A stretch of DNA of 64,000 bases from Cupriavidus consociatus (GTDB lineage Bacteria > Pseudomonadota > Gammaproteobacteria > Burkholderiales > Burkholderiaceae): contig NZ_JAGIQA010000016.1 in NCBI RefSeq assembly GCF_017814975.1, positions 62,001-126,000 on the forward strand. Reading direction: 5' to 3'. Position numbers and translations under genes: made by a program. Shown here piece by piece: positions 1 through 64,000 of the stretch (position 1 is its first letter; each line of letters opens with the position of its first letter). Under the pieces are notes generated by a model. The model worked only from the letters and a program-made list of their open reading frames with translations. It was not told the origin of the DNA and did not search any database.

Positions 1-1172
1 ACAAACGCCATCTTCACGGTCGGCCCGATCTTGATCTCGCCGCTGTCCGGCTGCTCCTTGCCCGTGAGCATCTTGAAGAACGTCGACTTGCCGGCGCCGT
101 TCGGACCGATGATGCCGACGATCGCGCCCGGCGGCACCTTGAAGCTCAGGTTTTCGATCAGCATGCGGTCGCCAAACCCCTTGCTGACGTTGTCGAACTC
201 GATCACTTCGTTACCCAGGCGCTCACCCACCGGGATGAAGATTTCCTGGGTCTCGTTGCGCTTCTGGTATTCTTGGCTGTTCAGCTCGTCAAAGCGCGCC
301 AGGCGCGCCTTGGACTTGGCCTGGCGGCCTTTGGGGTTCTGGCGCACCCACTCCAGTTCCTTGTGCAGCGCCTTCTGGCGCGCCGATTCGCTGGCCTCTT
401 CCTGCTTCAGGCGCGCTTCCTTCTGGTCCAGCCACGAGCTGTAGTTGCCCTTCCAGGGGATGCCCTGGCCGCGATCCAGTTCCAGGATCCACTCGGCGGC
501 GTTATCGAGGAAGTAGCGGTCGTGGGTCACGGCCACCACGGTGCCGGGGAAGCGCGTCAGGAACTGCTCCAGCCAGTCGACCGACTCGGCATCCAGGTGG
601 TTGGTCGGTTCGTCGAGCAGCAGCATGTCGGGGCGCGACAGCAGCAGGCGGCACAGCGCCACGCGGCGCTTCTCACCGCCGGACAGGTGGCCGACCTTGG
701 CATCCCACGGCGGCAGGCGCAACGCGTCGGCGGCGATGTCGAGTTGCAGCTCGACATTATTGCCGTCGCTGGCGGCCAGGATCGCTTCGTACTTGGCCTG
801 GTCGGCGGCGAGCGCGTCGAAGTCGGCGTCCGGCTCGGCGTAGGCCGCATAGATCTCGTCGAGCTTCTTGCGCGCCTCGAACACACCGCCCAGCGCCGCT
901 TCCACCGATTCGCGCACGGTCTGCTCGGGATCGAGCTGCGGTTCCTGCGGCAGGTAGCCAATATTCAGGTTCGGCATCGGCGTGGCTTCGCCCTCGATCT
1001 CCTTGTCGAGGCCGGCCATGATCTTGAGCAACGTGGACTTGCCCGAGCCGTTCAGGCCCAGCACGCCGATCTTGGCGCCGGGGAAGAACGACAGCGAGAT
1101 GTCCTTCAGGATGTGACGCTTGGGCGGAACGATCTTGCCCACGCGGTTCATGGTGAAAACGTACTGTGCCAT
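1..1172 (-). CDS. ettA: Energy-dependent translational throttle protein EttA (ABC-F ATPase), 3' part outside window
   Basis: ABC-F family ATPase that binds the ribosomal E site and gates entry into elongation according to the ATP/ADP ratio; cytosolic, no membrane domain. About 390 of the usual ~555 residues are present because the gene runs off the left edge. The first nucleotide-binding domain has Walker A GLNGSGKST at residues 39-47 and the signature LSGGEKRRVAL followed by LLLDEPTNHLD. The second domain begins near residue 335 with Walker A GPNGAGKST. The linker carries the basic, alpha-helical stretch (KARLARFDEL) typical of the tRNA-interaction motif of EttA. The start is the ATG of MAQYVFTMNRV, which matches the conserved EttA N-terminus. 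It is divergent from the zinc-ribbon gene across 137 bp. Confidence 0.93.
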   Translation of the reverse strand, partial: MAQYVFTMNRVGKIVPPKRHILKDISLSFFPGAKIGVLGLNGSGKSTLLKIMAGLDKEIEGEATPMPNLNIGYLPQEPQLDPEQTVRESVEAALGGVFEARKKLDEIYAAYAEPDADFDALAADQAKYEAILAASDGNNVELQLDIAADALRLPPWDAKVGHLSGGEKRRVALCRLLLSRPDMLLLDEPTNHLDAESVDWLEQFLTRFPGTVVAVTHDRYFLDNAAEWILELDRGQGIPWKGNYSSWLDQKEARLKQEEASESARQKALHKELEWVRQNPKGRQAKSKARLARFDELNSQEYQKRNETQEIFIPVGERLGNEVIEFDNVSKGFGDRMLIENLSFKVPPGAIVGIIGPNGAGKSTFFKMLTGKEQPDSGEIKIGPTVKMAF

Positions 1173-1264
1173 GGGTGCGTGTTGGGGTTGGTGCGGGAAT
1201 GGCGGGAGTGTATCAGGCACGCCGGGGCGCGCAGCCGGCCCCAGCCAGCTTTGGCCCCCGCCGG

Positions 1265-1270
1265 TACAAT
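1265..1270 (+). promoter_or_regulatory. Possible -10 element (TACAAT) upstream of the zinc-ribbon gene
   Basis: TACAAT matches the sigma-70 -10 consensus at 5 of 6 positions and lies about 40 bases before the ATG at 1310. No convincing -35 is visible at the right spacing, so this is only a candidate. It falls in the divergent region shared with ettA. Confidence 0.3.
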
Positions 1271-1309
1271 GGCGGGTTCGACTTTCCGCTGATTTTCCGA
1301 GGCATCGCC

Positions 1310-1534
1310 ATGAGCAGACCCGCCCTGACCCTGAAGTTCAAGTGCAAGAAGTGCGCGAAACCCGTCACCCTGTACCTGCAGAAAACATCCGCGTGCTCGC
1401 ACATCACCCCGTACCAGGGCTTCTGCAAGTGCGGCGAGATGATGCGCCACGCCACGGGCGACAAGGACGCGGTCGAGTCCTTCGTCAACTCGCTGGACAA
1501 CAGCTGGATGCATCACCATCACCACCACCATTAA
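1310..1534 (+). CDS. Small zinc-ribbon-like protein with native C-terminal His7 tail
   Basis: A 74-residue basic protein that I do not recognise as a named family. Cysteines at 12 and 15 (CKKC), 29, 39 and 41 (CKC) plus His31 suggest a small zinc-binding fold. The last seven residues before the stop (68-74) are all histidine, encoded by mixed CAT and CAC codons. The ATG at 1310 begins MSRPALTLKFKC; the longer upstream reading frame from 1166 has no family-like sequence. The next gene starts 23 bases downstream, so the two are probably co-transcribed. A metal-binding or metal-buffering role is an inference from composition only. No signal peptide or membrane segment is visible. Confidence 0.75.
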   Translation: MSRPALTLKFKCKKCAKPVTLYLQKTSACSHITPYQGFCKCGEMMRHATGDKDAVESFVNSLDNSWMHHHHHHH

Positions 1535-1557
1535 TCGCTACTAAGCAGGCCGCCGCA

Positions 1558-2142
1558 GTGACCGAAACCTGGCGCCCCTCCGCCAAGGATCCGATGCGCT
1601 TCCTGGGCGGCTACCCGCCCGAGGTGCTCGACCAGGTGCGCGAGCTCGCCGCCGCCGGCCGCCTCGGCGACCACCTGGCCCGCCGCTATCCCGGCCGCCA
1701 CTCCGTGCAGACCGATCGCGCGTTGTACGACTACGCCGCCGAACTGAAGCAGGAATACCTGCGCAGCGCGCCGCCGCTGCACAAGGTCGGTTTCGATGCC
1801 ACGCTCGACTCGGCGCACAAGGCCTTGGGCCTGCACACCGCGATCTCGCGCGTGCAGGGCGGCAAGCTGAAGGCCAAGAAGGAAATCCGGGTGGCGTCGC
1901 TGTTCAAGGAAGCGCCGGCGGAATTCCTGCGCATGATCGTCGTGCACGAACTCTCGCACCTGAAAGAGAGCGATCACGACAAGGCCTTCTACCGGCTCTG
2001 CGAACACATGGAGCCGCGCTATCACCAGCTGGAGTTCGACACGCGCCTGTGGCTGGCGTGGCGCGAGCTGGCCAAGACGGGGACGAAGGCCGTCCCCGCA
2101 TCGGAACTTACTTCTTCTTGCGCGGATCGTCGGCCGGATTGA
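1558..2142 (+). CDS. YgjP-like zinc metallopeptidase (DUF45/M48-related)
   Basis: A 194-residue soluble protein with the zinc-peptidase motif HELSH at 130-134, followed by a third histidine at 140 and a phenylalanine-rich segment (HDKAFYRLCEHM). This is the arrangement of the YgjP/DUF45 family, whose physiological substrate is not known to me. The GTG at 1558 fits the frame from MTETWRP and follows the upstream stop by 23 bases; an in-frame ATG at 1594 is an alternative. The last 35 bases overlap, tail to tail, the end of the cupin gene on the other strand. Co-location with a Cys/His-rich small protein suggests a shared link to zinc, which is inference. Confidence 0.8.
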   Translation: MTETWRPSAKDPMRFLGGYPPEVLDQVRELAAAGRLGDHLARRYPGRHSVQTDRALYDYAAELKQEYLRSAPPLHKVGFDATLDSAHKALGLHTAISRVQGGKLKAKKEIRVASLFKEAPAEFLRMIVVHELSHLKESDHDKAFYRLCEHMEPRYHQLEFDTRLWLAWRELAKTGTKAVPASELTSSCADRRPD

Positions 2143-2587
2143 CGAAGTGGAAGGCCCACGGGCCCATTACATTGAGCTGGATAACCGTTTCATCCCTGGT
2201 CCAGCCGAAGTGATGCACTTTGGGCTGCATGACGATCAGGCTGCCGGGACCCATCGGCGCAGTTTTCTCGGGATCCAGCTTGTCGCCCATACCATAGTGG
2301 AAGGTTCCTGAAAGCACGGTCACGCGCTCGATCCCTGGATGCCAGTGCGCCGGCACCTTGGAGTCGGCCGGCAGCCTGATGCGCGCCGTGATTGGCACGT
2401 TCTTGTCCATGGCGCCTTCCAGCACAGCGATCTGCGCCCCCGGGATCAGGGACAGTTCCGACCATTTGACCTGGTCGGCGGTGACCATGCTCACCTTGGC
2501 GTCCGGTGCCTTCGGGGCTGCCAGCGCTGGCGTGGCCAGGCAGGCGCACAAGGCCACCCCGCTGAGTGAGAGAAGCCTTCTTTTCAT
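2108..2587 (-). CDS. Secreted cupin-domain protein
   Basis: A 159-residue protein with a clear signal peptide (MKRRLLSLSGVALCACLATPALA, cleavage near residue 24) and a single cupin barrel. Likely metal ligands are His81 and His83 in PAHWHPG, Glu87, and the histidines of the second motif (KVHHFGW, near 125). Periplasmic cupins of this kind often bind a divalent metal, but the substrate cannot be read from sequence. A purine-rich Shine-Dalgarno (AAAAGGAGC) lies just upstream of the ATG. The C-terminus ends in basic residues and overlaps the convergent peptidase gene by 35 bases. No partner gene is in the same direction nearby, so it is probably monocistronic. Confidence 0.82.
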   Translation of the reverse strand: MKRRLLSLSGVALCACLATPALAAPKAPDAKVSMVTADQVKWSELSLIPGAQIAVLEGAMDKNVPITARIRLPADSKVPAHWHPGIERVTVLSGTFHYGMGDKLDPEKTAPMGPGSLIVMQPKVHHFGWTRDETVIQLNVMGPWAFHFVNPADDPRKKK

Positions 2588-3113
2588 GACGAGCTCCTTT
2601 TGAAGCAGGCGGCCGCAACCGCAGCCGCGTTAGGAAACCTGGCGTATTGCCGGATCGCAGGCGCTCAAGGCAGCGGAAGCCCGGCCTCGAACTCGCCCGG
2701 CATCAATGCCATGCATACAGTGCGCCAGCCCGCCAGAACTGCCTCCTGGCAGGCATTTGCGCGGTACGCGATGTGCCGACGCGGTCCTGATCAGCACAAA
2801 AGGTTGCACTGGTGAAACAACCCCTTGCGCCCTCAGCATCAGCCGGCCAATGCCTGCTCGAGCGGGCCGGTCGCTTTCGGGGGCCCTCTACTTTGTCGGG
2901 CGCCTTGCAAGGGGAGTGCCCCTGTGCAGCGGCGCCCTTCGCGTAGCTGACCCCGGTTCGGGCCAATACCGGGGCATCGCTCGCGGAGCGCGGGTCTTGG
3001 GCTTGCCAAACATCGGAATGCTGGCACCGCGGCAATCGGCCGACCTGGCGCTCTACGACGCCAGCGGGCTGCGCTTCCATCCAGTCTCACTGGCAAGCCC
3101 CCGCCTCGCCAAC
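2588..3113. other. Gene-poor interval (526 bp) between the cupin and TRAP permease genes
   Basis: No intact gene is visible on either strand. Its right-hand third holds a short amidohydrolase-like relic, annotated separately. The remainder has several short open frames without recognisable motifs; I see no RNA gene. Confidence 0.6.
2961..3095 (+). pseudogene. Relic of an amidohydrolase (deaminase-like) C-terminus
   Basis: Translation from 2961 gives a segment containing IARGARVLGLPNIGMLAP followed by SADLALYDASGLRF. This matches the end of cytosine/8-oxoguanine deaminase-type amidohydrolases, where a TxGGAxxLG helix is followed by IGxLxPGxxADLxLxD. The catalytic N-terminal two thirds are absent, and the usual glycine of PG is arginine here. 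There is no start codon with a family-like N-terminus upstream, and the fragment runs straight into the end of the TRAP permease gene. It is therefore a remnant, not a functional gene. Confidence 0.5.
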
Positions 3114-5033
3114 CTACAGGAACCCGATAGAGAACCACGGCACCAGCGTCAGCAGCAACAGCGCAATGCACAACGCCGCCATATGCGGCCACACGCGTGG
3201 CATGGCAACATCCGGCGACACGCGCCCGATCGCGCAGGCAGCATAGAAGCCCACCCCGAACGGCGGCGCGAACAAGCCCAGCCCCATGGCGAAGATCACT
3301 ACCATGGCATAGTGCACCTCATGCACACCGACCAGCCGGGCAATCGGGAACAGCAAAGGCCCGAACAGCACGATGGCCGGGATACCCTCCAGCAAGCTGC
3401 CCAGGATCACGAAAGCCAGCGCCGACACCAGCAGGAAACCAGTCTTGCCGCCGGGCACACCGGACATGACGCCGACCAGGTCCTGTGCAAACCCCGACTG
3501 CGTCAGCGCCCACGCCATGGTGGTGGCACAACCGACGATCAGCAGGATCGCGCCAGACAACGCCGCCGTATCGGTCAGGATCGGATAGATGCGCCGGCAG
3601 TCGAACTGCCGGTACATCAGCACGCCGGCCAGCAGCGCATAGAAGATGCCGATGGTCGATACCTCGGTGGCGGTAGCCACGCCCTCCACCACGGCGGTAC
3701 GGATGATGACCGGCAGCGCCAGCGCCGGCAGTGCGACCATCAGCAATCTCAGCAACACGCGGCCCGATGGCCGCACCGTGCCCCGCATGTCCTCCTTGCG
3801 CGTCTGCCACCAGACCACCAGCGCCATCATCGCCAGGCCGACCAGCGCCGGCATCAGCCCGCCGATGAACAATGAGGTGATCGACACGCCCGTGACCGAC
3901 CCGACCGTGATCAGCACGATGCTGGGCGGGATCGTCTCCGACATCGCGCCGGACGCCGACAGCAGGCCGATCAGGTCGCCATCCTTCGCGCCACGCTGCT
4001 TCATCTCCGGGAACAGCGCCGGCGCGACCGCGGCCATGTCGGCAGTCTTCGAGCCGGAAATGCCGGAGACGATATACATCGCGCCAAGCAGCACATACTG
4101 CAGTCCGCCACGCAGATGGCCAAGCAGCCCGGCCAGGAACTGGATCATGGCGCGCGCCAGGCCGGTCATTTCGATCAGCCCGCCCAGGAAGATGAACAGC
4201 GGCACCGCCAGCAGGATCAGGTGCGACATGCCCTCCTGCATGCGGTTCGGGATGATCGACAGCGGCGTGGCGGTGGACAACGCCAGGTAGCAGAGCGTGG
4301 AGAGCCCGAAGGCGAAGGCGATGGGCACGCCGATGGCGACGCAGGCAACCAGCATCAGCAAAAAGAAGATCACCAGGTTGGCATTGCCCAACCCCATCAG
4401 CACCGGCGAGAGCAGCCACAACATGCCGGCGCCGAGCCCGACCAGCAATCCGCTGATGGCCGCCTGCCTGCGGCTGGCACGCTCCAGCAGGCGGATCACG
4501 GCGGTCACGAGCATCAGCACGGTGCCGGCGAGCACCGCCCCGGCGCGCCAGGCTTCGCTGACCTCCAGGGTCGGCGTCAGCACCTCCACGTGTTCGACGA
4601 GATGTTCCCACGCCGGCTCCACCAGCAGCAACAGGAACGCCACCACCATCCACATGCCACAGGCATCCAGCCACGCGCGCCGGTGCGGCGGCAGTTTGCT
4701 GATGAAGGTGGTGAGCTGCATATGCGCGCTGCGCTGCAAGGCAATGATGGCACCGAGCATCGCCAGCCACAGGAACAGGATGCCGGCAAGCTCCTCCGTC
4801 CACGGCAACGGCGCATGCAGGGCATAGCGCGCAAATGCGCCGCCCCCGAGTATCAGGATTTCGGCCACAACGATCAGCGCGGCCGGCAGTTCAACCAGGC
4901 AGGCCAGGATGCGGCCCCAGCGCGCGCTGGCGGCGGGCGGTGTATGGGCGGTATGGGCGGTATGGGCGGTATGGGCGATGTGGGCGTTGTGGGCGGCGGG
5001 CGGGTCCACCGTCTCGGCGGCGTGCTCCATCAT
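3114..5033 (-). CDS. TRAP transporter permease, fused DctQ-DctM
   Basis: Inner-membrane permease of a tripartite ATP-independent periplasmic transporter, 639 residues. The small DctQ-type domain (about residues 40-190, four membrane helices, with ALHAPLPWTEELAG) is fused to a large DctM-type domain (about 205-635) that has the family segments ISGSKTADMAAVAPALFPEM and SETIPPSIVLI. In most systems these are two proteins. The ATG at 5033 is chosen because GAGGAG lies just ahead of it; an ATG at 5054 is possible and would add seven residues. Residues 14-31 are an Ala-His-Thr repeat. It follows the binding-protein gene by 42 bases, so the two form one transport unit, probably for a sugar acid given the neighbours. 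Confidence 0.93.
   Translation of the reverse strand: MMEHAAETVDPPAAHNAHIAHTAHTAHTAHTPPAASARWGRILACLVELPAALIVVAEILILGGGAFARYALHAPLPWTEELAGILFLWLAMLGAIIALQRSAHMQLTTFISKLPPHRRAWLDACGMWMVVAFLLLLVEPAWEHLVEHVEVLTPTLEVSEAWRAGAVLAGTVLMLVTAVIRLLERASRRQAAISGLLVGLGAGMLWLLSPVLMGLGNANLVIFFLLMLVACVAIGVPIAFAFGLSTLCYLALSTATPLSIIPNRMQEGMSHLILLAVPLFIFLGGLIEMTGLARAMIQFLAGLLGHLRGGLQYVLLGAMYIVSGISGSKTADMAAVAPALFPEMKQRGAKDGDLIGLLSASGAMSETIPPSIVLITVGSVTGVSITSLFIGGLMPALVGLAMMALVVWWQTRKEDMRGTVRPSGRVLLRLLMVALPALALPVIIRTAVVEGVATATEVSTIGIFYALLAGVLMYRQFDCRRIYPILTDTAALSGAILLIVGCATTMAWALTQSGFAQDLVGVMSGVPGGKTGFLLVSALAFVILGSLLEGIPAIVLFGPLLFPIARLVGVHEVHYAMVVIFAMGLGLFAPPFGVGFYAACAIGRVSPDVAMPRVWPHMAALCIALLLLTLVPWFSIGFL
4942..4993 (-). 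repeat. 9-bp tandem repeat encoding Ala-His-Thr/Asn/Ile units in the TRAP permease N-terminus
   Basis: About six degenerate copies of a 9-bp unit (GTATGGGCG on the plus strand; four are nearly identical) sit in frame in the cytoplasmic N-terminal tail of the permease. Changes in copy number would add or remove three residues without shifting the frame. Confidence 0.8.
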
Positions 5034-5075
5034 GAGCTCCTCTTTCTCTTGCATGTCGGCTTGATGGCGCCTGCT

Positions 5076-6095
5076 TCAGACCAGCGGTCCGGTGTATTTT
5101 TCAAGCATCTCCCATGCGTCGTCGCCAAACTTCCTGCGCCACTCGGCGTAGAAGCCCGCGTCGCGCAGCAGCTTGCGGAACGGCGCCGGATCGGGCCGGT
5201 TGAACGTGATGCCAAGCCGGGACATCTCCGCCTGCGCTTCGACATCGAGCCGCGCGATATCCTCGCGCTGCTTCAGCGCCGCGGTGGTGAAGCGTGTGCT
5301 CAGCGATGCCTGCACCTCGCGCGGCAGTGCCTGGAATCTTCTGGCATTGCCGAAGATAAAGTGGCCGTCCCAGGTATGCGCGGTCAGCGAGCAGAACTTC
5401 TGCACTTCGTACAGCTTGCCGCTGCGGATCAGCGATAGCGGCGTCTCCTGGCCGTCCACCACGCGTGTCTGCAGCGCCGAATAGAGATCGGCAAACGGTA
5501 TGACCGTCGGCGCCGCGCCCAGCATCTTGAACATGGAGACCCACAGCGGGATCGCCGGGACACGGATCTTGAAGCCCTTCAGGTCCGCTGGCGTGCTGAC
5601 CGGACGGGTAGCTGAGGTGATGCTGCGATAGCCGTTGTCGAGGCACTTTTCGAACACATGCAGGTTCACCTTGCCCAGCGCGCTGCGCACGTAAGCGCCC
5701 AATCCCCCGTCCATCGCGGCCCACACCGTGGCGTAGTCCTTGAAAGCAAAGGCCACACCGTTGAGGCTGGCGGCCGGCACACGTGTCTGCAGGTTGGTGC
5801 TGGCCGTCGACATGAAGTCGATCGCGCCGGCAAGGATCTGGGAGACCATGTCTGGCTCGCTGCCCAGCTGGCTGTTGGGATAGACCTGCAGGTCGACCTT
5901 GCCGCCGGTGTCCTGGCGAATGGCCTCGGCAGCCTCCTTGATGCGCAGCGTGCCCGGATGATCGGCCGGGAAGGCCGTGCCGTACTTCAGCTTGATGGTG
6001 GCGTTCTGGGCGAACGCATTGCGCCCGGGCAATGCCAGCGACAGTCCGCCGGCGGCGAGTGCGCCGAACTGTCGGCGAGTGAACCGATTGGCCAT
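5076..6095 (-). CDS. TRAP transporter substrate-binding protein, DctP family
   Basis: A 339-residue periplasmic solute-binding protein. The N-terminus has a twin-arginine-like signal (FTRRQFGALAAGG, then LALPGRNAFAQ) with cleavage near residue 29. The mature part has typical DctP segments: KYGTAFPADHPG, YPNSQLGSEPDMV, and the ligand-gripping region around VRVPAIPLW with its conserved arginine. A good Shine-Dalgarno (CAGGAGG) precedes the ATG. It lies 21 bases from the stop of the oxidoreductase gene upstream and 42 bases from the permease, so all three are likely one transcript. The ligand is probably a hexonate or hexuronate, inferred from the adjacent catabolic enzymes. Confidence 0.93.
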   Translation of the reverse strand: MANRFTRRQFGALAAGGLSLALPGRNAFAQNATIKLKYGTAFPADHPGTLRIKEAAEAIRQDTGGKVDLQVYPNSQLGSEPDMVSQILAGAIDFMSTASTNLQTRVPAASLNGVAFAFKDYATVWAAMDGGLGAYVRSALGKVNLHVFEKCLDNGYRSITSATRPVSTPADLKGFKIRVPAIPLWVSMFKMLGAAPTVIPFADLYSALQTRVVDGQETPLSLIRSGKLYEVQKFCSLTAHTWDGHFIFGNARRFQALPREVQASLSTRFTTAALKQREDIARLDVEAQAEMSRLGITFNRPDPAPFRKLLRDAGFYAEWRRKFGDDAWEMLEKYTGPLV

Positions 6096-6116
6096 GATGT
6101 GGTTGCCTCCTGTTTT

Positions 6117-7580
6117 TCAAGTTGTGGCCGGGAAGGACAGCAGCGCTGCCACGCCGTGCTCGCGCAACACCGTCAGGTGTGCGGCAAGCCGGCGCCGGAA
6201 CTGCTTCGGCCACGGGGCGTCGCCAAATACGGCCCCGTGCGCCAGCGCCCTGCGCACGGCGTCCGTATCGCTATCCGCGCCTCGCAGCGCCGCGCCAAGT
6301 GGCGGCGCACCGGGATCGCAGGCGACCAGCGGCTCGCCACGCTCATTGGTGTCGCAGCGCAAATAGTGAAACCACAGCGCCAGCGCACGCTCCAGGCATG
6401 GCCGCTCGATGCCCGAGCCCAGGCTTTCGCGCAAGGCGGGCAGCCAGCGCACCGGGATCTTCTGCGTGCCATCCATCGCGATCTGGGCAGTGTTGTGCAC
6501 GATCGCGGTGTTGCGCAGGCGGCCCAGCAACGCATTGCCGTAGCGGGCAACGTCGTACCCTGGCGGCGCATTGAGGGTGGCATGCAGGTCCTGCATCACC
6601 CCTCGCGCGAAGGCACCAAGGACCGGATCGGCCATCGCCCCGGCCACGGTCGCCATGCCGCACAACTGTGCCGCATAGGCAACCGCCGAATGCGTGCCGT
6701 TCAGCATCCGCAGCTTCATGGCCTGGAATGGCCGGACATCCTTCGTCATCAGCGCGCCGCCGGCTTCCCATGCGGGCCGCGGCCCGGCAAAGCGGTCTTC
6801 GAGCACCCATTGCGTGAAGGGCTCACAGACGATGGCAGCGTCATCGCGAAGTCCGAGTCGCTGCTGCGCCCAGTTCAACGACGCCGGCGTCGCGGCCGGA
6901 ACAATGCGGTCGACCATGGTGTTCGGCAGCGCCACCTCATCGTGGATACGCCGGGCCAGCGCCGGATCGACCTGCGATGCGTACTGGGTCAGCAGCTTGC
7001 GCAGCGTGTCGCCGTTGTCCGCCATGTTGTCACAGCAGACAATGCTCAGCGGCGCGCCGGCCGGCCGGCGGCGTATCCCCGCCGCCAGCACGCCGAGGGT
7101 GCTGCGCGGCGCGTCGGGGTGAGCCAGGTCGTGCCGGATATCCGGATCGTTGGTATCGAGGTCGGAGGTTGACGGCTGCCGGCTGTAGCCCTTTTCAGTG
7201 ACGGTGCAGGTCACGACCGAAGCGGCGGGATCGGCGATCGCACCGGTCACCCGCTCCAGCGCATGCGGCGCATACATGGCCTGCACCAAGGCGCCCACGA
7301 TGCGTCCCGTGGACTCGTCACCCTGCCGCTCGAAGTGCGCGTACAGGCAATCCTGCGCAGTCAGCACGCGCGCCATGCGCGGTTCCCGCAAGCTGACGCC
7401 CACGATGCCCCAACGCGCGTCGCCATCGTGGATCGCTGCCTCGGTGTACAGCGCCTGGTGCGCGCGGTGGAAGGCACCAAGCCCGACATGCACCACGCCG
7501 CGCGACAAGCGGCTGCGGTCGTAGCCGGGACCTTGCACGGCGGCATCGGCGCTGCAAAGAGTACGCTGCGCCAGCCTCAT
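6117..7580 (-). CDS. uxuB: Mannitol dehydrogenase-family oxidoreductase, probable D-mannonate oxidoreductase/fructuronate reductase
   Basis: A 487-residue NAD-dependent polyol dehydrogenase-family enzyme. It has the N-terminal nucleotide-binding motif VGLGAFHRAHQA near residue 30, a CCDNMADNG motif, and the catalytic segment MKLRMLNGTHSAVAY. These are shared by mannitol dehydrogenase, tagaturonate reductase and fructuronate reductase. The start is the ATG of MRLAQRTLCS; the frame stays open upstream to 7913 but that extension has no family sequence. Beside a mannonate dehydratase, the most likely reaction is interconversion of D-fructuronate and D-mannonate. It heads the minus-strand operon with the TRAP binding protein and permease. 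The symbol is by analogy; mannitol or another polyol cannot be excluded. Confidence 0.85.
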   Translation of the reverse strand: MRLAQRTLCSADAAVQGPGYDRSRLSRGVVHVGLGAFHRAHQALYTEAAIHDGDARWGIVGVSLREPRMARVLTAQDCLYAHFERQGDESTGRIVGALVQAMYAPHALERVTGAIADPAASVVTCTVTEKGYSRQPSTSDLDTNDPDIRHDLAHPDAPRSTLGVLAAGIRRRPAGAPLSIVCCDNMADNGDTLRKLLTQYASQVDPALARRIHDEVALPNTMVDRIVPAATPASLNWAQQRLGLRDDAAIVCEPFTQWVLEDRFAGPRPAWEAGGALMTKDVRPFQAMKLRMLNGTHSAVAYAAQLCGMATVAGAMADPVLGAFARGVMQDLHATLNAPPGYDVARYGNALLGRLRNTAIVHNTAQIAMDGTQKIPVRWLPALRESLGSGIERPCLERALALWFHYLRCDTNERGEPLVACDPGAPPLGAALRGADSDTDAVRRALAHGAVFGDAPWPKQFRRRLAAHLTVLREHGVAALLSFPATT

Positions 7581-7851
7581 GCCCTGACCCTCGATCGTTT
7601 GTATTGCGGCATCGTGCGGGACACCCGTGCTGTGGACGATGGCAAAACGTACCATTGGCGAATGCTGCAGACGTGCAGCCGTTTCGCAAGATTTGTGCGG
7701 CACATGCGCTTTCCCGCCGCAGAATCCGCTCATATCCGCCCCTGCCCTTCGCGAGGTAACCTGCTCCGCATTCCTTCCCATAGCGCCAGACCCATGCGCG
7801 CCCCGCATGCGATGACGCAGCAGTGGAAACGCGCAACCGCCGGAGCACGTC
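7581..7851. promoter_or_regulatory. Divergent promoter region between uxuB-TRAP and manD-rspB transcripts
   Basis: This 271-bp region separates the two arms of the sugar-acid module and must hold both promoters. The imperfect symmetry GCTGCA-GACG-TGCAGC at 7664-7679 (6-bp arms) is the best operator-like palindrome I see. No regulator gene is encoded in the module, so the regulator would act from elsewhere. The assignment is positional. Confidence 0.45.
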
Positions 7852-9060
7852 TTGAAGATCGAACGGATACAAACCATCGTCACCTGTCCCGGCCGCAACT
7901 TTGTCACGGTCAAGGTGACGACGGACCAGGGCGTCTACGGACTTGGCGATGCCACGCTCAACGGTCGCGAGCTTGCGGTCAGCGCCTATCTCGACGCGCA
8001 TGTCATTCCCTGCCTGATCGGCCGCGACCCGCGCTGCATCGAGGACATCTGGCAGTACCTGTATCGGGGTGCCTACTGGCGGCGCGGGCCCGTCACGATG
8101 ACCGCGATTGCCGCGATCGACATGGCGCTGTGGGATATCCTCGGCAAGCTGGCGAACATGCCGGTGTACCAGCTGCTCGGCGGCAAGAGCCGGCAACGGC
8201 TGCTGGTCTACGGGCACGCCAACGGCCGCGATCACGAAGAAGCCATCGATGCCGTCCACCGGCATGTCGCCGAGGGCTACAAGGCGATCCGTGTGCAATC
8301 CGGTGTGCCGGGACTCTCAAAGGTGTATGGCGTAGGCAAGCAACCCGGCCATTACGAACCCGCGGAGAAGGGCCTTCCGCCGGAAGAGCCGTGGGACACC
8401 ACACTCTACCTGCGCCACACGCCCGAACTGTTCCGCAAGGTGCGCAATGCCATCGGCTTCGGGCCGCAGCTGCTGCATGATGCGCACCACCGACTGACAC
8501 CGATCGAAGCGGCCCGACTTGGGCACGCACTCGAACCATTCAGCCTGTTCTGGCTGGAAGACGCCACTCCGGCCGAGAACCAGGACGCCTTCCGCCTGAT
8601 CCGCCAGCACACCACCACGCCGCTGGCGGTAGGAGAAGTCTTCAATTCGATCTGGGATTGCAAGGACCTCATCGGCAACCAGCTGATCGACTTCATCCGC
8701 ACCACCATCGTCCATGCCGGCGGCATCACGCATGTGCGGCGCATTGCGGAGTTCGCCGCGATGCACCAGGTGCGCACGGGCTTCCACGGCGCCACCGACC
8801 TGTCCCCGGTGTGCATGGCGGCGGCGGTCAATTTCGGATTGTGGGCGCCGAATTTCGGCATCCAGGAACTGATGCCGCATAACGCGCTGACCGACGAAGT
8901 GTTCCCGCACAACTATCGCCTTGAAGACGGCTATCTGGTCATGGATGAAGTAGCCGGCCTTGGCGTCGACATCGACGAAGCGCTGGCTGCGAGGTACCCG
9001 TACGAGCGCGCCTACCTGCCCGTGGCAAGGCTGCGCGATGGAGCGATGTGGAACTGGTAG
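7852..9060 (+). CDS. manD: D-mannonate dehydratase, enolase superfamily (ManD/RspA type)
   Basis: A 402-residue enzyme of the mannonate dehydratase subgroup of the enolase superfamily, which dehydrates D-mannonate to 2-keto-3-deoxy-D-gluconate. The N-terminal capping domain starts with the family sequence [13 protein letters not shown]. Visible active-site features are the RVQSG...KVYGVG loop, the three metal ligands in [16 protein letters not shown] and AVGEVFN, and the histidine of [10 protein letters not shown]. The start codon is TTG at 7852, preceded by CGGAG. The stop overlaps an alternative GTG start of the next gene, and the intact next gene follows closely, so the pair is an operon. 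Catalytic efficiency differs widely in this subgroup, so the physiological substrate is inferred from context. Confidence 0.92.
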
Positions 9061-9125
9061 TCCGGCACGCCATCGACGACGTTCGCATCCACACAATGCC
9101 GTCCCTCAAGCCACAAGCACCCAAC

Positions 9126-10160
9126 ATGTTGAGCATTGTCATCAACCAACCCCACAGCCTGGCCCTTTGCACAAGGCCCATCCCCACCCCCGCTCCCGGC
9201 GAAGTCCGCCTGCGCGTGCGCTATGCCGGCATCTGTGGCTCCGACCTGCACATCCTCCACGGCATGAATCCGTTCGCCGGCTACCCCCGCGTTCTCGGCC
9301 ATGAATTCGTCGGCAGTATCGACGCCGTCGGCGCAGGCATCAGCACGCAGCGCATCGGCGAACGCGTGGTGGTGGATCCGGTCATCAGTTGCGGCCAATG
9401 CCACGCCTGCCGCATTGGCCGGCGCAATGTCTGCAGCCACATGCAGGTAATCGGCGTGCACCGCGATGGCGGCTTCAGCGAATACACCTGCGTGCCGGCT
9501 TGCAATGCTTACGCGGTGCCGGCTGGCCTGACGGCGCCGAGCGCGGCAGTGATCGAGCCCTTCGCCGTCGCAGCAAACATTACGCACCGCACCGGCGTGC
9601 TGCGCGAAGACATCGCATTGATTTATGGTGCCGGCCCGATCGGGCTGAACCTGCTGCAAGTACTCAAGCGCGTCTACGGTGTACGAGTTCTTATCACCGA
9701 CCACCTCGACGAACGCCTGGCGCTGGCCCGTCATTGCGGCGCCGATGCGGAAGAGGTCATCAACACCTCACAGGAAGCCATCGAGCAGGCCCTTGCAAAA
9801 CGCGGCGCGCCGGAGGGACCGACACTCATCTACGACGCGGTTTGCCACCCGTCGATCCTGGAAGAGGCGGTGCGCATTGCCGCACCGGCAGGCCGCATCG
9901 GCATACTGGGCTTTTCCGCGACGCCATCGGCCGTCCCGCAGCTGGAGCTGACCCGGAAGGAGCTCACGCTCTATGCCTCGCGCCTGAACTGCGACATGTT
10001 TCCCACCGTGATCGACTGGATCTCTCAGGGGCTGGTCGATCCCGGCCGCATTGTCACGCACCGGATCGATTTCCGTGAGGTCGCCAGCGCCCTGGACCTT
10101 GCCGAACGCAATCCGCGCGCGGGCTGCAAGATACTGCTCGATTTTGGCGAGCCTGCCTGA
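9126..10160 (+). CDS. rspB: Zinc-dependent alcohol dehydrogenase, RspB type (candidate L-gulonate 5-dehydrogenase)
   Basis: A 344-residue medium-chain dehydrogenase. The catalytic zinc site is in AGICGSD and GHEFVG, and the four structural zinc cysteines are in CGQCHACRIGRRNVC. The Rossmann motif is GAGPIG, near residue 170. The closest family I recognise is RspB, which pairs with RspA-type dehydratases. The ATG at 9126 (MLSIVINQP) matches the RspB N-terminus; an in-frame GTG at 9048, overlapping the manD stop, and an ATG at 9096 would extend it. RspB homologues beside mannonate dehydratases have been assigned as L-gulonate 5-dehydrogenases giving D-fructuronate, and the neighbours here fit that role. 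Confidence 0.85.
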   Translation: MLSIVINQPHSLALCTRPIPTPAPGEVRLRVRYAGICGSDLHILHGMNPFAGYPRVLGHEFVGSIDAVGAGISTQRIGERVVVDPVISCGQCHACRIGRRNVCSHMQVIGVHRDGGFSEYTCVPACNAYAVPAGLTAPSAAVIEPFAVAANITHRTGVLREDIALIYGAGPIGLNLLQVLKRVYGVRVLITDHLDERLALARHCGADAEEVINTSQEAIEQALAKRGAPEGPTLIYDAVCHPSILEEAVRIAAPAGRIGILGFSATPSAVPQLELTRKELTLYASRLNCDMFPTVIDWISQGLVDPGRIVTHRIDFREVASALDLAERNPRAGCKILLDFGEPA

Positions 10161-10281
10161 TATCAAGGGATATGGCGCGGTCGACCCATTGCCAACGCGC
10201 GAGGCGGTGCGGGATGCTTTGGGCACATGGGAAGCGGGATGACGCAGCGCGGGCTCGATCCGGATGCACTGGCCCAAATGA

Positions 10282-10310
10282 AAATGGCCTCCCGAATCGG
10301 GAGGCCATTT
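10282..10310 (-). terminator. Rho-independent terminator after tRNA-Thr
   Basis: A 13-bp perfect stem (AAATGGCCTCCCG and its complement) with a 3-base loop, followed on the minus strand by a short T run. It lies just past the 3' end of the tRNA gene and could also stop plus-strand transcription from rspB. Confidence 0.8.
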
Positions 10311-10317
10311 GTATTCC

Positions 10318-10393
10318 TGGTGCCGGCTGCAGGACTCGAACCCGCCACCTGATGATTACAAATCAACTGCTCTACCTGATGAGCTAAGCCGGC
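10318..10393 (-). tRNA. tRNA-Thr (anticodon UGU)
   Basis: A 76-base cloverleaf with encoded CCA. The acceptor stem is GCCGGCT/AGCCGGC, the D arm GCTC...GAGC, the anticodon loop TTTGTAA (anticodon TGT, reading ACA/ACG codons) and the T arm GCGGG-TTCGAGT-CCTGC. The anticodon stem GTTGA/TCATC has one T-T mismatch at pair 28-42. A strong terminator follows. No integrase gene or attachment duplication is seen nearby. Confidence 0.95.
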
Positions 10394-10445
10394 ATGTCTG
10401 GTGCAGACCGCGATTCTACTGCATCGCGGCCCACTTTGGGATGGC

Positions 10446-10934
10446 TTACTTCACCACCTTCAACGCTGGCTTCTTGCCGCCGATGCGCGGTACCGGGGGC
10501 GGCGTTTCATCGTCGCCCGGGCCGGAGTCGGCAGTGGTGGCCGGCGTTTCGGCTTCCACCGGTGCCAGCTTGGGCGGCGGGTTGTTTTCGCGTTCGGTGG
10601 CAGCTTGCGTCTCCGGCAGGCTGCGCTCGACCGGGAAGGCCATGCCCTGCCCGTTTTCGCGGGCGTAGATGGCCAGCACGTTCTCGACGGGGACGTCGAT
10701 CTTGCGCGAGACACCGCCGAAGCGTGCGCTGAAGGTGATCCACTCGTTGCCCATATCCAGGCCGCTGGTGGCATCGAAGCTCACGTTGAGCACGATCTCG
10801 TTGTTCTTCACGAACTCGCGCGGCACGTTGGTGTTGGCATCGACGAACACGGCGACGTACGGCGTGAAGCCGTTATCCGTGCACCACTCATAGATGGCGC
10901 GGATCAGGTAAGGCTTGGTGGAGGTTTCAGGCAT
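10446..10934 (-). CDS. sspB: ClpXP protease specificity-enhancing factor SspB
   Basis: An adaptor that delivers ssrA-tagged and other substrates to the ClpXP protease. 162 residues: an N-terminal substrate-binding domain of about 110 residues (TSTKPYLIRAIYEWC, NVSFDATSGL, ITFSARFGG, AIYARENGQGM), then a proline-rich acidic linker. The last residues (PALKVVK) match the conserved C-terminal ClpX-docking peptide of SspB. It follows sspA by 57 bases on the same strand, the usual sspA-sspB operon arrangement. The end of the gene is about 50 bases from the tRNA gene. Confidence 0.96.
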   Translation of the reverse strand: MPETSTKPYLIRAIYEWCTDNGFTPYVAVFVDANTNVPREFVKNNEIVLNVSFDATSGLDMGNEWITFSARFGGVSRKIDVPVENVLAIYARENGQGMAFPVERSLPETQAATERENNPPPKLAPVEAETPATTADSGPGDDETPPPVPRIGGKKPALKVVK

Positions 10935-10991
10935 TGTGCTTCCAGTGGCGCCGTGTAGCCCGAGGGCGGGATGCCTTCGGGCCGGTGCCGA

Positions 10992-11603
10992 TTAGCGGCG
11001 CATCACCTTCTCGGAGGGGGTGAGCGCTTCGATGTACGCGGGACGGCTGAAAATGCGTTCAGCATACTTCAGCAGCGGCGCAGCGTTTTTCGACAGTTCG
11101 ATGCCGTAGTGGTCCAGGCGCCACAGCAGCGGCGCGATGGCGACGTCGAGCATCGAGAACTCTTCGCCCAGCATGTACTTGTTCTTGACGAAGATCGGCG
11201 CGAGCTGCGTCAAACGGTCGCGGATCGCGGCACGGGCGCGTTCGTGGTTCTTCTCCGCGGCCTTGCCCTTTTCGTTCTCGAGCGTGTACACGTGCGTGAA
11301 CAGTTCCTTTTCGAAGTTGAAGAGGAACAGTCGGGCGCGGGCGCGCTGGACCGGGTCGGCCGGCATCAGCTGCGGGTGCGGGAAGCGCTCGTCGATGTAT
11401 TCGTTGATGATGTTCGACTCATACAGGATGAGATCGCGCTCGACCAGGATGGGCACCTGGCCGTAGGGGTTCATCACCGAAATATCTTCGGGCTTGTTGA
11501 ACAGGTCGACGTCGCGGATTTCAAAATCCATGCCCTTTTCGAACAGGACAAGGCGGCAACGTTGGGAAAACGGGCAAGTCGTACCCGAATACAACACCAT
11601 CAT
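10992..11603 (-). CDS. sspA: Stringent starvation protein A (GST-fold, RNA polymerase-associated)
   Basis: A 203-residue glutathione S-transferase-fold protein that in other proteobacteria binds RNA polymerase and alters promoter use in stress or stationary phase. The N-terminal thioredoxin-like domain has TTCPFSQRCRLVLFEKG and NPYGQVPILVERDLILYESNIINEYID; the C-terminal helical domain follows. The first ATG of MMVLYSG (11603) is used. It is the first gene of the sspA-sspB operon and lies downstream of the terminator of petABC. A perfect inverted repeat about 80-105 bases upstream of its ATG is described separately. Confidence 0.96.
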   Translation of the reverse strand: MMVLYSGTTCPFSQRCRLVLFEKGMDFEIRDVDLFNKPEDISVMNPYGQVPILVERDLILYESNIINEYIDERFPHPQLMPADPVQRARARLFLFNFEKELFTHVYTLENEKGKAAEKNHERARAAIRDRLTQLAPIFVKNKYMLGEEFSMLDVAIAPLLWRLDHYGIELSKNAAPLLKYAERIFSRPAYIEALTPSEKVMRR

Positions 11604-11684
11604 GGTTGGATTCCTTGGGCTTAGCCGGAGCTGGGTCGGACGGTAAGGTCTGCCATTCTGCCAAAAGCGGACACCTAAAAGCAA

Positions 11685-11708
11685 ATAAGTGGCATTTGAT
11701 CCACTTAT
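11685..11708. promoter_or_regulatory. Perfect 8+8 bp inverted repeat upstream of sspA
   Basis: ATAAGTGG and CCACTTAT flank an 8-base spacer in the 5' region of sspA. On the minus strand it sits just upstream of a possible promoter (TTGCTT, 18 bases, CAGAAT). The position suits an operator, or a stem in an upstream leader. No known regulator is assigned. Confidence 0.4.
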
Positions 11709-11740
11709 CAGGGCATATTTCGTCACCCGGCCCAATGAAA

Positions 11741-11784
11741 AAGGCCAGAGCGATGCTGCTTTCGCAACCTCCGCGTCTGGCCTT
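11741..11784 (-). terminator. Terminator of the petABC operon
   Basis: AAGGCCAGA pairs with TCTGGCCTT around a structured loop, followed on the minus strand by five T. It begins 34 bases after the petC stop. Confidence 0.75.
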
Positions 11785-11817
11785 CGGGGTGGCTGCCCGC
11801 CTCCGGGCTGCCACCAG

Positions 11818-12561
11818 CTACTTCACATCCTTCCAGTAGGCCGCGTTCAGGCGCCATGCGAAAACAGTGAAAATGCCCAGGAACAGCAGCACCCACACGC
11901 CCAGGCGCTTGCGGTGGTTCTGCGCGGGCTCGGCCATCCAGTCCAGGAAGCCGACCAGGTCGGCTGTGGCCTGGTCATATTCGACCTTGCTCATCTTGCC
12001 CTGGCTCAGTTGCTCGAAGCCGGCGAACTTGTGGACCTTCTCGCCATGCTCTTCCACTTCCGTGAACTTGGCGGCGCGCTGGCCCTGCAGCTCCCACAGC
12101 ACGTGCGGCATGCCGACGCTCGGGAACACCAGGTTGTTCCAGCCGGTGGCGCGGCTGTCGTCACGGTAGAAGGTGCGCAGGTAGGTATAGAGCCAGTCGT
12201 CGCCGCGGGCACGCGCAATCACCGACAGATCCGGCGGCTGTGCGCCGAAGAAGGCCTTGGCTTCCTTCGGCTGCATGGCGATGGTCATGGTTTCGCCGAC
12301 CTTGTCCGCGGTGAACAGCAGGTTCTGGCGGATCTGGTCGTCAGTGAGGCCAATGTCCTTGAGCCGGTTGTAGCGCATCATCGATGCGCCATGGCAGTTC
12401 AGGCAGTAGTTGACGAACAGCTTGGCGCCGCGCTGCAGCGACGACAGGTCGGCAGTGTTCACCGGTGCCGGCTCCAGCGGGAAGCCTCCCTCTGAAGCCA
12501 TGGCAGGCGCGCCGGCAAAACAGGCGCCGGCCAGCGCGATGATCGAAAGCAGCTTTTTCAT
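11818..12561 (-). CDS. petC: Cytochrome c1 of the bc1 complex
   Basis: Membrane-anchored c-type cytochrome that passes electrons from the Rieske protein to soluble cytochrome c in the ubiquinol-cytochrome c oxidoreductase complex. 247 residues with a signal peptide (MKKLLSIIALAGACFAGAPAMA), the heme-binding CLNCH at 53-57, a PPDLSVIARARG segment, and a single C-terminal membrane anchor (LGVWVLLFLGIFTVFAW) ending AAYWKDVK. The ATG at 12561 gives the signal peptide directly; the longer open frame upstream overlaps petB and is not coding. Third gene of petABC, 35 bases after petB. Confidence 0.96.
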   Translation of the reverse strand: MKKLLSIIALAGACFAGAPAMASEGGFPLEPAPVNTADLSSLQRGAKLFVNYCLNCHGASMMRYNRLKDIGLTDDQIRQNLLFTADKVGETMTIAMQPKEAKAFFGAQPPDLSVIARARGDDWLYTYLRTFYRDDSRATGWNNLVFPSVGMPHVLWELQGQRAAKFTEVEEHGEKVHKFAGFEQLSQGKMSKVEYDQATADLVGFLDWMAEPAQNHRKRLGVWVLLFLGIFTVFAWRLNAAYWKDVK

Positions 12562-12596
12562 CTTGTGTCCTTGTGCTCTTGTCGGGGTCGCGTCGC

Positions 12597-14000
12597 TCAG
12601 TGCGGATGGAACGTGACACGCTCGGGCACCGGCTTGAACTCGCCGGCACGGCTCCACAGCGGCATGGTCAGGAAGAAGGCGAAGTACAGCAGCGTACCAA
12701 GCTGCGACACCTTCTCGCCGACCGGCGACGGCGGTTGCACGCCGAGGTAGCCGAGCACCAGGAACACCACCACAAAGACGATCAGGATGGTCTTGTGGAA
12801 AGCGGGACGATAGCGGATGGACTTGACCGGCGAGCAGTCCAGCCACGGCAGGAAGAACAGGATCACGACCGACCCGCCCATCACCAGCACGCCCCAGAAC
12901 TTGGCGTCGATGAAGTAGAAGCCCACAGCCAGGAGCACGGCGATGGCAATCGCACCGACCTTGACGCGTGCGTCCTTGCTGCGCAGGAACACCATGCCGA
13001 GCAGCAGCGCGAAGAACACCCACAGGATCGGCAGGAAGTTCGACGTGGTGGCACGCAGCATCGAGTAGAACGGCGTGAAGTACCAGACCGGCGCGATATG
13101 CGGCGGCGTCTTCAGCGGGTCAGCCGGGAAGAAGTTGTTGTGCTCCAGGAAATAGCCGCCCACTTCCGGGAAGAAGAAGATCACCGCCGAGAAGATGACC
13201 AGGAAGCCGGCAACGCCTAGCGTGTCGTGCACCGAGTAGTACGGGTGGAAGGGAATGCCATCCAGCGGCACGCCGTTCTCGTCCTTCTTGGCCTTGATCT
13301 CGACGCCATCCGGGTTGTTCGAGCCCACTTCATGCAGCGCGATGATGTGTGCAATGACCAGTGCCAGCAGCACCAGCGGCACCGCGATGACGTGGAACGA
13401 GAAGAAGCGGTTCAGCGTGGCATCGCTCACGACGTAGTCGCCGCGGATAAACAGCGACAGGTCCTGGCCGATCACCGGAATCGCCGAGAACAGGTTCACG
13501 ATCACCTGCGCGCCCCAGTACGACATCTGGCCCCACGGCAGCAGGTAGCCCATGAAGGCTTCCGCCATCAGGCACAGGAAAATCAGGCAGCCGAAGATCC
13601 AGACCAGTTCACGCGGCTTGCGGTACGAACCGTACAGCAGCCCGCGGAACATATGCAGGTAGACCACGACAAAGAAGGCCGAGGCGCCGGTCGAATGCAT
13701 GTAGCGCACCAGCCAGCCCCACGGGACTTCGCGCATGATGTATTCCACGCTGGCAAAGGCCACGGGAATGCCGGCGGCATTGAGCGTGCCATCCGGCTTG
13801 TAGTTCATCACCAGGAAAATGCCCGTGACGATCTGGATCACCAGCACCAGCAGCGCGAGCGAACCGAAGAAGTACCAGAAGTTGAAGTTCTTCGGCGCGT
13901 AGTAGCGGGACAGGTGGTCTTCCCACAGTTGCGTTGCCGGGAAGCGGGCGTCGATCCAGCCCATCAGGCCGGTCGTCTTGACTTGTTTTTCGGCCGCCAT
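12597..14000 (-). CDS. petB: Cytochrome b of the bc1 complex
   Basis: Integral membrane subunit carrying the two b hemes and both quinone sites, 467 residues, longer than the minimal ~400-residue form. It has eight or more hydrophobic helices, the heme-ligand regions (MHSTGASAFF, YLHMFRGL, VIAVPLVLLALVIAHIIALH) and the Qo-site PEW-type region as HPYYSVHDTLG...FFPADPLKTPPHIAPVWYF. The start is the ATG of MAAEKQVKTT, two bases after the petA stop, so translation is coupled. The middle gene of petABC. Confidence 0.96.
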   Translation of the reverse strand: MAAEKQVKTTGLMGWIDARFPATQLWEDHLSRYYAPKNFNFWYFFGSLALLVLVIQIVTGIFLVMNYKPDGTLNAAGIPVAFASVEYIMREVPWGWLVRYMHSTGASAFFVVVYLHMFRGLLYGSYRKPRELVWIFGCLIFLCLMAEAFMGYLLPWGQMSYWGAQVIVNLFSAIPVIGQDLSLFIRGDYVVSDATLNRFFSFHVIAVPLVLLALVIAHIIALHEVGSNNPDGVEIKAKKDENGVPLDGIPFHPYYSVHDTLGVAGFLVIFSAVIFFFPEVGGYFLEHNNFFPADPLKTPPHIAPVWYFTPFYSMLRATTSNFLPILWVFFALLLGMVFLRSKDARVKVGAIAIAVLLAVGFYFIDAKFWGVLVMGGSVVILFFLPWLDCSPVKSIRYRPAFHKTILIVFVVVFLVLGYLGVQPPSPVGEKVSQLGTLLYFAFFLTMPLWSRAGEFKPVPERVTFHPH

Positions 14001-14002
14001 GA

Positions 14003-14620
14003 TCAGGCTTCTCCTTTCTCATCCTTGCCGATCACGATCTTGGTGTCAGTCAGGAATTGGTAGGGGGGAACATCGAGATTTTGCGGAGCCGGCTTGTTCT
14101 TGAAGACGCGCCCGGCCAGGTCGAACGTGGAGCCGTGGCAAGGGCAAAGGAAACCGGGATCGGCGCCGAGTTGGGGATTGGCACCGGAAGCGAAGGGGCC
14201 GGAAGGCGAGCAGCCAAGGTGGGAACAGATTCCGACCACGACCAGGACGTCCTTGTGTTCTGCGCGCGAGCGGGTTTCGTTCTTGCAGTAGTCCGGCGTC
14301 TGCATGGTGAACGGGATCTCGGAATTCGGATCGGCCACTTCGCCGTCCGTCTTCTTCAGCGATGCCAGCTGTTCCTCCGTCCGCTTCATGATCCAGACCG
14401 GCTTGCCACGCCATTCGACAGTCATCATCTCGCCCGGCTTCAGCGCACCGATATCTGCTTCGACTGGCGCACCTGCGGCCTTGGCTTTCTCCGATGGTGC
14501 AAAGGTACTGACGAAAGGAACCGCTACCGCTACGCCTCCGACGCCGCCGGCGACGGATGTCGCGATCAACCAATTGCGGCGACCTTTATCCACGCTCTTC
14601 ACGTCTTGCTGGTCACTCAT
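14003..14620 (-). CDS. petA: Ubiquinol-cytochrome c reductase iron-sulfur (Rieske) subunit
   Basis: The [2Fe-2S] subunit of the bc1 complex, 205 residues. An N-terminal membrane anchor with a twin-arginine-like start (DKGRRNWLIATSVAGG) fits its known Tat-dependent insertion, and tatABC lies only about 5 kb away. Cluster ligands are in ICSHLGC (Cys132, His134; disulfide Cys137) and LCPCHGS (Cys159, His162; disulfide Cys161). The start is the ATG of MSDQQDVKSV. First gene of petABC; its promoter must lie in the 214 bp shared with divergent mscL. Confidence 0.96.
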   Translation of the reverse strand: MSDQQDVKSVDKGRRNWLIATSVAGGVGGVAVAVPFVSTFAPSEKAKAAGAPVEADIGALKPGEMMTVEWRGKPVWIMKRTEEQLASLKKTDGEVADPNSEIPFTMQTPDYCKNETRSRAEHKDVLVVVGICSHLGCSPSGPFASGANPQLGADPGFLCPCHGSTFDLAGRVFKNKPAPQNLDVPPYQFLTDTKIVIGKDEKGEA

Positions 14621-14834
14621 TCCAAACCCCAGGGGAAGTCAATTTAGATTTTGCGTCAACCATAAAGTGTACCTTAGACATCTGCGCACTAGATAGGCGC
14701 AAATTGCCTTGTCTATGCTCGATAATCGGACATGCATGCCGGAAATCGGCCACCAGACTTGCTTTCCGGGCAGTGATGCGGCAGGCTGATAGCTTGATAC
14801 CGTTCATCGCTAGCAACAAGAAGGAGAACCCCCC

Positions 14835-15260
14835 ATGGGCATGATCTCGGAATTCAGGACCTTCGCAATGCGCGGCAACGTCATCGACCTCGCTGTCGGT
14901 GTGATCATCGGCGCTGCATTCGGAAAAATTGTGGATTCCGTGGTCAATGACCTGATCATGCCGGTAGTGGGCCGCATTGTCGGCAAGCTGGACTTCTCTA
15001 ATATGTTTGTCACGCTGGCCGACCCACCGCCTGGAACGCCATTGACGCTGGATGCATTGAAGAAGGCTGGTGTGCCCGTATTTGCCTACGGCAATTTCCT
15101 GACTATCGTTGTCAACTTTATTATCCTGGCCTTCATCATCTTCATGATGGTGCGCGCGTTCAACAAGATGCGCGAGAAGGAACCGCCCCCGCCCCCGGCC
15201 GCACCGCCTGAAGAAGTGGTGCTGCTGCGCGAGATCCGCGACGCCCTCAAGACGCGCTGA
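14835..15260 (+). CDS. mscL: Large-conductance mechanosensitive channel MscL
   Basis: Homopentameric inner-membrane channel that opens under membrane tension to release solutes on hypoosmotic shock. 141 residues: the conserved N-terminal helix and first membrane helix ([20 protein letters not shown]), a periplasmic loop, the second helix ([24 protein letters not shown]) and a cytoplasmic helix after a proline-rich linker ([12 protein letters not shown]). An AGAAGGAG Shine-Dalgarno precedes the ATG. It is monocistronic, divergent from petA, with a terminator right after the stop. Confidence 0.97.
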
Positions 15261-15275
15261 ATCCAGAACGATAAA

Positions 15276-15300
15276 ACGGCCCCGATGGGGCCGTATTGTT
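15276..15300. terminator. Bidirectional terminator between mscL and the Nif3-like gene
   Basis: An 8-bp stem (ACGGCCCC/GGGGCCGT) with a GAT loop, A-rich on the left and T-rich on the right, so it can stop transcription of both convergent genes. Confidence 0.8.
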
Positions 15301-15305
15301 TTGCG

Positions 15306-16052
15306 TCAGACTGGATTGGGAATATCGATGAATGTGTGCCGCAATCCGAAGCGTTGCGCCACATGTTCGCCCAGTGAGCGAATGCCATAGCGCTCGGTGG
15401 CGTGATGGCCGGCGGCCAGGTACGCCACGCCGCTCTCGCGCGCGAGGTGCGTGGTCTGCTCCGAGACCTCGCCGCTGAGATAGGCATCGACGCCCGCGGC
15501 CACTGCCGCGTCGAAATAGCCTTGCGCCCCACCAGTGCACCAGCCGATCGTGCGGATCATCTGCTCCGGCTCTCCAATTGCCAGGGGCTCGCGCCCAAGC
15601 ACGCCGCCGACGTGTGCCGCCAGCGCGGACAACGGCATCGGCGCGGGCAAGGTGCCGGTCCAGCCGAGCTGGTCCTCGCTGAAACGCCCGGTCGGCGTGA
15701 AGCCGAGTTGCAGCCCGAGCTGGGCGTTGTTGCCGAATTCCGGATGGTTGTCCAGCGGCAGGTGAAAGGCGAACAGGTTGATGTCGGCGCCAAGCAGCCG
15801 CTTCAAACGTGCGTGCTTCTGCCCGACTACACGCGCATCTTCATTTTTCCAGAAGTAACCGTGATGGACCAGGATGGCATCGGCGCCGGCTTCGGCCGCG
15901 GCCTCGACCAGTGCCAGGCTCGCCGTGACGCCGGTGACGATGTGAGTGATCTCCGGGCGACCTTGCACTTGCAGCCCGTTGGGACAATAGTCCTTGTAAC
16001 GGGAAACCTCCATCAGGTCGTTCAAGTACAATTCAAGCTCTTTTGTTTTCAT
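15306..16052 (-). CDS. Nif3-like dinuclear metal centre protein (YbgI family)
   Basis: A 248-residue protein of the NIF3/DUF34 family, which forms toroidal hexamers with a dinuclear metal site per subunit. Metal-binding motifs are visible: VHHGYFW near residue 63, FHLPLDNH near 100, and [12 protein letters not shown] near the C-terminus with a conserved glutamate. The start [12 protein letters not shown] and the following [11 protein letters not shown] match the family. In other organisms it has been linked to GTP cyclohydrolase-like or metal-handling roles, but the function is unsettled. The start codon is only 20 bases from the start of the divergent protease gene. Confidence 0.92.
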
Positions 16053-16072
16053 TTTCTGCTCAAAACTCCAAT

Positions 16073-17266
16073 ATGTTGCGGCGCTTTTGGCTGTTCTTTG
16101 CCCAGGCTGTCACCGTCGTGCTGGCGGTCTGGTTCGTCGTGGCAACGCTCAAGCCTGATTGGCTCCAGAGGGGGCGCGTCGCTGTCCAGTCCGGGTCGCC
16201 GATCGTGGCGCTCAAGGAAGTCGTGCCTAACGTGTCCGGCCCTGCCGCCGAAGGGTCTTACAGTGAAGCCGCACAGTCCGCCATGCCGGCGGTGGTGAAT
16301 ATCTTTACCAGCAAGAACGGCAACAAGCGCTCGCCCAACCCGCAGGCCGAGGATCCGTGGTTCCGCTTCTTCTTTGGCGACCGCCTGCCGGAACGGCAGG
16401 AACCGGTGTCGAGCCTGGGATCAGGCGTGATTGTCAGTGCCGAGGGTTACATTCTAACCAACCACCACGTGGTGGATGGCGCCGACGAGATCGAGATTGC
16501 GCTGACCGATGGCCGGAAAGCCAACGCCAAGGTCGTCGGTTCCGACCCCGAGACCGACCTGGCCGTGCTGAAAGTGACGCTGAAGGACCTGCCCGCGATC
16601 ACGCTGGGCCGGCTGGAGAACGTCAAGGTGGGCGACGTGGTGCTGGCGATCGGCAATCCGTTCGGCGTGGGCCAGACCGTAACGATGGGCATCGTGTCGG
16701 CGCTGGGGCGCAGCCATCTCGGCATCAACACCTTCGAAAACTTCATCCAGACCGACGCGGCAATCAACCCGGGCAACTCGGGCGGTGCGCTCGTTGATGC
16801 GCAGGGCAACCTGCTGGGCATCAACACGGCGATCTACTCGCGTTCGGGCGGCTCGCTCGGGATTGGATTTGCGATCCCGGTATCGACGGCCAAGCAAGTG
16901 ATGGAGTCGATTATTTCTACCGGCAGCGTCACGCGTGGCTGGATCGGCGTCGAGCCGCAGGACATGACGCCGGAAATCGCCGAATCGTTCGGCCTCGATG
17001 CCAAGGAAGGCGCACTGATCGCCGCCGTGGTCCAGGGGGGGCCGGCCGACAAGGCCGGCGTGAAGCCGGGTGATGTGCTAGCCAAGGTGGATGGCTCGTC
17101 GATCACCGACACGACTGCGCTGCTGAATGCCATCGCCCAGCTCAAGCCAGGTGTCGATATCAAGATGACGGTCATCCGACGGGGCAAGCCTACCGAACTG
17201 ACGGTAACGATCGGCAAGCGGCCGCCACCGCCACGCCGGGCGCTGCCGTTCGATGAGGAGGAGTGA
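16073..17266 (+). CDS. DegS-like membrane-anchored serine protease (HtrA family)
   Basis: A 397-residue HtrA protease with one N-terminal membrane segment ([19 protein letters not shown], residues 8-26), a trypsin-like domain and one PDZ domain (about 290-380). The catalytic triad is readable: His132 in TNHHVV, Asp162 in TDLAVL, and Ser236 in GNSGG. A single PDZ with an anchor is the DegS layout; soluble DegP/DegQ usually have two PDZ domains and a cleaved signal. DegS proteins trigger the envelope-stress sigma-E response by cutting an anti-sigma factor. The ATG at 16073 is used; an in-frame ATG at 16043 would overlap the divergent Nif3 gene. Monocistronic with its own terminator. Confidence 0.9.
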
Positions 17267-17294
17267 GGCCGAGTCATCCCCGGCCCTGCATGCA

Positions 17295-17324
17295 AAACCC
17301 CGCCAGCGATGGCGGGGTTTTTTT
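17295..17324 (+). terminator. Terminator of the DegS-like gene
   Basis: A 10-bp stem (AAACCCCGCC/GGCGGGGTTT) with a 6-base loop and a run of seven T, 28 bases after the stop codon. Confidence 0.88.
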
Positions 17325-17485
17325 GTTGGGCTCTGGCCCATATAGGCTTGCCCAGTGCCGAGTGGCGCCGCTGTCCGTCCGCTCGTCCCTAAAGCCCATA
17401 TCGGGGCCATGCATTTTCCCGATCACCGCGGTCGAGCCAACGGATGCTCATCCAGCCGGAGCCGGTTGGTCAGTCGCCAGCAGGT

Positions 17486-17525
17486 GGTCGGTGGTCGGTG
17501 GTCGGTGGTCGGTGGTCGGTGGTCG
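17486..17525. repeat. Heptanucleotide tandem array, unit GGTCGGT
   Basis: Five perfect head-to-tail copies of a 7-bp unit (17486-17520) plus a 5-base partial copy. It lies downstream of both flanking genes, so copy changes should not alter a protein. Confidence 0.9.
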
Positions 17526-17560
17526 TGCTAGGTGCCAGGTGCAATGCCAAGGGCCAAGGG

Positions 17561-17637
17561 CTGAGTGCTGAGTGCTGAGTGCTGAGTGCTGAGTGCTGAG
17601 TGCTGAGTGCTGAGTGCTGAGTGCTGAGTGCTGAGTG
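17561..17637. repeat. Heptanucleotide tandem array, unit CTGAGTG
   Basis: Eleven perfect head-to-tail copies of a 7-bp unit, 35 bases from the preceding array. The perfect identity suggests recent expansion or active slippage. There are no spacers, so it is not a CRISPR array. Confidence 0.93.
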
Positions 17638-17773
17638 CCAAAAGCCAACCGTACCTTTCCCTGCGAGCCTGCCTGCGCAACACTACACGTCGCAATGCGC
17701 ACAGACGGCCCTCCGCGCTTCACTCGGCTTCGTCGGCAACGCCGGCCCCGTCTCGGGACGCCAGACAAGACAA

Positions 17774-17803
17774 AAGGCCGGCATCCTTGCGGACGCCGGC
17801 CTT
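17774..17803 (-). terminator. Terminator of the porin gene
   Basis: On the minus strand AAGGCCGGCGTCC pairs with GGATGCCGGCCTT around a GCAA tetraloop and is followed by TTTTG. It lies 40 bases after the porin stop. Confidence 0.88.
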
Positions 17804-17842
17804 CTGCAAGCCAATCTCAAGCGAGCTTACGCCCGCATCAGA

Positions 17843-18952
17843 TTAGAACTTGTGGCGCAGACCAACCACAGCACCGAACTGATCCTTGTTCGGCTGAACG
17901 TTGGTGGTCGTGGCGGTGTTGAAGCCGTTCACGCCCAGGGCCGAGCCCTTGTCGTTCAGAGCGTACGACAGCGAGGTGTACACGTCGGTACGCTTCGACA
18001 GCGCGTAGTCGGCCGTGATCACGAACTGCCACGGATCCGCGTCGCTCTTGCGGAAGTCCTGGTAGTAAGCAGCGCCCGACAGCGAGAACGCCGGGGTCAG
18101 CTGGTAGCCCAGACCCAGCCAGTACAGGTTCGACGAGGTCGACGTGGTGACAACACCGTTGTCAACCGTCGTGCCGCCCGTCAGTGCAGCGCCGTCGAAA
18201 GCCTTGGCCCAGCGATAGCCAGCGTAGACCTTGGCCGGACCGAAGGCGTAGTTAGCGCCAACGGTAGCACGGCGGGTGCGCTGACCGCTCTGGTCAACCA
18301 GAGCAGCGCCCGTGCCGGTCGAGGTGCCGTGGATTTCGTCATAGGCAGCACCAACCGAGAACGGGCCGGCTGCGTAGTTCAGCAGCGCGCCGTACTGTTG
18401 GCCGCGGCGGAACGCACCAGCGGTTTCCTGGCCGTTGTTGTTGAAGCTGTAGAAGGCGTTAGCGGTCAGGCCACCGAACGTGCCGATGTACTTGACGGTG
18501 TTGTCAGCGCGCGCAGCGAACTGGGAGTCTTGCGCCAGAATGCCGTAACGCGACGAGATGGCCATCGGGTCATAGATCAGACCGAAGTCATAGAACGAGG
18601 TCTGTTGACGGCCCAGCAGCAGCGAACCGTACTGGCTCTGCACACCGACGTAGGCTTGACGACCGAACAGACGGCCGCCTTGTGCCGAGGTGCCGTTGTC
18701 GAGGTCGAAACCGCTTTCCAGCACGAACACGCCCTTCAGACCGCCGCCCAGGTCTTCAACGCCACGCAGGCCCCAGCGCGAACCGGACTGGTTGCCCGAC
18801 GCCATACGGAACAGGTCGTCGCCAGCGGCGTTAGCATTGGTGTTGTACTCGAGGCCGACGTCAGCCACGCCGTACAGGGTCACGCTCGATTGGGCATACG
18901 CGCCACCAGCGGCCAGAGCGGCGACGGCAGCAGCAAACAGTTTCATCTTCAT
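17843..18952 (-). CDS. Major outer-membrane porin (betaproteobacterial general porin)
   Basis: A 369-residue porin forming a trimeric 16-stranded barrel for passive diffusion of small hydrophilic solutes. The signal peptide is MKMKLFAAAVAALAAGGAYA; the mature protein starts QSSVTLYGVADVGLEY, the standard N-terminus of Burkholderiaceae porins. Internal PxxGxR-like constriction segments (GGRLFGRQAYVGVQS) are present, and the chain ends GLRHKF with the terminal phenylalanine needed for BAM-dependent assembly. A good Shine-Dalgarno (AAGGAAAG) precedes the ATG. Monocistronic, with a long (240 bp) upstream region containing a stem-loop that may matter for regulation. Confidence 0.95.
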   Translation of the reverse strand: MKMKLFAAAVAALAAGGAYAQSSVTLYGVADVGLEYNTNANAAGDDLFRMASGNQSGSRWGLRGVEDLGGGLKGVFVLESGFDLDNGTSAQGGRLFGRQAYVGVQSQYGSLLLGRQQTSFYDFGLIYDPMAISSRYGILAQDSQFAARADNTVKYIGTFGGLTANAFYSFNNNGQETAGAFRRGQQYGALLNYAAGPFSVGAAYDEIHGTSTGTGAALVDQSGQRTRRATVGANYAFGPAKVYAGYRWAKAFDGAALTGGTTVDNGVVTTSTSSNLYWLGLGYQLTPAFSLSGAAYYQDFRKSDADPWQFVITADYALSKRTDVYTSLSYALNDKGSALGVNGFNTATTTNVQPNKDQFGAVVGLRHKF

Positions 18953-18992
18953 ATCGACACTTTCCTTGTCAACTGATTGGGAAATCTTGGTT

Positions 18993-19008
18993 GCCCAAGT
19001 GCTTGGGC
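18993..19008. promoter_or_regulatory. Stem-loop/palindrome in the porin leader
   Basis: GCCCAAG-TG-CTTGGGC is a perfect 7+7 bp inverted repeat 41-56 bases upstream of the porin ATG. It is either a 5'-UTR hairpin or an operator. A possible -10 (CATAAT) lies further upstream near 19038, which would place the palindrome in the transcript. Confidence 0.4.
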
Positions 19009-19192
19009 GACGTATTTACATTCACGTCTGCTGCGTATTATGTGCCAGCCCCCCCGGCCCTCAGAAGGCTTTTTCGGCGTAAACCAAGCTTACCAACGGT
19101 TTTTGTTGTGATCGAACAACACGGGTGGGCGAAAAAATCCCCGTTTTGGTGCAAAACTGAGGTCTAAGACTCGGAGTACTACCTCAGCGGCA

Positions 19193-19990
19193 TTAGTCCG
19201 TCTGTGTTTCCCCTGAAGTCTCGGCTTGTGCGGCCGGACGGCCGACGAAGCGCGCCATGATCAGCCCGAGTTCATAGAGCAGCACAAGCGGCACAGCCAG
19301 CAGCAACTGCGACAGCACATCCGGCGGCGTCACGATGGCGGCAATGATAAAAGCCCCGACGATCACATAGGGGCGAATCTGCTTGAGCTTTTCCAGCTCG
19401 ACCACGCCGAATCGAACGAGCACGATCACCACCACCGGCACCTCGAAGGTGATGCCGAAGGCAAGGAAGGTGGTCATGGCAAAGCTGAGGTACTTGTCGA
19501 TATCGGTTGACATGTCCGCACCCAGCGGCGCGTTGTAATGCGCCATGAAGTGGAACACCGTCGGGAACACCAGGAAGTACGCAAACGCCACGCCGCACAG
19601 GAACAGGATGTAACTGCTCGATACCAGCGGCAGGATCAGCCGCTTCTCATGCTGATATAGCCCGGGCGCGACGAACTGCCAGACCTGGTAGAGCACCCAC
19701 GGCAGCGCGATCAGGAACGCCACCAGCAACGTGACCTTCATCGGCACGAAGAACGAGCCGGTGACATCGGTCACGATCATCTTGCCGCCCTTGGGCAGCG
19801 ACTGCATCAGCGGCGCCGCAAACAGGTTGAAGATGACCGGCGCCCAGTAGACCAGGCAAACGAAGACCAGGATGATCCCGCCCACCGCCTTGACCAGGCG
19901 CTGGCGCAACTCGATCAGGTGGGAAATGAAGGTTTCCTGCTGCGACTCGTCTTGCGGGTCTTGGGGATCTGGGGACCGGGTGTCGCTCAT
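19193..19990 (-). CDS. tatC: Sec-independent protein translocase subunit TatC
   Basis: A 265-residue, six-helix inner-membrane protein that recognises twin-arginine signal peptides with TatB. It has the conserved N-terminal FISHLIELRQRLVKA, the periplasmic loop before the second helix (FNLFAAPLMQSLPKG), the invariant FF(V)PMKVTLLVAF region, and the glutamate-containing FGITFEVPVVV. The start is the ATG of MSDTRSPDPQD. It is the last gene of tatABC; a 133-bp gap separates it from tatB. Tat substrates visible in this window include the Rieske protein, MsrP and probably the TRAP binding protein. Confidence 0.97.
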   Translation of the reverse strand: MSDTRSPDPQDPQDESQQETFISHLIELRQRLVKAVGGIILVFVCLVYWAPVIFNLFAAPLMQSLPKGGKMIVTDVTGSFFVPMKVTLLVAFLIALPWVLYQVWQFVAPGLYQHEKRLILPLVSSSYILFLCGVAFAYFLVFPTVFHFMAHYNAPLGADMSTDIDKYLSFAMTTFLAFGITFEVPVVVIVLVRFGVVELEKLKQIRPYVIVGAFIIAAIVTPPDVLSQLLLAVPLVLLYELGLIMARFVGRPAAQAETSGETQTD

Positions 19991-20123
19991 GGCGTGGACC
20001 GCTCAGCCGCGCAGGCTGGCAAGGTGGATCGATGATGCCGCTCGCCGCGGCGCAATTGGATGAGCATGGCGATGGCAGCGGCAGCCCTGGCATGGGCCGG
20101 CAACCCGTCGCCGTGCAACGTGC

Positions 20124-20633
20124 TCACTCGAAAAAGGAACGGGACGGCCGGCTGGCCGGGCGGTGGCGCTTCACGCGCGCGGCGCCCGACTGCACCCAGA
20201 CCCGGACATTGTGCTGGCGCTTGAACCACAGCGGCCGCGCGCCTTGCTTCACGCGCCAACTCTTGCGGCCGTTGTGCGCCTTGTGCGCCGCGTCCCAGCT
20301 GGGCACGAAGCTGTCTCCGCTGGCGCTGACGCCCCCGTTGTTCGCTTCGGTGCCGCCGAGCGCTTCGTTCAGCGCCTGAGTCTGCTCGCTGACTTCCTTG
20401 TGGATCGTGCGCTCGACGTCGCGCGCCGCTTCCTCGAATTCGGAGCGCATCTTGCGCAATTCTTCCAGCTCGACTTCGCGGCTGACCTCGGCCTTGACGT
20501 CATTGATATAGCGTTGCGCGCGGCCGACCAGGGCGCCAACGGTGCGGGCGACCTTGGGCAGCCGCTCAGGACCGATCACGATCAGTGCCACGGCACCGAT
20601 CAGCGCCAGCTTGGAAATGCCGAGATCAATCAT
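20124..20633 (-). CDS. tatB: Twin-arginine translocase subunit TatB
   Basis: A 169-residue protein with one N-terminal membrane helix (MIDLGISKLALIGAVALIVIGPERLP), the TatB-type glutamate and GPERLP hinge, then a charged amphipathic helix (RTVGALVGRAQRYINDVKAEV) and a long polar tail. TatB sits with TatC in the signal-binding complex. The C-terminal tail is rich in Lys, Arg and Trp and less conserved. It lies 84 bases downstream of tatA on the same strand. Confidence 0.96.
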   Translation of the reverse strand: MIDLGISKLALIGAVALIVIGPERLPKVARTVGALVGRAQRYINDVKAEVSREVELEELRKMRSEFEEAARDVERTIHKEVSEQTQALNEALGGTEANNGGVSASGDSFVPSWDAAHKAHNGRKSWRVKQGARPLWFKRQHNVRVWVQSGAARVKRHRPASRPSRSFFE

Positions 20634-20717
20634 GCGGACATCATGCGGAAGACAGCGGAGACGCGGGGCTGCGCACAGGCAGCCACGATCGCGGGAAGGG
20701 GATGGCGCACCGACGGC

Positions 20718-20957
20718 TTACTGCTGCTGGCGCGACTTTTCCTTGGCCTCGACGTCGATGGTGGTGGAGTCGCGCAGTTCCTTGGACTGGGCGGCCTCGG
20801 CCGACTTTTCCTTGTCTTCGCCGTCCTTCATGCCATCCTTGAAACCCTTGACTGCGCCGCCCAGGTCCTGGCCGATATTGCGCAGTTTCTTGGTGCCGAA
20901 CACAAGCATGACGATCACCAGCACGATCAGCCAGTGCCAAATGCTAAACGAACCCAT
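20718..20957 (-). CDS. tatA: Twin-arginine translocase subunit TatA
   Basis: A 79-residue pore-forming Tat subunit with a single N-terminal helix ([21 protein letters not shown]), the [21 protein letters not shown] hinge and amphipathic helix typical of TatA, and an acidic/basic tail. A Shine-Dalgarno (GGAGCAAGAG) precedes the ATG. First gene of tatABC; the HIT-family gene lies upstream across 147 bp. Confidence 0.96.
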
Positions 20958-21104
20958 CTCTTGCTCCTGGTGAAGCCTCGGGCGTAGTCATAGTCGCCCG
21001 GACCCGTTGTTCCGTCCCGTTATGGCCGCGCCGGGCGACGGTTGCCGGCGCAGCATTTGCCCCGGCGTTGCCGCCGCGGGCGCTCCCATGCCAAGGCCGC
21101 CCGG

Positions 21105-21461
21105 TCAGGGCAGCGGTCCCTTCCACTGGTGGCGCGGCCCACCGAGCACATGCAGGTGCAGGTGGTAGATTTCCTGACCGCCGTCCGGCCCGGTATTGAT
21201 CACCGTCCGGAAACCGTTGCCACAGCCTGCCGCGCGCGCCAGTTCAGGCACCTTCAGCATCATTCTAGCAAGCACCTCCCCTTCGCCGGCGCCGCAATCG
21301 GCCAGCGAGTCGACATGCGACTTGGGGATGACCAGCAAGTGTACCGGGGCCTTGGGATGGATATCGTGGAAGGCCACCATGTCGTCGTCTTCGTACACCT
21401 TGCGCGACGGTATCTGGCCGGCCACGATCTTGCAGAAAATGCAATTATCCTGAGCGTTCAT
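21105..21461 (-). CDS. HIT-family nucleotide hydrolase (HinT-like)
   Basis: A 118-residue histidine-triad protein; family members hydrolyse adenosine phosphoramidates and similar nucleotide conjugates. The N-terminal zinc-type cysteines (NCIFCKI) and the active-site triad QEIYHLHLHVLGG are both present, as are HPKAPVHLLVIPKSH and GFRTVINTGPDGGQ. This location, between the his genes and tatA, is common in Burkholderiaceae. The ATG at 21461 begins MNAQDNCIFC. Confidence 0.93.
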   Translation of the reverse strand: MNAQDNCIFCKIVAGQIPSRKVYEDDDMVAFHDIHPKAPVHLLVIPKSHVDSLADCGAGEGEVLARMMLKVPELARAAGCGNGFRTVINTGPDGGQEIYHLHLHVLGGPRHQWKGPLP

Positions 21462-21513
21462 GAAAATTTCATTGCGGCGAACCCTGCACCCTGGGGTCTC
21501 GGGTCCTCCGGAA

Positions 21514-21903
21514 TCAGAACTGCTGATCCGGGTACATCGGCTTGCTGTCGTTGAGGTACAGCCAGCCCTTGACGATACGATACAGCATCCACAGCGACAG
21601 CACGCCCCAGACCGCGAAAGCCAGCGGCATCAGCACCACGGTGGCGAACAGCACGCCGCCCAGCACCGCCCAAGCCACTGACCACCAGAACGAGCGGATC
21701 TGCCAGGCGAAGTGCGAGGCATACAGCGAACCGCGCGCGTCATCGCGCTTGACGTAGTCGATGACGATGGCGATCAGCGCCGTAATGCCGCCGGTCAGCC
21801 AGAAGATCGCGTACAGCGCGTACAGGATATGCAGCAGCTTGCGCAGGCTGCTCTGCTGTTCGCCGCTGGGACCGGTAACCTGCGCGGTGTAGTCGTTCGC
21901 CAT
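21514..21903 (-). CDS. Small integral membrane protein (DUF4870/Tic20-like)
   Basis: A 129-residue membrane protein with a polar N-terminus and three or four hydrophobic segments (LLHILYALYAIFWLTGGITALIA, VAWAVLGGVLFATVVLMPLAF, WGVLSLWMLYRIVKGWLYL), plus a YASHFAWQIRSFWW motif between them. That motif and the overall plan fit the DUF4870/Tic20-like group, which has no defined function. The ATG at 21903 (MANDYTAQV) gives the shortest sensible protein; the longer frame upstream overlaps hisE and lacks hydrophobic sequence. It sits 73 bases after hisE in the same orientation. Confidence 0.85.
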   Translation of the reverse strand: MANDYTAQVTGPSGEQQSSLRKLLHILYALYAIFWLTGGITALIAIVIDYVKRDDARGSLYASHFAWQIRSFWWSVAWAVLGGVLFATVVLMPLAFAVWGVLSLWMLYRIVKGWLYLNDSKPMYPDQQF

Positions 21904-21976
21904 GTTTGCCCTTGTTCTGCGATGGCCTGCCTCACGGCAGGCGGGAGACTGGCCAGCACAGCGACTGGTCAGCCGG

Positions 21977-22354
21977 TCAGCCCTCTTCCTTGCGCCGGGC
22001 TTTTTCTTCCAGGCCGGAAAGCCCTTCGCGCCGTGCCAGTTCGTTGACCACGTCGTCGGGGCCCAGCCCGAAGTTTGCCAGCAACACCAGGGTGTGGAAC
22101 CACAGGTCCGCCACCTCATAGACCAGCTTGCCGGCCTCGCTGCCGCTGTGGCCGGCAGCGCGTGCGTCCTTGGCCGCCATCACGGTCTCGGTGGCTTCCT
22201 CGCCGATCTTCTTCAGGATGGCGTCGTCGCCCTTGCTGTACAGCTTGGCAACATAGGATCTGGCGGGATCGCCGCCATTGACTGGCTTGCGCGATTCGAG
22301 CACTTCGGCCACGCGTGCCAGCACATCGCTGCTGCTCGGTTGGGTATCGCTCAT
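21977..22354 (-). CDS. hisE: Phosphoribosyl-ATP pyrophosphatase
   Basis: Second step of histidine biosynthesis: phosphoribosyl-ATP to phosphoribosyl-AMP plus pyrophosphate. 125 residues, all-alpha MazG-like fold, with the motifs [24 protein letters not shown] and [15 protein letters not shown] whose glutamates and aspartates bind magnesium. In enterobacteria hisE is fused to hisI; here they are separate but overlap by 4 bases (stop of hisI and start of hisE), so translation is coupled. The C-terminus is rich in charged residues. Confidence 0.96.
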
Positions 22355-22755
22355 GGCTTGGTATAGATCTGTGCAGGGTCCTTCAGCACGGGTTCGACGG
22401 TCTGCCAGTCGCCCGCTTCCGCATCGCCCTCGAATTTCTGGAAGAAGCAGGAATGGCGCCCGGTATGGCAGGCGATGCTGTCGACCTGCGTGACCTTGAG
22501 CAGCACCACGTCCTCGTCGCAGTCGAGGCGGATCTCATGCACCTTCTGCACATGGCCGGACTCTTCGCCCTTGTGCCACAGGCGCTTGCGCGAACGCGAC
22601 CAGAACACGGCCTCGCCCAGTTCCACCGTGCGCTGCAGCGCGTCGCGGTTCATGAACGCGAACATCAGCACGTCGTTCGAACCCACTTCCTGCACGATCA
22701 CCGGCACCAGCCCGTTATCGTCCCACTTGACCTTGTTGAGCCACTTCTTTGCCAT
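22351..22755 (-). CDS. hisI: Phosphoribosyl-AMP cyclohydrolase
   Basis: Third step of histidine biosynthesis, opening the adenine ring of phosphoribosyl-AMP. 134 residues. It has the magnesium-binding aspartates in [11 protein letters not shown] and the zinc cysteines in [15 protein letters not shown]. Conserved [12 protein letters not shown] and [20 protein letters not shown] are present. The ATG at 22755 begins MAKKWLNKV and is 2 bases from the hisF stop; the frame extends far upstream through hisF but not as coding sequence. Confidence 0.96.
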
Positions 22756-22757
22756 GA

Positions 22758-23528
22758 TCAGATCCGCACGGGAATGCCCTCGCGGGCCATGAATGCCTTG
22801 GCTTCGCCCACGGTATGCTGGCCGTAGTGGAAGATGCTGGCGGCCAGCACCGCGTCGGCGCGGCCCTTGGTGATGCCGTCGGCGAGGTCCTGCAGCCCGC
22901 CGACGCCACCCGAGGCGATCACCGGCACCGGCACCGCGTCGCTGACGGCGCGGGTCAGTTCCAGGTCGAACCCGCTCTTGGTGCCGTCGCGGTCCATGCT
23001 GGTCAGCAGGATCTCGCCGGCGCCGCGCGCTGCCATCTCCCGGGCCCACTCGACCGCGTCCAGGCCGGTCGCCTTGCGCCCGCCGTGGGTGAAGACTTCC
23101 CAGCGCGACGGCTCGCCCGGCGCCGAACTGCGCTTGGCGTCGATGGCCACCACGATGCACTGCGAACCATACTTGGCCGTGGCATCGGACACCAACTGCG
23201 GATTGGCGATGGCCGACGAATTGACGCTGATCTTGTCCGCGCCGGCATTGAGCAGGCGCCGCACGTCTTCGACCGTGCGCACGCCACCACCGACCGTGAG
23301 CGGGATGAAAACCTGCGAGGCGACGTCCTCGATGATGTGCAGCATCAGGTCGCGCCCGTCGCTGGTGGCGGTGATGTCGAGGAATGTGATTTCGTCGGCG
23401 CCCTGCTCGTCATAGCGGCGCGCGATCTCCACGGGATCGCCCGCATCGCGGAGCTCGACGAAATTGACGCCCTTGACCACCCGCCCGTTGGTCACGTCCA
23501 GGCAGGGGATGATACGTTTGGCTAGCAT
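22758..23528 (-). CDS. hisF: Imidazole glycerol phosphate synthase, cyclase subunit
   Basis: A 256-residue TIM barrel that closes the imidazole ring using ammonia from HisH. The first strand has the catalytic aspartate in [15 protein letters not shown]; the opposing catalytic aspartate is in [11 protein letters not shown]. Phosphate-binding glycines appear in VGGGVRT and IASGGVG. The start is the ATG of [11 protein letters not shown] (23528), at the canonical N-terminus. Order hisH-hisA-hisF-hisI-hisE is as in many proteobacteria; a 93-bp gap separates it from hisA. Confidence 0.97.
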
Positions 23529-23621
23529 GAGAGTCCTTGTCCGCCGCCGCGCCGGCAAGGCACCGGTGCGACAGCGGCTGCGCCCGCGGGCGCGTTGGCT
23601 TGCGTTGGGCTCGCGTGGGCC

Positions 23622-24368
23622 TTATTGGCCGTCTCGAAGCTTGTCGGCACGGGCCTGCGCATCGGCAAAGTTCAGGTCACCGGAGTAGATCGCGCGGCCG
23701 CAGATGACGCCTTCCACACCCTCGCCTTCGACCGCGCACAGGTTGTCGATGTCCGCCAGGTTGGACAGGCCGCCGCTGGCGATCACCGGGATCGACATCG
23801 ACTGCGCCAGCTTGACGGTGGCGTCGATATTGATCCCCTGCAGCATGCCGTCGCGGCCGATATCGGTATAGATGATGGCTTCGACACCGTAGTCTTCGTA
23901 CTTGCGCGCCAGGTCCGCCACTTCATGCCCGGTCAGCTTGCTCCAGCCATCGGTGGCAACCTTGCCGTCCTTGGCATCGAGGCCGACGATGATGTGTCCG
24001 CCGAAGGCCGAGCAGGCGTCCTTCAGGAAGCCGGGGTTCTTCACCGCCGCGGTGCCGATGATGACGTACGACAAGCCGTCGTCCAGCCAGCGTTCGATGG
24101 TGTTCAGGTCGCGGATGCCGCCTCCCAGTTGCACCGGGATCTCATCGCCGACCTCGGCGATGATGGCCTTGATGGCCGCCTCGTTGCGGGGCTTGCCCAC
24201 GAACGCGCCGTTCAGGTCCACCAGGTGCAGGCGCCGCGCGCCCTGCTCCACCCAGTGGCGTGCCATGGCGGCGGGATCTTCGGAAAAGACGGTGGCCTGG
24301 TCCATGTCGCCTTGTTTGAGGCGTACACACTGACCGTCCTTCAGGTCGATGGCCGGAATGAGCAACAT
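23622..24368 (-). CDS. hisA: ProFAR isomerase
   Basis: Phosphoribosylformimino-5-aminoimidazole carboxamide ribotide isomerase, an Amadori rearrangement in histidine synthesis. A 248-residue TIM barrel related to HisF, with the catalytic aspartates in [14 protein letters not shown] and [12 protein letters not shown], and phosphate motifs LGGGIRD and IASGGLS. The ATG at 24368 gives the canonical N-terminus. It is separated from hisH by 182 bp, the largest gap inside the his block. Confidence 0.97.
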
Positions 24369-24550
24369 ATGCGTGACGAGCGTGGTTGAGTAAGTGAGGT
24401 TGAGCGAGACCGGCGGGGCCGGTCAGGTCGGGGTCGATATTCGATCGGGAACTGGTCGCTTGACGGGTTGCGTGAAGGGTCCGGTGACGGGTCTGTCTGG
24501 TTCTCGGTCGAACAATCGTCAAACAAGCGATTCGGGGTGTCCGCTGCGCC

Positions 24551-25204
24551 TTATGGATTCCAGTGGACGAAGTTCCGGTACAGCTGCAGGCCCACGGCCG
24601 CGCTCTTCTCGGGGTGGAACTGCGTCGCGAAAATATTATCGCGGGCTACCGCGCTGGTAAACACGACTCCATACTCCGTTTCGCCGGCGATATGGGCCGG
24701 ATCCTGCGCCTGCACATAGTAGCTATGGACGAAATAGAACCAGCTGTCGTCGGGAATCCCGGCCCACAGCGGGTGCGGCTTCGCCTGGCGCACCCGGTTC
24801 CAGCCCATCTGCGGCACTTTGAAACGCGAGCCGTCGGGCTGCGTCATGCCTTCCAGTGCAAAACGCACCACCTGGCCGGGCATCAGGCCCAGCGCCGGTG
24901 TGCGGTCCGCACCAGCACGACTTTCGGTACTGAACTCGAACAGCATCTGTTCGCCGACGCACACACCCAGCATCGGCTTGCTGCCGGCGGCCTCGACCAC
25001 CGCTTCCTGCAGGCCCGAGGCGCCCAGCGCCGACATGCAGTCCGGCATCGCGCCCTGGCCGGGCAGCACCACGCGATCCGCGCTGCGGATGCCTTCAGGG
25101 GCATCCACCAGCCGCACATCCGCTTCCGGTGCCGCGGCACGCAGCGCCTGCGCCACCGAGCGCAGGTTGCCCATGCCGTAATCCACAATTGCTATGGTAG
25201 TCAT
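24551..25204 (-). CDS. hisH: Imidazole glycerol phosphate synthase, glutamine amidotransferase subunit
   Basis: Class I amidotransferase that supplies ammonia to HisF. 217 residues. The nucleophile cysteine is in [14 protein letters not shown], the oxyanion strand glycine in [11 protein letters not shown], and the His-Glu pair in [12 protein letters not shown]. The start ATG overlaps the marC stop by 4 bases, so hisH is translationally coupled to a gene with no known histidine role. Confidence 0.97.
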
Positions 25205-25824
25205 GATTTCAAAACAGGCAACAATGTCTTCAGCCCGTCCACAATGAATTCAACGGCCAGCGCCGACAGGATCAGCCCCATCAGGCGCGTGCCGATATTG
25301 ATGCCGGTGCGGCCGATGACCCGGGCGATCGGGTCGGCCGCGCGGAACACCAGGTACACCACCGAGCCCAGCAGCGCGCCGATGCCCACCAGGATCAGCA
25401 ACTGGTACCAGTGCTGGGTCTTGCCGGCATAGACGATCACCGTGCTGATCGAGCCCGGCCCGGTCAGCAGCGGCAGCGCAAGCGGCACCACCGCGATGCT
25501 GGACTTTACCTCGGCCTCATCCTCTTCTTCCGGCGTGGCCTTGGTACGGCTGGTCTGCGCGTTCAGCATGTTCATGGCCATCATGATCATGATCAGACCG
25601 CCACCCACCTGCAGCGATGCCACCGAGATATTGAAGAACTCGATGATCTGCTGCCCCAGCAACGCCGACACCGCCACCACGATCGCCACCGAGATCGACG
25701 CGATCTTGATGGTACGCAGCTTTTCCGCTTCAGTCTGCTGGCTGGTCAGGCTGATGAAGAACGGGATCGCCCCGATCGGGTTGATCAGCGCCAGCAGCGA
25801 AATAAACGACTTGAGCGTATCCAT
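25201..25824 (-). CDS. MarC-family integral membrane protein
   Basis: A 207-residue protein with six predicted membrane helices (for example [60 protein letters not shown]). The NPIGAIPFF motif is characteristic of the MarC (UPF0056) family. MarC was once proposed as a multidrug resistance protein, but that was not upheld and no substrate is known to me. It lies inside the his operon between hisB (92 bp upstream) and hisH (4-bp overlap). Confidence 0.92.
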
Positions 25825-25916
25825 CGGTTGCGGGTTGCCAGCATTGCTGGCCGTATTCAGTCTGCAAAGGTGGGCGGGCGCCGCAACCAGCCGGCACGCC
25901 TACGGGTTAAGGAAGC

Positions 25917-26504
25917 TCAGAGCGTACCCTTGGTCGACGGGATCGTGTTGGCCGCGCGCCGATCCAGCTCAACCGCCATGCGCAGTGCCCGGCCAAAGGC
26001 CTTGAACACGGTTTCGCACTGATGGTGGGCATTGATGCCGCGCAGGTTGTCGATATGCAGGGTCACCCCGGCATGGTTGACGAAGCCGCGGAAGAACTCG
26101 ATGGTCAGGTCGACATCGAAGCTGCCCACGCGCGCACGCGTGAACGGCACGTGGAACTCCAGGCCGGGGCGTCCGGAGAAATCGATCACCACGCGCGACA
26201 GGCATTCGTCCAGCGGCACGTAGCTGTGGCCGTAGCGGGTGATGCCCTTCTTGTCGCCAATGGCCCTGGCGACGGCCTGTCCCAGCGTGATGCCGACGTC
26301 TTCCACCGTATGGTGGTCGTCGATATGCGTGTCGCCGGTGGCTTCGACCTCCAGATCGAACATGCCATGCCGGGCGATCTGGTCGAGCATGTGGTCGAGG
26401 AACGGCACGCCCGACGCCAGCTTCTGGCGGCCGGTGCCGTCGAGATTCAGGGAAACGCGGATTTGCGTTTCCGAAGTATTGCGGGTGACCTCTGCAACAC
26501 GCAT
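25917..26504 (-). CDS. hisB: Imidazoleglycerol-phosphate dehydratase
   Basis: Dehydrates imidazole glycerol phosphate to imidazole acetol phosphate. 195 residues, the monofunctional form without the histidinol-phosphatase domain fused in enterobacteria. Metal-binding motifs are clear: [28 protein letters not shown] and [14 protein letters not shown] with [16 protein letters not shown]. The ATG at 26504 begins [10 protein letters not shown], four bases after the hisC stop; the short in-frame extension upstream overlaps hisC. Confidence 0.97.
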
Positions 26505-26508
26505 GTTG

Positions 26509-27609
26509 TTAATCCTGCAGCGACGCTGCGAATGCCTCAAGGAACTGCGCGTTTTCTTCGGGCGTGCTGACTGTGACGCGCAGACAATTGGCCAGCAACG
26601 GGTGCATTTTACTCACGTTCTTGATCAACACCTTCCGCGCCAGCAGGCGGTCGAAGGTCTGTGCGGCATCCGGCACGCGCGCCAGCAGGAAGTTGGCGGC
26701 GCTGGGGAACACCGTGACGCCAGCATGCGCGGCCATGCCGTCGGCCACGCGAGTGCGCTCGGCGCGCAGCTGCGCCGCCTGTTCATCCAGCACCGACACA
26801 TGCTCCAGCGCGAACAGCGCCGCCGCCTCGGTCAGCACGTTGACGTTGTACGGCGGACGCACCTTGTCGATCTGTGTCAGCCACTCCGGCGCGCCGGCCA
26901 GGTAGCCCAGGCGGATGCCGGCCAGGCCGAGCTTGGACACGGTGCGCATCACCAACAGGTTGCCGAAGTCCGTCAAGCGCGGCATCCAGCTTTGCTGCGC
27001 GAAGGGCTGGTAGGCCTCGTCGACCACCACCAGGCTGTTGCAGACATCGCCTTGCGCGGCGCGGAGGATGGCCTCCATGTCAGCCGCGTCGAACAGATTG
27101 CCGGTGGGATTGTTCGGATAGGCCAGGTAAACAATGGCGGGCTGGTGCTCGGACATTGCCGCCAGCATGGCATCGCGGTCGAGCGTGAAGTCGGCGCGCA
27201 GCGGCACGCCGACGAACTCGAGGCCGGCAAACTGCGCCGACATCGCATACATGACAAAGCCCGGCACCGGCGCCATCACCTTGGCGCCCGGCTTGGCCGC
27301 GGCCAGCGCCAGCATGCTGATGATCTCGTCCGAGCCGTTGCCCAGCAGCACGTCCATGCCGGCGGGCACCTGCATCACATCCTTCAGCCGGGCGCGCAGC
27401 GCTTCGCTGCTGGGCACCGGGTAGCGGTTCAGCGCCACCTCGCCCAGTCGCGCGGCCAGTTGCTGGCGTAGCTCCTGCGGCAGGCGGTACGGGTTCTCCA
27501 TCGCGTCGAGCTTGACCAGACCGTGCGAATCCGGCACGTGGTAGGCGCCCATGGCGCGCACGTCGTCACGGATGATGCGTTCGATCAGGGAGGGCTCTAC
27601 GGCTGACAT
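26509..27609 (-). CDS. hisC: Histidinol-phosphate aminotransferase
   Basis: PLP-dependent class II-type aminotransferase converting imidazole acetol phosphate to histidinol phosphate. 366 residues. It has the substrate-binding [14 protein letters not shown], the cofactor-binding NGSDEII and YPNNPTGN, the pocket VVDEAY, and the Schiff-base lysine in [17 protein letters not shown] conserved arginine is in [14 protein letters not shown] near the C-terminus. It lies 35 bases after hisD. Confidence 0.97.
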
Positions 27610-27644
27610 GGAAACTCCAGGTTTGACTGCGTTGGTTCAGTAAT

Positions 27645-28988
27645 TCAACTGCGCTTGAAACGGTATTCCGCGCTGCGGGCGTGGGCCTGCAGGCCTTCGC
27701 CATATGCCAGCTCGGCGGCGATCTGGCCGAGCATCTGCGCCCCGCCCTCGCTGACCTCGATCAGGCTCGAGCGCTTCAGGAAGTCATAGACGCCCAGCGG
27801 CGACGAGAAGCGTGCGGTGCGCGAGGTCGGCAGCACGTGGTTGGGCCCGGCGCAGTAGTCGCCCAGCGACTCGCTGGTATAGCGGCCGAGGAAGATGGCG
27901 CCGGCGTGGCGGATCTTCTCGCTCCACTGGCGCGGGTTCTCGGCGGAGATTTCCAGATGCTCCGGCGCGATCGCGTTGGCGATCTCGCAGGCTTCTTCCA
28001 TGTCGCGCACCTTGACCAGCGCGCCACGGCCTGAGATCGACGCGGCGATCACGTCGCGGCGCGGCATGGTCGGCAGCTGGCGCTGGATGCTGGCTTCGAC
28101 GCGGGCGATATATTCGGCGTCCGGGCACAGCAGGATGGACTGCGCCAGTTCGTCGTGCTCGGCCTGCGAGAACAGGTCCATCGCCACCCAGTCGGGATCC
28201 GTGGTGCCGTCGCAGATCACGAGGATCTCGGACGGCCCTGCAATCATGTCGATGCCGACGGTGCCGAACACGCGGCGCTTGGCCGCGGCCACGTAGGCAT
28301 TGCCCGGGCCGACGATCTTGTCGACCTGCGGCAGCGTCGCGGTGCTATAGGCCAGCGCGCCCACGGCCTGCGCGCCCCCGATGGTGAAAACGCGATCGAC
28401 GCCGGCGATCTGCGCGGCGGCCAGCACCAGCTCGTTGCGCACGCCGCCGGGCGTGGGCACGACCATGATGATTTCCTTCACGCCGGCCACGCGCGCCGGA
28501 ATCGCGTTCATCAGCACCGACGACGGGTAGGCGGCCTTGCCGCCCGGCACGTAGATGCCGACGCGGTCCAGCGGCGTCACCTTCTGGCCCAGCATGGTGC
28601 CGTCGGCCTCGGTGTACTCCCAGCTGTGGCTGCCGCACTCGATCTTCTGCTTCTCGTGGTAGGCACGCACGCGCGCGGCGGCGGCTTCGAGCGCGGCGCG
28701 GCGCTTGGGCTCGAGGTCTTCGAGTGCGGCCTCGAGCTCGGCCTGCGACAGTTCCAGCGCCGCGATCGACGGCGCTTCCATGCGATCGAAGCGTTTGGTG
28801 TATTCCAGCACCGCGGCGTCGCCGCGTGCCTTCACGTCTGCCAGGATCTGTGCCGCCGCGCGGTCGATGGCCTCGTCCTCGCCGGCCTCGAAGGCCAGTA
28901 CCTGGCGCAGCGCCTCGGCAAAACCCGGCTCTCTGGAATCAAGCCGGCGGATCGGCAGGTTTTCCATTTCGGATGCGGTTGCGTTCAT
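27645..28988 (-). CDS. hisD: Histidinol dehydrogenase
   Basis: Zinc- and NAD-dependent enzyme that oxidises histidinol to histidine in the last two steps of the pathway. 447 residues. Recognisable features are [50 protein letters not shown], the zinc-ligand stretch [14 protein letters not shown] and the APEHLEI motif. The start ATG begins [11 protein letters not shown]. It lies 51 bases after hisG. Confidence 0.97.
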
Positions 28989-29039
28989 GACTTCTTTTCC
29001 TTCTCAGTCGGCACCGGCCTGGTGTGGCCCGATGTGGCC

Positions 29040-29714
29040 TTACACCAGCGCCGCCGAAGCGCGTTCGAAAGCATCGAGGATCGGCGCCAGCCGCTCGCGC
29101 TTGAGTTTGAGCGCGGCCTGGTTCACCACCAGCCGCGACGAAATTTGCACGATCTCTTCCACTTCGACCAGGTTGTTGGCGCGCAGCGTGCTGCCGGTGC
29201 TGACCAGGTCGACGATGGCATCGGACAGGCCCACCAGCGGGCCCAGCTCCATCGAACCGTACAGCTTGATCAGGTCGACGTGAACGCCCTTTTTCGCAAA
29301 GTGCTCGCGCGCGGTCTGCACGTACTTGGTGGCCACCGCCAGGCGCGCGCCCTGGCGCACCGCGCTGGCGTAGTCAAATCCGGCCGGCACCGCCACCGAC
29401 ATACGGCAGCGGGCGATGTTGAGGTCGATCGGCGCGTACAGGCCGGCCATGCCATGTTCCATCAGCACGTCCTTGCCGGCCACGCCGAAGTCGGCGGCGC
29501 CGTACTGCACGTAGGTCGGCACGTCCGAGGCGCGCACGATCACCACGCGCACGGCGGGGTCCGAGGTCGGCAGGATCAGCTTGCGCGAGGTCTCGGGATC
29601 CTCGGTCACCTGGATGCCGGCGGCTTCGAGCAGCGGCAACGTTTCGGTAAAGATGCGGCCCTTGGACAGCGCCAGCGTCAGCTGGTTGGGCGAAGCATTG
29701 AAAGTGGGGCTCAT
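29040..29714 (-). CDS. hisG: ATP phosphoribosyltransferase, short form
   Basis: First and committed step of histidine biosynthesis. At 224 residues this is the short HisG form, which lacks the C-terminal ACT-like regulatory domain and needs the HisZ subunit for activity and feedback control. Conserved segments include [27 protein letters not shown] and [20 protein letters not shown] (PRPP-binding loop). No hisZ lies in this window. It follows murA by 18 bases, so the his genes are read through from the murA transcript. Confidence 0.97.
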
Positions 29715-29732
29715 CGGCGTCAGTCCTCGTGC

Positions 29733-31311
<1,579 letters not shown>

Positions 31312-31362
31312 GAGGTTCTCTTCAGCGTATTCAGTAAGTGCGCAGTGTCAGTGCGGCCGCGC

Positions 31363-32184
31363 TCAGTGGCGCAGCTTGTAGCCGGACTTCAGCAGCCGCA
31401 GCGCCAGCGCCGCCAGCACCACGAAGGCCGATCCCACCACCGCCAGGCTGAACAGCGGCGACACATCCGAGACGCCGAAGAAGCCATAGCGGAAGCCGTC
31501 GATCATGTAGAAGAACGGATTGGCATGGGACACCGCCTGCCAGAAGGCCGGCAGCGAATGGATCGAATAGAACACGCCGGACAGGAAAGTGGCCGGCATG
31601 ATCAGGAAGTTCTGGAACGCGGCGAGCTGGTCGAACTTCTCGGCCCAGATGCCGGCGATCAGGCCGAGCGTGCCGAGGATGCCTGCGCCCAGCAGCGCGA
31701 ACACCACGATCCAGCCGATGTTGGCGAAATGCAGGTTGGCAAACCATGCCGTCACCAGCAGCACGCCCAGGCCCACGGTCAGCCCGCGGATCACCGAGGC
31801 GAGCACATAGGCGCCGAACATCTCCCAGTGCGACAGCGGCGGCAGCAGCACGAACACCAGGTTGCCGGTGATCTTGGACTGGATCAGCGACGACGAGCTG
31901 TTGGCGAAGGCGTTCTGCAGCACGCTCATCATCACCAGGCCGGGCACCAGGAAGGCGGTGTAGCTGATCTGGTCGTAGACCTTGACGCGGTCTTCCAGCA
32001 CGTGGCCGAAGATCAGCAGGTACAGCACCGCGGTCAGCACCGGCGCGGCCACGGTCTGGAAGCTGACCTTCCAGAAGCGCAGCACTTCCTTGTACAGCAG
32101 GGTCCGGAAGCCGACCAGGCCGCCGACGGCCATCGGGCCCAGGCGGGCGTCTTCCACCAGTTCGATTTCGCCAGGCTGCTTCAT
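31363..32184 (-). CDS. yadH: ABC-2 type exporter permease (YadH-like)
   Basis: A 273-residue permease with six membrane helices and the ABC-2 profile: VGFRTLLYKEVLRFWKVSF at the N-terminus, LMMSVLQNAFANSS, and the ATFLSGVFYSIHSLPAFWQ segment near residue 190. It forms an exporter with the ATPase encoded just upstream, whose stop overlaps this start by 4 bases. The substrate is unknown. E. coli YadGH is the closest named pair, but there it is not beside the mla genes. Confidence 0.9.
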   Translation of the reverse strand: MKQPGEIELVEDARLGPMAVGGLVGFRTLLYKEVLRFWKVSFQTVAAPVLTAVLYLLIFGHVLEDRVKVYDQISYTAFLVPGLVMMSVLQNAFANSSSSLIQSKITGNLVFVLLPPLSHWEMFGAYVLASVIRGLTVGLGVLLVTAWFANLHFANIGWIVVFALLGAGILGTLGLIAGIWAEKFDQLAAFQNFLIMPATFLSGVFYSIHSLPAFWQAVSHANPFFYMIDGFRYGFFGVSDVSPLFSLAVVGSAFVVLAALALRLLKSGYKLRH

Positions 32185-33131
32185 GCCGCGGCCTCCATGG
32201 CGGGGTCGGGCAGCGCGCCCGGCATGTGGCCCTCGCGGCGCATGATCTGAACAAACACGTCTTCGAGGTCGGCCTTGTTGATTTCCATGTCTTCGATGTC
32301 ACAGCCGGCTTCGCGGCAGGCGGCCAGGATTGGCTCGACCGCCTGGTAGCCGGACAGCCGCAGCCGCACCGCGCGCTCGCCCGGGTTGGCCGGCATGCGC
32401 AACGGCTCCAGCGCCTGCGGCAGGGTGCCCTGCGCGAAAGTCAGCACCAGCTGCAGCCCCGCAAACTGCGTCAGGAGATTGCTGGTGCGGTCCAGCGCCA
32501 CCACTTCGCCGAACTTGAGCATGGCGATGCGGTCGCACAGCGCCTCGGCCTCTTCCAGGTAGTGCGTGGTGAGGATGATGGTGTGGCCCTCACGGTTCAG
32601 GCGCGAGATGAACTTCCACAGCGTCTGGCGCAGCTCGACGTCGACGCCGGCGGTGGGCTCGTCCAGCACGATCACCGGCGGGCGGTGTACCAGCGCCTGA
32701 GCCACCAGCACGCGGCGTTTCATCCCCCCCGACAACTGACGCATATTGGAATCGGCCTTGCTGGTCAGATCCAGGTTGGCCATGATCTCGTCGATCCAGT
32801 CGTCGTTGCGGGTCAGGCCGAAATAGCCGGACTGCAGCCGCAGCGTCTCGCGCACCGTGAAGAACGGGTCGAACACCAGCTCCTGCGGCACCACGCCAAG
32901 CATACGCCGCGCCATCCGGTAGTCGGATACGACATCGTGACCCAGCACACGGACGCGGCCGGAGTCGGCGCGGTTCAGGCCGGCGAGGATCGAGATCAGC
33001 GTGGTCTTGCCGGCGCCGTTCGGCCCGAGCAGGCCGAAGAATTCGCCGCGTTCGACGGTGAAGCTGACGCCCTTGAGCGCCTGCAGGTTGCTGTAGCGCT
33101 TGCGAACGTCGTGGATTTCAATGGCTTTCAT
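32181..33131 (-). CDS. yadG: ABC exporter ATP-binding protein (YadG-like)
   Basis: A 316-residue ATPase of the ABC-2/DrrA type. Walker A is GLLGPNGAGKTT near residue 40, the signature is RQLSGGMKRRVLVAQALV, Walker B is VIVLDEPTAGVD, and the H-loop is ILTTHYLEEAE. A C-terminal extension of about 90 residues is typical of this exporter class. The ATG at 33131 (MKAIEIHDVRKRYS) is the family start; the upstream in-frame extension is not conserved. It sits between mlaB and its permease. Confidence 0.93.
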   Translation of the reverse strand: MKAIEIHDVRKRYSNLQALKGVSFTVERGEFFGLLGPNGAGKTTLISILAGLNRADSGRVRVLGHDVVSDYRMARRMLGVVPQELVFDPFFTVRETLRLQSGYFGLTRNDDWIDEIMANLDLTSKADSNMRQLSGGMKRRVLVAQALVHRPPVIVLDEPTAGVDVELRQTLWKFISRLNREGHTIILTTHYLEEAEALCDRIAMLKFGEVVALDRTSNLLTQFAGLQLVLTFAQGTLPQALEPLRMPANPGERAVRLRLSGYQAVEPILAACREAGCDIEDMEINKADLEDVFVQIMRREGHMPGALPDPAMEAAA

Positions 33132-33345
33132 GGCCGATTGTGTGTGGCATGCCCGGCCTTTTTTGGGGGCCAGCCGCCTGAAATGGGGAGCTACTGCGTG
33201 CCCGGATTTCCTGGGCCGGCTTGGCATGCACCGGAATCAGGCGGGGGAAAGGGCGAACAACCCGGAATTATAGGGGATGCGGGGTAGGTCCCGCTTGATC
33301 CCCCACCGGACCGCCCGCTGGGCGCGGCGACCGCACCAGGCGTCG

Positions 33346-33391
33346 CCGGGGCATCGCGTTCGGGCGCAATCGCTGCGCCCGGCGATGCCGG
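33346..33391. repeat. Nested inverted repeats downstream of mlaB
   Basis: An inner perfect 7-bp stem (GGGCGCA/TGCGCCC) is enclosed by outer arms CCGGGGCATCGC and GCGATGCCGG. The structure begins two bases after the mlaB stop on the minus strand. It lacks a T run, so it may be an attenuator, a processing site or a weak terminator. Confidence 0.55.
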
Positions 33392-33392
33392 A

Positions 33393-33698
33393 TCAATGTC
33401 GGTGGTGGTGGCCGGGACGGGAAAGCGGGTCGACGTCGTTCGCCAGGCCCAGCAGGCCGTCGACACCATACAGGTTGGCCAGCTGCGACAGTTGCGCCGG
33501 CACCCCGCGCAGCGTCAGCGCCAGATTGCGGGCGGCTGCGGCACGATGCCACGCCAACAGTATGGCAACCGCGGAAGAATCCACCTGCGCCAGGCCCGTG
33601 CAATCAACCTGCGTCTCCCCCTGCGCCACGCGCGCCAGCCCGTCGCGCAGCACGGCGGCGGCGTTCTGGTTGGTCAGCGAGGTACCCAGCGAAAGCAT
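33393..33698 (-). CDS. mlaB: STAS-domain protein MlaB
   Basis: A 101-residue STAS-domain subunit that stabilises the MlaFEDB phospholipid ABC transporter by binding the ATPase MlaF. The STAS core is readable: TQVDCTGLAQVDSSAVAILLAW with the conserved serines, then LTLRGVPAQLSQLANLYGVDGLL. The C-terminus ends in a short histidine-rich tail (PGHHHRH). The ATG at 33698 (MLSLGTSL) is used. It closes the mlaFEDACB gene set, 154 bases after mlaC. Confidence 0.92.
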   Translation of the reverse strand: MLSLGTSLTNQNAAAVLRDGLARVAQGETQVDCTGLAQVDSSAVAILLAWHRAAAARNLALTLRGVPAQLSQLANLYGVDGLLGLANDVDPLSRPGHHHRH

Positions 33699-33852
33699 GG
33701 TGGCGTCAGGAAGCGCAGGCGATGTGGATGGATGGCAATGCGGGCGCAAACAAAAGCTCCCGCGCTGAGGCGGGAACCAGTGCCGCGAACGGCCATTGTA
33801 GTGCAAGATCGGCGCGCCGTGCTGCATTGCAGCGGCGCGCGCTCGCCGCGAC

Positions 33853-34482
33853 TTAGCTCTTTGCGTTGGCCAGCTGGCGGTTGCGGTCTTGCAGCGTCTT
33901 GATCACGCCCTCGACGCCCTGCTGGCCGACGATGGTGTTGAAGCTGCCCTTGTAGGCCTCGGTCAGCCACGCGCCCAGCACGTTGATGTCGTAGACTTTC
34001 CAGCCGTTCGCGGTCTTCTCCAGGCGGTAGTCCATCTGGATCGGCTCGCCCTTGTTGATGACCTGGGTGCGGATGGTGGCATCAGTGTCCTCAGGCGTGC
34101 CGCGGTACGGGCGGTATTGCACGGCCTGGTCGCGGATCTGGGCGATGGCGCCGGCGTAAGTGCGGATCAGCAAGGTCTTGAACTCTTCGGTGATCTGCTT
34201 CTGCTGCTCGGGCGTCGCCTTCGACCAGTTGCGGCCCATCGCGATCTGCGTGGTCTTCTGGAAATTGGCGTTCGGGATGATCTTCTGCTCGACCAGCGCG
34301 GTGATCTTGGCGATATTGCCGGCCTGCATGTCCTTGTCGGCCTTGACAGTCGTCATGACGTCGTTGACCACGGCCTTGACCAGCCCGTCCGGAGTGGCGG
34401 CGTCCGTGCCCGACACCTGTGCATGGGCAGCGCCGGCGAAGGCTACTACCGTAAGGAAGGGGACCAACAGTCGCTTAATCAT
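33853..34482 (-). CDS. mlaC: Periplasmic phospholipid-binding protein MlaC
   Basis: Periplasmic shuttle that carries phospholipids between the outer-membrane MlaA complex and the inner-membrane MlaFEDB complex. 209 residues with a signal peptide (MIKRLLVPFLTVVAFAGAAHA). Family features include MGRNWSKATPEQQKQITEEF, TYAGAIAQIRDQAV and KTANGWKVYDINVLGAWL. The ATG at 34482 gives the signal peptide directly; an in-frame extension starting at 34503 is less likely. Confidence 0.95.
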   Translation of the reverse strand: MIKRLLVPFLTVVAFAGAAHAQVSGTDAATPDGLVKAVVNDVMTTVKADKDMQAGNIAKITALVEQKIIPNANFQKTTQIAMGRNWSKATPEQQKQITEEFKTLLIRTYAGAIAQIRDQAVQYRPYRGTPEDTDATIRTQVINKGEPIQMDYRLEKTANGWKVYDINVLGAWLTEAYKGSFNTIVGQQGVEGVIKTLQDRNRQLANAKS

Positions 34483-34691
34483 GGATTTTTCCTTCTTTCT
34501 CAAAGACGTTTGCCGGCGAGGTCACCGGACGAGCGCCGCCTGGCGGCAGCGGCCTTGCGGTGATTGGAACATAAGCACGGCTGGCGAGTTGCTCGCGCCA
34601 GCGCCTTTCCCGCCACTTACAAACAAATTGTTTCAGCCCTGACAGGACTTTCACAGCCTGGCGCCAGCCCGTCGGGACTGGCGCAACAAGC

Positions 34692-35699
34692 TCAGCGAAT
34701 CCGGATCACGCCCGGGACGATACGCTGCATCGGCTCCACCGTCGGCACCGGCAGGCTCTGGCTTTCCGGCTGGATGTCGCCCTTGGGCGGCGTCGCGACA
34801 GGCGCGGAGGCATCGGCCGGCGGCGTGGCCGCGGGTGCGGACGCATCCGCCGCTTGTGCGCCGGGCGCCGGCGCCGCAGGCGTGGTGGCGCCGGCAGGCT
34901 TCTCGCCCTCGGCGTCCGCGGGGACAGCCGGCGCTGCGGGTGCGGCGCCATCCCTGTCCGCATCGCCGTCAGCTTCCGGCGGATTGCCGTCGTACACCAG
35001 GTACTGGCGCCGCTGCAGGTAGGAGTCGCGCAGGAAGGAATACTTGTCCAGCGCCGCCTGCTCCAGCAGGTTGCTGGCGCCCAGCAGTTGCGCGCGGCCC
35101 GCGACGATGCGCACGCCGGTCAGCGAATTGCGCAGCGATACCGGGTAAATATAGGCCGACGGGTCGAACTGGCGATCCACCAGCATGCCGCCGGTATCGC
35201 GCACCGAGCTCGGGCCGAACAGCGGCAGCACCAGGTACGGGCCTGGCGGCACGCCCCACACACCCAGCGTCTGGCCGAAGTCTTCCTTGTACTTGGGCAG
35301 GCCGGCCGGCGTGGCGATGTCGATCAGGCCGCCCAGGCCCAGCACGGAGTTCATCGCGACCCGCATCGAATCCTCGGCGGCGCGCGTGGGCTTGCCCTGC
35401 AGCAGGTTGTTCACCGCCGAATACGCATCGCTAACGTTGGAGAAGAAGTTTTCCACCGCGCGCTGCACCGGTGTCGGCATGTAGTCGGCGTAGATCTCGG
35501 CCACCGGGCGCAGGATGCCTTTGTCGAAGTCCTCGTTGATCTTCGAGACTTCGCGGTTAAAGGGCTCGAGCGGATCCTTCGGGTTGGCCGTGGGGCCGGT
35601 GGCACAGCCTGCGAGCAGCGCAGCGGCTGCCGCCGCGGCCATCAGGCCTGCCACCGGGCGGCGCGCGGCGCGGCCCGGCTTGACGGGGGGAACGCTCAT
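34692..35699 (-). CDS. mlaA: Outer-membrane lipoprotein MlaA (VacJ) with long Ala/Pro-rich tail
   Basis: Lipoprotein that removes misplaced phospholipids from the outer leaflet of the outer membrane and passes them to MlaC. 335 residues. A lipobox (LLAGC, Cys32) follows the signal sequence. The VacJ domain spans about 40-240 with DPLEPFNREVSKINEDFDKG, GLGGLIDIATPAGLPKYKEDFGQTLG and GPYLVLPLFGPSSVRD. Residues about 243-315 are an unusual Ala/Pro/acid-rich tail absent from the ~250-residue enterobacterial protein. It lies between mlaD (4-bp overlap) and mlaC. Confidence 0.94.
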   Translation of the reverse strand: MSVPPVKPGRAARRPVAGLMAAAAAAALLAGCATGPTANPKDPLEPFNREVSKINEDFDKGILRPVAEIYADYMPTPVQRAVENFFSNVSDAYSAVNNLLQGKPTRAAEDSMRVAMNSVLGLGGLIDIATPAGLPKYKEDFGQTLGVWGVPPGPYLVLPLFGPSSVRDTGGMLVDRQFDPSAYIYPVSLRNSLTGVRIVAGRAQLLGASNLLEQAALDKYSFLRDSYLQRRQYLVYDGNPPEADGDADRDGAAPAAPAVPADAEGEKPAGATTPAAPAPGAQAADASAPAATPPADASAPVATPPKGDIQPESQSLPVPTVEPMQRIVPGVIRIR

Positions 35700-36214
35700 T
35701 TGGCATCCCCACCCAGCGCCGGCGCGCTGGCGCCGGCCGCGGGCGAGCCGCTGGCACCGGCATCCGCCGCCTTGTTGTATAGGAACTGGCCGATCAGGTT
35801 TTCGAGCACCACCGCGGATTGCGTCATGGTGATGCGGGCGCCATCGGCCAGCATCGCGGTGTCGCCACCGGCTTCCAGGCCGATGTACTGCTCGCCCAGC
35901 AGGCCCGAAGTCAGGATCTTGGCCGAGGTGTCCTTGGGAAACTGGTAGCGCTTCTCCAGATTCATCTCGACGGTGGCCTGGTAGGTCTTGTCGTCGAAGC
36001 GGATCGCCGCGACACGCCCGACCACCACGCCGGCACTCTTGACCGGCGCGCGCGGCTTGAGCCCGCCGATATTGTCGAAGCGGGCCTGCACGCTGTAAGT
36101 GTCCTGGAAGGTGAAGGCGCTCATGTTTCCCGCCTTGAGGGCCAGGAACAGCAGGGCCACAAACCCCGCCGCCACGAACAGCCCCACCCAGAAATCGAGT
36201 GTGATCTTTTTCAT
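35696..36214 (-). CDS. mlaD: MCE-domain substrate-binding protein MlaD
   Basis: Inner-membrane-anchored MCE protein that forms a hexameric ring over the MlaE permease and carries lipids. 172 residues: an N-terminal helix (DFWVGLFVAAGFVALLFLALKA), then the MCE domain with VQARFDNIGGLKPRAPVKSAGVVVG and SGLLGEQYIGLEAG. The C-terminal tail is Ala/Gly-rich. The stop overlaps the mlaA start by 4 bases. The upstream gene mlaE lies 76 bases away. Confidence 0.95.
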   Translation of the reverse strand: MKKITLDFWVGLFVAAGFVALLFLALKAGNMSAFTFQDTYSVQARFDNIGGLKPRAPVKSAGVVVGRVAAIRFDDKTYQATVEMNLEKRYQFPKDTSAKILTSGLLGEQYIGLEAGGDTAMLADGARITMTQSAVVLENLIGQFLYNKAADAGASGSPAAGASAPALGGDAK

Positions 36215-36290
36215 CGGATTCTCTTCTTCAACCCCGTAGTGTCTTGTCGCTGCCTTTTTTGTCAGTCTCGCCCGCGCCCCTGGCCCAGCC

Positions 36291-37070
36291 TCAGTTGCTG
36301 AACATCAGCGCGGTCAGCAGGAAATCCAGCCCCAGTACCGCCAGCGACGCGATCACCACGGTGCGGGTGGTCGCGCGCGAGACGCCTTCGGGCGTCGGCT
36401 TGGCCTCGAAACCCTGGTACAAGGCGATGAACGTCACGGCTATGCCGAAAATAAAGCTCTTGATCACGCCATTGAGCACGTCGGCGCGCACGTCGACGCC
36501 GCCCTGCATCTGCGACCAGAAAGCGCCGGCGTCGACCCCGATCAGCTGCACGCCGACCACGTAGCCGCCCAGGATGCCCACCGCGCTGAAGATCGCCGCC
36601 AGCACCGGCATGGCGATCACGCCCGCCCAGAAACGCGGCGCGACCACGCGCTGCAGCGGGTTCACCGCCATCATTTCCATCGCGGTCAGTTGCTCGCCCG
36701 CCTTCATCAGGCCGATCTCGGCGGTCAGCGAGGTGCCGGCGCGGCCCGCAAACAGCAGCGCGGTCACCACCGGCCCCAGTTCGCGCACCAGCGACAGCGC
36801 CACCAGCAGGCCCAGCGCCTGCTCCGAGCCGTAGCGGTTCAGCGTGTAATAGCCCTGCAGCCCGAGCACGAAGCCGACGAACAGGCCAGACACGGCGATG
36901 ATCACCAGCGACAGGTTGCCGACAAAGAAAACCTGGTCGGTCACCAGCCGGAAGCGGCGCAGCAGCGCCGGCGACAGGCCCAGCACGGTCAGGAACATAC
37001 GCGTGGCATGGCCCAGGCCAGTCACGCTGCGGCGCACCGCCGCGCCGATGGTGGCAAGGAAACCGATCAC
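36291..37070 (-). CDS. mlaE: Phospholipid ABC transporter permease MlaE
   Basis: A 259-residue permease with about five membrane helices and the MlaE-family motifs VALSLVRELGPVVTALLFAGRAGTSLTAEIGLMKAGEQL and VAPRFWAGVIAMP. It forms the core of the MlaFEDB complex. The start codon is GTG at 37070, overlapping the mlaF stop by 4 bases (GTGA), so translation is coupled to mlaF. Confidence 0.95.
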   Translation of the reverse strand: MIGFLATIGAAVRRSVTGLGHATRMFLTVLGLSPALLRRFRLVTDQVFFVGNLSLVIIAVSGLFVGFVLGLQGYYTLNRYGSEQALGLLVALSLVRELGPVVTALLFAGRAGTSLTAEIGLMKAGEQLTAMEMMAVNPLQRVVAPRFWAGVIAMPVLAAIFSAVGILGGYVVGVQLIGVDAGAFWSQMQGGVDVRADVLNGVIKSFIFGIAVTFIALYQGFEAKPTPEGVSRATTRTVVIASLAVLGLDFLLTALMFSN

Positions 37071-37885
37071 CGCGCGCCTCCGGCAAAGTCTTCGGCCAGC
37101 GACGGTCCCGGGTAGTGGAACGGCACCGGGCCGTCCGCCTCGGCGTGGACGAACTGGTGCACGAACGGGTCGGTGGAGGCGCGCAGCGCCTCGGGCTCGC
37201 CCTGCGCGGCGATGCGCCCGTCGGCAATGAAATACACGTAGTCGGCGATCTGGAAGGTCTCGTGCACGTCGTGCGAGACGATGATCGTGGTCGCGCCGAG
37301 TGCGTCGTTGAGGCTGCGGATCAGGCGGGCGGTCAGGCCGAGCGAGATCGGGTCGAGGCCGGCGAAGGGCTCGTCATACATCAGCAGCGCGGGATCGAGC
37401 GCGATCGCGCGCGCAAGCGCCACGCGCCGCGCCATGCCGCCGGAGATCTGCGACGGCATCAGGCCGCGGGCGCCGCGCAGGCCGACCGCGTTCAGCTTCA
37501 TCAGCACCAGGTCGCGGATCATCGAATCCGGCAGGTCGGTATGCTCGCGCAGCGGAAAGGCCACATTGTCGAAGACCGACAGATCGGTAAACAGCGCGCC
37601 GAACTGGAACAGCATGCCCATCTGGCGCCGTACCGCATACAGTCCGCGGGTATCGAGCCGGTGGATATCGGTGCCGTCGAAGCGGACCGAGCCCGCCTGC
37701 GGGCGCACCTGGCCGCCGATCAGCCGCAGCACCGTGGTCTTGCCGCACCCCGAACCGCCCATCACCGCGATCACCTTGCCACGCGGGAATTGCATGGTGA
37801 GGCCGGACAGGATGGGCTTGCCGTGGTCCGCATAAGCGAAATCCACCGCATTCAGTTCGACGAGGTTTTGAGCAGGGTCGGTCAC
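37067..37885 (-). CDS. mlaF: Phospholipid ABC transporter ATP-binding protein MlaF
   Basis: A 272-residue ATPase driving phospholipid transport by MlaFEDB. Walker A is VMGGSGCGKTT near residue 45, the signature is QISGGMARRVALARAIA, Walker B is LLMYDEPFAGLDP, and the H-loop is IIVSHDVHETFQIADY. The start codon is GTG (MTDPAQN). It is the first gene of the mla operon; 135 bp upstream lies the end of the Bug-family gene, so the promoter should be in that gap. Confidence 0.95.
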   Translation of the reverse strand: MTDPAQNLVELNAVDFAYADHGKPILSGLTMQFPRGKVIAVMGGSGCGKTTVLRLIGGQVRPQAGSVRFDGTDIHRLDTRGLYAVRRQMGMLFQFGALFTDLSVFDNVAFPLREHTDLPDSMIRDLVLMKLNAVGLRGARGLMPSQISGGMARRVALARAIALDPALLMYDEPFAGLDPISLGLTARLIRSLNDALGATTIIVSHDVHETFQIADYVYFIADGRIAAQGEPEALRASTDPFVHQFVHAEADGPVPFHYPGPSLAEDFAGGAR

Positions 37886-38020
37886 GTTGGCACCGGTCGG
37901 GACAGGGGCGCATTATAAGGTGTACTACCTAGCCCTGCTGGCACCCGTGTGCCGGGCACCACATCGCTGCCGACCGATGCAATAGGAAAGCGTCTTATTC
38001 TGCGAGCGAAAACTCTCGCT

Positions 38021-39109
38021 TCAGGGTTCTTGCACCTGGCTGACGTCCCGCAGGATGACCTGCCACTGGATCGATTCTGAACGGATGGCCGTGGCAAAGG
38101 CCTCCGGCGAATCGCGCAGCGTGGTCAGTCCGGCGGCCTGCAGCCGTGAGCGCACCTCGCGCTCGGACATCACCGCATCGAGCTCGACTGCCAGCCGCGA
38201 AACGATCGCCCGCGGCGTCTTGGCGGGCGCCATCACGCCGAACCAGGCCGCGGCCGCATACCCTTCCAGCCCCGACTCCTGCAGCGTCGGCACCAGCGGC
38301 GCCAGCGGCGAGCGGGCCACGCCGGTCACGCCGATCAGCCGCAGCCCGCCGCTGCGGACCTGGCTCTGCACCGCGGCGAACGAACAGAAGCAGGCGCTGA
38401 TCCGGCCGGCAAGCATCTCCTGCACCACCGCGGCCTCGCCCTTGGCGGTGACCAGCGGCACGCCGTTGCGGATGCCGCGCACGGCGTACTCGGCGTACAG
38501 GTGCGAAGGGCTGCCCGGCTGGCCATAGCCGTAGCTGTAGGAAGCCGGGCTGGATTTCACCGCGGTCATCCATTGCTCCGTCGTACGCATCGGCAGCCGG
38601 GCGTCGATCACCAGGAACAGCGGTGTGGTGGCGACCCGCGCCACCGGGGTGAAATCGCGCACCACGTCATAGGGCACGGGCTCCAGGCCCGGCTGGATCA
38701 GCATGTTGGCCTGGTGGAACAGCAGCGTATGCCCGTCCGAACTGGCCTTGGCGACGACATCGCCGGCGGTGGTACCGGCTGCGCCGGGGCGGTTGTCGAC
38801 CTCCATCGGCACGCCAAGCCGCTCCGACAGGCGCTCCGCCAGCAGACGGGCGACCGCGTCGGCCACGCCGCCGGCCGGGAACGGCACGATCAGGCGCATC
38901 GGCCGGTTCGGGAACGACATGCTGCGTACCAGCTGCGGCCCGGCTATCGCCGGCGTCGCGGGCACGGCGAGCGCGAGCGTGGCACAGCCCAGGACATAGA
39001 GGCACAGGAAAGGCTTGAGCCAGCGCCGGAGCAACGCCCATGCGGATTGCCACGACGCTAGCTTTGCTTTACCTCGCCAAAGCTGCGGCATATTGCGCAC
39101 TTCGGTCAT
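38021..39109 (-). CDS. Bug-family (tripartite tricarboxylate/TctC-type) solute-binding protein
   Basis: A 362-residue periplasmic binding protein of the very large Bordetella uptake gene family, greatly expanded in Cupriavidus. After an N-terminal segment and a hydrophobic signal region (FLCLYVLGCATLALAVPATPAIA) come the family motifs RLIVPFPAGGVADAVARLLA, VDNRPGAAGTTAGDVVAKA and DGHTLLFHQANM. Ligand specificity is unreadable from sequence, and no TctA/TctB membrane genes are in the window, so it is an orphan receptor. The ATG at 39109 (MTEVRNMPQLW) is chosen; the unusually long N-terminal region before the signal segment leaves the start uncertain. Confidence 0.87.
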   Translation of the reverse strand: MTEVRNMPQLWRGKAKLASWQSAWALLRRWLKPFLCLYVLGCATLALAVPATPAIAGPQLVRSMSFPNRPMRLIVPFPAGGVADAVARLLAERLSERLGVPMEVDNRPGAAGTTAGDVVAKASSDGHTLLFHQANMLIQPGLEPVPYDVVRDFTPVARVATTPLFLVIDARLPMRTTEQWMTAVKSSPASYSYGYGQPGSPSHLYAEYAVRGIRNGVPLVTAKGEAAVVQEMLAGRISACFCSFAAVQSQVRSGGLRLIGVTGVARSPLAPLVPTLQESGLEGYAAAAWFGVMAPAKTPRAIVSRLAVELDAVMSEREVRSRLQAAGLTTLRDSPEAFATAIRSESIQWQVILRDVSQVQEP

Positions 39110-39358
39110 CAATTTCCTCCCACCCATCCCCTGAGGGGACGGCGAGCTGGTTCTGGGGAAAAAGGATTCGCGAGGCGGTTTCCGTGAGTTGTTTTTTGAA
39201 AATTGTAAGTACATTGCCCGGACGGCCACAGGCACGTAAACCATAGCCGGGAGAACCCTGAAGGCCTTGCCCAGCCTTGCCAAACGCGCCATTGCCAGGT
39301 CCGGCGGCAGCCCCGCCTCCAACCCGAACCGGCATGGGCCGCGGTCTATAATCGCGCG

Positions 39359-39898
39359 ATGACGATGTTTCCCCTGCGGCCCATGGTGGCCGCCGACCTG
39401 CCCGCCGTGATGGACGTGCAGGCCACCTGCTATACCGAGGTGCTGCTGGAAAGCTGCGACGCGCTGGCCAGCCGGCTGGCGCTCTCCCCCACCACCTGCT
39501 GGGTCGCCGACGATCCGCACCGGCCCGGTGCCCTGGCCGCCTACCTGTTCACCCACGCCTGGCCCGAGACCAGCCTGCCCCCGCTCGATGGCGTGCTCGA
39601 CGACGGCTGGCGCCAGGCGCCAACGCCGGCGTCCCTGACATGGTTCGTCCACGACATGGCCGTGGCGCCCGCGGGCCGCAGCCGCGGGCTGGCGCCACGC
39701 CTGTACGCGGCGGCGCAGGCGGCCGCGGTGGCAGCCAGACTGCAGCATTCGCGGCTGATTGCCGTACAGTCGGCGGCGCCGTGGTGGCGCAGGCTCGGGT
39801 ACGCGCCAGTGGCGGCGGAGACCGCTGCGCGGCACGCCCGCAAGCTGGCGGACTATGGTGCGGCCGCGGTCCTGATGGAAAAGACGCTAGCCGGCTGA
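39359..39898 (+). CDS. GNAT-family N-acetyltransferase
   Basis: A 179-residue acetyltransferase of the GNAT superfamily. The N-terminal LRPMVAADLPAVMDVQ, the strand MAVAPAGRSRGLAPRLYAAA (acetyl-CoA pyrophosphate loop, here RSRGLA) and WWRRLGYAPV match the fold. The substrate is unknown. The start ATG (MTMFPLRP) is directly preceded by CGCG without a strong Shine-Dalgarno. It is a single plus-strand gene, convergent with gltD and divergent from the Bug-family gene. Confidence 0.85.
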   Translation: MTMFPLRPMVAADLPAVMDVQATCYTEVLLESCDALASRLALSPTTCWVADDPHRPGALAAYLFTHAWPETSLPPLDGVLDDGWRQAPTPASLTWFVHDMAVAPAGRSRGLAPRLYAAAQAAAVAARLQHSRLIAVQSAAPWWRRLGYAPVAAETAARHARKLADYGAAAVLMEKTLAG

Positions 39899-39926
39899 GG
39901 CCCGCCGCAGCGCCGCGTCCGCAACG

Positions 39927-39964
39927 AAAAAAAGCCCGCCGGCTTGCGCCGGGCGGGCTTTTTT
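39927..39964. terminator. Bidirectional terminator between the GNAT gene and gltD
   Basis: A GC-rich stem (GCCCGCC/GGCGGGC plus inner pairs) flanked by seven A on the left and six T on the right, so it works on both strands. Confidence 0.9.
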
Positions 39965-39985
39965 GTTGCGGCAGTGACCTGCGGA

Positions 39986-41449
<1,464 letters not shown>

Positions 41450-41568
41450 GTTGCGTCCTTGGTCATGCTGCGCGGGACCGGCGGCTTCGCCGGCCCTGCG
41501 GTGGGGTCAGTATCTTGTCAGGGCCGCCGCGGCTTGCCGCGGCCCATCGCTACGTTGGTTTGCTGCGC

Positions 41569-46362
<4,794 letters not shown>

Positions 46363-46550
46363 TTGGTCCACGGGCTGAATTCCGGTGAAGGCTGCGCGAA
46401 CTGCTGGACGACCGGAACGGGGACCGCGCGCTTTCTTTATATCCACCCAAACCGGTGGACCGGCGGGAAGGGAAATGGGGACGAAGCTGTCTGCGGGCCG
46501 CAGCGGCGTACACGAGCGTGACGCGCCGCACAATGACTGTGGGTGGAGCA

Positions 46551-46579
46551 ACTATATGGGAAACCTGAAAACCCCGCAA
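46551..46579 (-). promoter_or_regulatory. Candidate sigma-70 promoter of gltBD
   Basis: On the minus strand TTGCGG and TATAGT are separated by exactly 17 bases, and the -10 matches consensus at 5 of 6. It lies about 190 bases upstream of the gltB ATG, leaving room for a long leader. Confidence 0.45.
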
Positions 46580-46585
46580 AAATTT

Positions 46586-46651
46586 TAAATGGGGTCAGAA
46601 CACATTTAATATCGCACCGTTTCGGTGATTTGATTAAATGGGGACACATTA
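46586..46651. repeat. Short repeat/hairpin element next to the RAYT gene
   Basis: Two direct copies of TAAATGGGG(T/A)C (46586-46596 and 46635-46645) flank a small hairpin CACCG-TTT-CGGTG (46615-46627). The second copy reaches the transposase stop codon. An inverted near-copy lies at the other end of the gene (47418-47428). This is the kind of REP-like sequence that RAYT transposases recognise. Confidence 0.6.
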
Positions 46652-47374
46652 TTTTTGCGTGGCCGGCATCACGTCGTCTGGATTGGATTGCACCTTTTTG
46701 GGGCGTCCTTTCGGCAACGGCTGAACCCGTCGCGTGGCGCCACGCTCAAGTTGCGCCAGGAATGCCTCGTCGCCGAGGGGCCATCCGCTGTGGGCGTGGC
46801 TTCGCAGAGTCTGGAGCGCGCGGCCGGAAAGCCCCTCGGCGGTCAGCATGCGGTAGTTCGACTGGCGCTCGAACGGGGTATTGCCCAGTTCCCAATATAC
46901 GGAGTGGTCGCTCACAAACGGGCTCGCCTCAATACCGGCGTGATGACGGTAGCTGCTCCAGCGATCCGCCTCGGGGGTCGACACCTCTCCCGCGCGCAGC
47001 GCGTTGCCTTCGACATACAGCATGGCCGGCAGCATCCAGGGCGCCGGTTCGAATACGGCCGAGCGGAAGCGTCCCTCCCAGAGCGTGCCGGTGCGATTGG
47101 CGACACGATTGAAGTAGCGGGCATAGCGGCGGCCGACCGCCTGCATGGTCAGGCTGAGGGAATCCGGACCCTTGGGCGTCGCGACAAGATGGACATGATT
47201 GGGCCGCAGCGCATAGGCATGGACCGCAAGGTCATGCTCGCGCGCGGCCATGCGCAGGCAGTCGAGGTAGTGCAGGTAGTCGTCCGGGCCGAGGAAGACG
47301 TCCTGGCGGTTGTTGCCTCGCTGCAACACCAGGGCGGGAAAGCCGGTGGGGGAGAAACGGGGAAGGCGAGCCAT
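46649..47374 (-). CDS. RAYT-type transposase (REP-associated tyrosine transposase, IS200-like Y1 domain)
   Basis: A 241-residue protein of the HUH/Y1 transposase superfamily. The metal-binding HUH motif is PNHVHLVATP; upstream is the family start LVLQRGNNRQDVFLGPDDYLHYLDCL, and the downstream GTLWEGRFRSAVF and YVEGNALRAG segments are typical of the chromosomal RAYT branch. The catalytic tyrosine is probably in AVGRRYARYFNRV. Such proteins are single-copy and are thought to move or maintain REP-like repeats rather than transpose themselves. It is complete and flanked by short repeats. It sits between gltB and dgt, orientated with both. Confidence 0.88.
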   Translation of the reverse strand: MARLPRFSPTGFPALVLQRGNNRQDVFLGPDDYLHYLDCLRMAAREHDLAVHAYALRPNHVHLVATPKGPDSLSLTMQAVGRRYARYFNRVANRTGTLWEGRFRSAVFEPAPWMLPAMLYVEGNALRAGEVSTPEADRWSSYRHHAGIEASPFVSDHSVYWELGNTPFERQSNYRMLTAEGLSGRALQTLRSHAHSGWPLGDEAFLAQLERGATRRVQPLPKGRPKKVQSNPDDVMPATQK

Positions 47375-47417
47375 GTCAGGTCATGCGAGCGTCGATGCCC
47401 GCATGATAGCCTGATCC

Positions 47418-47428
47418 GTCCCCAATTA
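47418..47428 (-). repeat. Inverted near-copy of the RAYT-flanking motif
   Basis: On the minus strand TAATTGGGGAC, differing at one position from TAAATGGGGAC at 46635-46645, so the RAYT gene is bracketed by an inverted pair about 770 bp apart. Confidence 0.6.
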
Positions 47429-47455
47429 TCTGAAGGGCCACGCCCCTTCCTTGCG

Positions 47456-48592
47456 TCAGTTGCCCTCGCTGACCGCGAAGATGCGCCGGTGCTCGCGGAT
47501 CGCATAGCGGTCCGTCATGCCGGCGATGTAATGCGCGATCAGCCGAGGCTGGTCGGCGCCGTGGCCGGCCTGGTACTGCGGCGGCAGCAGGCGAGGATCG
47601 GACATGAAAGCCCCGAACAGGTCGCCGACAATGCGCTGGGCCTTGGCCGACATCCGCATGACGAGGTAATGCCGGTACAGGTGCCGGAACAGGAAGCGCT
47701 TCAATGCCGCGGCTTCCTCATGCAGTTGGGGACTGAAGCCCACCAGCGGGCCGGCGGCTCGCACCGCGTCGATATTGCGAGGATTGGCGGCGGCGATATT
47801 GCGGCTGGTGGTCTCGATCAGGTCGACGATCAGCGTATTGATCATGCGCCGAACGGTCTCGTTGATGGCGCGCCGGCCATTCACGCCGGGGAAGGCATCG
47901 GCCACCTCCGCGTGGTGGCGCGCCCACATCGGGACCTCGTCGAGCTGCTCCAGCGTAAGCAGGCCGGAGCGCAGGCCATCGTCGATATCGTGGTTGTTGT
48001 AGGCGATCTCGTCGGCCAGGTTGGCAAGCTGCGCCTCCAGCGACGGCTGCGTGCCCTCCAGGAAGCGCCGGCCCAGCTCGCCCAGCGCCGCGGCATTGAC
48101 GCGCGAGCAATGCTTCAGGATGCCCTCGCGCGTCTCGAACGTCAGGTTCAGGCCATTGAAGCCGCCATAGCGCTCTTCCAGCTCGTCCACCACCAGCAAG
48201 CTCTGCAGGTTGTGCTCGAAGCCGCCATGGTTCTTCATGCAGGCGTTGAGCGCATCCTGCCCGGCGTGGCCGAAAGGGGTATGGCCAAGGTCGTGCGCCA
48301 GCGAGATGGCTTCGACCAGGTCTTCGTTGAGCCGCAGGTTGCGCGCGATCGAGCGGGCGATCTGCGCCACCTCCAGGCTATGGGTCAGCCGGGTGCGGAA
48401 CAGGTCCCCTTCATGGTTGACGAAGACCTGGGTCTTGTATTCGAGCCGCCGGAACGCGGTGCTGTGGATGACGCGGTCCCGGTCGCGCTGGAATTCGCTG
48501 CGCGACTGCGACGCGGGTTCGGCGTGCACTCGCCCGCGCGTCTGCGCGGAGCGGGCGGCGTATGGGGCGAGGTGGCTTTCGAAGTCGGTCAT
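47456..48592 (-). CDS. dgt: Deoxyguanosinetriphosphate triphosphohydrolase-like protein
   Basis: HD-domain dNTP triphosphohydrolase that releases triphosphate from dGTP or other dNTPs. 378 residues. The HD motif residues are in [15 protein letters not shown] (first His), [15 protein letters not shown] (His-Asp pair) and [15 protein letters not shown] (final Asp). The N-terminal [27 protein letters not shown] is family-typical. The downstream part of the aroK-aroB-dgt set, 57 bases after aroB. Confidence 0.95.
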
Positions 48593-48649
48593 GCGGCAAT
48601 CCGTTGGCTGGAGGTTTGGGGGCCTGGGTTGCGAGGCATAACCGGTCAG

Positions 48650-49756
48650 TCAAGCGACCGTGGCCTCGGTGGGAGGTTTAAGCACCGCGTGCTGCAACGT
48701 GGCATGCAGGTCGGCGTCCGGCACCGTGGTGATGAACGCCTCGCCGAGCTTCTTTAGCAGGATGAACTTGATGCTGCCAGCCTCGGCCTTCTTGTCGACC
48801 TTCATCATTTCGATATAACGGTCGGTGCCCAGTTCCGGCGCCACCACCGGCAGGTTGGCTGCCAGCGTCAGTTCGCGGATGCGGGCGCGGGTCTCGGTAT
48901 CGATAAAGCCGAGCCGGTGCGACAGGTCGGCGGCCATCACCATGCCGCAGCCCACCGCCTCGCCGTGCAGCCAGGCACCGTAGCCCATGCCGGCCTCGAT
49001 CGCATGGCCGAAGGTGTGGCCAAAGTTGAGGATGGCGCGCAGGCCGCCCTCGCGCTCGTCCTGCGCCACCACGCCGGCCTTGATTTCACACGAGCGTTGC
49101 ACCGCCACCGCCATCAGCTCGGGATCGCAGTCGTTCAGCGCCTTGATATTGCGCTCGATCCAGGCAAAGTACTCGGCGTCGGCGATGGCACCGTGCTTGA
49201 TCACCTCGGCCATGCCGGCGGCCAGTTCGCGCGGGGGCAGCGTGCGCAGCGTGTCGATATCGGCGATCACCGCGTTGGGCTGGTGGAACGCGCCGATCAT
49301 GTTCTTGCCGAGCGGGTGGTTGATGCCGGTCTTGCCGCCCACCGACGAATCCACCTGCGACAGCAGCGTGGTCGGCACCTGGATGAACGGCACGCCGCGC
49401 ATATAGCAGGCGGCGGCAAACCCGGTCATGTCGCCCACAACCCCGCCGCCCAGCGCGACCAGCGTGGTCTTGCGGTCGGCGCCGGCGTGCAGCAGCGCGT
49501 CGAAGATCAGGTTCAGCGTTTCCCACTGCTTGAAGGCTTCGCCGTCGGGCAGCGTGACCGTGCGCACGGTCTTGCCGAGCGACTTCAGGCTGGCCTCGAC
49601 GCGCGCCGCGTAGAGCGGCCCCACGGTCTCGTTGGTGACGATGACGGCGTGCTGGCCGCGCACGTGCGGGCGCAGCAGCTCGGCGTTGTCGAGCAGGCCG
49701 GTACCGATATGGATGGGGTAGCTGCGCGCTCCCAGGTCGACTTCAAGCGTGATCAT
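48650..49756 (-). CDS. aroB: 3-dehydroquinate synthase
   Basis: Second step of the shikimate pathway: DAHP to 3-dehydroquinate, with NAD and a divalent metal. 368 residues. NAD-binding [13 protein letters not shown], the substrate loop [25 protein letters not shown] and metal ligands in [11 protein letters not shown] and [10 protein letters not shown] are visible. The start overlaps the aroK stop by 4 bases, so the two shikimate enzymes are translationally coupled. Confidence 0.97.
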
Positions 49757-50448
49757 GGATGGGTGGGGTCCTGCGGCGCCGGTTGCGCGGGATCGATCGC
49801 AAAGCCGGCCATTTCAAGTTGCATCAACACCATATTAGCAAGCTGCGCCACCGAAGGCTTGCCGGTTTCGATAATGAAATCCGCCACCTCGCGGTAGAGC
49901 GGGTCGCGCTGGGCGTACAGCGCCTCAAGCTTGCCCTTGGGGTCTTCGGTCTGCAGCAGCGGGCGGTTGCGGTCATGGCGGGTGCGCAGCCACAGGTCGT
50001 GGGGGCTCGCGCGCAGATAGACCACGGTGCCGCGGGCTTTCAGCACCTCACGGTTTTCGGCGCGCAGCACCGCGCCGCCGCCGGTAGCCAGCACGATGCC
50101 CTGGCGCCCGGCCAGTTCGCGGATCATCGCGGCTTCGCGGTCGCGGAAGCCGGCTTCGCCCTCGACCTCGAAGATCACCGGGATGCGCACGCCACAGTGC
50201 GCTTCGATCTCGTGATCGGAATCGAAAAACGGATAATGCAGACGCCGCGCCACCGTGCGACCCACGGTAGTCTTGCCGGCGCCCATCAGGCCGACGAAAA
50301 AGAGATTGGGTCGATCGGATTCCGGTCGGTCGGATTCCTGTCGATCGGGGTGCGGGCTTGGTGCCGACCCTGTCGCAGAGGCTGTCACGGGACTGTCGTT
50401 CGGGAGCGCGGCGCCTGTGCCGCCCTCCCCGGTTAGGAACTGCATCAT
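49753..50448 (-). CDS. aroK: Shikimate kinase with N-terminal extension
   Basis: Phosphorylates shikimate with ATP. The kinase core begins near residue 47 with Walker [12 protein letters not shown]; the shikimate-binding DSDHEIEAH, the GGGAV motif and the lid [11 protein letters not shown] follow. The 231-residue product is about 50 residues longer than the usual ~175-180. The extra N-terminal region is low complexity ([11 protein letters not shown]), encoded in part by a 15-bp direct repeat. The ATG at 50448 (first Met of MMQFLTGEG) is used; ATG 50445 and TTG 50475 are alternatives. The upstream pil terminator implies a promoter of its own. Confidence 0.93.
50311..50348. repeat. 15-bp direct repeat in the 5' part of aroK
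   Basis: Two and a half copies of a 15-bp unit (TCGATCGGATTCCGG, TCGGTCGGATTCCTG, TCGATCGG) encode the [11 protein letters not shown]-type linker of the shikimate kinase extension. Confidence 0.75.
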
Positions 50449-50569
50449 CTTCTTATGTTGTGGTGCGCACGGCAAGTGCCGGATGCAGCATCAGCCACAT
50501 CCCGCGTGTCTTGCCGCGCATGCCGGCCTCCTCCTGGCCTGGCTGGCCACCGGTCCAGTCCGGCGGCAA

Positions 50570-50599
50570 CAAAAAAGGCCGCATCGGTCGATGCGGCCT
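50570..50599 (-). terminator. Terminator of the pilMNOPQ operon
   Basis: AGGCCGCAT pairs with ATGCGGCCT around a 6-base loop, followed on the minus strand by six T, 39 bases after the pilQ stop. It separates the pilus operon from aroK. Confidence 0.9.
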
Positions 50600-50637
50600 G
50601 CCAGTCTACTGTATCCGGCGTCAAACCCCCGGTGCAA

Positions 50638-52770
50638 TCATCGCAGCGACACGTTTTCGTTCAGGATCCGCGGCGTCAGGAACACCAGCAGCTCGGTCCG
50701 GTTGCGGACCTTGGCGTTGTTCTTGAACAGGTAGCCCAGCACCGGAATATCGCCCAGCAGCGGCACCTTGTCGGTGTCGTTGGACTCGGTCTGCGTGTAG
50801 ATGCCGCCGATCACCACGGTGCCGCCGTTTTCCACCAGCACCTGCGTCTGAACGTGCTTGGTGTCGATGGCAAACCCCGACGTCGTCTGGATGCCGACGC
50901 TGTCCTTGTTGACGTCCACATCCAGCAGCACATTGCCTTCAGGCGTGATCTGCGGCGTCACTTCGAGCTTCAGGTTGGCCTTGCGGAACTGCACCGAGGT
51001 GGCGCCGCTTGAGGTGGCGGCCTGGTACGGCAGCTCGGTGCCCTGCTCGATCAGCGCCTTGATGTTGTTGGCCGTGACCACGCGCGGGCTGGAGATGATC
51101 TTGCCCTTGCCGTCAGCCTCGAGTGCCGACAGCTCCAGCGCCAGGAAGCGGGTGGCGGCGCTGTTGAACAGGCTGACCGCGACATTGGCCGGATTGGTGC
51201 CGTTGATCGAGGCGGCCGGCAGGCTCAGGAACGGGCCGTTGTCCGAGGTCGCGCCCGGCAGCACGTTGTTATAGGTATTGCCGACCCTCGCGTTGTTGTA
51301 CTGTCCGGCAAAGCCCAGCTTCACGCCGAGGTTGCGGCTGAAGGAATCGGTGGCCTCGACGATGCGCGCCTCGATGATGACCTGGCGCACCGGGATGTCG
51401 ATCTTGCCGATAAAGCTCTGCACCTCTTCCAGCTTGCTGGCGATATCCGACACGAACAGCTGGTTGGTGCGCGCATCGGCAGTCAGCGAGCCGCGCTTGG
51501 ACAACATGCGCGCACTGGCGCCCGCGCCGCCCGCGGCCCCCGCCACGCCGGCTGGGGCCGCTGCGCCGCCGCCGGCACCCATGCCCAGCAGCATCCGGCG
51601 CACGTCTTCGGCGCGCTGGTAGTTGAGCTGGAACACCTGGCTGCGGATCGGCTCGAGGTCATTGATCTGTTGCTGCGACTCGAGCTCGAGCTTTTCCTTG
51701 GTCTGGAGTTCCGCCTTGGGCGCCACCCACAGCACATTGCCATTGCGGCGCGAGGCCAGCCCCTTGGCATCCATCACGATCTGCAGGGCCTGGTCCCACG
51801 GCACATCCTTGAGCCGCAGCGTGATATTGCCCTGCACGCTTTCGCTGGTGATGATGTTCAGGTTGGTAAAGTCCGCAAACACCTGCAGCAGCGAACGGAT
51901 GTCGATGTTCTGGAAGTTCAGCGACAGGCGCTCGCCACGGTAGCCCGGACCGCTGATCAGCTTGGTCGGGTCTTCCTTGACGGGCCGCACTTCCACCACG
52001 AACTGCGTGTCGGTCTGGTAGGAACTGTATTCCCAGTGACCGCGCGGCTCGATAGTCAGGCGCGCGTTGCCGTTGGTATCGGAGGCAAGCATGTTCTGCA
52101 CCGGCGAGCCGAAGTCGCTGACGTCGAAGCGCCGCCGCAAGTGGTCAGGCAGCGTGGTGCCGAGGAAATCGACCACCACGTTCTTGCCCTGCTGCGCGAT
52201 ATTGATGCCCGAATCGCGCGAGGACAGGTCCACCACCACGCGCCCGGCGCCGTCCGCGCCGCGCCGGAAGTCGATATGGCGCACCGACGGCCGCGCCGCC
52301 GCGGCCGCAGGCGTCGTCGCAGCCGGGGCGAACGTGGGCGCGGCGTTCTTGACCGCCGGCGCCACATTGTCCAGCGCCACCACGAAGACATTGCCGCGCT
52401 GGTCGGTGCGGTAGGTGGCGTTGCGGGTGAGCTCGAGGATCACGCGGGTGCGGTTGCCGATCTGCAGCACGTTGGCGGCCTTGACCAGCTTGCCGCCGTA
52501 GTCATACTGCGCGCGCCCTTTGGCAATGCCGGTATCGGCAAAATCGATCGCGAGCCGTGCCGGGTTCTGCGTGGTGAAATCGATCGGCTTCTGCGCCAGC
52601 GGCCGTTCGAGTTCGACCGTGAACACGGTCTGCTCGCCGACCGTGCTGACGTCCACCGCCTTGATCCGGTTGCTTTGTGCCAGTGCCGCCGGCGCGGCAA
52701 CCAGCAGCAACAGCGCGAGCGTCGCGCTTGCGGCGCCCGCGAGCGCACGATACCAGCGCGCGGGGGTCAT
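50638..52770 (-). CDS. pilQ: Type IV pilus secretin PilQ
   Basis: Outer-membrane secretin through which the type IV pilus passes. 710 residues: signal peptide (LALLLLVAAPAALA), two AMIN domains for peptidoglycan binding (about 40-260, e.g. RLAIDFADTGIAKG), an STN-type N0 domain (GERLSLNFQNIDIRSLLQVFADF), an N1 domain (IIEARIVEATDSFSRNLGVKLGF) and the secretin barrel (VTANNIKALIEQGTELPY, GTVVIGGIYTQTE, LGDIPVLGYLFK). A Gly/Ala-rich insertion follows N0. The ATG at 52770 (MTPARWYRAL) overlaps the pilP stop by 4 bases; a further-upstream in-frame ATG is less likely. Confidence 0.97.
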   Translation of the reverse strand: MTPARWYRALAGAASATLALLLLVAAPAALAQSNRIKAVDVSTVGEQTVFTVELERPLAQKPIDFTTQNPARLAIDFADTGIAKGRAQYDYGGKLVKAANVLQIGNRTRVILELTRNATYRTDQRGNVFVVALDNVAPAVKNAAPTFAPAATTPAAAAARPSVRHIDFRRGADGAGRVVVDLSSRDSGINIAQQGKNVVVDFLGTTLPDHLRRRFDVSDFGSPVQNMLASDTNGNARLTIEPRGHWEYSSYQTDTQFVVEVRPVKEDPTKLISGPGYRGERLSLNFQNIDIRSLLQVFADFTNLNIITSESVQGNITLRLKDVPWDQALQIVMDAKGLASRRNGNVLWVAPKAELQTKEKLELESQQQINDLEPIRSQVFQLNYQRAEDVRRMLLGMGAGGGAAAPAGVAGAAGGAGASARMLSKRGSLTADARTNQLFVSDIASKLEEVQSFIGKIDIPVRQVIIEARIVEATDSFSRNLGVKLGFAGQYNNARVGNTYNNVLPGATSDNGPFLSLPAASINGTNPANVAVSLFNSAATRFLALELSALEADGKGKIISSPRVVTANNIKALIEQGTELPYQAATSSGATSVQFRKANLKLEVTPQITPEGNVLLDVDVNKDSVGIQTTSGFAIDTKHVQTQVLVENGGTVVIGGIYTQTESNDTDKVPLLGDIPVLGYLFKNNAKVRNRTELLVFLTPRILNENVSLR

Positions 52771-53336
52771 GCCGACACCTCCAGCTTGAGGCTGGTCATT
52801 TTCTCTTTCCACTCGGATACCCCCTCCCGGACTAATTCGCGCAACACGATCTCCTGATCGGTGATGCGGACCACCCGGCCGTAACTCTGGCCGAGATACT
52901 GACCCACCTTCACGTGGTGGATCTTGTTATCGACGCGTACGATGCCGAAGGTCTCCCCCTGCTTCTTCAGCATCCCGAGCATCTTGAAATTCTCGAGGGG
53001 GTAGTCTTCGAGCGGCTGGCGCGGCCGCCCGGCTTCGGGCGAATCCGGCAGCGTCTTGTTCAGTTCGCCGATCTTGGCCTGGGCAAAGGGTTCCGGCGCG
53101 TTGGCCGCGGCGTATTCCCGCGCCACGTAGGGCCTGGCTTCGGGCAACGGCTCGGGCGGCTTGGCGCGGGCGTTGCGCGTGGCATCCATCCACTGGCGCA
53201 GCGCGTCTTCGTCGCTGGCGCCGCAGGCGCCCAGCAGGCCCACGGCAAGCGCCGCAGCCGCCATCGCGCGTGGCGATGCCTGCAGGCGCCGCATTGCCGA
53301 GCTGCGAGTACGAGAGGTGCGATGAGTGCGGCTCAT
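52767..53336 (-). CDS. pilP: Type IV pilus assembly lipoprotein PilP
   Basis: Lipoprotein that links the inner-membrane PilMNO platform to the secretin PilQ. 189 residues. A lipobox (LLGAC) near residue 38 follows a basic N-terminus; the conserved C-terminal beta-domain has LENFKMLGMLKKQGETFGIV and HHVKVGQYLGQSYGRVVRI. The start ATG at 53336 overlaps the pilO stop by 4 bases, but an internal ATG 14 residues later (MRRLQASPRAM) would make a more ordinary signal sequence. Confidence 0.94.
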   Translation of the reverse strand: MSRTHRTSRTRSSAMRRLQASPRAMAAAALAVGLLGACGASDEDALRQWMDATRNARAKPPEPLPEARPYVAREYAAANAPEPFAQAKIGELNKTLPDSPEAGRPRQPLEDYPLENFKMLGMLKKQGETFGIVRVDNKIHHVKVGQYLGQSYGRVVRITDQEIVLRELVREGVSEWKEKMTSLKLEVSA

Positions 53337-54004
53337 TTGGCACCTCCCGTCTTGGCGGCGGCGGCAGCCGCAGCGGCCTTGCGTTGCGCAGCCTGCTCGT
53401 CAGGATCGAGCGCACGGTACGCCATCGCGACCGCCTCCATGGAGAGTCCGCCCTCCTTGGTATGGGCAAGCTGCAGGCTCTGCATCGACACGATCCGTGA
53501 CAGCGCGGCCACGTCGGCGTTGAATTGCGCCACCTCGTGATAGCGGCCAGTCACGCGCAGGTTCACGGGGATCTCGGCGAAGTAAGGCTTGAGCACTGCC
53601 GCCTGCGGCTTGAACAGCTCGAACTGCAGGCCACGCGCCACGCCGGCATGGTTGACGTCGGCCAGCAGCGCGTCCATCTCGGTCTTGTTGGGCAACTGCC
53701 GCTCCAGCAGGGCAACGCGTTGCTCGACCTGTTTCTTCTGATCGCGCAATGCGTCGAGGTTGGCCACCTGCGCCACCTTGGACTGGTACGCCTGCTTCAG
53801 GTTTTCCTGTTCCAGCCGCTGGCGGTCGAGCTCGTCGAACTTGCCGCTCCAGTAGAACTGCCAGCCCAGCAGCAGCACCAGTGCCGCCGCCATCACGGCA
53901 AACAGCACGCGCGGCGCGGCCGGCCACGTTTCCGGCTCGTTGAGGTTGAGGCCGCGGAACTGGCTCGTCAAATCGGCCAGGTTGATTTCGGTATTGAGCG
54001 CCAT
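53333..54004 (-). CDS. pilO: Type IV pilus inner-membrane protein PilO
   Basis: Bitopic protein that pairs with PilN in the alignment complex. 223 residues: cytoplasmic N-terminus, one membrane helix (VLFAVMAAALVLLLGWQFYW), a periplasmic coiled-coil (KFDELDRQRLEQENLKQAY to VALLERQLP) and a ferredoxin-like domain (VNLRVTGRYHEVAQFNADVAALSRIV). The C-terminus is an alanine-rich tail. The ATG at 54004 starts two bases after the pilN stop; the open frame further upstream is not coding. Confidence 0.95.
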   Translation of the reverse strand: MALNTEINLADLTSQFRGLNLNEPETWPAAPRVLFAVMAAALVLLLGWQFYWSGKFDELDRQRLEQENLKQAYQSKVAQVANLDALRDQKKQVEQRVALLERQLPNKTEMDALLADVNHAGVARGLQFELFKPQAAVLKPYFAEIPVNLRVTGRYHEVAQFNADVAALSRIVSMQSLQLAHTKEGGLSMEAVAMAYRALDPDEQAAQRKAAAAAAAAKTGGAK

Positions 54005-54006
54005 GG

Positions 54007-54684
54007 TCAGGCTGCCTTTCCGGATGCGGCTGCGGGTGCGGGTGCGGGAGCTGAAGCGGCTGCGCCGGCGGGATTGCCAGACGTACCCTGCTTGCCATTG
54101 GCGCCCGGCGTCTCCGGCGCGCGGTACGCGAAGCGCATCGAGAAATCGAACAGCCGGCGCTGCTCGCGCAGGTTGTTGGTCATCGTGACCGCCTTGGACT
54201 CGACCAGCTCGGCCTTGTCCAGCCACGGCACGTCGCCAAGGTTGCGCAGCAGTTCGGAGATGCGCTCGTTGGACTGCGCCACGCCGGCGATGGTGAAGGC
54301 CTCGCCCGTTTGCTTCAGGCTGGTCAGGTAGACGCCTTCCGGTACCTGGCGCACCAGTTCTTCCAGCAGCTGCACCGGGCGGTTGCGCTCGGTCTGCAGG
54401 CTTTCCACCGCCTTCTGGCGCTGCAGCAGCGCGTCGATATCCTTCTTGAGGTTGTTGACCTCGCGGATCTGGCCGTCGAGCCTGGCATTTTCCGCGCTCA
54501 GCACCTGGTTCAGCGCGACCACGGAGTCGATGCGCCCGTCGATATAGAGCCCGCCCAGCAGCACGACCGCGGCACCCGCCGTGGCCGCGCCGCCGAGTAT
54601 GGAATAGACCTTCTTGCGCCGCGCCGCCTTGCGGGCTTCGTGGTAAGGCAGCAGGTTGACCGAAGGCAGCGTGTTCGTGGACAT
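54007..54684 (-). CDS. pilN: Type IV pilus inner-membrane protein PilN
   Basis: Partner of PilO and PilM. 225 residues. The N-terminal cytoplasmic peptide TLPSVNLLPYHEARKA contains the conserved INLLPY-type motif that binds PilM. One membrane helix, a coiled-coil (NQVLSAENARLDGQIREVNNL) and the domain with LEELVRQVPEGVYLTSLKQTGEAFTI follow. An Ala/Pro-rich C-terminus is added. It lies 18 bases after pilM. Confidence 0.96.
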   Translation of the reverse strand: MSTNTLPSVNLLPYHEARKAARRKKVYSILGGAATAGAAVVLLGGLYIDGRIDSVVALNQVLSAENARLDGQIREVNNLKKDIDALLQRQKAVESLQTERNRPVQLLEELVRQVPEGVYLTSLKQTGEAFTIAGVAQSNERISELLRNLGDVPWLDKAELVESKAVTMTNNLREQRRLFDFSMRFAYRAPETPGANGKQGTSGNPAGAAASAPAPAPAAASGKAA

Positions 54685-54702
54685 TCGAATGCCTCCGGTG
54701 CG

Positions 54703-55788
54703 TTATTGCAGGCCGCGCAAGGCCAGGCCCGCACTGACGATATACGCCGGCAGGTCGCGCTGCAGGTAGCGCTCGTTGACCTTGGCGTTGGTCGCCATGT
54801 TGGCGAACGGATTCGCCAGCGTGGTGGTGATCTTGGTCTGCTGCTGGATCGCCGCCTGCACGCCCAGCAGGGAGGCATGGCCGCCCGACAGCAGGATCTC
54901 GTCGACGCGTCCCAGGCTGGAGCTGGCGATGAAGTTGCCGATCGCGGCCTGCACTTCAAGCGCCAGCGCATCGAGCGACGGCTTGAGCAATTGCGCGCGC
55001 CACGCTTCGGGCAGCGTGTTCTTGCGCTTCTTGATCTCGGCCTTGAGCGCGTCGAGCGTGAACATGCGCGCCGCGCTCTGCGTGAGCTGGTCGCCGTAGC
55101 TGTTGAGCGGCTGTTCGTAGAGCTCTTTCCAGCCCTGGTAGAAGATCGCCTTGGAGCGGCTGCCCCCCAGGTGGACCACCGCCACCACGGGCAGCGCGCG
55201 GGCATCGGCTTCGGACATCTCCTTGGGCACGCCCAGCATCTGCACGATCGACCGCTGCACCGCGTATTCTTCGACGTCCATCACCTGCGGCTTGAGCCCG
55301 GCCATCTCGGCGGCGGTCACGCGCTCCTGCACGCGGTCGCTGTTGGCCGCGGTGACGCGCACGCCGATTCCCCCCTCGGTCTCGCTGGGGCCGATCACGG
55401 CGAAGTCGAAGTTGACCGCCTGCGATGGCGGATAGAGCCGGTGTGCCTCGGACTCGACCTGCGAATACAGTTCGTCCTCGGACAGGTTGTCCGGCAAGCT
55501 GACGGTCTGCGACTCGGTCAGCATGGACGGCACGCCCAGCACCACGTCTTTCGAACGGATGCCGGCCTTGCCGAGCGCACGCCTGAGCGCGATCCCGACG
55601 GCTTCAATGTTGATGACGTTGCCATCGGCAACGGCATTGCGATCCAGCAGTTCGCTGGCGCACTTTTCCAGCCGATAGTCGTGCTTGCCGCCACCGACGG
55701 ACAACTCGACTACCTTGATACTGGATGACCCGATATCCACGCCGACCGTAGTCCGGCGCAGAAGCCCCGACAAAATGCCCCGTCGCAA
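54703..55788 (-). CDS. pilM: Type IV pilus assembly ATPase-like protein PilM
   Basis: Actin-like cytoplasmic protein that binds the PilN N-terminal peptide. 361 residues. Actin/FtsA-fold motifs are visible: VGVDIGSSSIKVVELS (phosphate 1), VAVVHLGGSRSKAIFYQG (phosphate 2) and ILLSGGHASLLGVQAAI (adenosine). The start appears to be TTG at 55788, preceded by GGGGGGTC; the next internal candidate is TTG at 55773. No ATG is placed suitably. First gene of pilMNOPQ, divergent from mrcA. Confidence 0.95.
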   Translation of the reverse strand: MRRGILSGLLRRTTVGVDIGSSSIKVVELSVGGGKHDYRLEKCASELLDRNAVADGNVINIEAVGIALRRALGKAGIRSKDVVLGVPSMLTESQTVSLPDNLSEDELYSQVESEAHRLYPPSQAVNFDFAVIGPSETEGGIGVRVTAANSDRVQERVTAAEMAGLKPQVMDVEEYAVQRSIVQMLGVPKEMSEADARALPVVAVVHLGGSRSKAIFYQGWKELYEQPLNSYGDQLTQSAARMFTLDALKAEIKKRKNTLPEAWRAQLLKPSLDALALEVQAAIGNFIASSSLGRVDEILLSGGHASLLGVQAAIQQQTKITTTLANPFANMATNAKVNERYLQRDLPAYIVSAGLALRGLQ

Positions 55789-56152
55789 GGTGACCCCCCT
55801 GACTTTGAACTCGCCCCCGGCTTGTACGCTCTAATCGGGCGAGCCTTGTTTCTTGACCGAAACACTTGCTCTTTTATGTTGGCCGATTCTCACAAAAACC
55901 AGCATCGGTGGCAATGTGCCGGTCTGACCACGATTCCTTTTTCAGAAGGCTCTCGCCAATCCGTTGCCAAAACCCCACGGTCGTCGGGTTCCCTTCCGCC
56001 TAAGCTTGCTGCATGTAACTTCGCCCTGCATGCCGCCTTCCGCTGCTTTACATCTTGTAACAGCGCGGTAGCGGCGCGCGGGGCACTGCGCGAGCGGCGC
56101 GCCCGATGCCGGAAGATATAATGCCCGGCACCCCTGACTAGGTATTTTCCTT
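55789..56152. promoter_or_regulatory. Divergent intergenic region between pilM and mrcA (364 bp)
   Basis: No gene is seen. It must carry the pilMNOPQ promoter on the minus strand and the mrcA promoter on the plus strand. The mrcA -10 is listed separately; I find no convincing pilM promoter by eye. Confidence 0.6.
56117..56122 (+). promoter_or_regulatory. Candidate -10 (TATAAT) of mrcA
   Basis: A perfect consensus TATAAT lies 31 bases before the mrcA ATG. The expected -35 position (GC-rich) is a poor match, so an activator or another element may compensate. Confidence 0.5.
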
Positions 56153-58525
56153 ATGGCCACAGCACAACAGAAGCATCCTGCCCGCCGCCCGATCTGGGCG
56201 CGTTTCATGTTCTGGGCGGTGGGGCTGGTTGTTGCCGGTGCCGTCATGATCGCGCTGCTGCTCGGCTATGCGCTGCTGGTGGCCGCGCCCAACCTGCCCT
56301 CGCTGGACACCATCACCGACTACCGGCCCAAGATCCCGTTGCGGATCTATACGGCCGACAATGTGCTGATCGGCGAGTTCGGCGAAGAGCGCCGCAATTT
56401 CGTGCCGATCGCCGAGATCCCGGAAGTGATGAAAAAGGCCGTCCTGGCGATCGAGGACGACCGCTTCTACGAACATGGCGGCGTCGACTTCGTCGGCGTG
56501 ATGCGCGCGGGGCTGGCCAACCTGCGCGGAGGCCTGTCGCAAGGTGCGTCGACCATCACCATGCAGGTGGCGCGCAACTTCTTCCTGTCGAGCGAGAAGA
56601 CCTACACCCGCAAGATCTACGAGATGCTGCTGGCGTACAAGATCGAGGCCAACCTGAACAAGGACCAGATCCTCGAGCTGTACATGAACCAGATCTACCT
56701 GGGCCAGCGCGCGTACGGCTTCGACAGCGCCGCGCGCGTGTACTTCGGCAAGTCGGTGCGTGACGTGACGCCGGCCGAGGCCGCAATGCTGGCCGGCCTG
56801 CCCAAGGCGCCGTCGGCGTACAACCCGGTGGTCAACCCGCGCCGCGCCAAGGTGCGCCAGGAATACATCCTGCAGCGCATGCGCGACCTGCGCTACATAA
56901 CCCCCGAGCAATATGACGCTGCGGTGCGCGAAGAACTGAAGGTGCGCACCGAGGGCAACGAGTTTTCGACCCACGCCGAGTACGTCGCCGAAATCGTGCG
57001 CCAGCTGATGTACGCGCAGTACCGTGAAGAAACCTATACGCGCGGCCTGACCGTCTACACCACGCTGACCAAGCCCGACCAGGATGCCGCCTACGAAGCC
57101 GTGCGCACCGGCATCATGAACTACGAGCGCAAGCACGGCTATCGCGGCCCCGAGGCCTTTATCGACCTGCCATCCGATCCGGCGGAGCGCGAGCAGGCGA
57201 TCGACGATGCACTGGTCGAGCACCCGGGCAGCGGCGACCTGCGCTCGGCCGTGGTCACCAGCGTGTCGTCCAAGCAGGTCAAGGCCACGCTGCTGTCGGG
57301 CGAGGTCGCGACCATCGAAGGCTCGACGCTGCGCTTTATTTCGCCGTCGATGTCGGCAAACGCGCAGCCCAAGATGAAGATGCGCCCCGGCGCGATCATC
57401 CGCGTGACACAGGATGACAAGGGCAACTGGTCGGTCACGCAACTGCCGGAAGTGGCCGCAGCGTTCGTGTCGCTGAACCCGCAGGACGGCGAGATCCGTT
57501 CGATGGTGGGCGGCTTCGACTTCAACCGCAACAAGTTCAACCGCGTGACGCAGGCCTGGCGCCAGCCGGGTTCGAGCTTTAAGCCGTTCATCTATTCGGC
57601 GGCGCTGGAGAAGGGCTTCTCGCCGGCCACGGTGATCAACGACGCGCCGCTGACGATCGGCCCCGATACCGGCGGCCAGGTGTGGGAGCCGAAGAACTAC
57701 GACGGCCGCTTCGAAGGCCCGATGACCATGCGCCGCGCGCTGGCCAAGTCCAAGAACCTGGTTTCGGTGCGAATCCTGCGCGCGATCGGCACGCAGTATG
57801 CGCAGGACTACATCACCCGCTTCGGCTTCGAGGCCGACAAGCACCCTGCCTACCTGCCGATGGCGCTGGGTTCGGGCAGCGTCACGCCGTTGCAGATGGC
57901 GGGTGCGTATTCGGTGTTCGCCAACGGCGGCTACCGCGTCAATCCGTACCTGATCCAGAAGGTGGTGGACGCGCGCGGCAATGTGATCTCCGAAACCCAT
58001 CCGCAACGCGCCGGCAGCGATGCCGTGCGCGTGCTCGACGCACGCACCGCGTTTATCGCCGACACCATGCTGCGCGACGTGGTCCGCTTCGGCACTGCCA
58101 ACCCGGCCAAACAACGCCTGGGCCGCAACGACCTCGCCGGCAAGACCGGCACCACCAATGATGCGGTCGATGCCTGGTTCGCCGGCTATACGCCCAACCT
58201 GGTAGCGATCGCCTGGATGGGCTACGACCAGCCCAAGAGCCTGGGCGTGCGCGAGACCGGTGGCGGACTGGCACTGCCGATCTGGGTCGGCTACATGAGC
58301 AAGGCGCTCAAGGGCGTGCCCGAATCGCCGGAGCGGCCGGCGCCGGAAGGCGTGCTGATGGTGGGCGGCGACTGGACCTTCGAGGAAAACGCAGGCGGTG
58401 CCGGCGTGGCCTCGGTCGGCCTGGGCGATCCGTGGCCAGGCAAGCCGGAGGATTCCACGACGACACCGTCGCCGGATACCGAGCAGGAGAAGAAGAAGAT
58501 CCTGGAAATGTTCGGCGGCGCCTGA
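56153..58525 (+). CDS. mrcA: Penicillin-binding protein 1A (bifunctional transglycosylase/transpeptidase)
   Basis: Class A penicillin-binding protein that polymerises and crosslinks peptidoglycan. 790 residues: one N-terminal membrane helix (FMFWAVGLVVAGAVMIALLLGYALL), a GT51 transglycosylase domain with catalytic glutamate in AIEDDRFYEHGGVD and QGASTITMQVARNFFLS, an OB-like linker, and a transpeptidase domain with the nucleophile Ser474 in SSFK, the KSKN motif and KTGTT at 664. An acidic, proline-rich tail ends the protein. Monocistronic and divergent from pilMNOPQ. Confidence 0.97.
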   Translation: MATAQQKHPARRPIWARFMFWAVGLVVAGAVMIALLLGYALLVAAPNLPSLDTITDYRPKIPLRIYTADNVLIGEFGEERRNFVPIAEIPEVMKKAVLAIEDDRFYEHGGVDFVGVMRAGLANLRGGLSQGASTITMQVARNFFLSSEKTYTRKIYEMLLAYKIEANLNKDQILELYMNQIYLGQRAYGFDSAARVYFGKSVRDVTPAEAAMLAGLPKAPSAYNPVVNPRRAKVRQEYILQRMRDLRYITPEQYDAAVREELKVRTEGNEFSTHAEYVAEIVRQLMYAQYREETYTRGLTVYTTLTKPDQDAAYEAVRTGIMNYERKHGYRGPEAFIDLPSDPAEREQAIDDALVEHPGSGDLRSAVVTSVSSKQVKATLLSGEVATIEGSTLRFISPSMSANAQPKMKMRPGAIIRVTQDDKGNWSVTQLPEVAAAFVSLNPQDGEIRSMVGGFDFNRNKFNRVTQAWRQPGSSFKPFIYSAALEKGFSPATVINDAPLTIGPDTGGQVWEPKNYDGRFEGPMTMRRALAKSKNLVSVRILRAIGTQYAQDYITRFGFEADKHPAYLPMALGSGSVTPLQMAGAYSVFANGGYRVNPYLIQKVVDARGNVISETHPQRAGSDAVRVLDARTAFIADTMLRDVVRFGTANPAKQRLGRNDLAGKTGTTNDAVDAWFAGYTPNLVAIAWMGYDQPKSLGVRETGGGLALPIWVGYMSKALKGVPESPERPAPEGVLMVGGDWTFEENAGGAGVASVGLGDPWPGKPEDSTTTPSPDTEQEKKKILEMFGGA

Positions 58526-58554
58526 TCGGTCCGGCAGAATCCCCAGAAAGCAAG

Positions 58555-58579
58555 AAAGCCGGCCCCTGGCCGGCTTTTT
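58555..58579. terminator. Terminator between mrcA and cyaY
   Basis: A 10-bp stem (AAAGCCGGCC/GGCCGGCTTT) with a CCT-type loop and a T tail on the plus strand and A/T-rich flank on the other, so it can serve both convergent genes. Confidence 0.88.
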
Positions 58580-58601
58580 CCTTATGCAACGCGCGCTGGC
58601 T

Positions 58602-58937
58602 TCAGCCCAGCCTGAGCGCGGTGCCGGCCTGCTCGCTCACATAGCCCGACAGTGCCGCGTACAGTTCGCCGCCATTGCGCGTGTCGACCCAGCGCTCGCC
58701 GTCGCGGCGGAAGTGGAAACCGCCGGAGCGCGCCGCCACCCACAGTTCCTGCATCGGCGCCTGGCTGTTGATGATGATCTTGGAGCCGTTCTCGAACTCC
58801 AGTTCCATCACGTTGCCGGTGCGGCTGATTTCCACATCGGCATCGGCCGCGTCGGCGGCGGCTTCGACCGCGGCTTCAATGCGGTCCAGCTCCTGCGTGG
58901 CCAGGGCCAGGAACTCGCTTTCGCTCAAGGGGGGCAT
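58602..58937 (-). CDS. cyaY: Frataxin-like iron-sulfur assembly protein CyaY
   Basis: Bacterial frataxin, which binds iron and modulates cysteine desulfurase activity in iron-sulfur cluster assembly. 111 residues with the acidic first helix (LALATQELDRIEAAVEAAADA), the sheet signature NGSKIIINSQAPMQELWVA and GGFHFRRDGERWVDTRNGGELYAAL. The start is the ATG of MPPLSESEF. It is single, divergent from the lptM-like gene across 169 bp. Confidence 0.96.
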   Translation of the reverse strand: MPPLSESEFLALATQELDRIEAAVEAAADAADADVEISRTGNVMELEFENGSKIIINSQAPMQELWVAARSGGFHFRRDGERWVDTRNGGELYAALSGYVSEQAGTALRLG

Positions 58938-59106
58938 GCTAAACTCCGAGACCGCCGTTGCCGCCGCTGCCCGGACCGGGCGTACGTGGCGCGAACGGCG
59001 TTTTTTGTTGACAATTCATGTAGCGCAGAGCTTGGTCGACCCGGCCAGATATGCCTCATCGCGCCGGAATCCGCCAACGCCATGCCAACAGCCTAAAGGA
59101 CGACCG

Positions 59107-59340
59107 ATGCTGCGTCGTGTTGCGATTGTATCGGCGTTTGCCGCCACCCTTGCGATGCCCCTGCTGGGCGGATGCGGCATCCGCGGGCCGCTGGCCATGC
59201 CCAAGGTACCGCCCGAGCCGACTGCGCCCACCGTGGCCGATCCCGGACTGGGCCGCACCGATGTGGTGCCGCTTCCGACGCCCGCTCCGGGCCCGGCCAG
59301 CCAGCCGGCATCGTCGCCCGCCGCCCCCACTACCCGATAA
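59107..59340 (+). CDS. lptM: Small LptM (YifL)-like lipoprotein
   Basis: A 77-residue lipoprotein. The signal ends in a lipobox LLGGC (Cys23), and the residues after the lipid cysteine (GIRGPL) match the short GxxGPL motif of LptM/YifL, which assists maturation of the LPS translocon LptDE. The rest is proline/alanine-rich and unstructured. The location directly upstream of lysA (2-base gap) and beside cyaY is the conserved cyaY-lptM-lysA arrangement. Confidence 0.88.
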   Translation: MLRRVAIVSAFAATLAMPLLGGCGIRGPLAMPKVPPEPTAPTVADPGLGRTDVVPLPTPAPGPASQPASSPAAPTTR

Positions 59341-59342
59341 CC

Positions 59343-60602
59343 ATGACCGCTTTCTTCCATCGCCAGGACGGTGCGCTTGCCGTCGAGCAGGTGCCGCTGG
59401 CGCAGATCGCCGCTGAATTTGGCACGCCCACCTATGTCTATTCGCGTGCGGCGCTGAGCGCCGCTTACCAGGCCTACGCCGCCGCCTGCCAGGGCCGCAA
59501 GGCGCAGGTCCAGTACGCCATGAAGGCCAATTCCAACCTGGCGGTGCTGCAGGTGTTCGCCAGGCTGGGCGCGGGCTTCGACATCGTCTCGGGCGGCGAA
59601 CTCAAGCGCGTGCTGGCCGCCGGCGGCGACGCGCGCAAAGTGGTGTTCTCGGGCGTGGGCAAGAGCGCGGCGGAGATGGAACTGGCGCTGGCGCACGACG
59701 TGCGCTGCTTCAATGTCGAGTCGATCCCGGAACTGGACCGCCTGAACGAGGTTGCCGGCCGTGTCGGCAAGCGCGCGCGCGTGTCGCTGCGCATCAACCC
59801 GGATGTCGATGCCAGGACCCATCCGTACATCTCCACCGGCCTGAAGGGCAACAAATTCGGCATCGCCTTCGAGGACGTGCTGCCGACCTACCGCGCCGCG
59901 GCCGCGCTCCCGCACCTGGAAGTGACCGGCATCGACTGCCATATCGGCTCGCAGATCACCGAGGTCGAGCCCTACCTGGAAGCGCTGGACAAGGTGCTGG
60001 ATGTGGTCGAGGCGCTCGAGCGCGAGGGCATCAATCTCGAGCACATCGATGTGGGCGGCGGCCTGGGCATCACCTATACCGACGAGACCCCGCCGGACAT
60101 CACCGGCTTTGCCAGCACGCTGCTGGAACGCGTGGCCGCGCGTGGCCACGGCCACCGCGAGGTGCTGTTCGAGCCGGGCCGTTCGCTGGTGGGCAATGCC
60201 GGCGTGCTGCTGACGCAGGTGGAATTCCTCAAGCCCGGCGAAGCCAAGAATTTCTGCATCGTCGACGCGGCCATGAACGACCTGGCCCGACCGGCGATGT
60301 ACGAGGCGTACCACCGCATCGAGCCGGTCGCGCTGCGCGACGCGGCGCCGGTGACCTACGACATCGTCGGCCCGGTGTGCGAGTCGGGCGACTGGCTTGG
60401 CCGCGACCGCGCACTGTCGGTGCAGTCGGGCGACCTGCTGGCGGTCATGTCTGCGGGTGCGTACGGCTTCACCATGAGCTCGAACTACAATACGCGCCCG
60501 CGTGCCGCCGAAGTAATGGTGGACGGCGCGCGCGTGCACCTGGTGCGCGAGCGCGAGCTGGTCGAAGACCTGTTCCGCGACGAGCGCCTGCTGCAGGACT
60601 GA
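59343..60602 (+). CDS. lysA: Diaminopimelate decarboxylase
   Basis: PLP-dependent last step of lysine biosynthesis, converting meso-diaminopimelate to L-lysine. 419 residues, fold type III. The Schiff-base lysine is Lys61 in YAMKANSN; further motifs are DIVSGGEL, CHIGSQITE, HIDVGGGLGI, EPGRSLVG and the catalytic cysteine in GPVCESGDWLG. The ATG at 59343 starts 2 bases after the lipoprotein stop. It is convergent with msrQ. Confidence 0.97.
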   Translation: MTAFFHRQDGALAVEQVPLAQIAAEFGTPTYVYSRAALSAAYQAYAAACQGRKAQVQYAMKANSNLAVLQVFARLGAGFDIVSGGELKRVLAAGGDARKVVFSGVGKSAAEMELALAHDVRCFNVESIPELDRLNEVAGRVGKRARVSLRINPDVDARTHPYISTGLKGNKFGIAFEDVLPTYRAAAALPHLEVTGIDCHIGSQITEVEPYLEALDKVLDVVEALEREGINLEHIDVGGGLGITYTDETPPDITGFASTLLERVAARGHGHREVLFEPGRSLVGNAGVLLTQVEFLKPGEAKNFCIVDAAMNDLARPAMYEAYHRIEPVALRDAAPVTYDIVGPVCESGDWLGRDRALSVQSGDLLAVMSAGAYGFTMSSNYNTRPRAAEVMVDGARVHLVRERELVEDLFRDERLLQD

Positions 60603-60620
60603 GTTCCGCAGCGCAGCCGG

Positions 60621-61316
60621 CTACGCGGCCGGCTGCCGCACATCAGGCACCCTGCCCTTGCGCGCCCACCACCAGACCCGCATCCCCAGCAGCACGAACA
60701 CCACGGTGGCATAGATCGAAACTTCGCCGAAGTCGTTCTTGCCCGCCTTGTGCCACCAGTAGTGCAGGATCGCCAGCACCGCGGTCGCATAGACCAGCCT
60801 GTGCAGCGCTTGCCAGCGCTTGCCGCCCAGGCGGCGCACCATGCCGTTGGTCGACGTCAGCGCCAGCGGCACCATCAGCACGAAGGCCGTGAAGCCCACC
60901 GTGATAAAGGGACGCTTGTACACGTCCTTGATCATGTAGGCCAGGTCAAAGCCGCGGTCCACGCCGATCCACAGCAGGAAGTGCTGCAACCCATAGAAGA
61001 ACGCAAACAAACCCAGCATGCGGCGCAGCCTGATCAGCCAGTTCCAGCCGGTCAGCCGACGCAACGGCGTGATCGCCAGCGTCAGGCACAGCATCACCAG
61101 TGTCCAGGTGCCGGTGGAGCGGGTGACGAACTCCAGCGGGTTGGCGCCGTATTGCTCCGTTGCGCCGAGGTAAAGCAGCCGGATGAACGGCAGCAGCGCC
61201 AGCAGCCACAAGACGATCTTGACGGCGCGCACTCGCTGCGGCGACAGGGCAGCCAGGCCGGCCGGCTGGCGCGCGACGCGGCTCGCGGTGGCCGCCGCGT
61301 TGGAAGTGGAAGCCAT
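60621..61316 (-). CDS. msrQ: Heme-binding membrane subunit MsrQ of the methionine sulfoxide reductase system
   Basis: Six-helix b-type cytochrome that passes electrons from the quinone pool or flavin reductase to MsrP. 231 residues, with the ferric-reductase-like histidine motifs LQHFLLW, and RLVYATAVLAILHYWWH. The ATG at 61316 follows GGGGTGA at good spacing; an ATG at 61329-61331 overlapping the msrP stop (ATGA) would add five residues. Downstream of msrP in one operon. Confidence 0.94.
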   Translation of the reverse strand: MASTSNAAATASRVARQPAGLAALSPQRVRAVKIVLWLLALLPFIRLLYLGATEQYGANPLEFVTRSTGTWTLVMLCLTLAITPLRRLTGWNWLIRLRRMLGLFAFFYGLQHFLLWIGVDRGFDLAYMIKDVYKRPFITVGFTAFVLMVPLALTSTNGMVRRLGGKRWQALHRLVYATAVLAILHYWWHKAGKNDFGEVSIYATVVFVLLGMRVWWWARKGRVPDVRQPAA

Positions 61317-61330
61317 GCGTTCACCCCGCA

Positions 61331-62332
61331 TCAGAAGTTCTTCTTCAGGTCCATGCCCTCGTACAGCGACGCCACCTGCTGGCCATAGCCGTTGAACGGC
61401 AGCGTCTTGCGCTTGGGCGCGAACAGCGCACCGAAGCCGCCGCCGCGGTCCTCGCCGATCCGGCGCTCGGTCGCCTGGCTCCAGCGCGGGTGGTCGACAT
61501 CGGGGTTCACGTTGGAATAGAAACCGTATTCCTGCGGCGCTGCGAGGTTCCAGCTGGTGGGCGGCTGCTTGTCGACAAAGCGGATCCTGACGATCGACTT
61601 GGCGCTCTTGAAGCCGTATTTCCACGGCAACACCATGCGCACCGGCGCGCCGTTCTGGTTGGGCAACACCTCGCCGTACAGGCCGAAGGTCAGCAGCGCC
61701 AGCGGATGCATCGCCTCGTCCATGCGCAGGCCTTCGCTGTACGGCCAGTCGAGCACGCTGCTGCTGATGCCGGGCATCTGTTTCTTGTCGGCGAGCGTGA
61801 TGAACTGCACGTATTTCGCGCCGGGTTGCGGCTCGACGCGCCTGATCAGCTCGGCCAGCGGATAGCCGATCCACGGGATCACCATCGACCAACCTTCAAC
61901 GCAGCGCAGGCGGTAGACGCGCTCTTCCATCGCCGCGAGTTTCATCAGCTCATCCAGATCGTAGACCTTGGGCTTCTTCACCAGCCCTTCCACCGACACC
62001 TGCCATGGGCGCGGGCGCAGCGTGCCGGCGTTGCGCGCCGGGTCGGACTTGTCGGTGCCGAACTCGTAGAAGTTGTTGTAGGTGGTCACGTCCTGGTAGG
62101 GCGTGCGCTTTTCAGTCACGACATAGGCGTTGTTGGGCGTAGCCGCCAGCTTCGGGCCGTGCTGTCCCTGCGCCCAGGCGTTACGGGCGAACCATGGCGC
62201 CAGCGCGGCGCCGGCGGTGCCCGCGGCGGCCAGCGCCAGCATGCGGCGGCGCGACTCGAAAATATGGCGGGGAGTGATCTCGTCGGTGGCGATATCGACG
62301 CCACGGAGCCATTTGGGGGAAGGAATCAACAT
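61331..62332 (-). CDS. msrP: Periplasmic methionine sulfoxide reductase catalytic subunit MsrP
   Basis: Molybdopterin enzyme that repairs oxidised methionine in periplasmic proteins. 333 residues. A twin-arginine signal ([15 protein letters not shown]) is followed by an AWA-type cleavage site near residue 54. The molybdenum-ligand cysteine is Cys144 in [27 protein letters not shown] and [20 protein letters not shown] are family segments. The ATG at 62332 ([11 protein letters not shown]) is at the usual position. Export should use the Tat system encoded at 19-21 kb. Confidence 0.96.
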
Positions 62333-62454
62333 GGTTTTTCCTCGTTGCCTGGCGCTTGCAGGGTTGGACTCAGGGCTTGGTCGTGGCGTGCCGGCCAGTC
62401 CTGACAAATTTTTTTCGGTGCGGCGTAGATGCGGCGTAGGCGCCACGCCGGCGG

Positions 62455-63291
62455 CTAGCCGCCCTGGTATTGCTGGTAGACCGCCTGCGCCAGCGTCAGC
62501 AGCCGTGCGCGCTCGAGCGGGCCGGCCAGCGCGAAGCCGAGGTCGCGGTCGATCCAGTAGAACGCCATCGGTGCCGGCCGGGTAGCCGGCCGCCGCGCGC
62601 TTTCGTCCGGCATGCGCTCGACGCGGAATCCGGTGTCGGGCGTGCCTTGCGTCATGCGACGCAACTGCAGCGACAGGCGCGTGCCGTCGTCCGCCTCGTA
62701 CATCAGGATGGCCGACGGGCCGCCTTCGGCGACGCCCAGCCGTCCGCCGATCAGGTGGAAGCCCTGCGCGCGCAGGTCGGGCACTTGCAGCGCCATGCCG
62801 ATGCGCTTGGACAACCACGCGATCAGGTGCGCCTCGTCGCTGGCGGCAACTTCCACCGGGTGACGCATTTCCGGCGCGTACACCACATGCGTGGCAAGCG
62901 CCTCGCGTGCAAAGCGCTCGCCGGGTGCCATCGTCACGGTGGTGCCGCCCATGCGGCCGTGGGCCATCCAGCCGAGCACGCCCCCGAACCCCAGCAGTGC
63001 CACCGAGGCACAGGTGGCGGCCAGTGCAATGGTCCAGCGCGGCGCACGCCGGCGCCCGGCCTGGCGCGGCTCGCCATGCAGGGCGGGCGGCAGCGCGGCC
63101 AGCGGCACCGGTTCGTTCAATACGGGATCCAGCATGCCGTGCAGCGCATCGGCCTGGCGGCGCCACGCGGCGACCTGCGCCGCTGCATCGGGGTGCTGCG
63201 CCAGGTACGCTTCCACCGCGGCGCGGCGCGCGCCGGACAGCTGGCCGTCGGCGTAGGCATGGAGATCGGCTTCGTGGATCGCGGACATCAT
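62455..63291 (-). CDS. Anti-sigma factor, membrane-anchored
   Basis: A 278-residue protein whose N-terminal cytoplasmic part ([29 protein letters not shown]) is the zinc-finger-like anti-sigma helical domain, though without the HxxxCxxC cysteines of zinc-binding ZAS proteins. One membrane helix ([27 protein letters not shown], about 88-115) and a periplasmic domain follow. It should hold the sigma factor encoded just upstream inactive until a periplasmic signal arrives. Its start overlaps the sigma stop by 4 bases (ATGA). Confidence 0.88.
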
Positions 63292-63827
63292 TTCACCCGC
63301 TGCAGTGAGCTGGCGACAGCCATTGGCTGGACGGGGACACCGCCGTCGAGCAGTCGCCGCATCTGCTCGCGCGCACGTGCCAGCCGCGACATCACCGTGC
63401 CTTGCGGGATGTCGAGCACGCGCGCCGCCTCGGCATAGGTCAGTTGCTCCAGGCTGACCAGCAGCAGCACCGCGCGCTGGGCTTCGGGCAGTTGCGCCAG
63501 CGCCTGCAGCAGGTCGCGCCGCAGGCCAGGGTCGGCCGCGGGCGCGCTGACCTCGGGCAGGGTATCGGTGGCCACCACCAGGTCCTTGCGGCGCAAGCTG
63601 TTCAGGCGCAGCCGGTGCATCAGGGTCAGCAGCCACGGCAACAGGCCGTCGGCGCCGTCGCCCCACCAGGCGCCGGGGCGCAGGCGGAAGCGCCAGCGGT
63701 AGCGCAGCGCGCGCTCGAGCGTGTCCTGCACCAGGTCGTCGGCTTGTACCGAGTCGCCGGTGAGGCCACGCGCGTGACGCCGCAGCCGCGGCGCCAGCGC
63801 TACGAGCTGGCCTTCAAAGCCTTCCAT
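63288..63827 (-). CDS. ECF-family RNA polymerase sigma factor
   Basis: A 179-residue extracytoplasmic-function sigma factor. Region 2 is in [22 protein letters not shown] with [15 protein letters not shown]; region 4 is in [50 protein letters not shown], the helix-turn-helix that reads the -35. It is coupled to the anti-sigma gene and follows a secreted-protein gene by 38 bases, so that protein may belong to the regulon. Its promoter specificity cannot be read here. Confidence 0.92.
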
Positions 63828-63865
63828 GCCGTGGCTTGCTTCAGTACGTCGAGGGCGTCAGCCCA

Positions 63866-64000
63866 TCAGGGCTTGGCGACGTGCCAGACGTTGTTGAGGT
63901 TGTCGCCGGTCTTGTCGCCAGGCTTGGCGTCCTTGGCAAAACGGTACAGCGGCATGCCGCGGTAGGCCCACTGCTTGCCGCCGTCCTCGCGGGTGATGAT
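63866..64000 (-). CDS. C-terminal end of a COG4315-type secreted repeat protein (partial)
   Basis: Only the last 44 residues are in the window. They contain KQWAYRGMPLYRFAKDAKPGDKTGDNLNNVWHV, the W-x-Y-x-G-x-P-L-Y-x-F repeat of small periplasmic lipoproteins of the COG4315 group that often accompany ECF sigma/anti-sigma pairs. The function of the group is unknown to me. The rest lies beyond the right edge. Confidence 0.75.
   Translation of the reverse strand: MITREDGGKQWAYRGMPLYRFAKDAKPGDKTGDNLNNVWHVAKP

Follow-up and report, generated by a model that had tools for sequence, protein, structure and literature searches.

A five-gene locus in the soil bacterium Cupriavidus consociatus probably constitutes a sugar-acid catabolic kit that inverts C5, importing a hexonate, likeliest L-gulonate, and converting it to 2-keto-3-deoxygluconate (KDG). 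In the window, a 64,000-nucleotide stretch of one contig, all five ORFs were confirmed in place, none with an internal stop. The reverse strand encodes a fused TRAP permease of 646 aa (3114–5054), with a DctQ small subunit (PF04290, residues 67–193) and a DctM large subunit (PF06808, residues 232–641), a DctP-family TRAP solute-binding protein of 339 aa (5076–6095; PF03480) and a UxuB/YdfI-like D-fructuronate reductase (D-mannonate 5-oxidoreductase) of 487 aa (6117–7580), the start of which was read as ATG and not as TTG at 7913. A divergent intergenic region of 271 bp (7581–7851) separates the reductase gene from the forward-strand gene for a ManD/RspA-type D-mannonate dehydratase of 402 aa (7852–9060), starting with TTG at 7852, which is followed by the gene for an RspB-type zinc dehydrogenase, a probable L-gulonate 5-dehydrogenase (forward strand, about 9126–10160). 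The last ORF reaches back to GTG 9048, but only residues from 27 onwards match the RspB model and ATG 9126 is therefore probably the start. The joining of these four functions in one module, as proposed in the initial annotation, was borne out in families, place and intact reading frames.

In the proposed route, which presumes expression of the module, the TRAP transporter would import the hexonate, most likely L-gulonate and possibly D-mannonate too, and RspB would oxidise C5 of L-gulonate, using NAD, to give D-fructuronate. With NADH, the UxuB-like enzyme would then reduce this carbon from the opposite face to form D-mannonate, which ManD would dehydrate to KDG; a kinase/aldolase pair encoded elsewhere would then yield pyruvate and glyceraldehyde 3-phosphate. 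Each enzyme is nearest to the family assigned to its step, the reductase falling below the curated cut-off. The previously suggested reaction order of RspB, reductase and ManD fits the published L-gulonate pathway of Haemophilus influenzae (PMC5788505), and the three genes are conserved together. The H. influenzae pathway comprises GulPQM, GulD, UxuB, UxuA, KdgK and KdgA and is proven by kinetics, knockouts, labelling and transcripts. Shared with it, the substrates here being assigned by family, are a TRAP transporter, an L-gulonate 5-dehydrogenase step, a UxuB step, mannonate dehydration and KDG as product, and a transporter, a GulD-type dehydrogenase, a UxuB-type reductase and a dehydratase are likewise clustered. 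The two systems differ in the dehydratase (UxuA there, ManD here), in the permease (reported as two components there, fused here) and in the kinase and aldolase, which are local in H. influenzae and unlinked here.

The dehydratase is a member of the curated ManD family (NF043051; 716.6 bits, cut-off 550), although its score is slightly higher, 727 bits, on the broader model NF011654 'D-galactonate dehydratase family protein' (cut-off 430); the nearest structure is 2qjj. Residues R147, Y159, D210, H212, E236, E262, H312 and A314 are all present, of which we take all but the last to be the catalytic and metal positions of ManD. Ala314 lies within HGATDLSPV, and HGAT is found in 49 of 81 ManD rows; residue 314 presumably separates the ManD activity classes, with alanine marking the high-efficiency type. 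Six gammaproteobacterial RspB-linked ManDs have instead HGPSDLSP, with proline at 314, and a single clade of the Burkholderiales and gamma-group RspB-linked ManDs was rejected in a quick tree without bootstrap (p-AU 0.00536). This test used the 56 of 85 rows that remained after 29 long-branched or distant ones had been removed beforehand, and a ManD with no RspB in its locus (L030) was placed with the gamma group since it lay inside that group in the first tree.

RspB belongs to its subfamily by model NF007489 ('Zn-dependent oxidoreductase'; 556.6 bits, cut-off 376) and is nearest to the structure 4ilk, named RspB (E 9.1e-122), the source strain of which we take to be E. coli CFT073. In that strain and in Chromohalobacter salexigens, RspB is reportedly an L-gulonate 5-dehydrogenase that likewise lies beside ManD-family genes, and the RspB-linked ManDs are said to be of low efficiency and without an established role, whereas Ala314 would by the rule above make the ManD described here a high-efficiency type. 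The reductase is a member of the mannitol-dehydrogenase family. Its best model, fructuronate reductase NF011611, gave 333.8 bits, below the cut-off of 603, and we therefore call it UxuB/YdfI-like and not a curated family member. By both sequence and fold the nearest structure is 4im7 (Z 50.7, 38% identity), that of YdfI, a fructuronate reductase from E. coli CFT073, in complex with NADH and, according to a partial title, 'D-mann'. Apparent stop codons were seen within the reductase of nine genus rows; the two inspected (L002 by ORF end, L118 by translation) lie right at the gene's end.

The five-gene set is not a chance grouping. The reductase was matched in 34 of 60 genus genomes, 19 of which have an orthologue (at least 71% identity), and in all 19 it occurs together with the binding protein, ManD and RspB; the permease is present in 18 of these modules and the contig ends in the remaining one (L001). 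Several genes of one module (L127) are broken into frames. The reductase–ManD–RspB trio was also found in Paraburkholderia, Azohydromonas and Variovorax, and all five genes are present on Variovorax plasmids, including plasmid 3 of Variovorax sp. SRS16. In two relatives the transporter beside the trio differs, being of the MFS type in one (L003) and a 46%-identical TRAP permease in the other (L005), and no match to the binding protein was found at either locus. As the trio is kept where the transporter differs, it is a functional unit.

KDG as the pathway product is indicated by a KDG-kinase-like gene directly after rspB in 11 of the 19 genus modules, one of them split by an IS21-type insertion. 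The gene is absent from the present copy, and KDG-kinase-like and KDPG aldolase candidates lie outside the module on contig C120, so that the initial description of the module as complete was an overstatement of its local content. Assignment of ManD to the mannonate dehydratase step stands by family but is weakened by a second mannonate dehydratase, a UxuA homologue, elsewhere in the genome (contig C153). UxuA co-occurs with the module, being found in 13 of 19 genus genomes with it versus 3 of 41 without, and ManD may thus share the dehydration step or even play the minor part in it. On the other side, four module-bearing genus genomes at least 90% complete (G070, G087, G088 and G100) show no UxuA, which makes the role of ManD beside RspB directly testable.

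The binding protein has a twin-arginine-like TRRxF signal, and the top fold match of its AlphaFold model (pLDDT 89.5) is 4oan (Z 43.0, 49% identity); the L-gulonate-bound 4pbq aligns with Z 37.2 at 23% identity. Both identities are below the level of about 60% given in PMC5788505 as the cluster threshold for TRAP binding proteins sharing a known ligand. The protein thus falls outside the GulP/4pbq group, and the earlier claim of L-gulonate uptake finds no hexonate specificity readable from it; we infer the ligand from gene context. The TRAP pair could instead be a passenger importing another organic acid, the sugar-acid enzymes being fed by a different transporter. In line with this, the trio occurs in L003 and L005 without this binding protein, and homologues at about 50% identity flank other kinds of genes: for the 11 of 17 loci where a neighbour could be named by eye, these were aldehyde dehydrogenase (3), SDR (2), thiolase-like (5) and CoA-transferase (1), with no sugar-acid gene among them. 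We nevertheless regard a passenger role as improbable, given that all 13 loci with an orthologue at 76% identity or more have the reductase next to it, as opposed to none of the 17 loci of the more distant homologues. In addition, 44 positions, among them Leu152 (for Trp), S96, T97, A98, T100 and N101, are fixed in the reductase-linked proteins and never seen in the unlinked group, although 4 of the 44 are in gapped columns and the linked group is a single genus, in which relatedness alone would fix many of them.

The other explanations concern the substrate and the purpose of the enzymes. If D-mannonate or D-fructuronate were the main import, the reductase and ManD would do the work and RspB would merely let L-gulonate in by a side route. 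In H. influenzae, L-gulonate and D-mannonate were both hits for GulP in the screen and both induce the genes (PMC5788505), and a reductase-like gene and TRAP-like matches are in the vicinity of 8 of the 13 Burkholderiales ManD loci lacking RspB. Yet all 19 genus modules contain RspB, as do L001–L005, Burkholderiales relatives of this ManD clade, even where the transporter is different, and we consider import mainly of D-mannonate or D-fructuronate unlikely. Glucuronate as the starting substrate had been argued against from the lack of a uronate isomerase. The absence holds genome-wide, as UxaC (PF02614) had no matches in the C. consociatus genome or in any of the 60 genus genomes including it, and the UxaC isomerase-type glucuronate pathway is accordingly not represented; as a pointer to L-gulonate the absence fails, since none of 13 Burkholderiales ManD genomes without RspB at the locus yielded UxaC either. 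Its absence from those 13 genomes suggests that glucuronate may have another entry, through a non-homologous isomerase or a glucuronate reductase forming L-gulonate in the cell, a reduction known in fungi and animals (PMC6353982). No gene for such a reductase or isomerase was noticed adjoining the module, and a glucarate dehydratase scoring above its cut-off in the genome is consistent with an oxidative glucuronate route elsewhere, leaving D-glucuronate a quite improbable substrate. Only names speak for starvation signalling, the historical meaning of RspA and RspB (RspA being the starvation-sensing protein of E. coli records), which the full set of presumed catalytic ManD residues, the association of the trio with a transporter and the recurrent KDG-kinase-like gene make very improbable indeed.

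The preferred reading, catabolism of L-gulonate to KDG, concerns chemistry already known in other bacteria. The E. coli cluster rspA-rspB-ydfJ-ydfI (A25), with rspR nearby, has the ManD-family, RspB and YdfI enzymes in common with the module, and the solved structures closest to the present RspB and reductase are from E. coli RspB and YdfI, but the transporter of the cluster is the MFS protein YdfJ in place of TRAP. A Neorhizobium plasmid carries uxuA-uxuB-rspB, the same set of steps with another transporter. Plasmid 3 of Variovorax sp. SRS16 and a plasmid of Variovorax sp. WS11 (L162, L004) hold the same five genes, all in one direction and with a GntR/FCD regulator divergent beside the reductase, whereas the operons here are divergent. 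By sequence, what is new here is the combination of a different dehydratase, an Ala314-type ManD outside the group of ManDs from E. coli-like rsp clusters, with a TRAP transporter of another binding-protein subfamily. More tentatively, we suggest that this efficient-type Burkholderiales ManD may be the enzyme that carries out dehydration in an L-gulonate pathway and that its TRAP binding protein may have been recruited from a subfamily not associated with sugar acids to a new hexonate specificity. RspB-linked ManD would then gain a physiological role, which reportedly could not be assigned for the low-efficiency ManDs, and environmental Cupriavidus and Variovorax would have a differently assembled bacterial L-gulonate catabolism. 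The ligand class of the binding protein should also be new for its subfamily if the module is read correctly, a warning against annotation transfer across Burkholderiales. Among open-licence papers, judged mostly by title and start of abstract, we found no published description of this module in Cupriavidus.

Shared control, which the divergent layout had been thought to imply, is not supported. No regulator gene was found beside the module, the intergenic region 7581–7851 gave no sigma-70-like promoter match and no operator of the relatives' type, and a promoter and terminator scan of 7400–8000 found nothing. The GntR/FCD regulator and the YACCATGGTA palindromes of the Variovorax modules, part of a set of four regulator-linked relatives, were not found here. 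Within one mismatch, all four regulator-linked regions contain the relatives' operator TACCATGGTA, with 6 sites in total (mean of shuffles 0.025, at most 1), and the 18 genus regions contain none, so that its persistence at the module was rejected; at two mismatches there were 2 sites in 2 of 18 genus regions (shuffled 1.12) and at three mismatches 24 sites spread over 14 of the 18 (shuffled 9.965, maximum 19). An unlinked GntR/FCD regulator beside uxuA (C153) was rejected as controller in the same manner: its site TGGTNNACCA is present, 38 times without mismatch, in the regulator-side intergenic regions of all 16 genomes (mean of shuffles 0.08), whereas none of 18 module intergenic regions has it within one mismatch, and the 16 sites at two mismatches, in 11 of the 18, compare with a shuffled mean of 17.4. 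As each motif was derived from the regions in which it was then counted and the shuffles preserve base content only, the test lies in the contrast with the module regions and not in the enrichment. A search of the C. consociatus genome for orthologues of the relatives' GntR/FCD regulator gave 27 matches, the best by E-value 32% identical and others reaching 34% across 190 residues or 42% across short segments, and none was accepted. TACCAT at 7650–7655 may be a relic of a decayed operator but proves nothing, and the sole one-mismatch TACCATGGTA site of the window sits within the permease gene (chance expectation 0.24). An Rfam search of positions 1–20000 returned tRNA only.

The five-gene set proposed in the initial annotation is real: inspection of the window found all five open reading frames unbroken, and domain and family searches assigned them to a fused DctQ–DctM TRAP permease (3114–5054), a DctP binding protein (5076–6095), a mannitol-dehydrogenase-family reductase (6117–7580, the extent being our own reading), a ManD with a TTG start at 7852, and an RspB-type zinc dehydrogenase. 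The last gene probably starts at the ATG at 9126, since it matches the curated model from residue 27 onward. The nearest solved structures were 4ilk (RspB) for the dehydrogenase, 2qjj for ManD and, for the reductase, 4im7, which is YdfI, a fructuronate reductase from E. coli CFT073, with NADH and a truncated "D-mann" in its title. As the reductase scored under the curated fructuronate-reductase cut-off, we call it UxuB/YdfI-like. ManD and RspB were reportedly the subject of the 2014 work of Wichelecki et al.

L-Gulonate and D-mannonate are the two epimers that arise when the C5 keto group of D-fructuronate is reduced. Both RspB and the reductase would act at this carbon, converting L-gulonate to D-fructuronate and this to D-mannonate, so that the pair would invert C5; the inversion would be redox-neutral if both enzymes use NAD(H), and ManD would then yield 2-keto-3-deoxygluconate (KDG). 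We consider this enzymatic route to be likely. The module is real and conserved, and is probably a kit for L-gulonate/D-mannonate catabolism, its kind being known but its assembly a variant. For H. influenzae, a route from L-gulonate via D-fructuronate and D-mannonate to KDG, served by a TRAP transporter, was first predicted and then proven (PMC5788505). Further precedents are rspA-rspB-ydfJ-ydfI of E. coli A25, which has rspR nearby, and uxuA-uxuB-rspB of a Neorhizobium plasmid, where rspB is annotated as L-gulonate 5-dehydrogenase.

The reductase was matched in 34 of the 60 genus genomes (own included), with orthologues of at least 71% identity in 19; the remaining 15 matches, 42–45% identical, are probably other polyol dehydrogenases. 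Binding protein, reductase, ManD and RspB occurred together in all 19 orthologue-bearing genomes, and the permease in 18, the contig edge being reached in locus L001; in the draft locus L127, four module genes were broken into frames. A KDG-kinase-like gene followed rspB in 11 of the 19 modules and was not found in the other eight, which include the window and L127 with only 974 bases to the contig end. The top-scoring model for the module kinase was KDG/KDGal kinase, below its cut-off (191 vs 400). In genus member G067, an IS21-type insertion with IstB-like and transposase-like genes splits the KDG-kinase-like gene after rspB (L122:12619–15989). Candidates for the lower pathway lie unlinked on contig C120 of the 8.3-Mb own genome, where a KDPG aldolase adjoins a kinase that is 54% identical to the one in the C. 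alkaliphilus module.

The weakest link of this reading is the transporter's ligand. The model of the binding protein (pLDDT 89.5) best matched the fold of 4oan (Z 43.0, rmsd 2.1, 308 aligned, 49% identity), the other matches listed having Z 36.8–39.1 and 20–29% identity. The L-gulonate-bound 4pbq scored within that range (Z 37.2, 23%), and the fold alone thus picks no ligand. The protein was matched at E 1e-60 or better in 109 of 299 family genomes, with identities split between at least 76% and at most 52%. Among 30 loci taken, the reductase adjoined the binding-protein gene in 13 of 13 high-identity versus 0 of 17 low-identity cases; by our reading of ORF starts, neighbors in the low-identity group could be named in 11 of 17, being aldehyde dehydrogenase, SDR, thiolase-like or CoA-transferase genes. 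In the window protein and in its 12 close relatives that were aligned, the signal is twin-arginine-like (TRRxF).

The nearest relatives of the window ManD were found in Cupriavidus (89–90%), Variovorax (87%), Paraburkholderia nodosa (86%) and Azohydromonas (85%), the next being at ~72% identity. The window very probably stems from Cupriavidus itself, and two of the genus genomes share coordinates with named Cupriavidus records (G095 with L001, G052 with L002). Outside the genus, reductase, ManD and RspB were kept in L003 with an MFS transporter, in L005 with a 46%-identical TRAP permease and no binding-protein match, and in L004 and Variovorax sp. SRS16 plasmid 3 (L162) with the same TRAP as in the window. 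It is plausible that plasmids have spread the module; the SRS16 plasmid was typed as non-mobilizable in PLSDB. On this 560-kb plasmid of a linuron-soil Variovorax (NZ_LR594668.1), module and regulator lie near traI/traF-type transfer genes.

The ManDs of the window and of its Burkholderiales relatives L001–L005 share HGATDLSPV from position 312, and HGAT was common to 49 of 81 ManD rows. In contrast, six gammaproteobacterial RspB-adjacent ManDs (L029, L038–L042) have HGPSDLSP and that of Aquitalea (L077) HGASDLSP; position 314 presumably tracks catalytic efficiency. A quick tree built from 85 rows placed the ten RspB-linked ManDs of Burkholderiales in one group (SH-aLRT 100). A single group uniting them with eight gamma-group rows was rejected (p-AU 0.00536; 56 rows kept, 29 dropped). 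As the groups do not form one clade, the quick tree suggests either repeated pairing of ManD with RspB or a replacement of ManD. A ManD locus lacking RspB, in a genome lacking uronate isomerase (UxaC), was seen in 13 Burkholderiales (L006, L008–L013, L015, L016, L018, L019, L021 and L053), with a UxuB-like gene within the examined stretch in 12.

The lack of UxaC had been taken to argue against glucuronate as the substrate. The gene was indeed not found in the own genome, nor in any of the 60 genus genomes, but the argument proved unspecific. In a survey of 50 ManD genomes, drawn from 80 loci, UxaC was present in 25, namely in 3 of the 7 gamma-group genomes with RspB and in 22 of the 25 others, but in none of the 5 RspB-bearing Burkholderiales and none of the 13 Burkholderiales whose locus has no RspB. 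Its absence thus reflects a trait of these Burkholderiales and not of the module. The other mannonate dehydratase, UxuA, was found in 15 of the 50 (1 of 5 Burkholderiales with RspB, 5 of 7 gamma-group). Within the genus it was matched in 19 of 60 genomes, 16 of them strongly (E 1e-148 or better, one with an internal stop); leaving the three weaker matches out of the count, it occurred in 13 of 19 module-bearing versus 3 of 41 other genomes (Fisher p 2.0e-6, uncorrected for kinship). Given this co-occurrence, UxuA may share the dehydratase step with ManD. No UxuA was found in module-bearing G070, G087, G088 and G100, each at least 90% complete, nor in two less complete ones.

The divergent layout had also been read as implying shared control. 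The intergenic region measures 232–271 bp in 18 genomes and contains short blocks conserved by eye. In L003, L004, L005 and L162, a GntR/FCD-type regulator (63–82% alike) adjoins the module, and all four regulator intergenic regions bear TACCATGGTA or CACCATGGTA (6 sites; shuffled mean 0.025). These YACCATGGTA palindromes (L003:7113–7219, L004:3248–3504, L005:7095–7268 and L162:3180–3314) are a candidate operator of the L-gulonate module in the relatives. Within one mismatch, TACCATGGTA/CACCATGGTA occurred in none of the 18 genus module regions, and the best own-genome match to the relatives' regulator was only 32% identical. The own genome has an unlinked UxuA-type mannonate dehydratase (G000:C153:299965–300996; L128:9966–11006), divergent to another GntR/FCD regulator. 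TGGTNNACCA sites, a likely operator there, were present in this intergenic region in 16 of 16 genomes and, within one mismatch, in 0 of 18 module regions; both motifs were picked after inspecting the regions counted. With neither kind of site found within one mismatch and the closest regulator match so distant, joint control through a local regulator is unsupported. The genus seems to have lost the local module regulator, and control could be exerted by another kind of regulator encoded elsewhere.

Just downstream of the module lie a tRNA-Thr gene (10318–10393) and sspB. Among genus members with sspB found, its distance from rspB or kdgK varies, and the site beside tRNA-Thr/sspB may therefore be variable.
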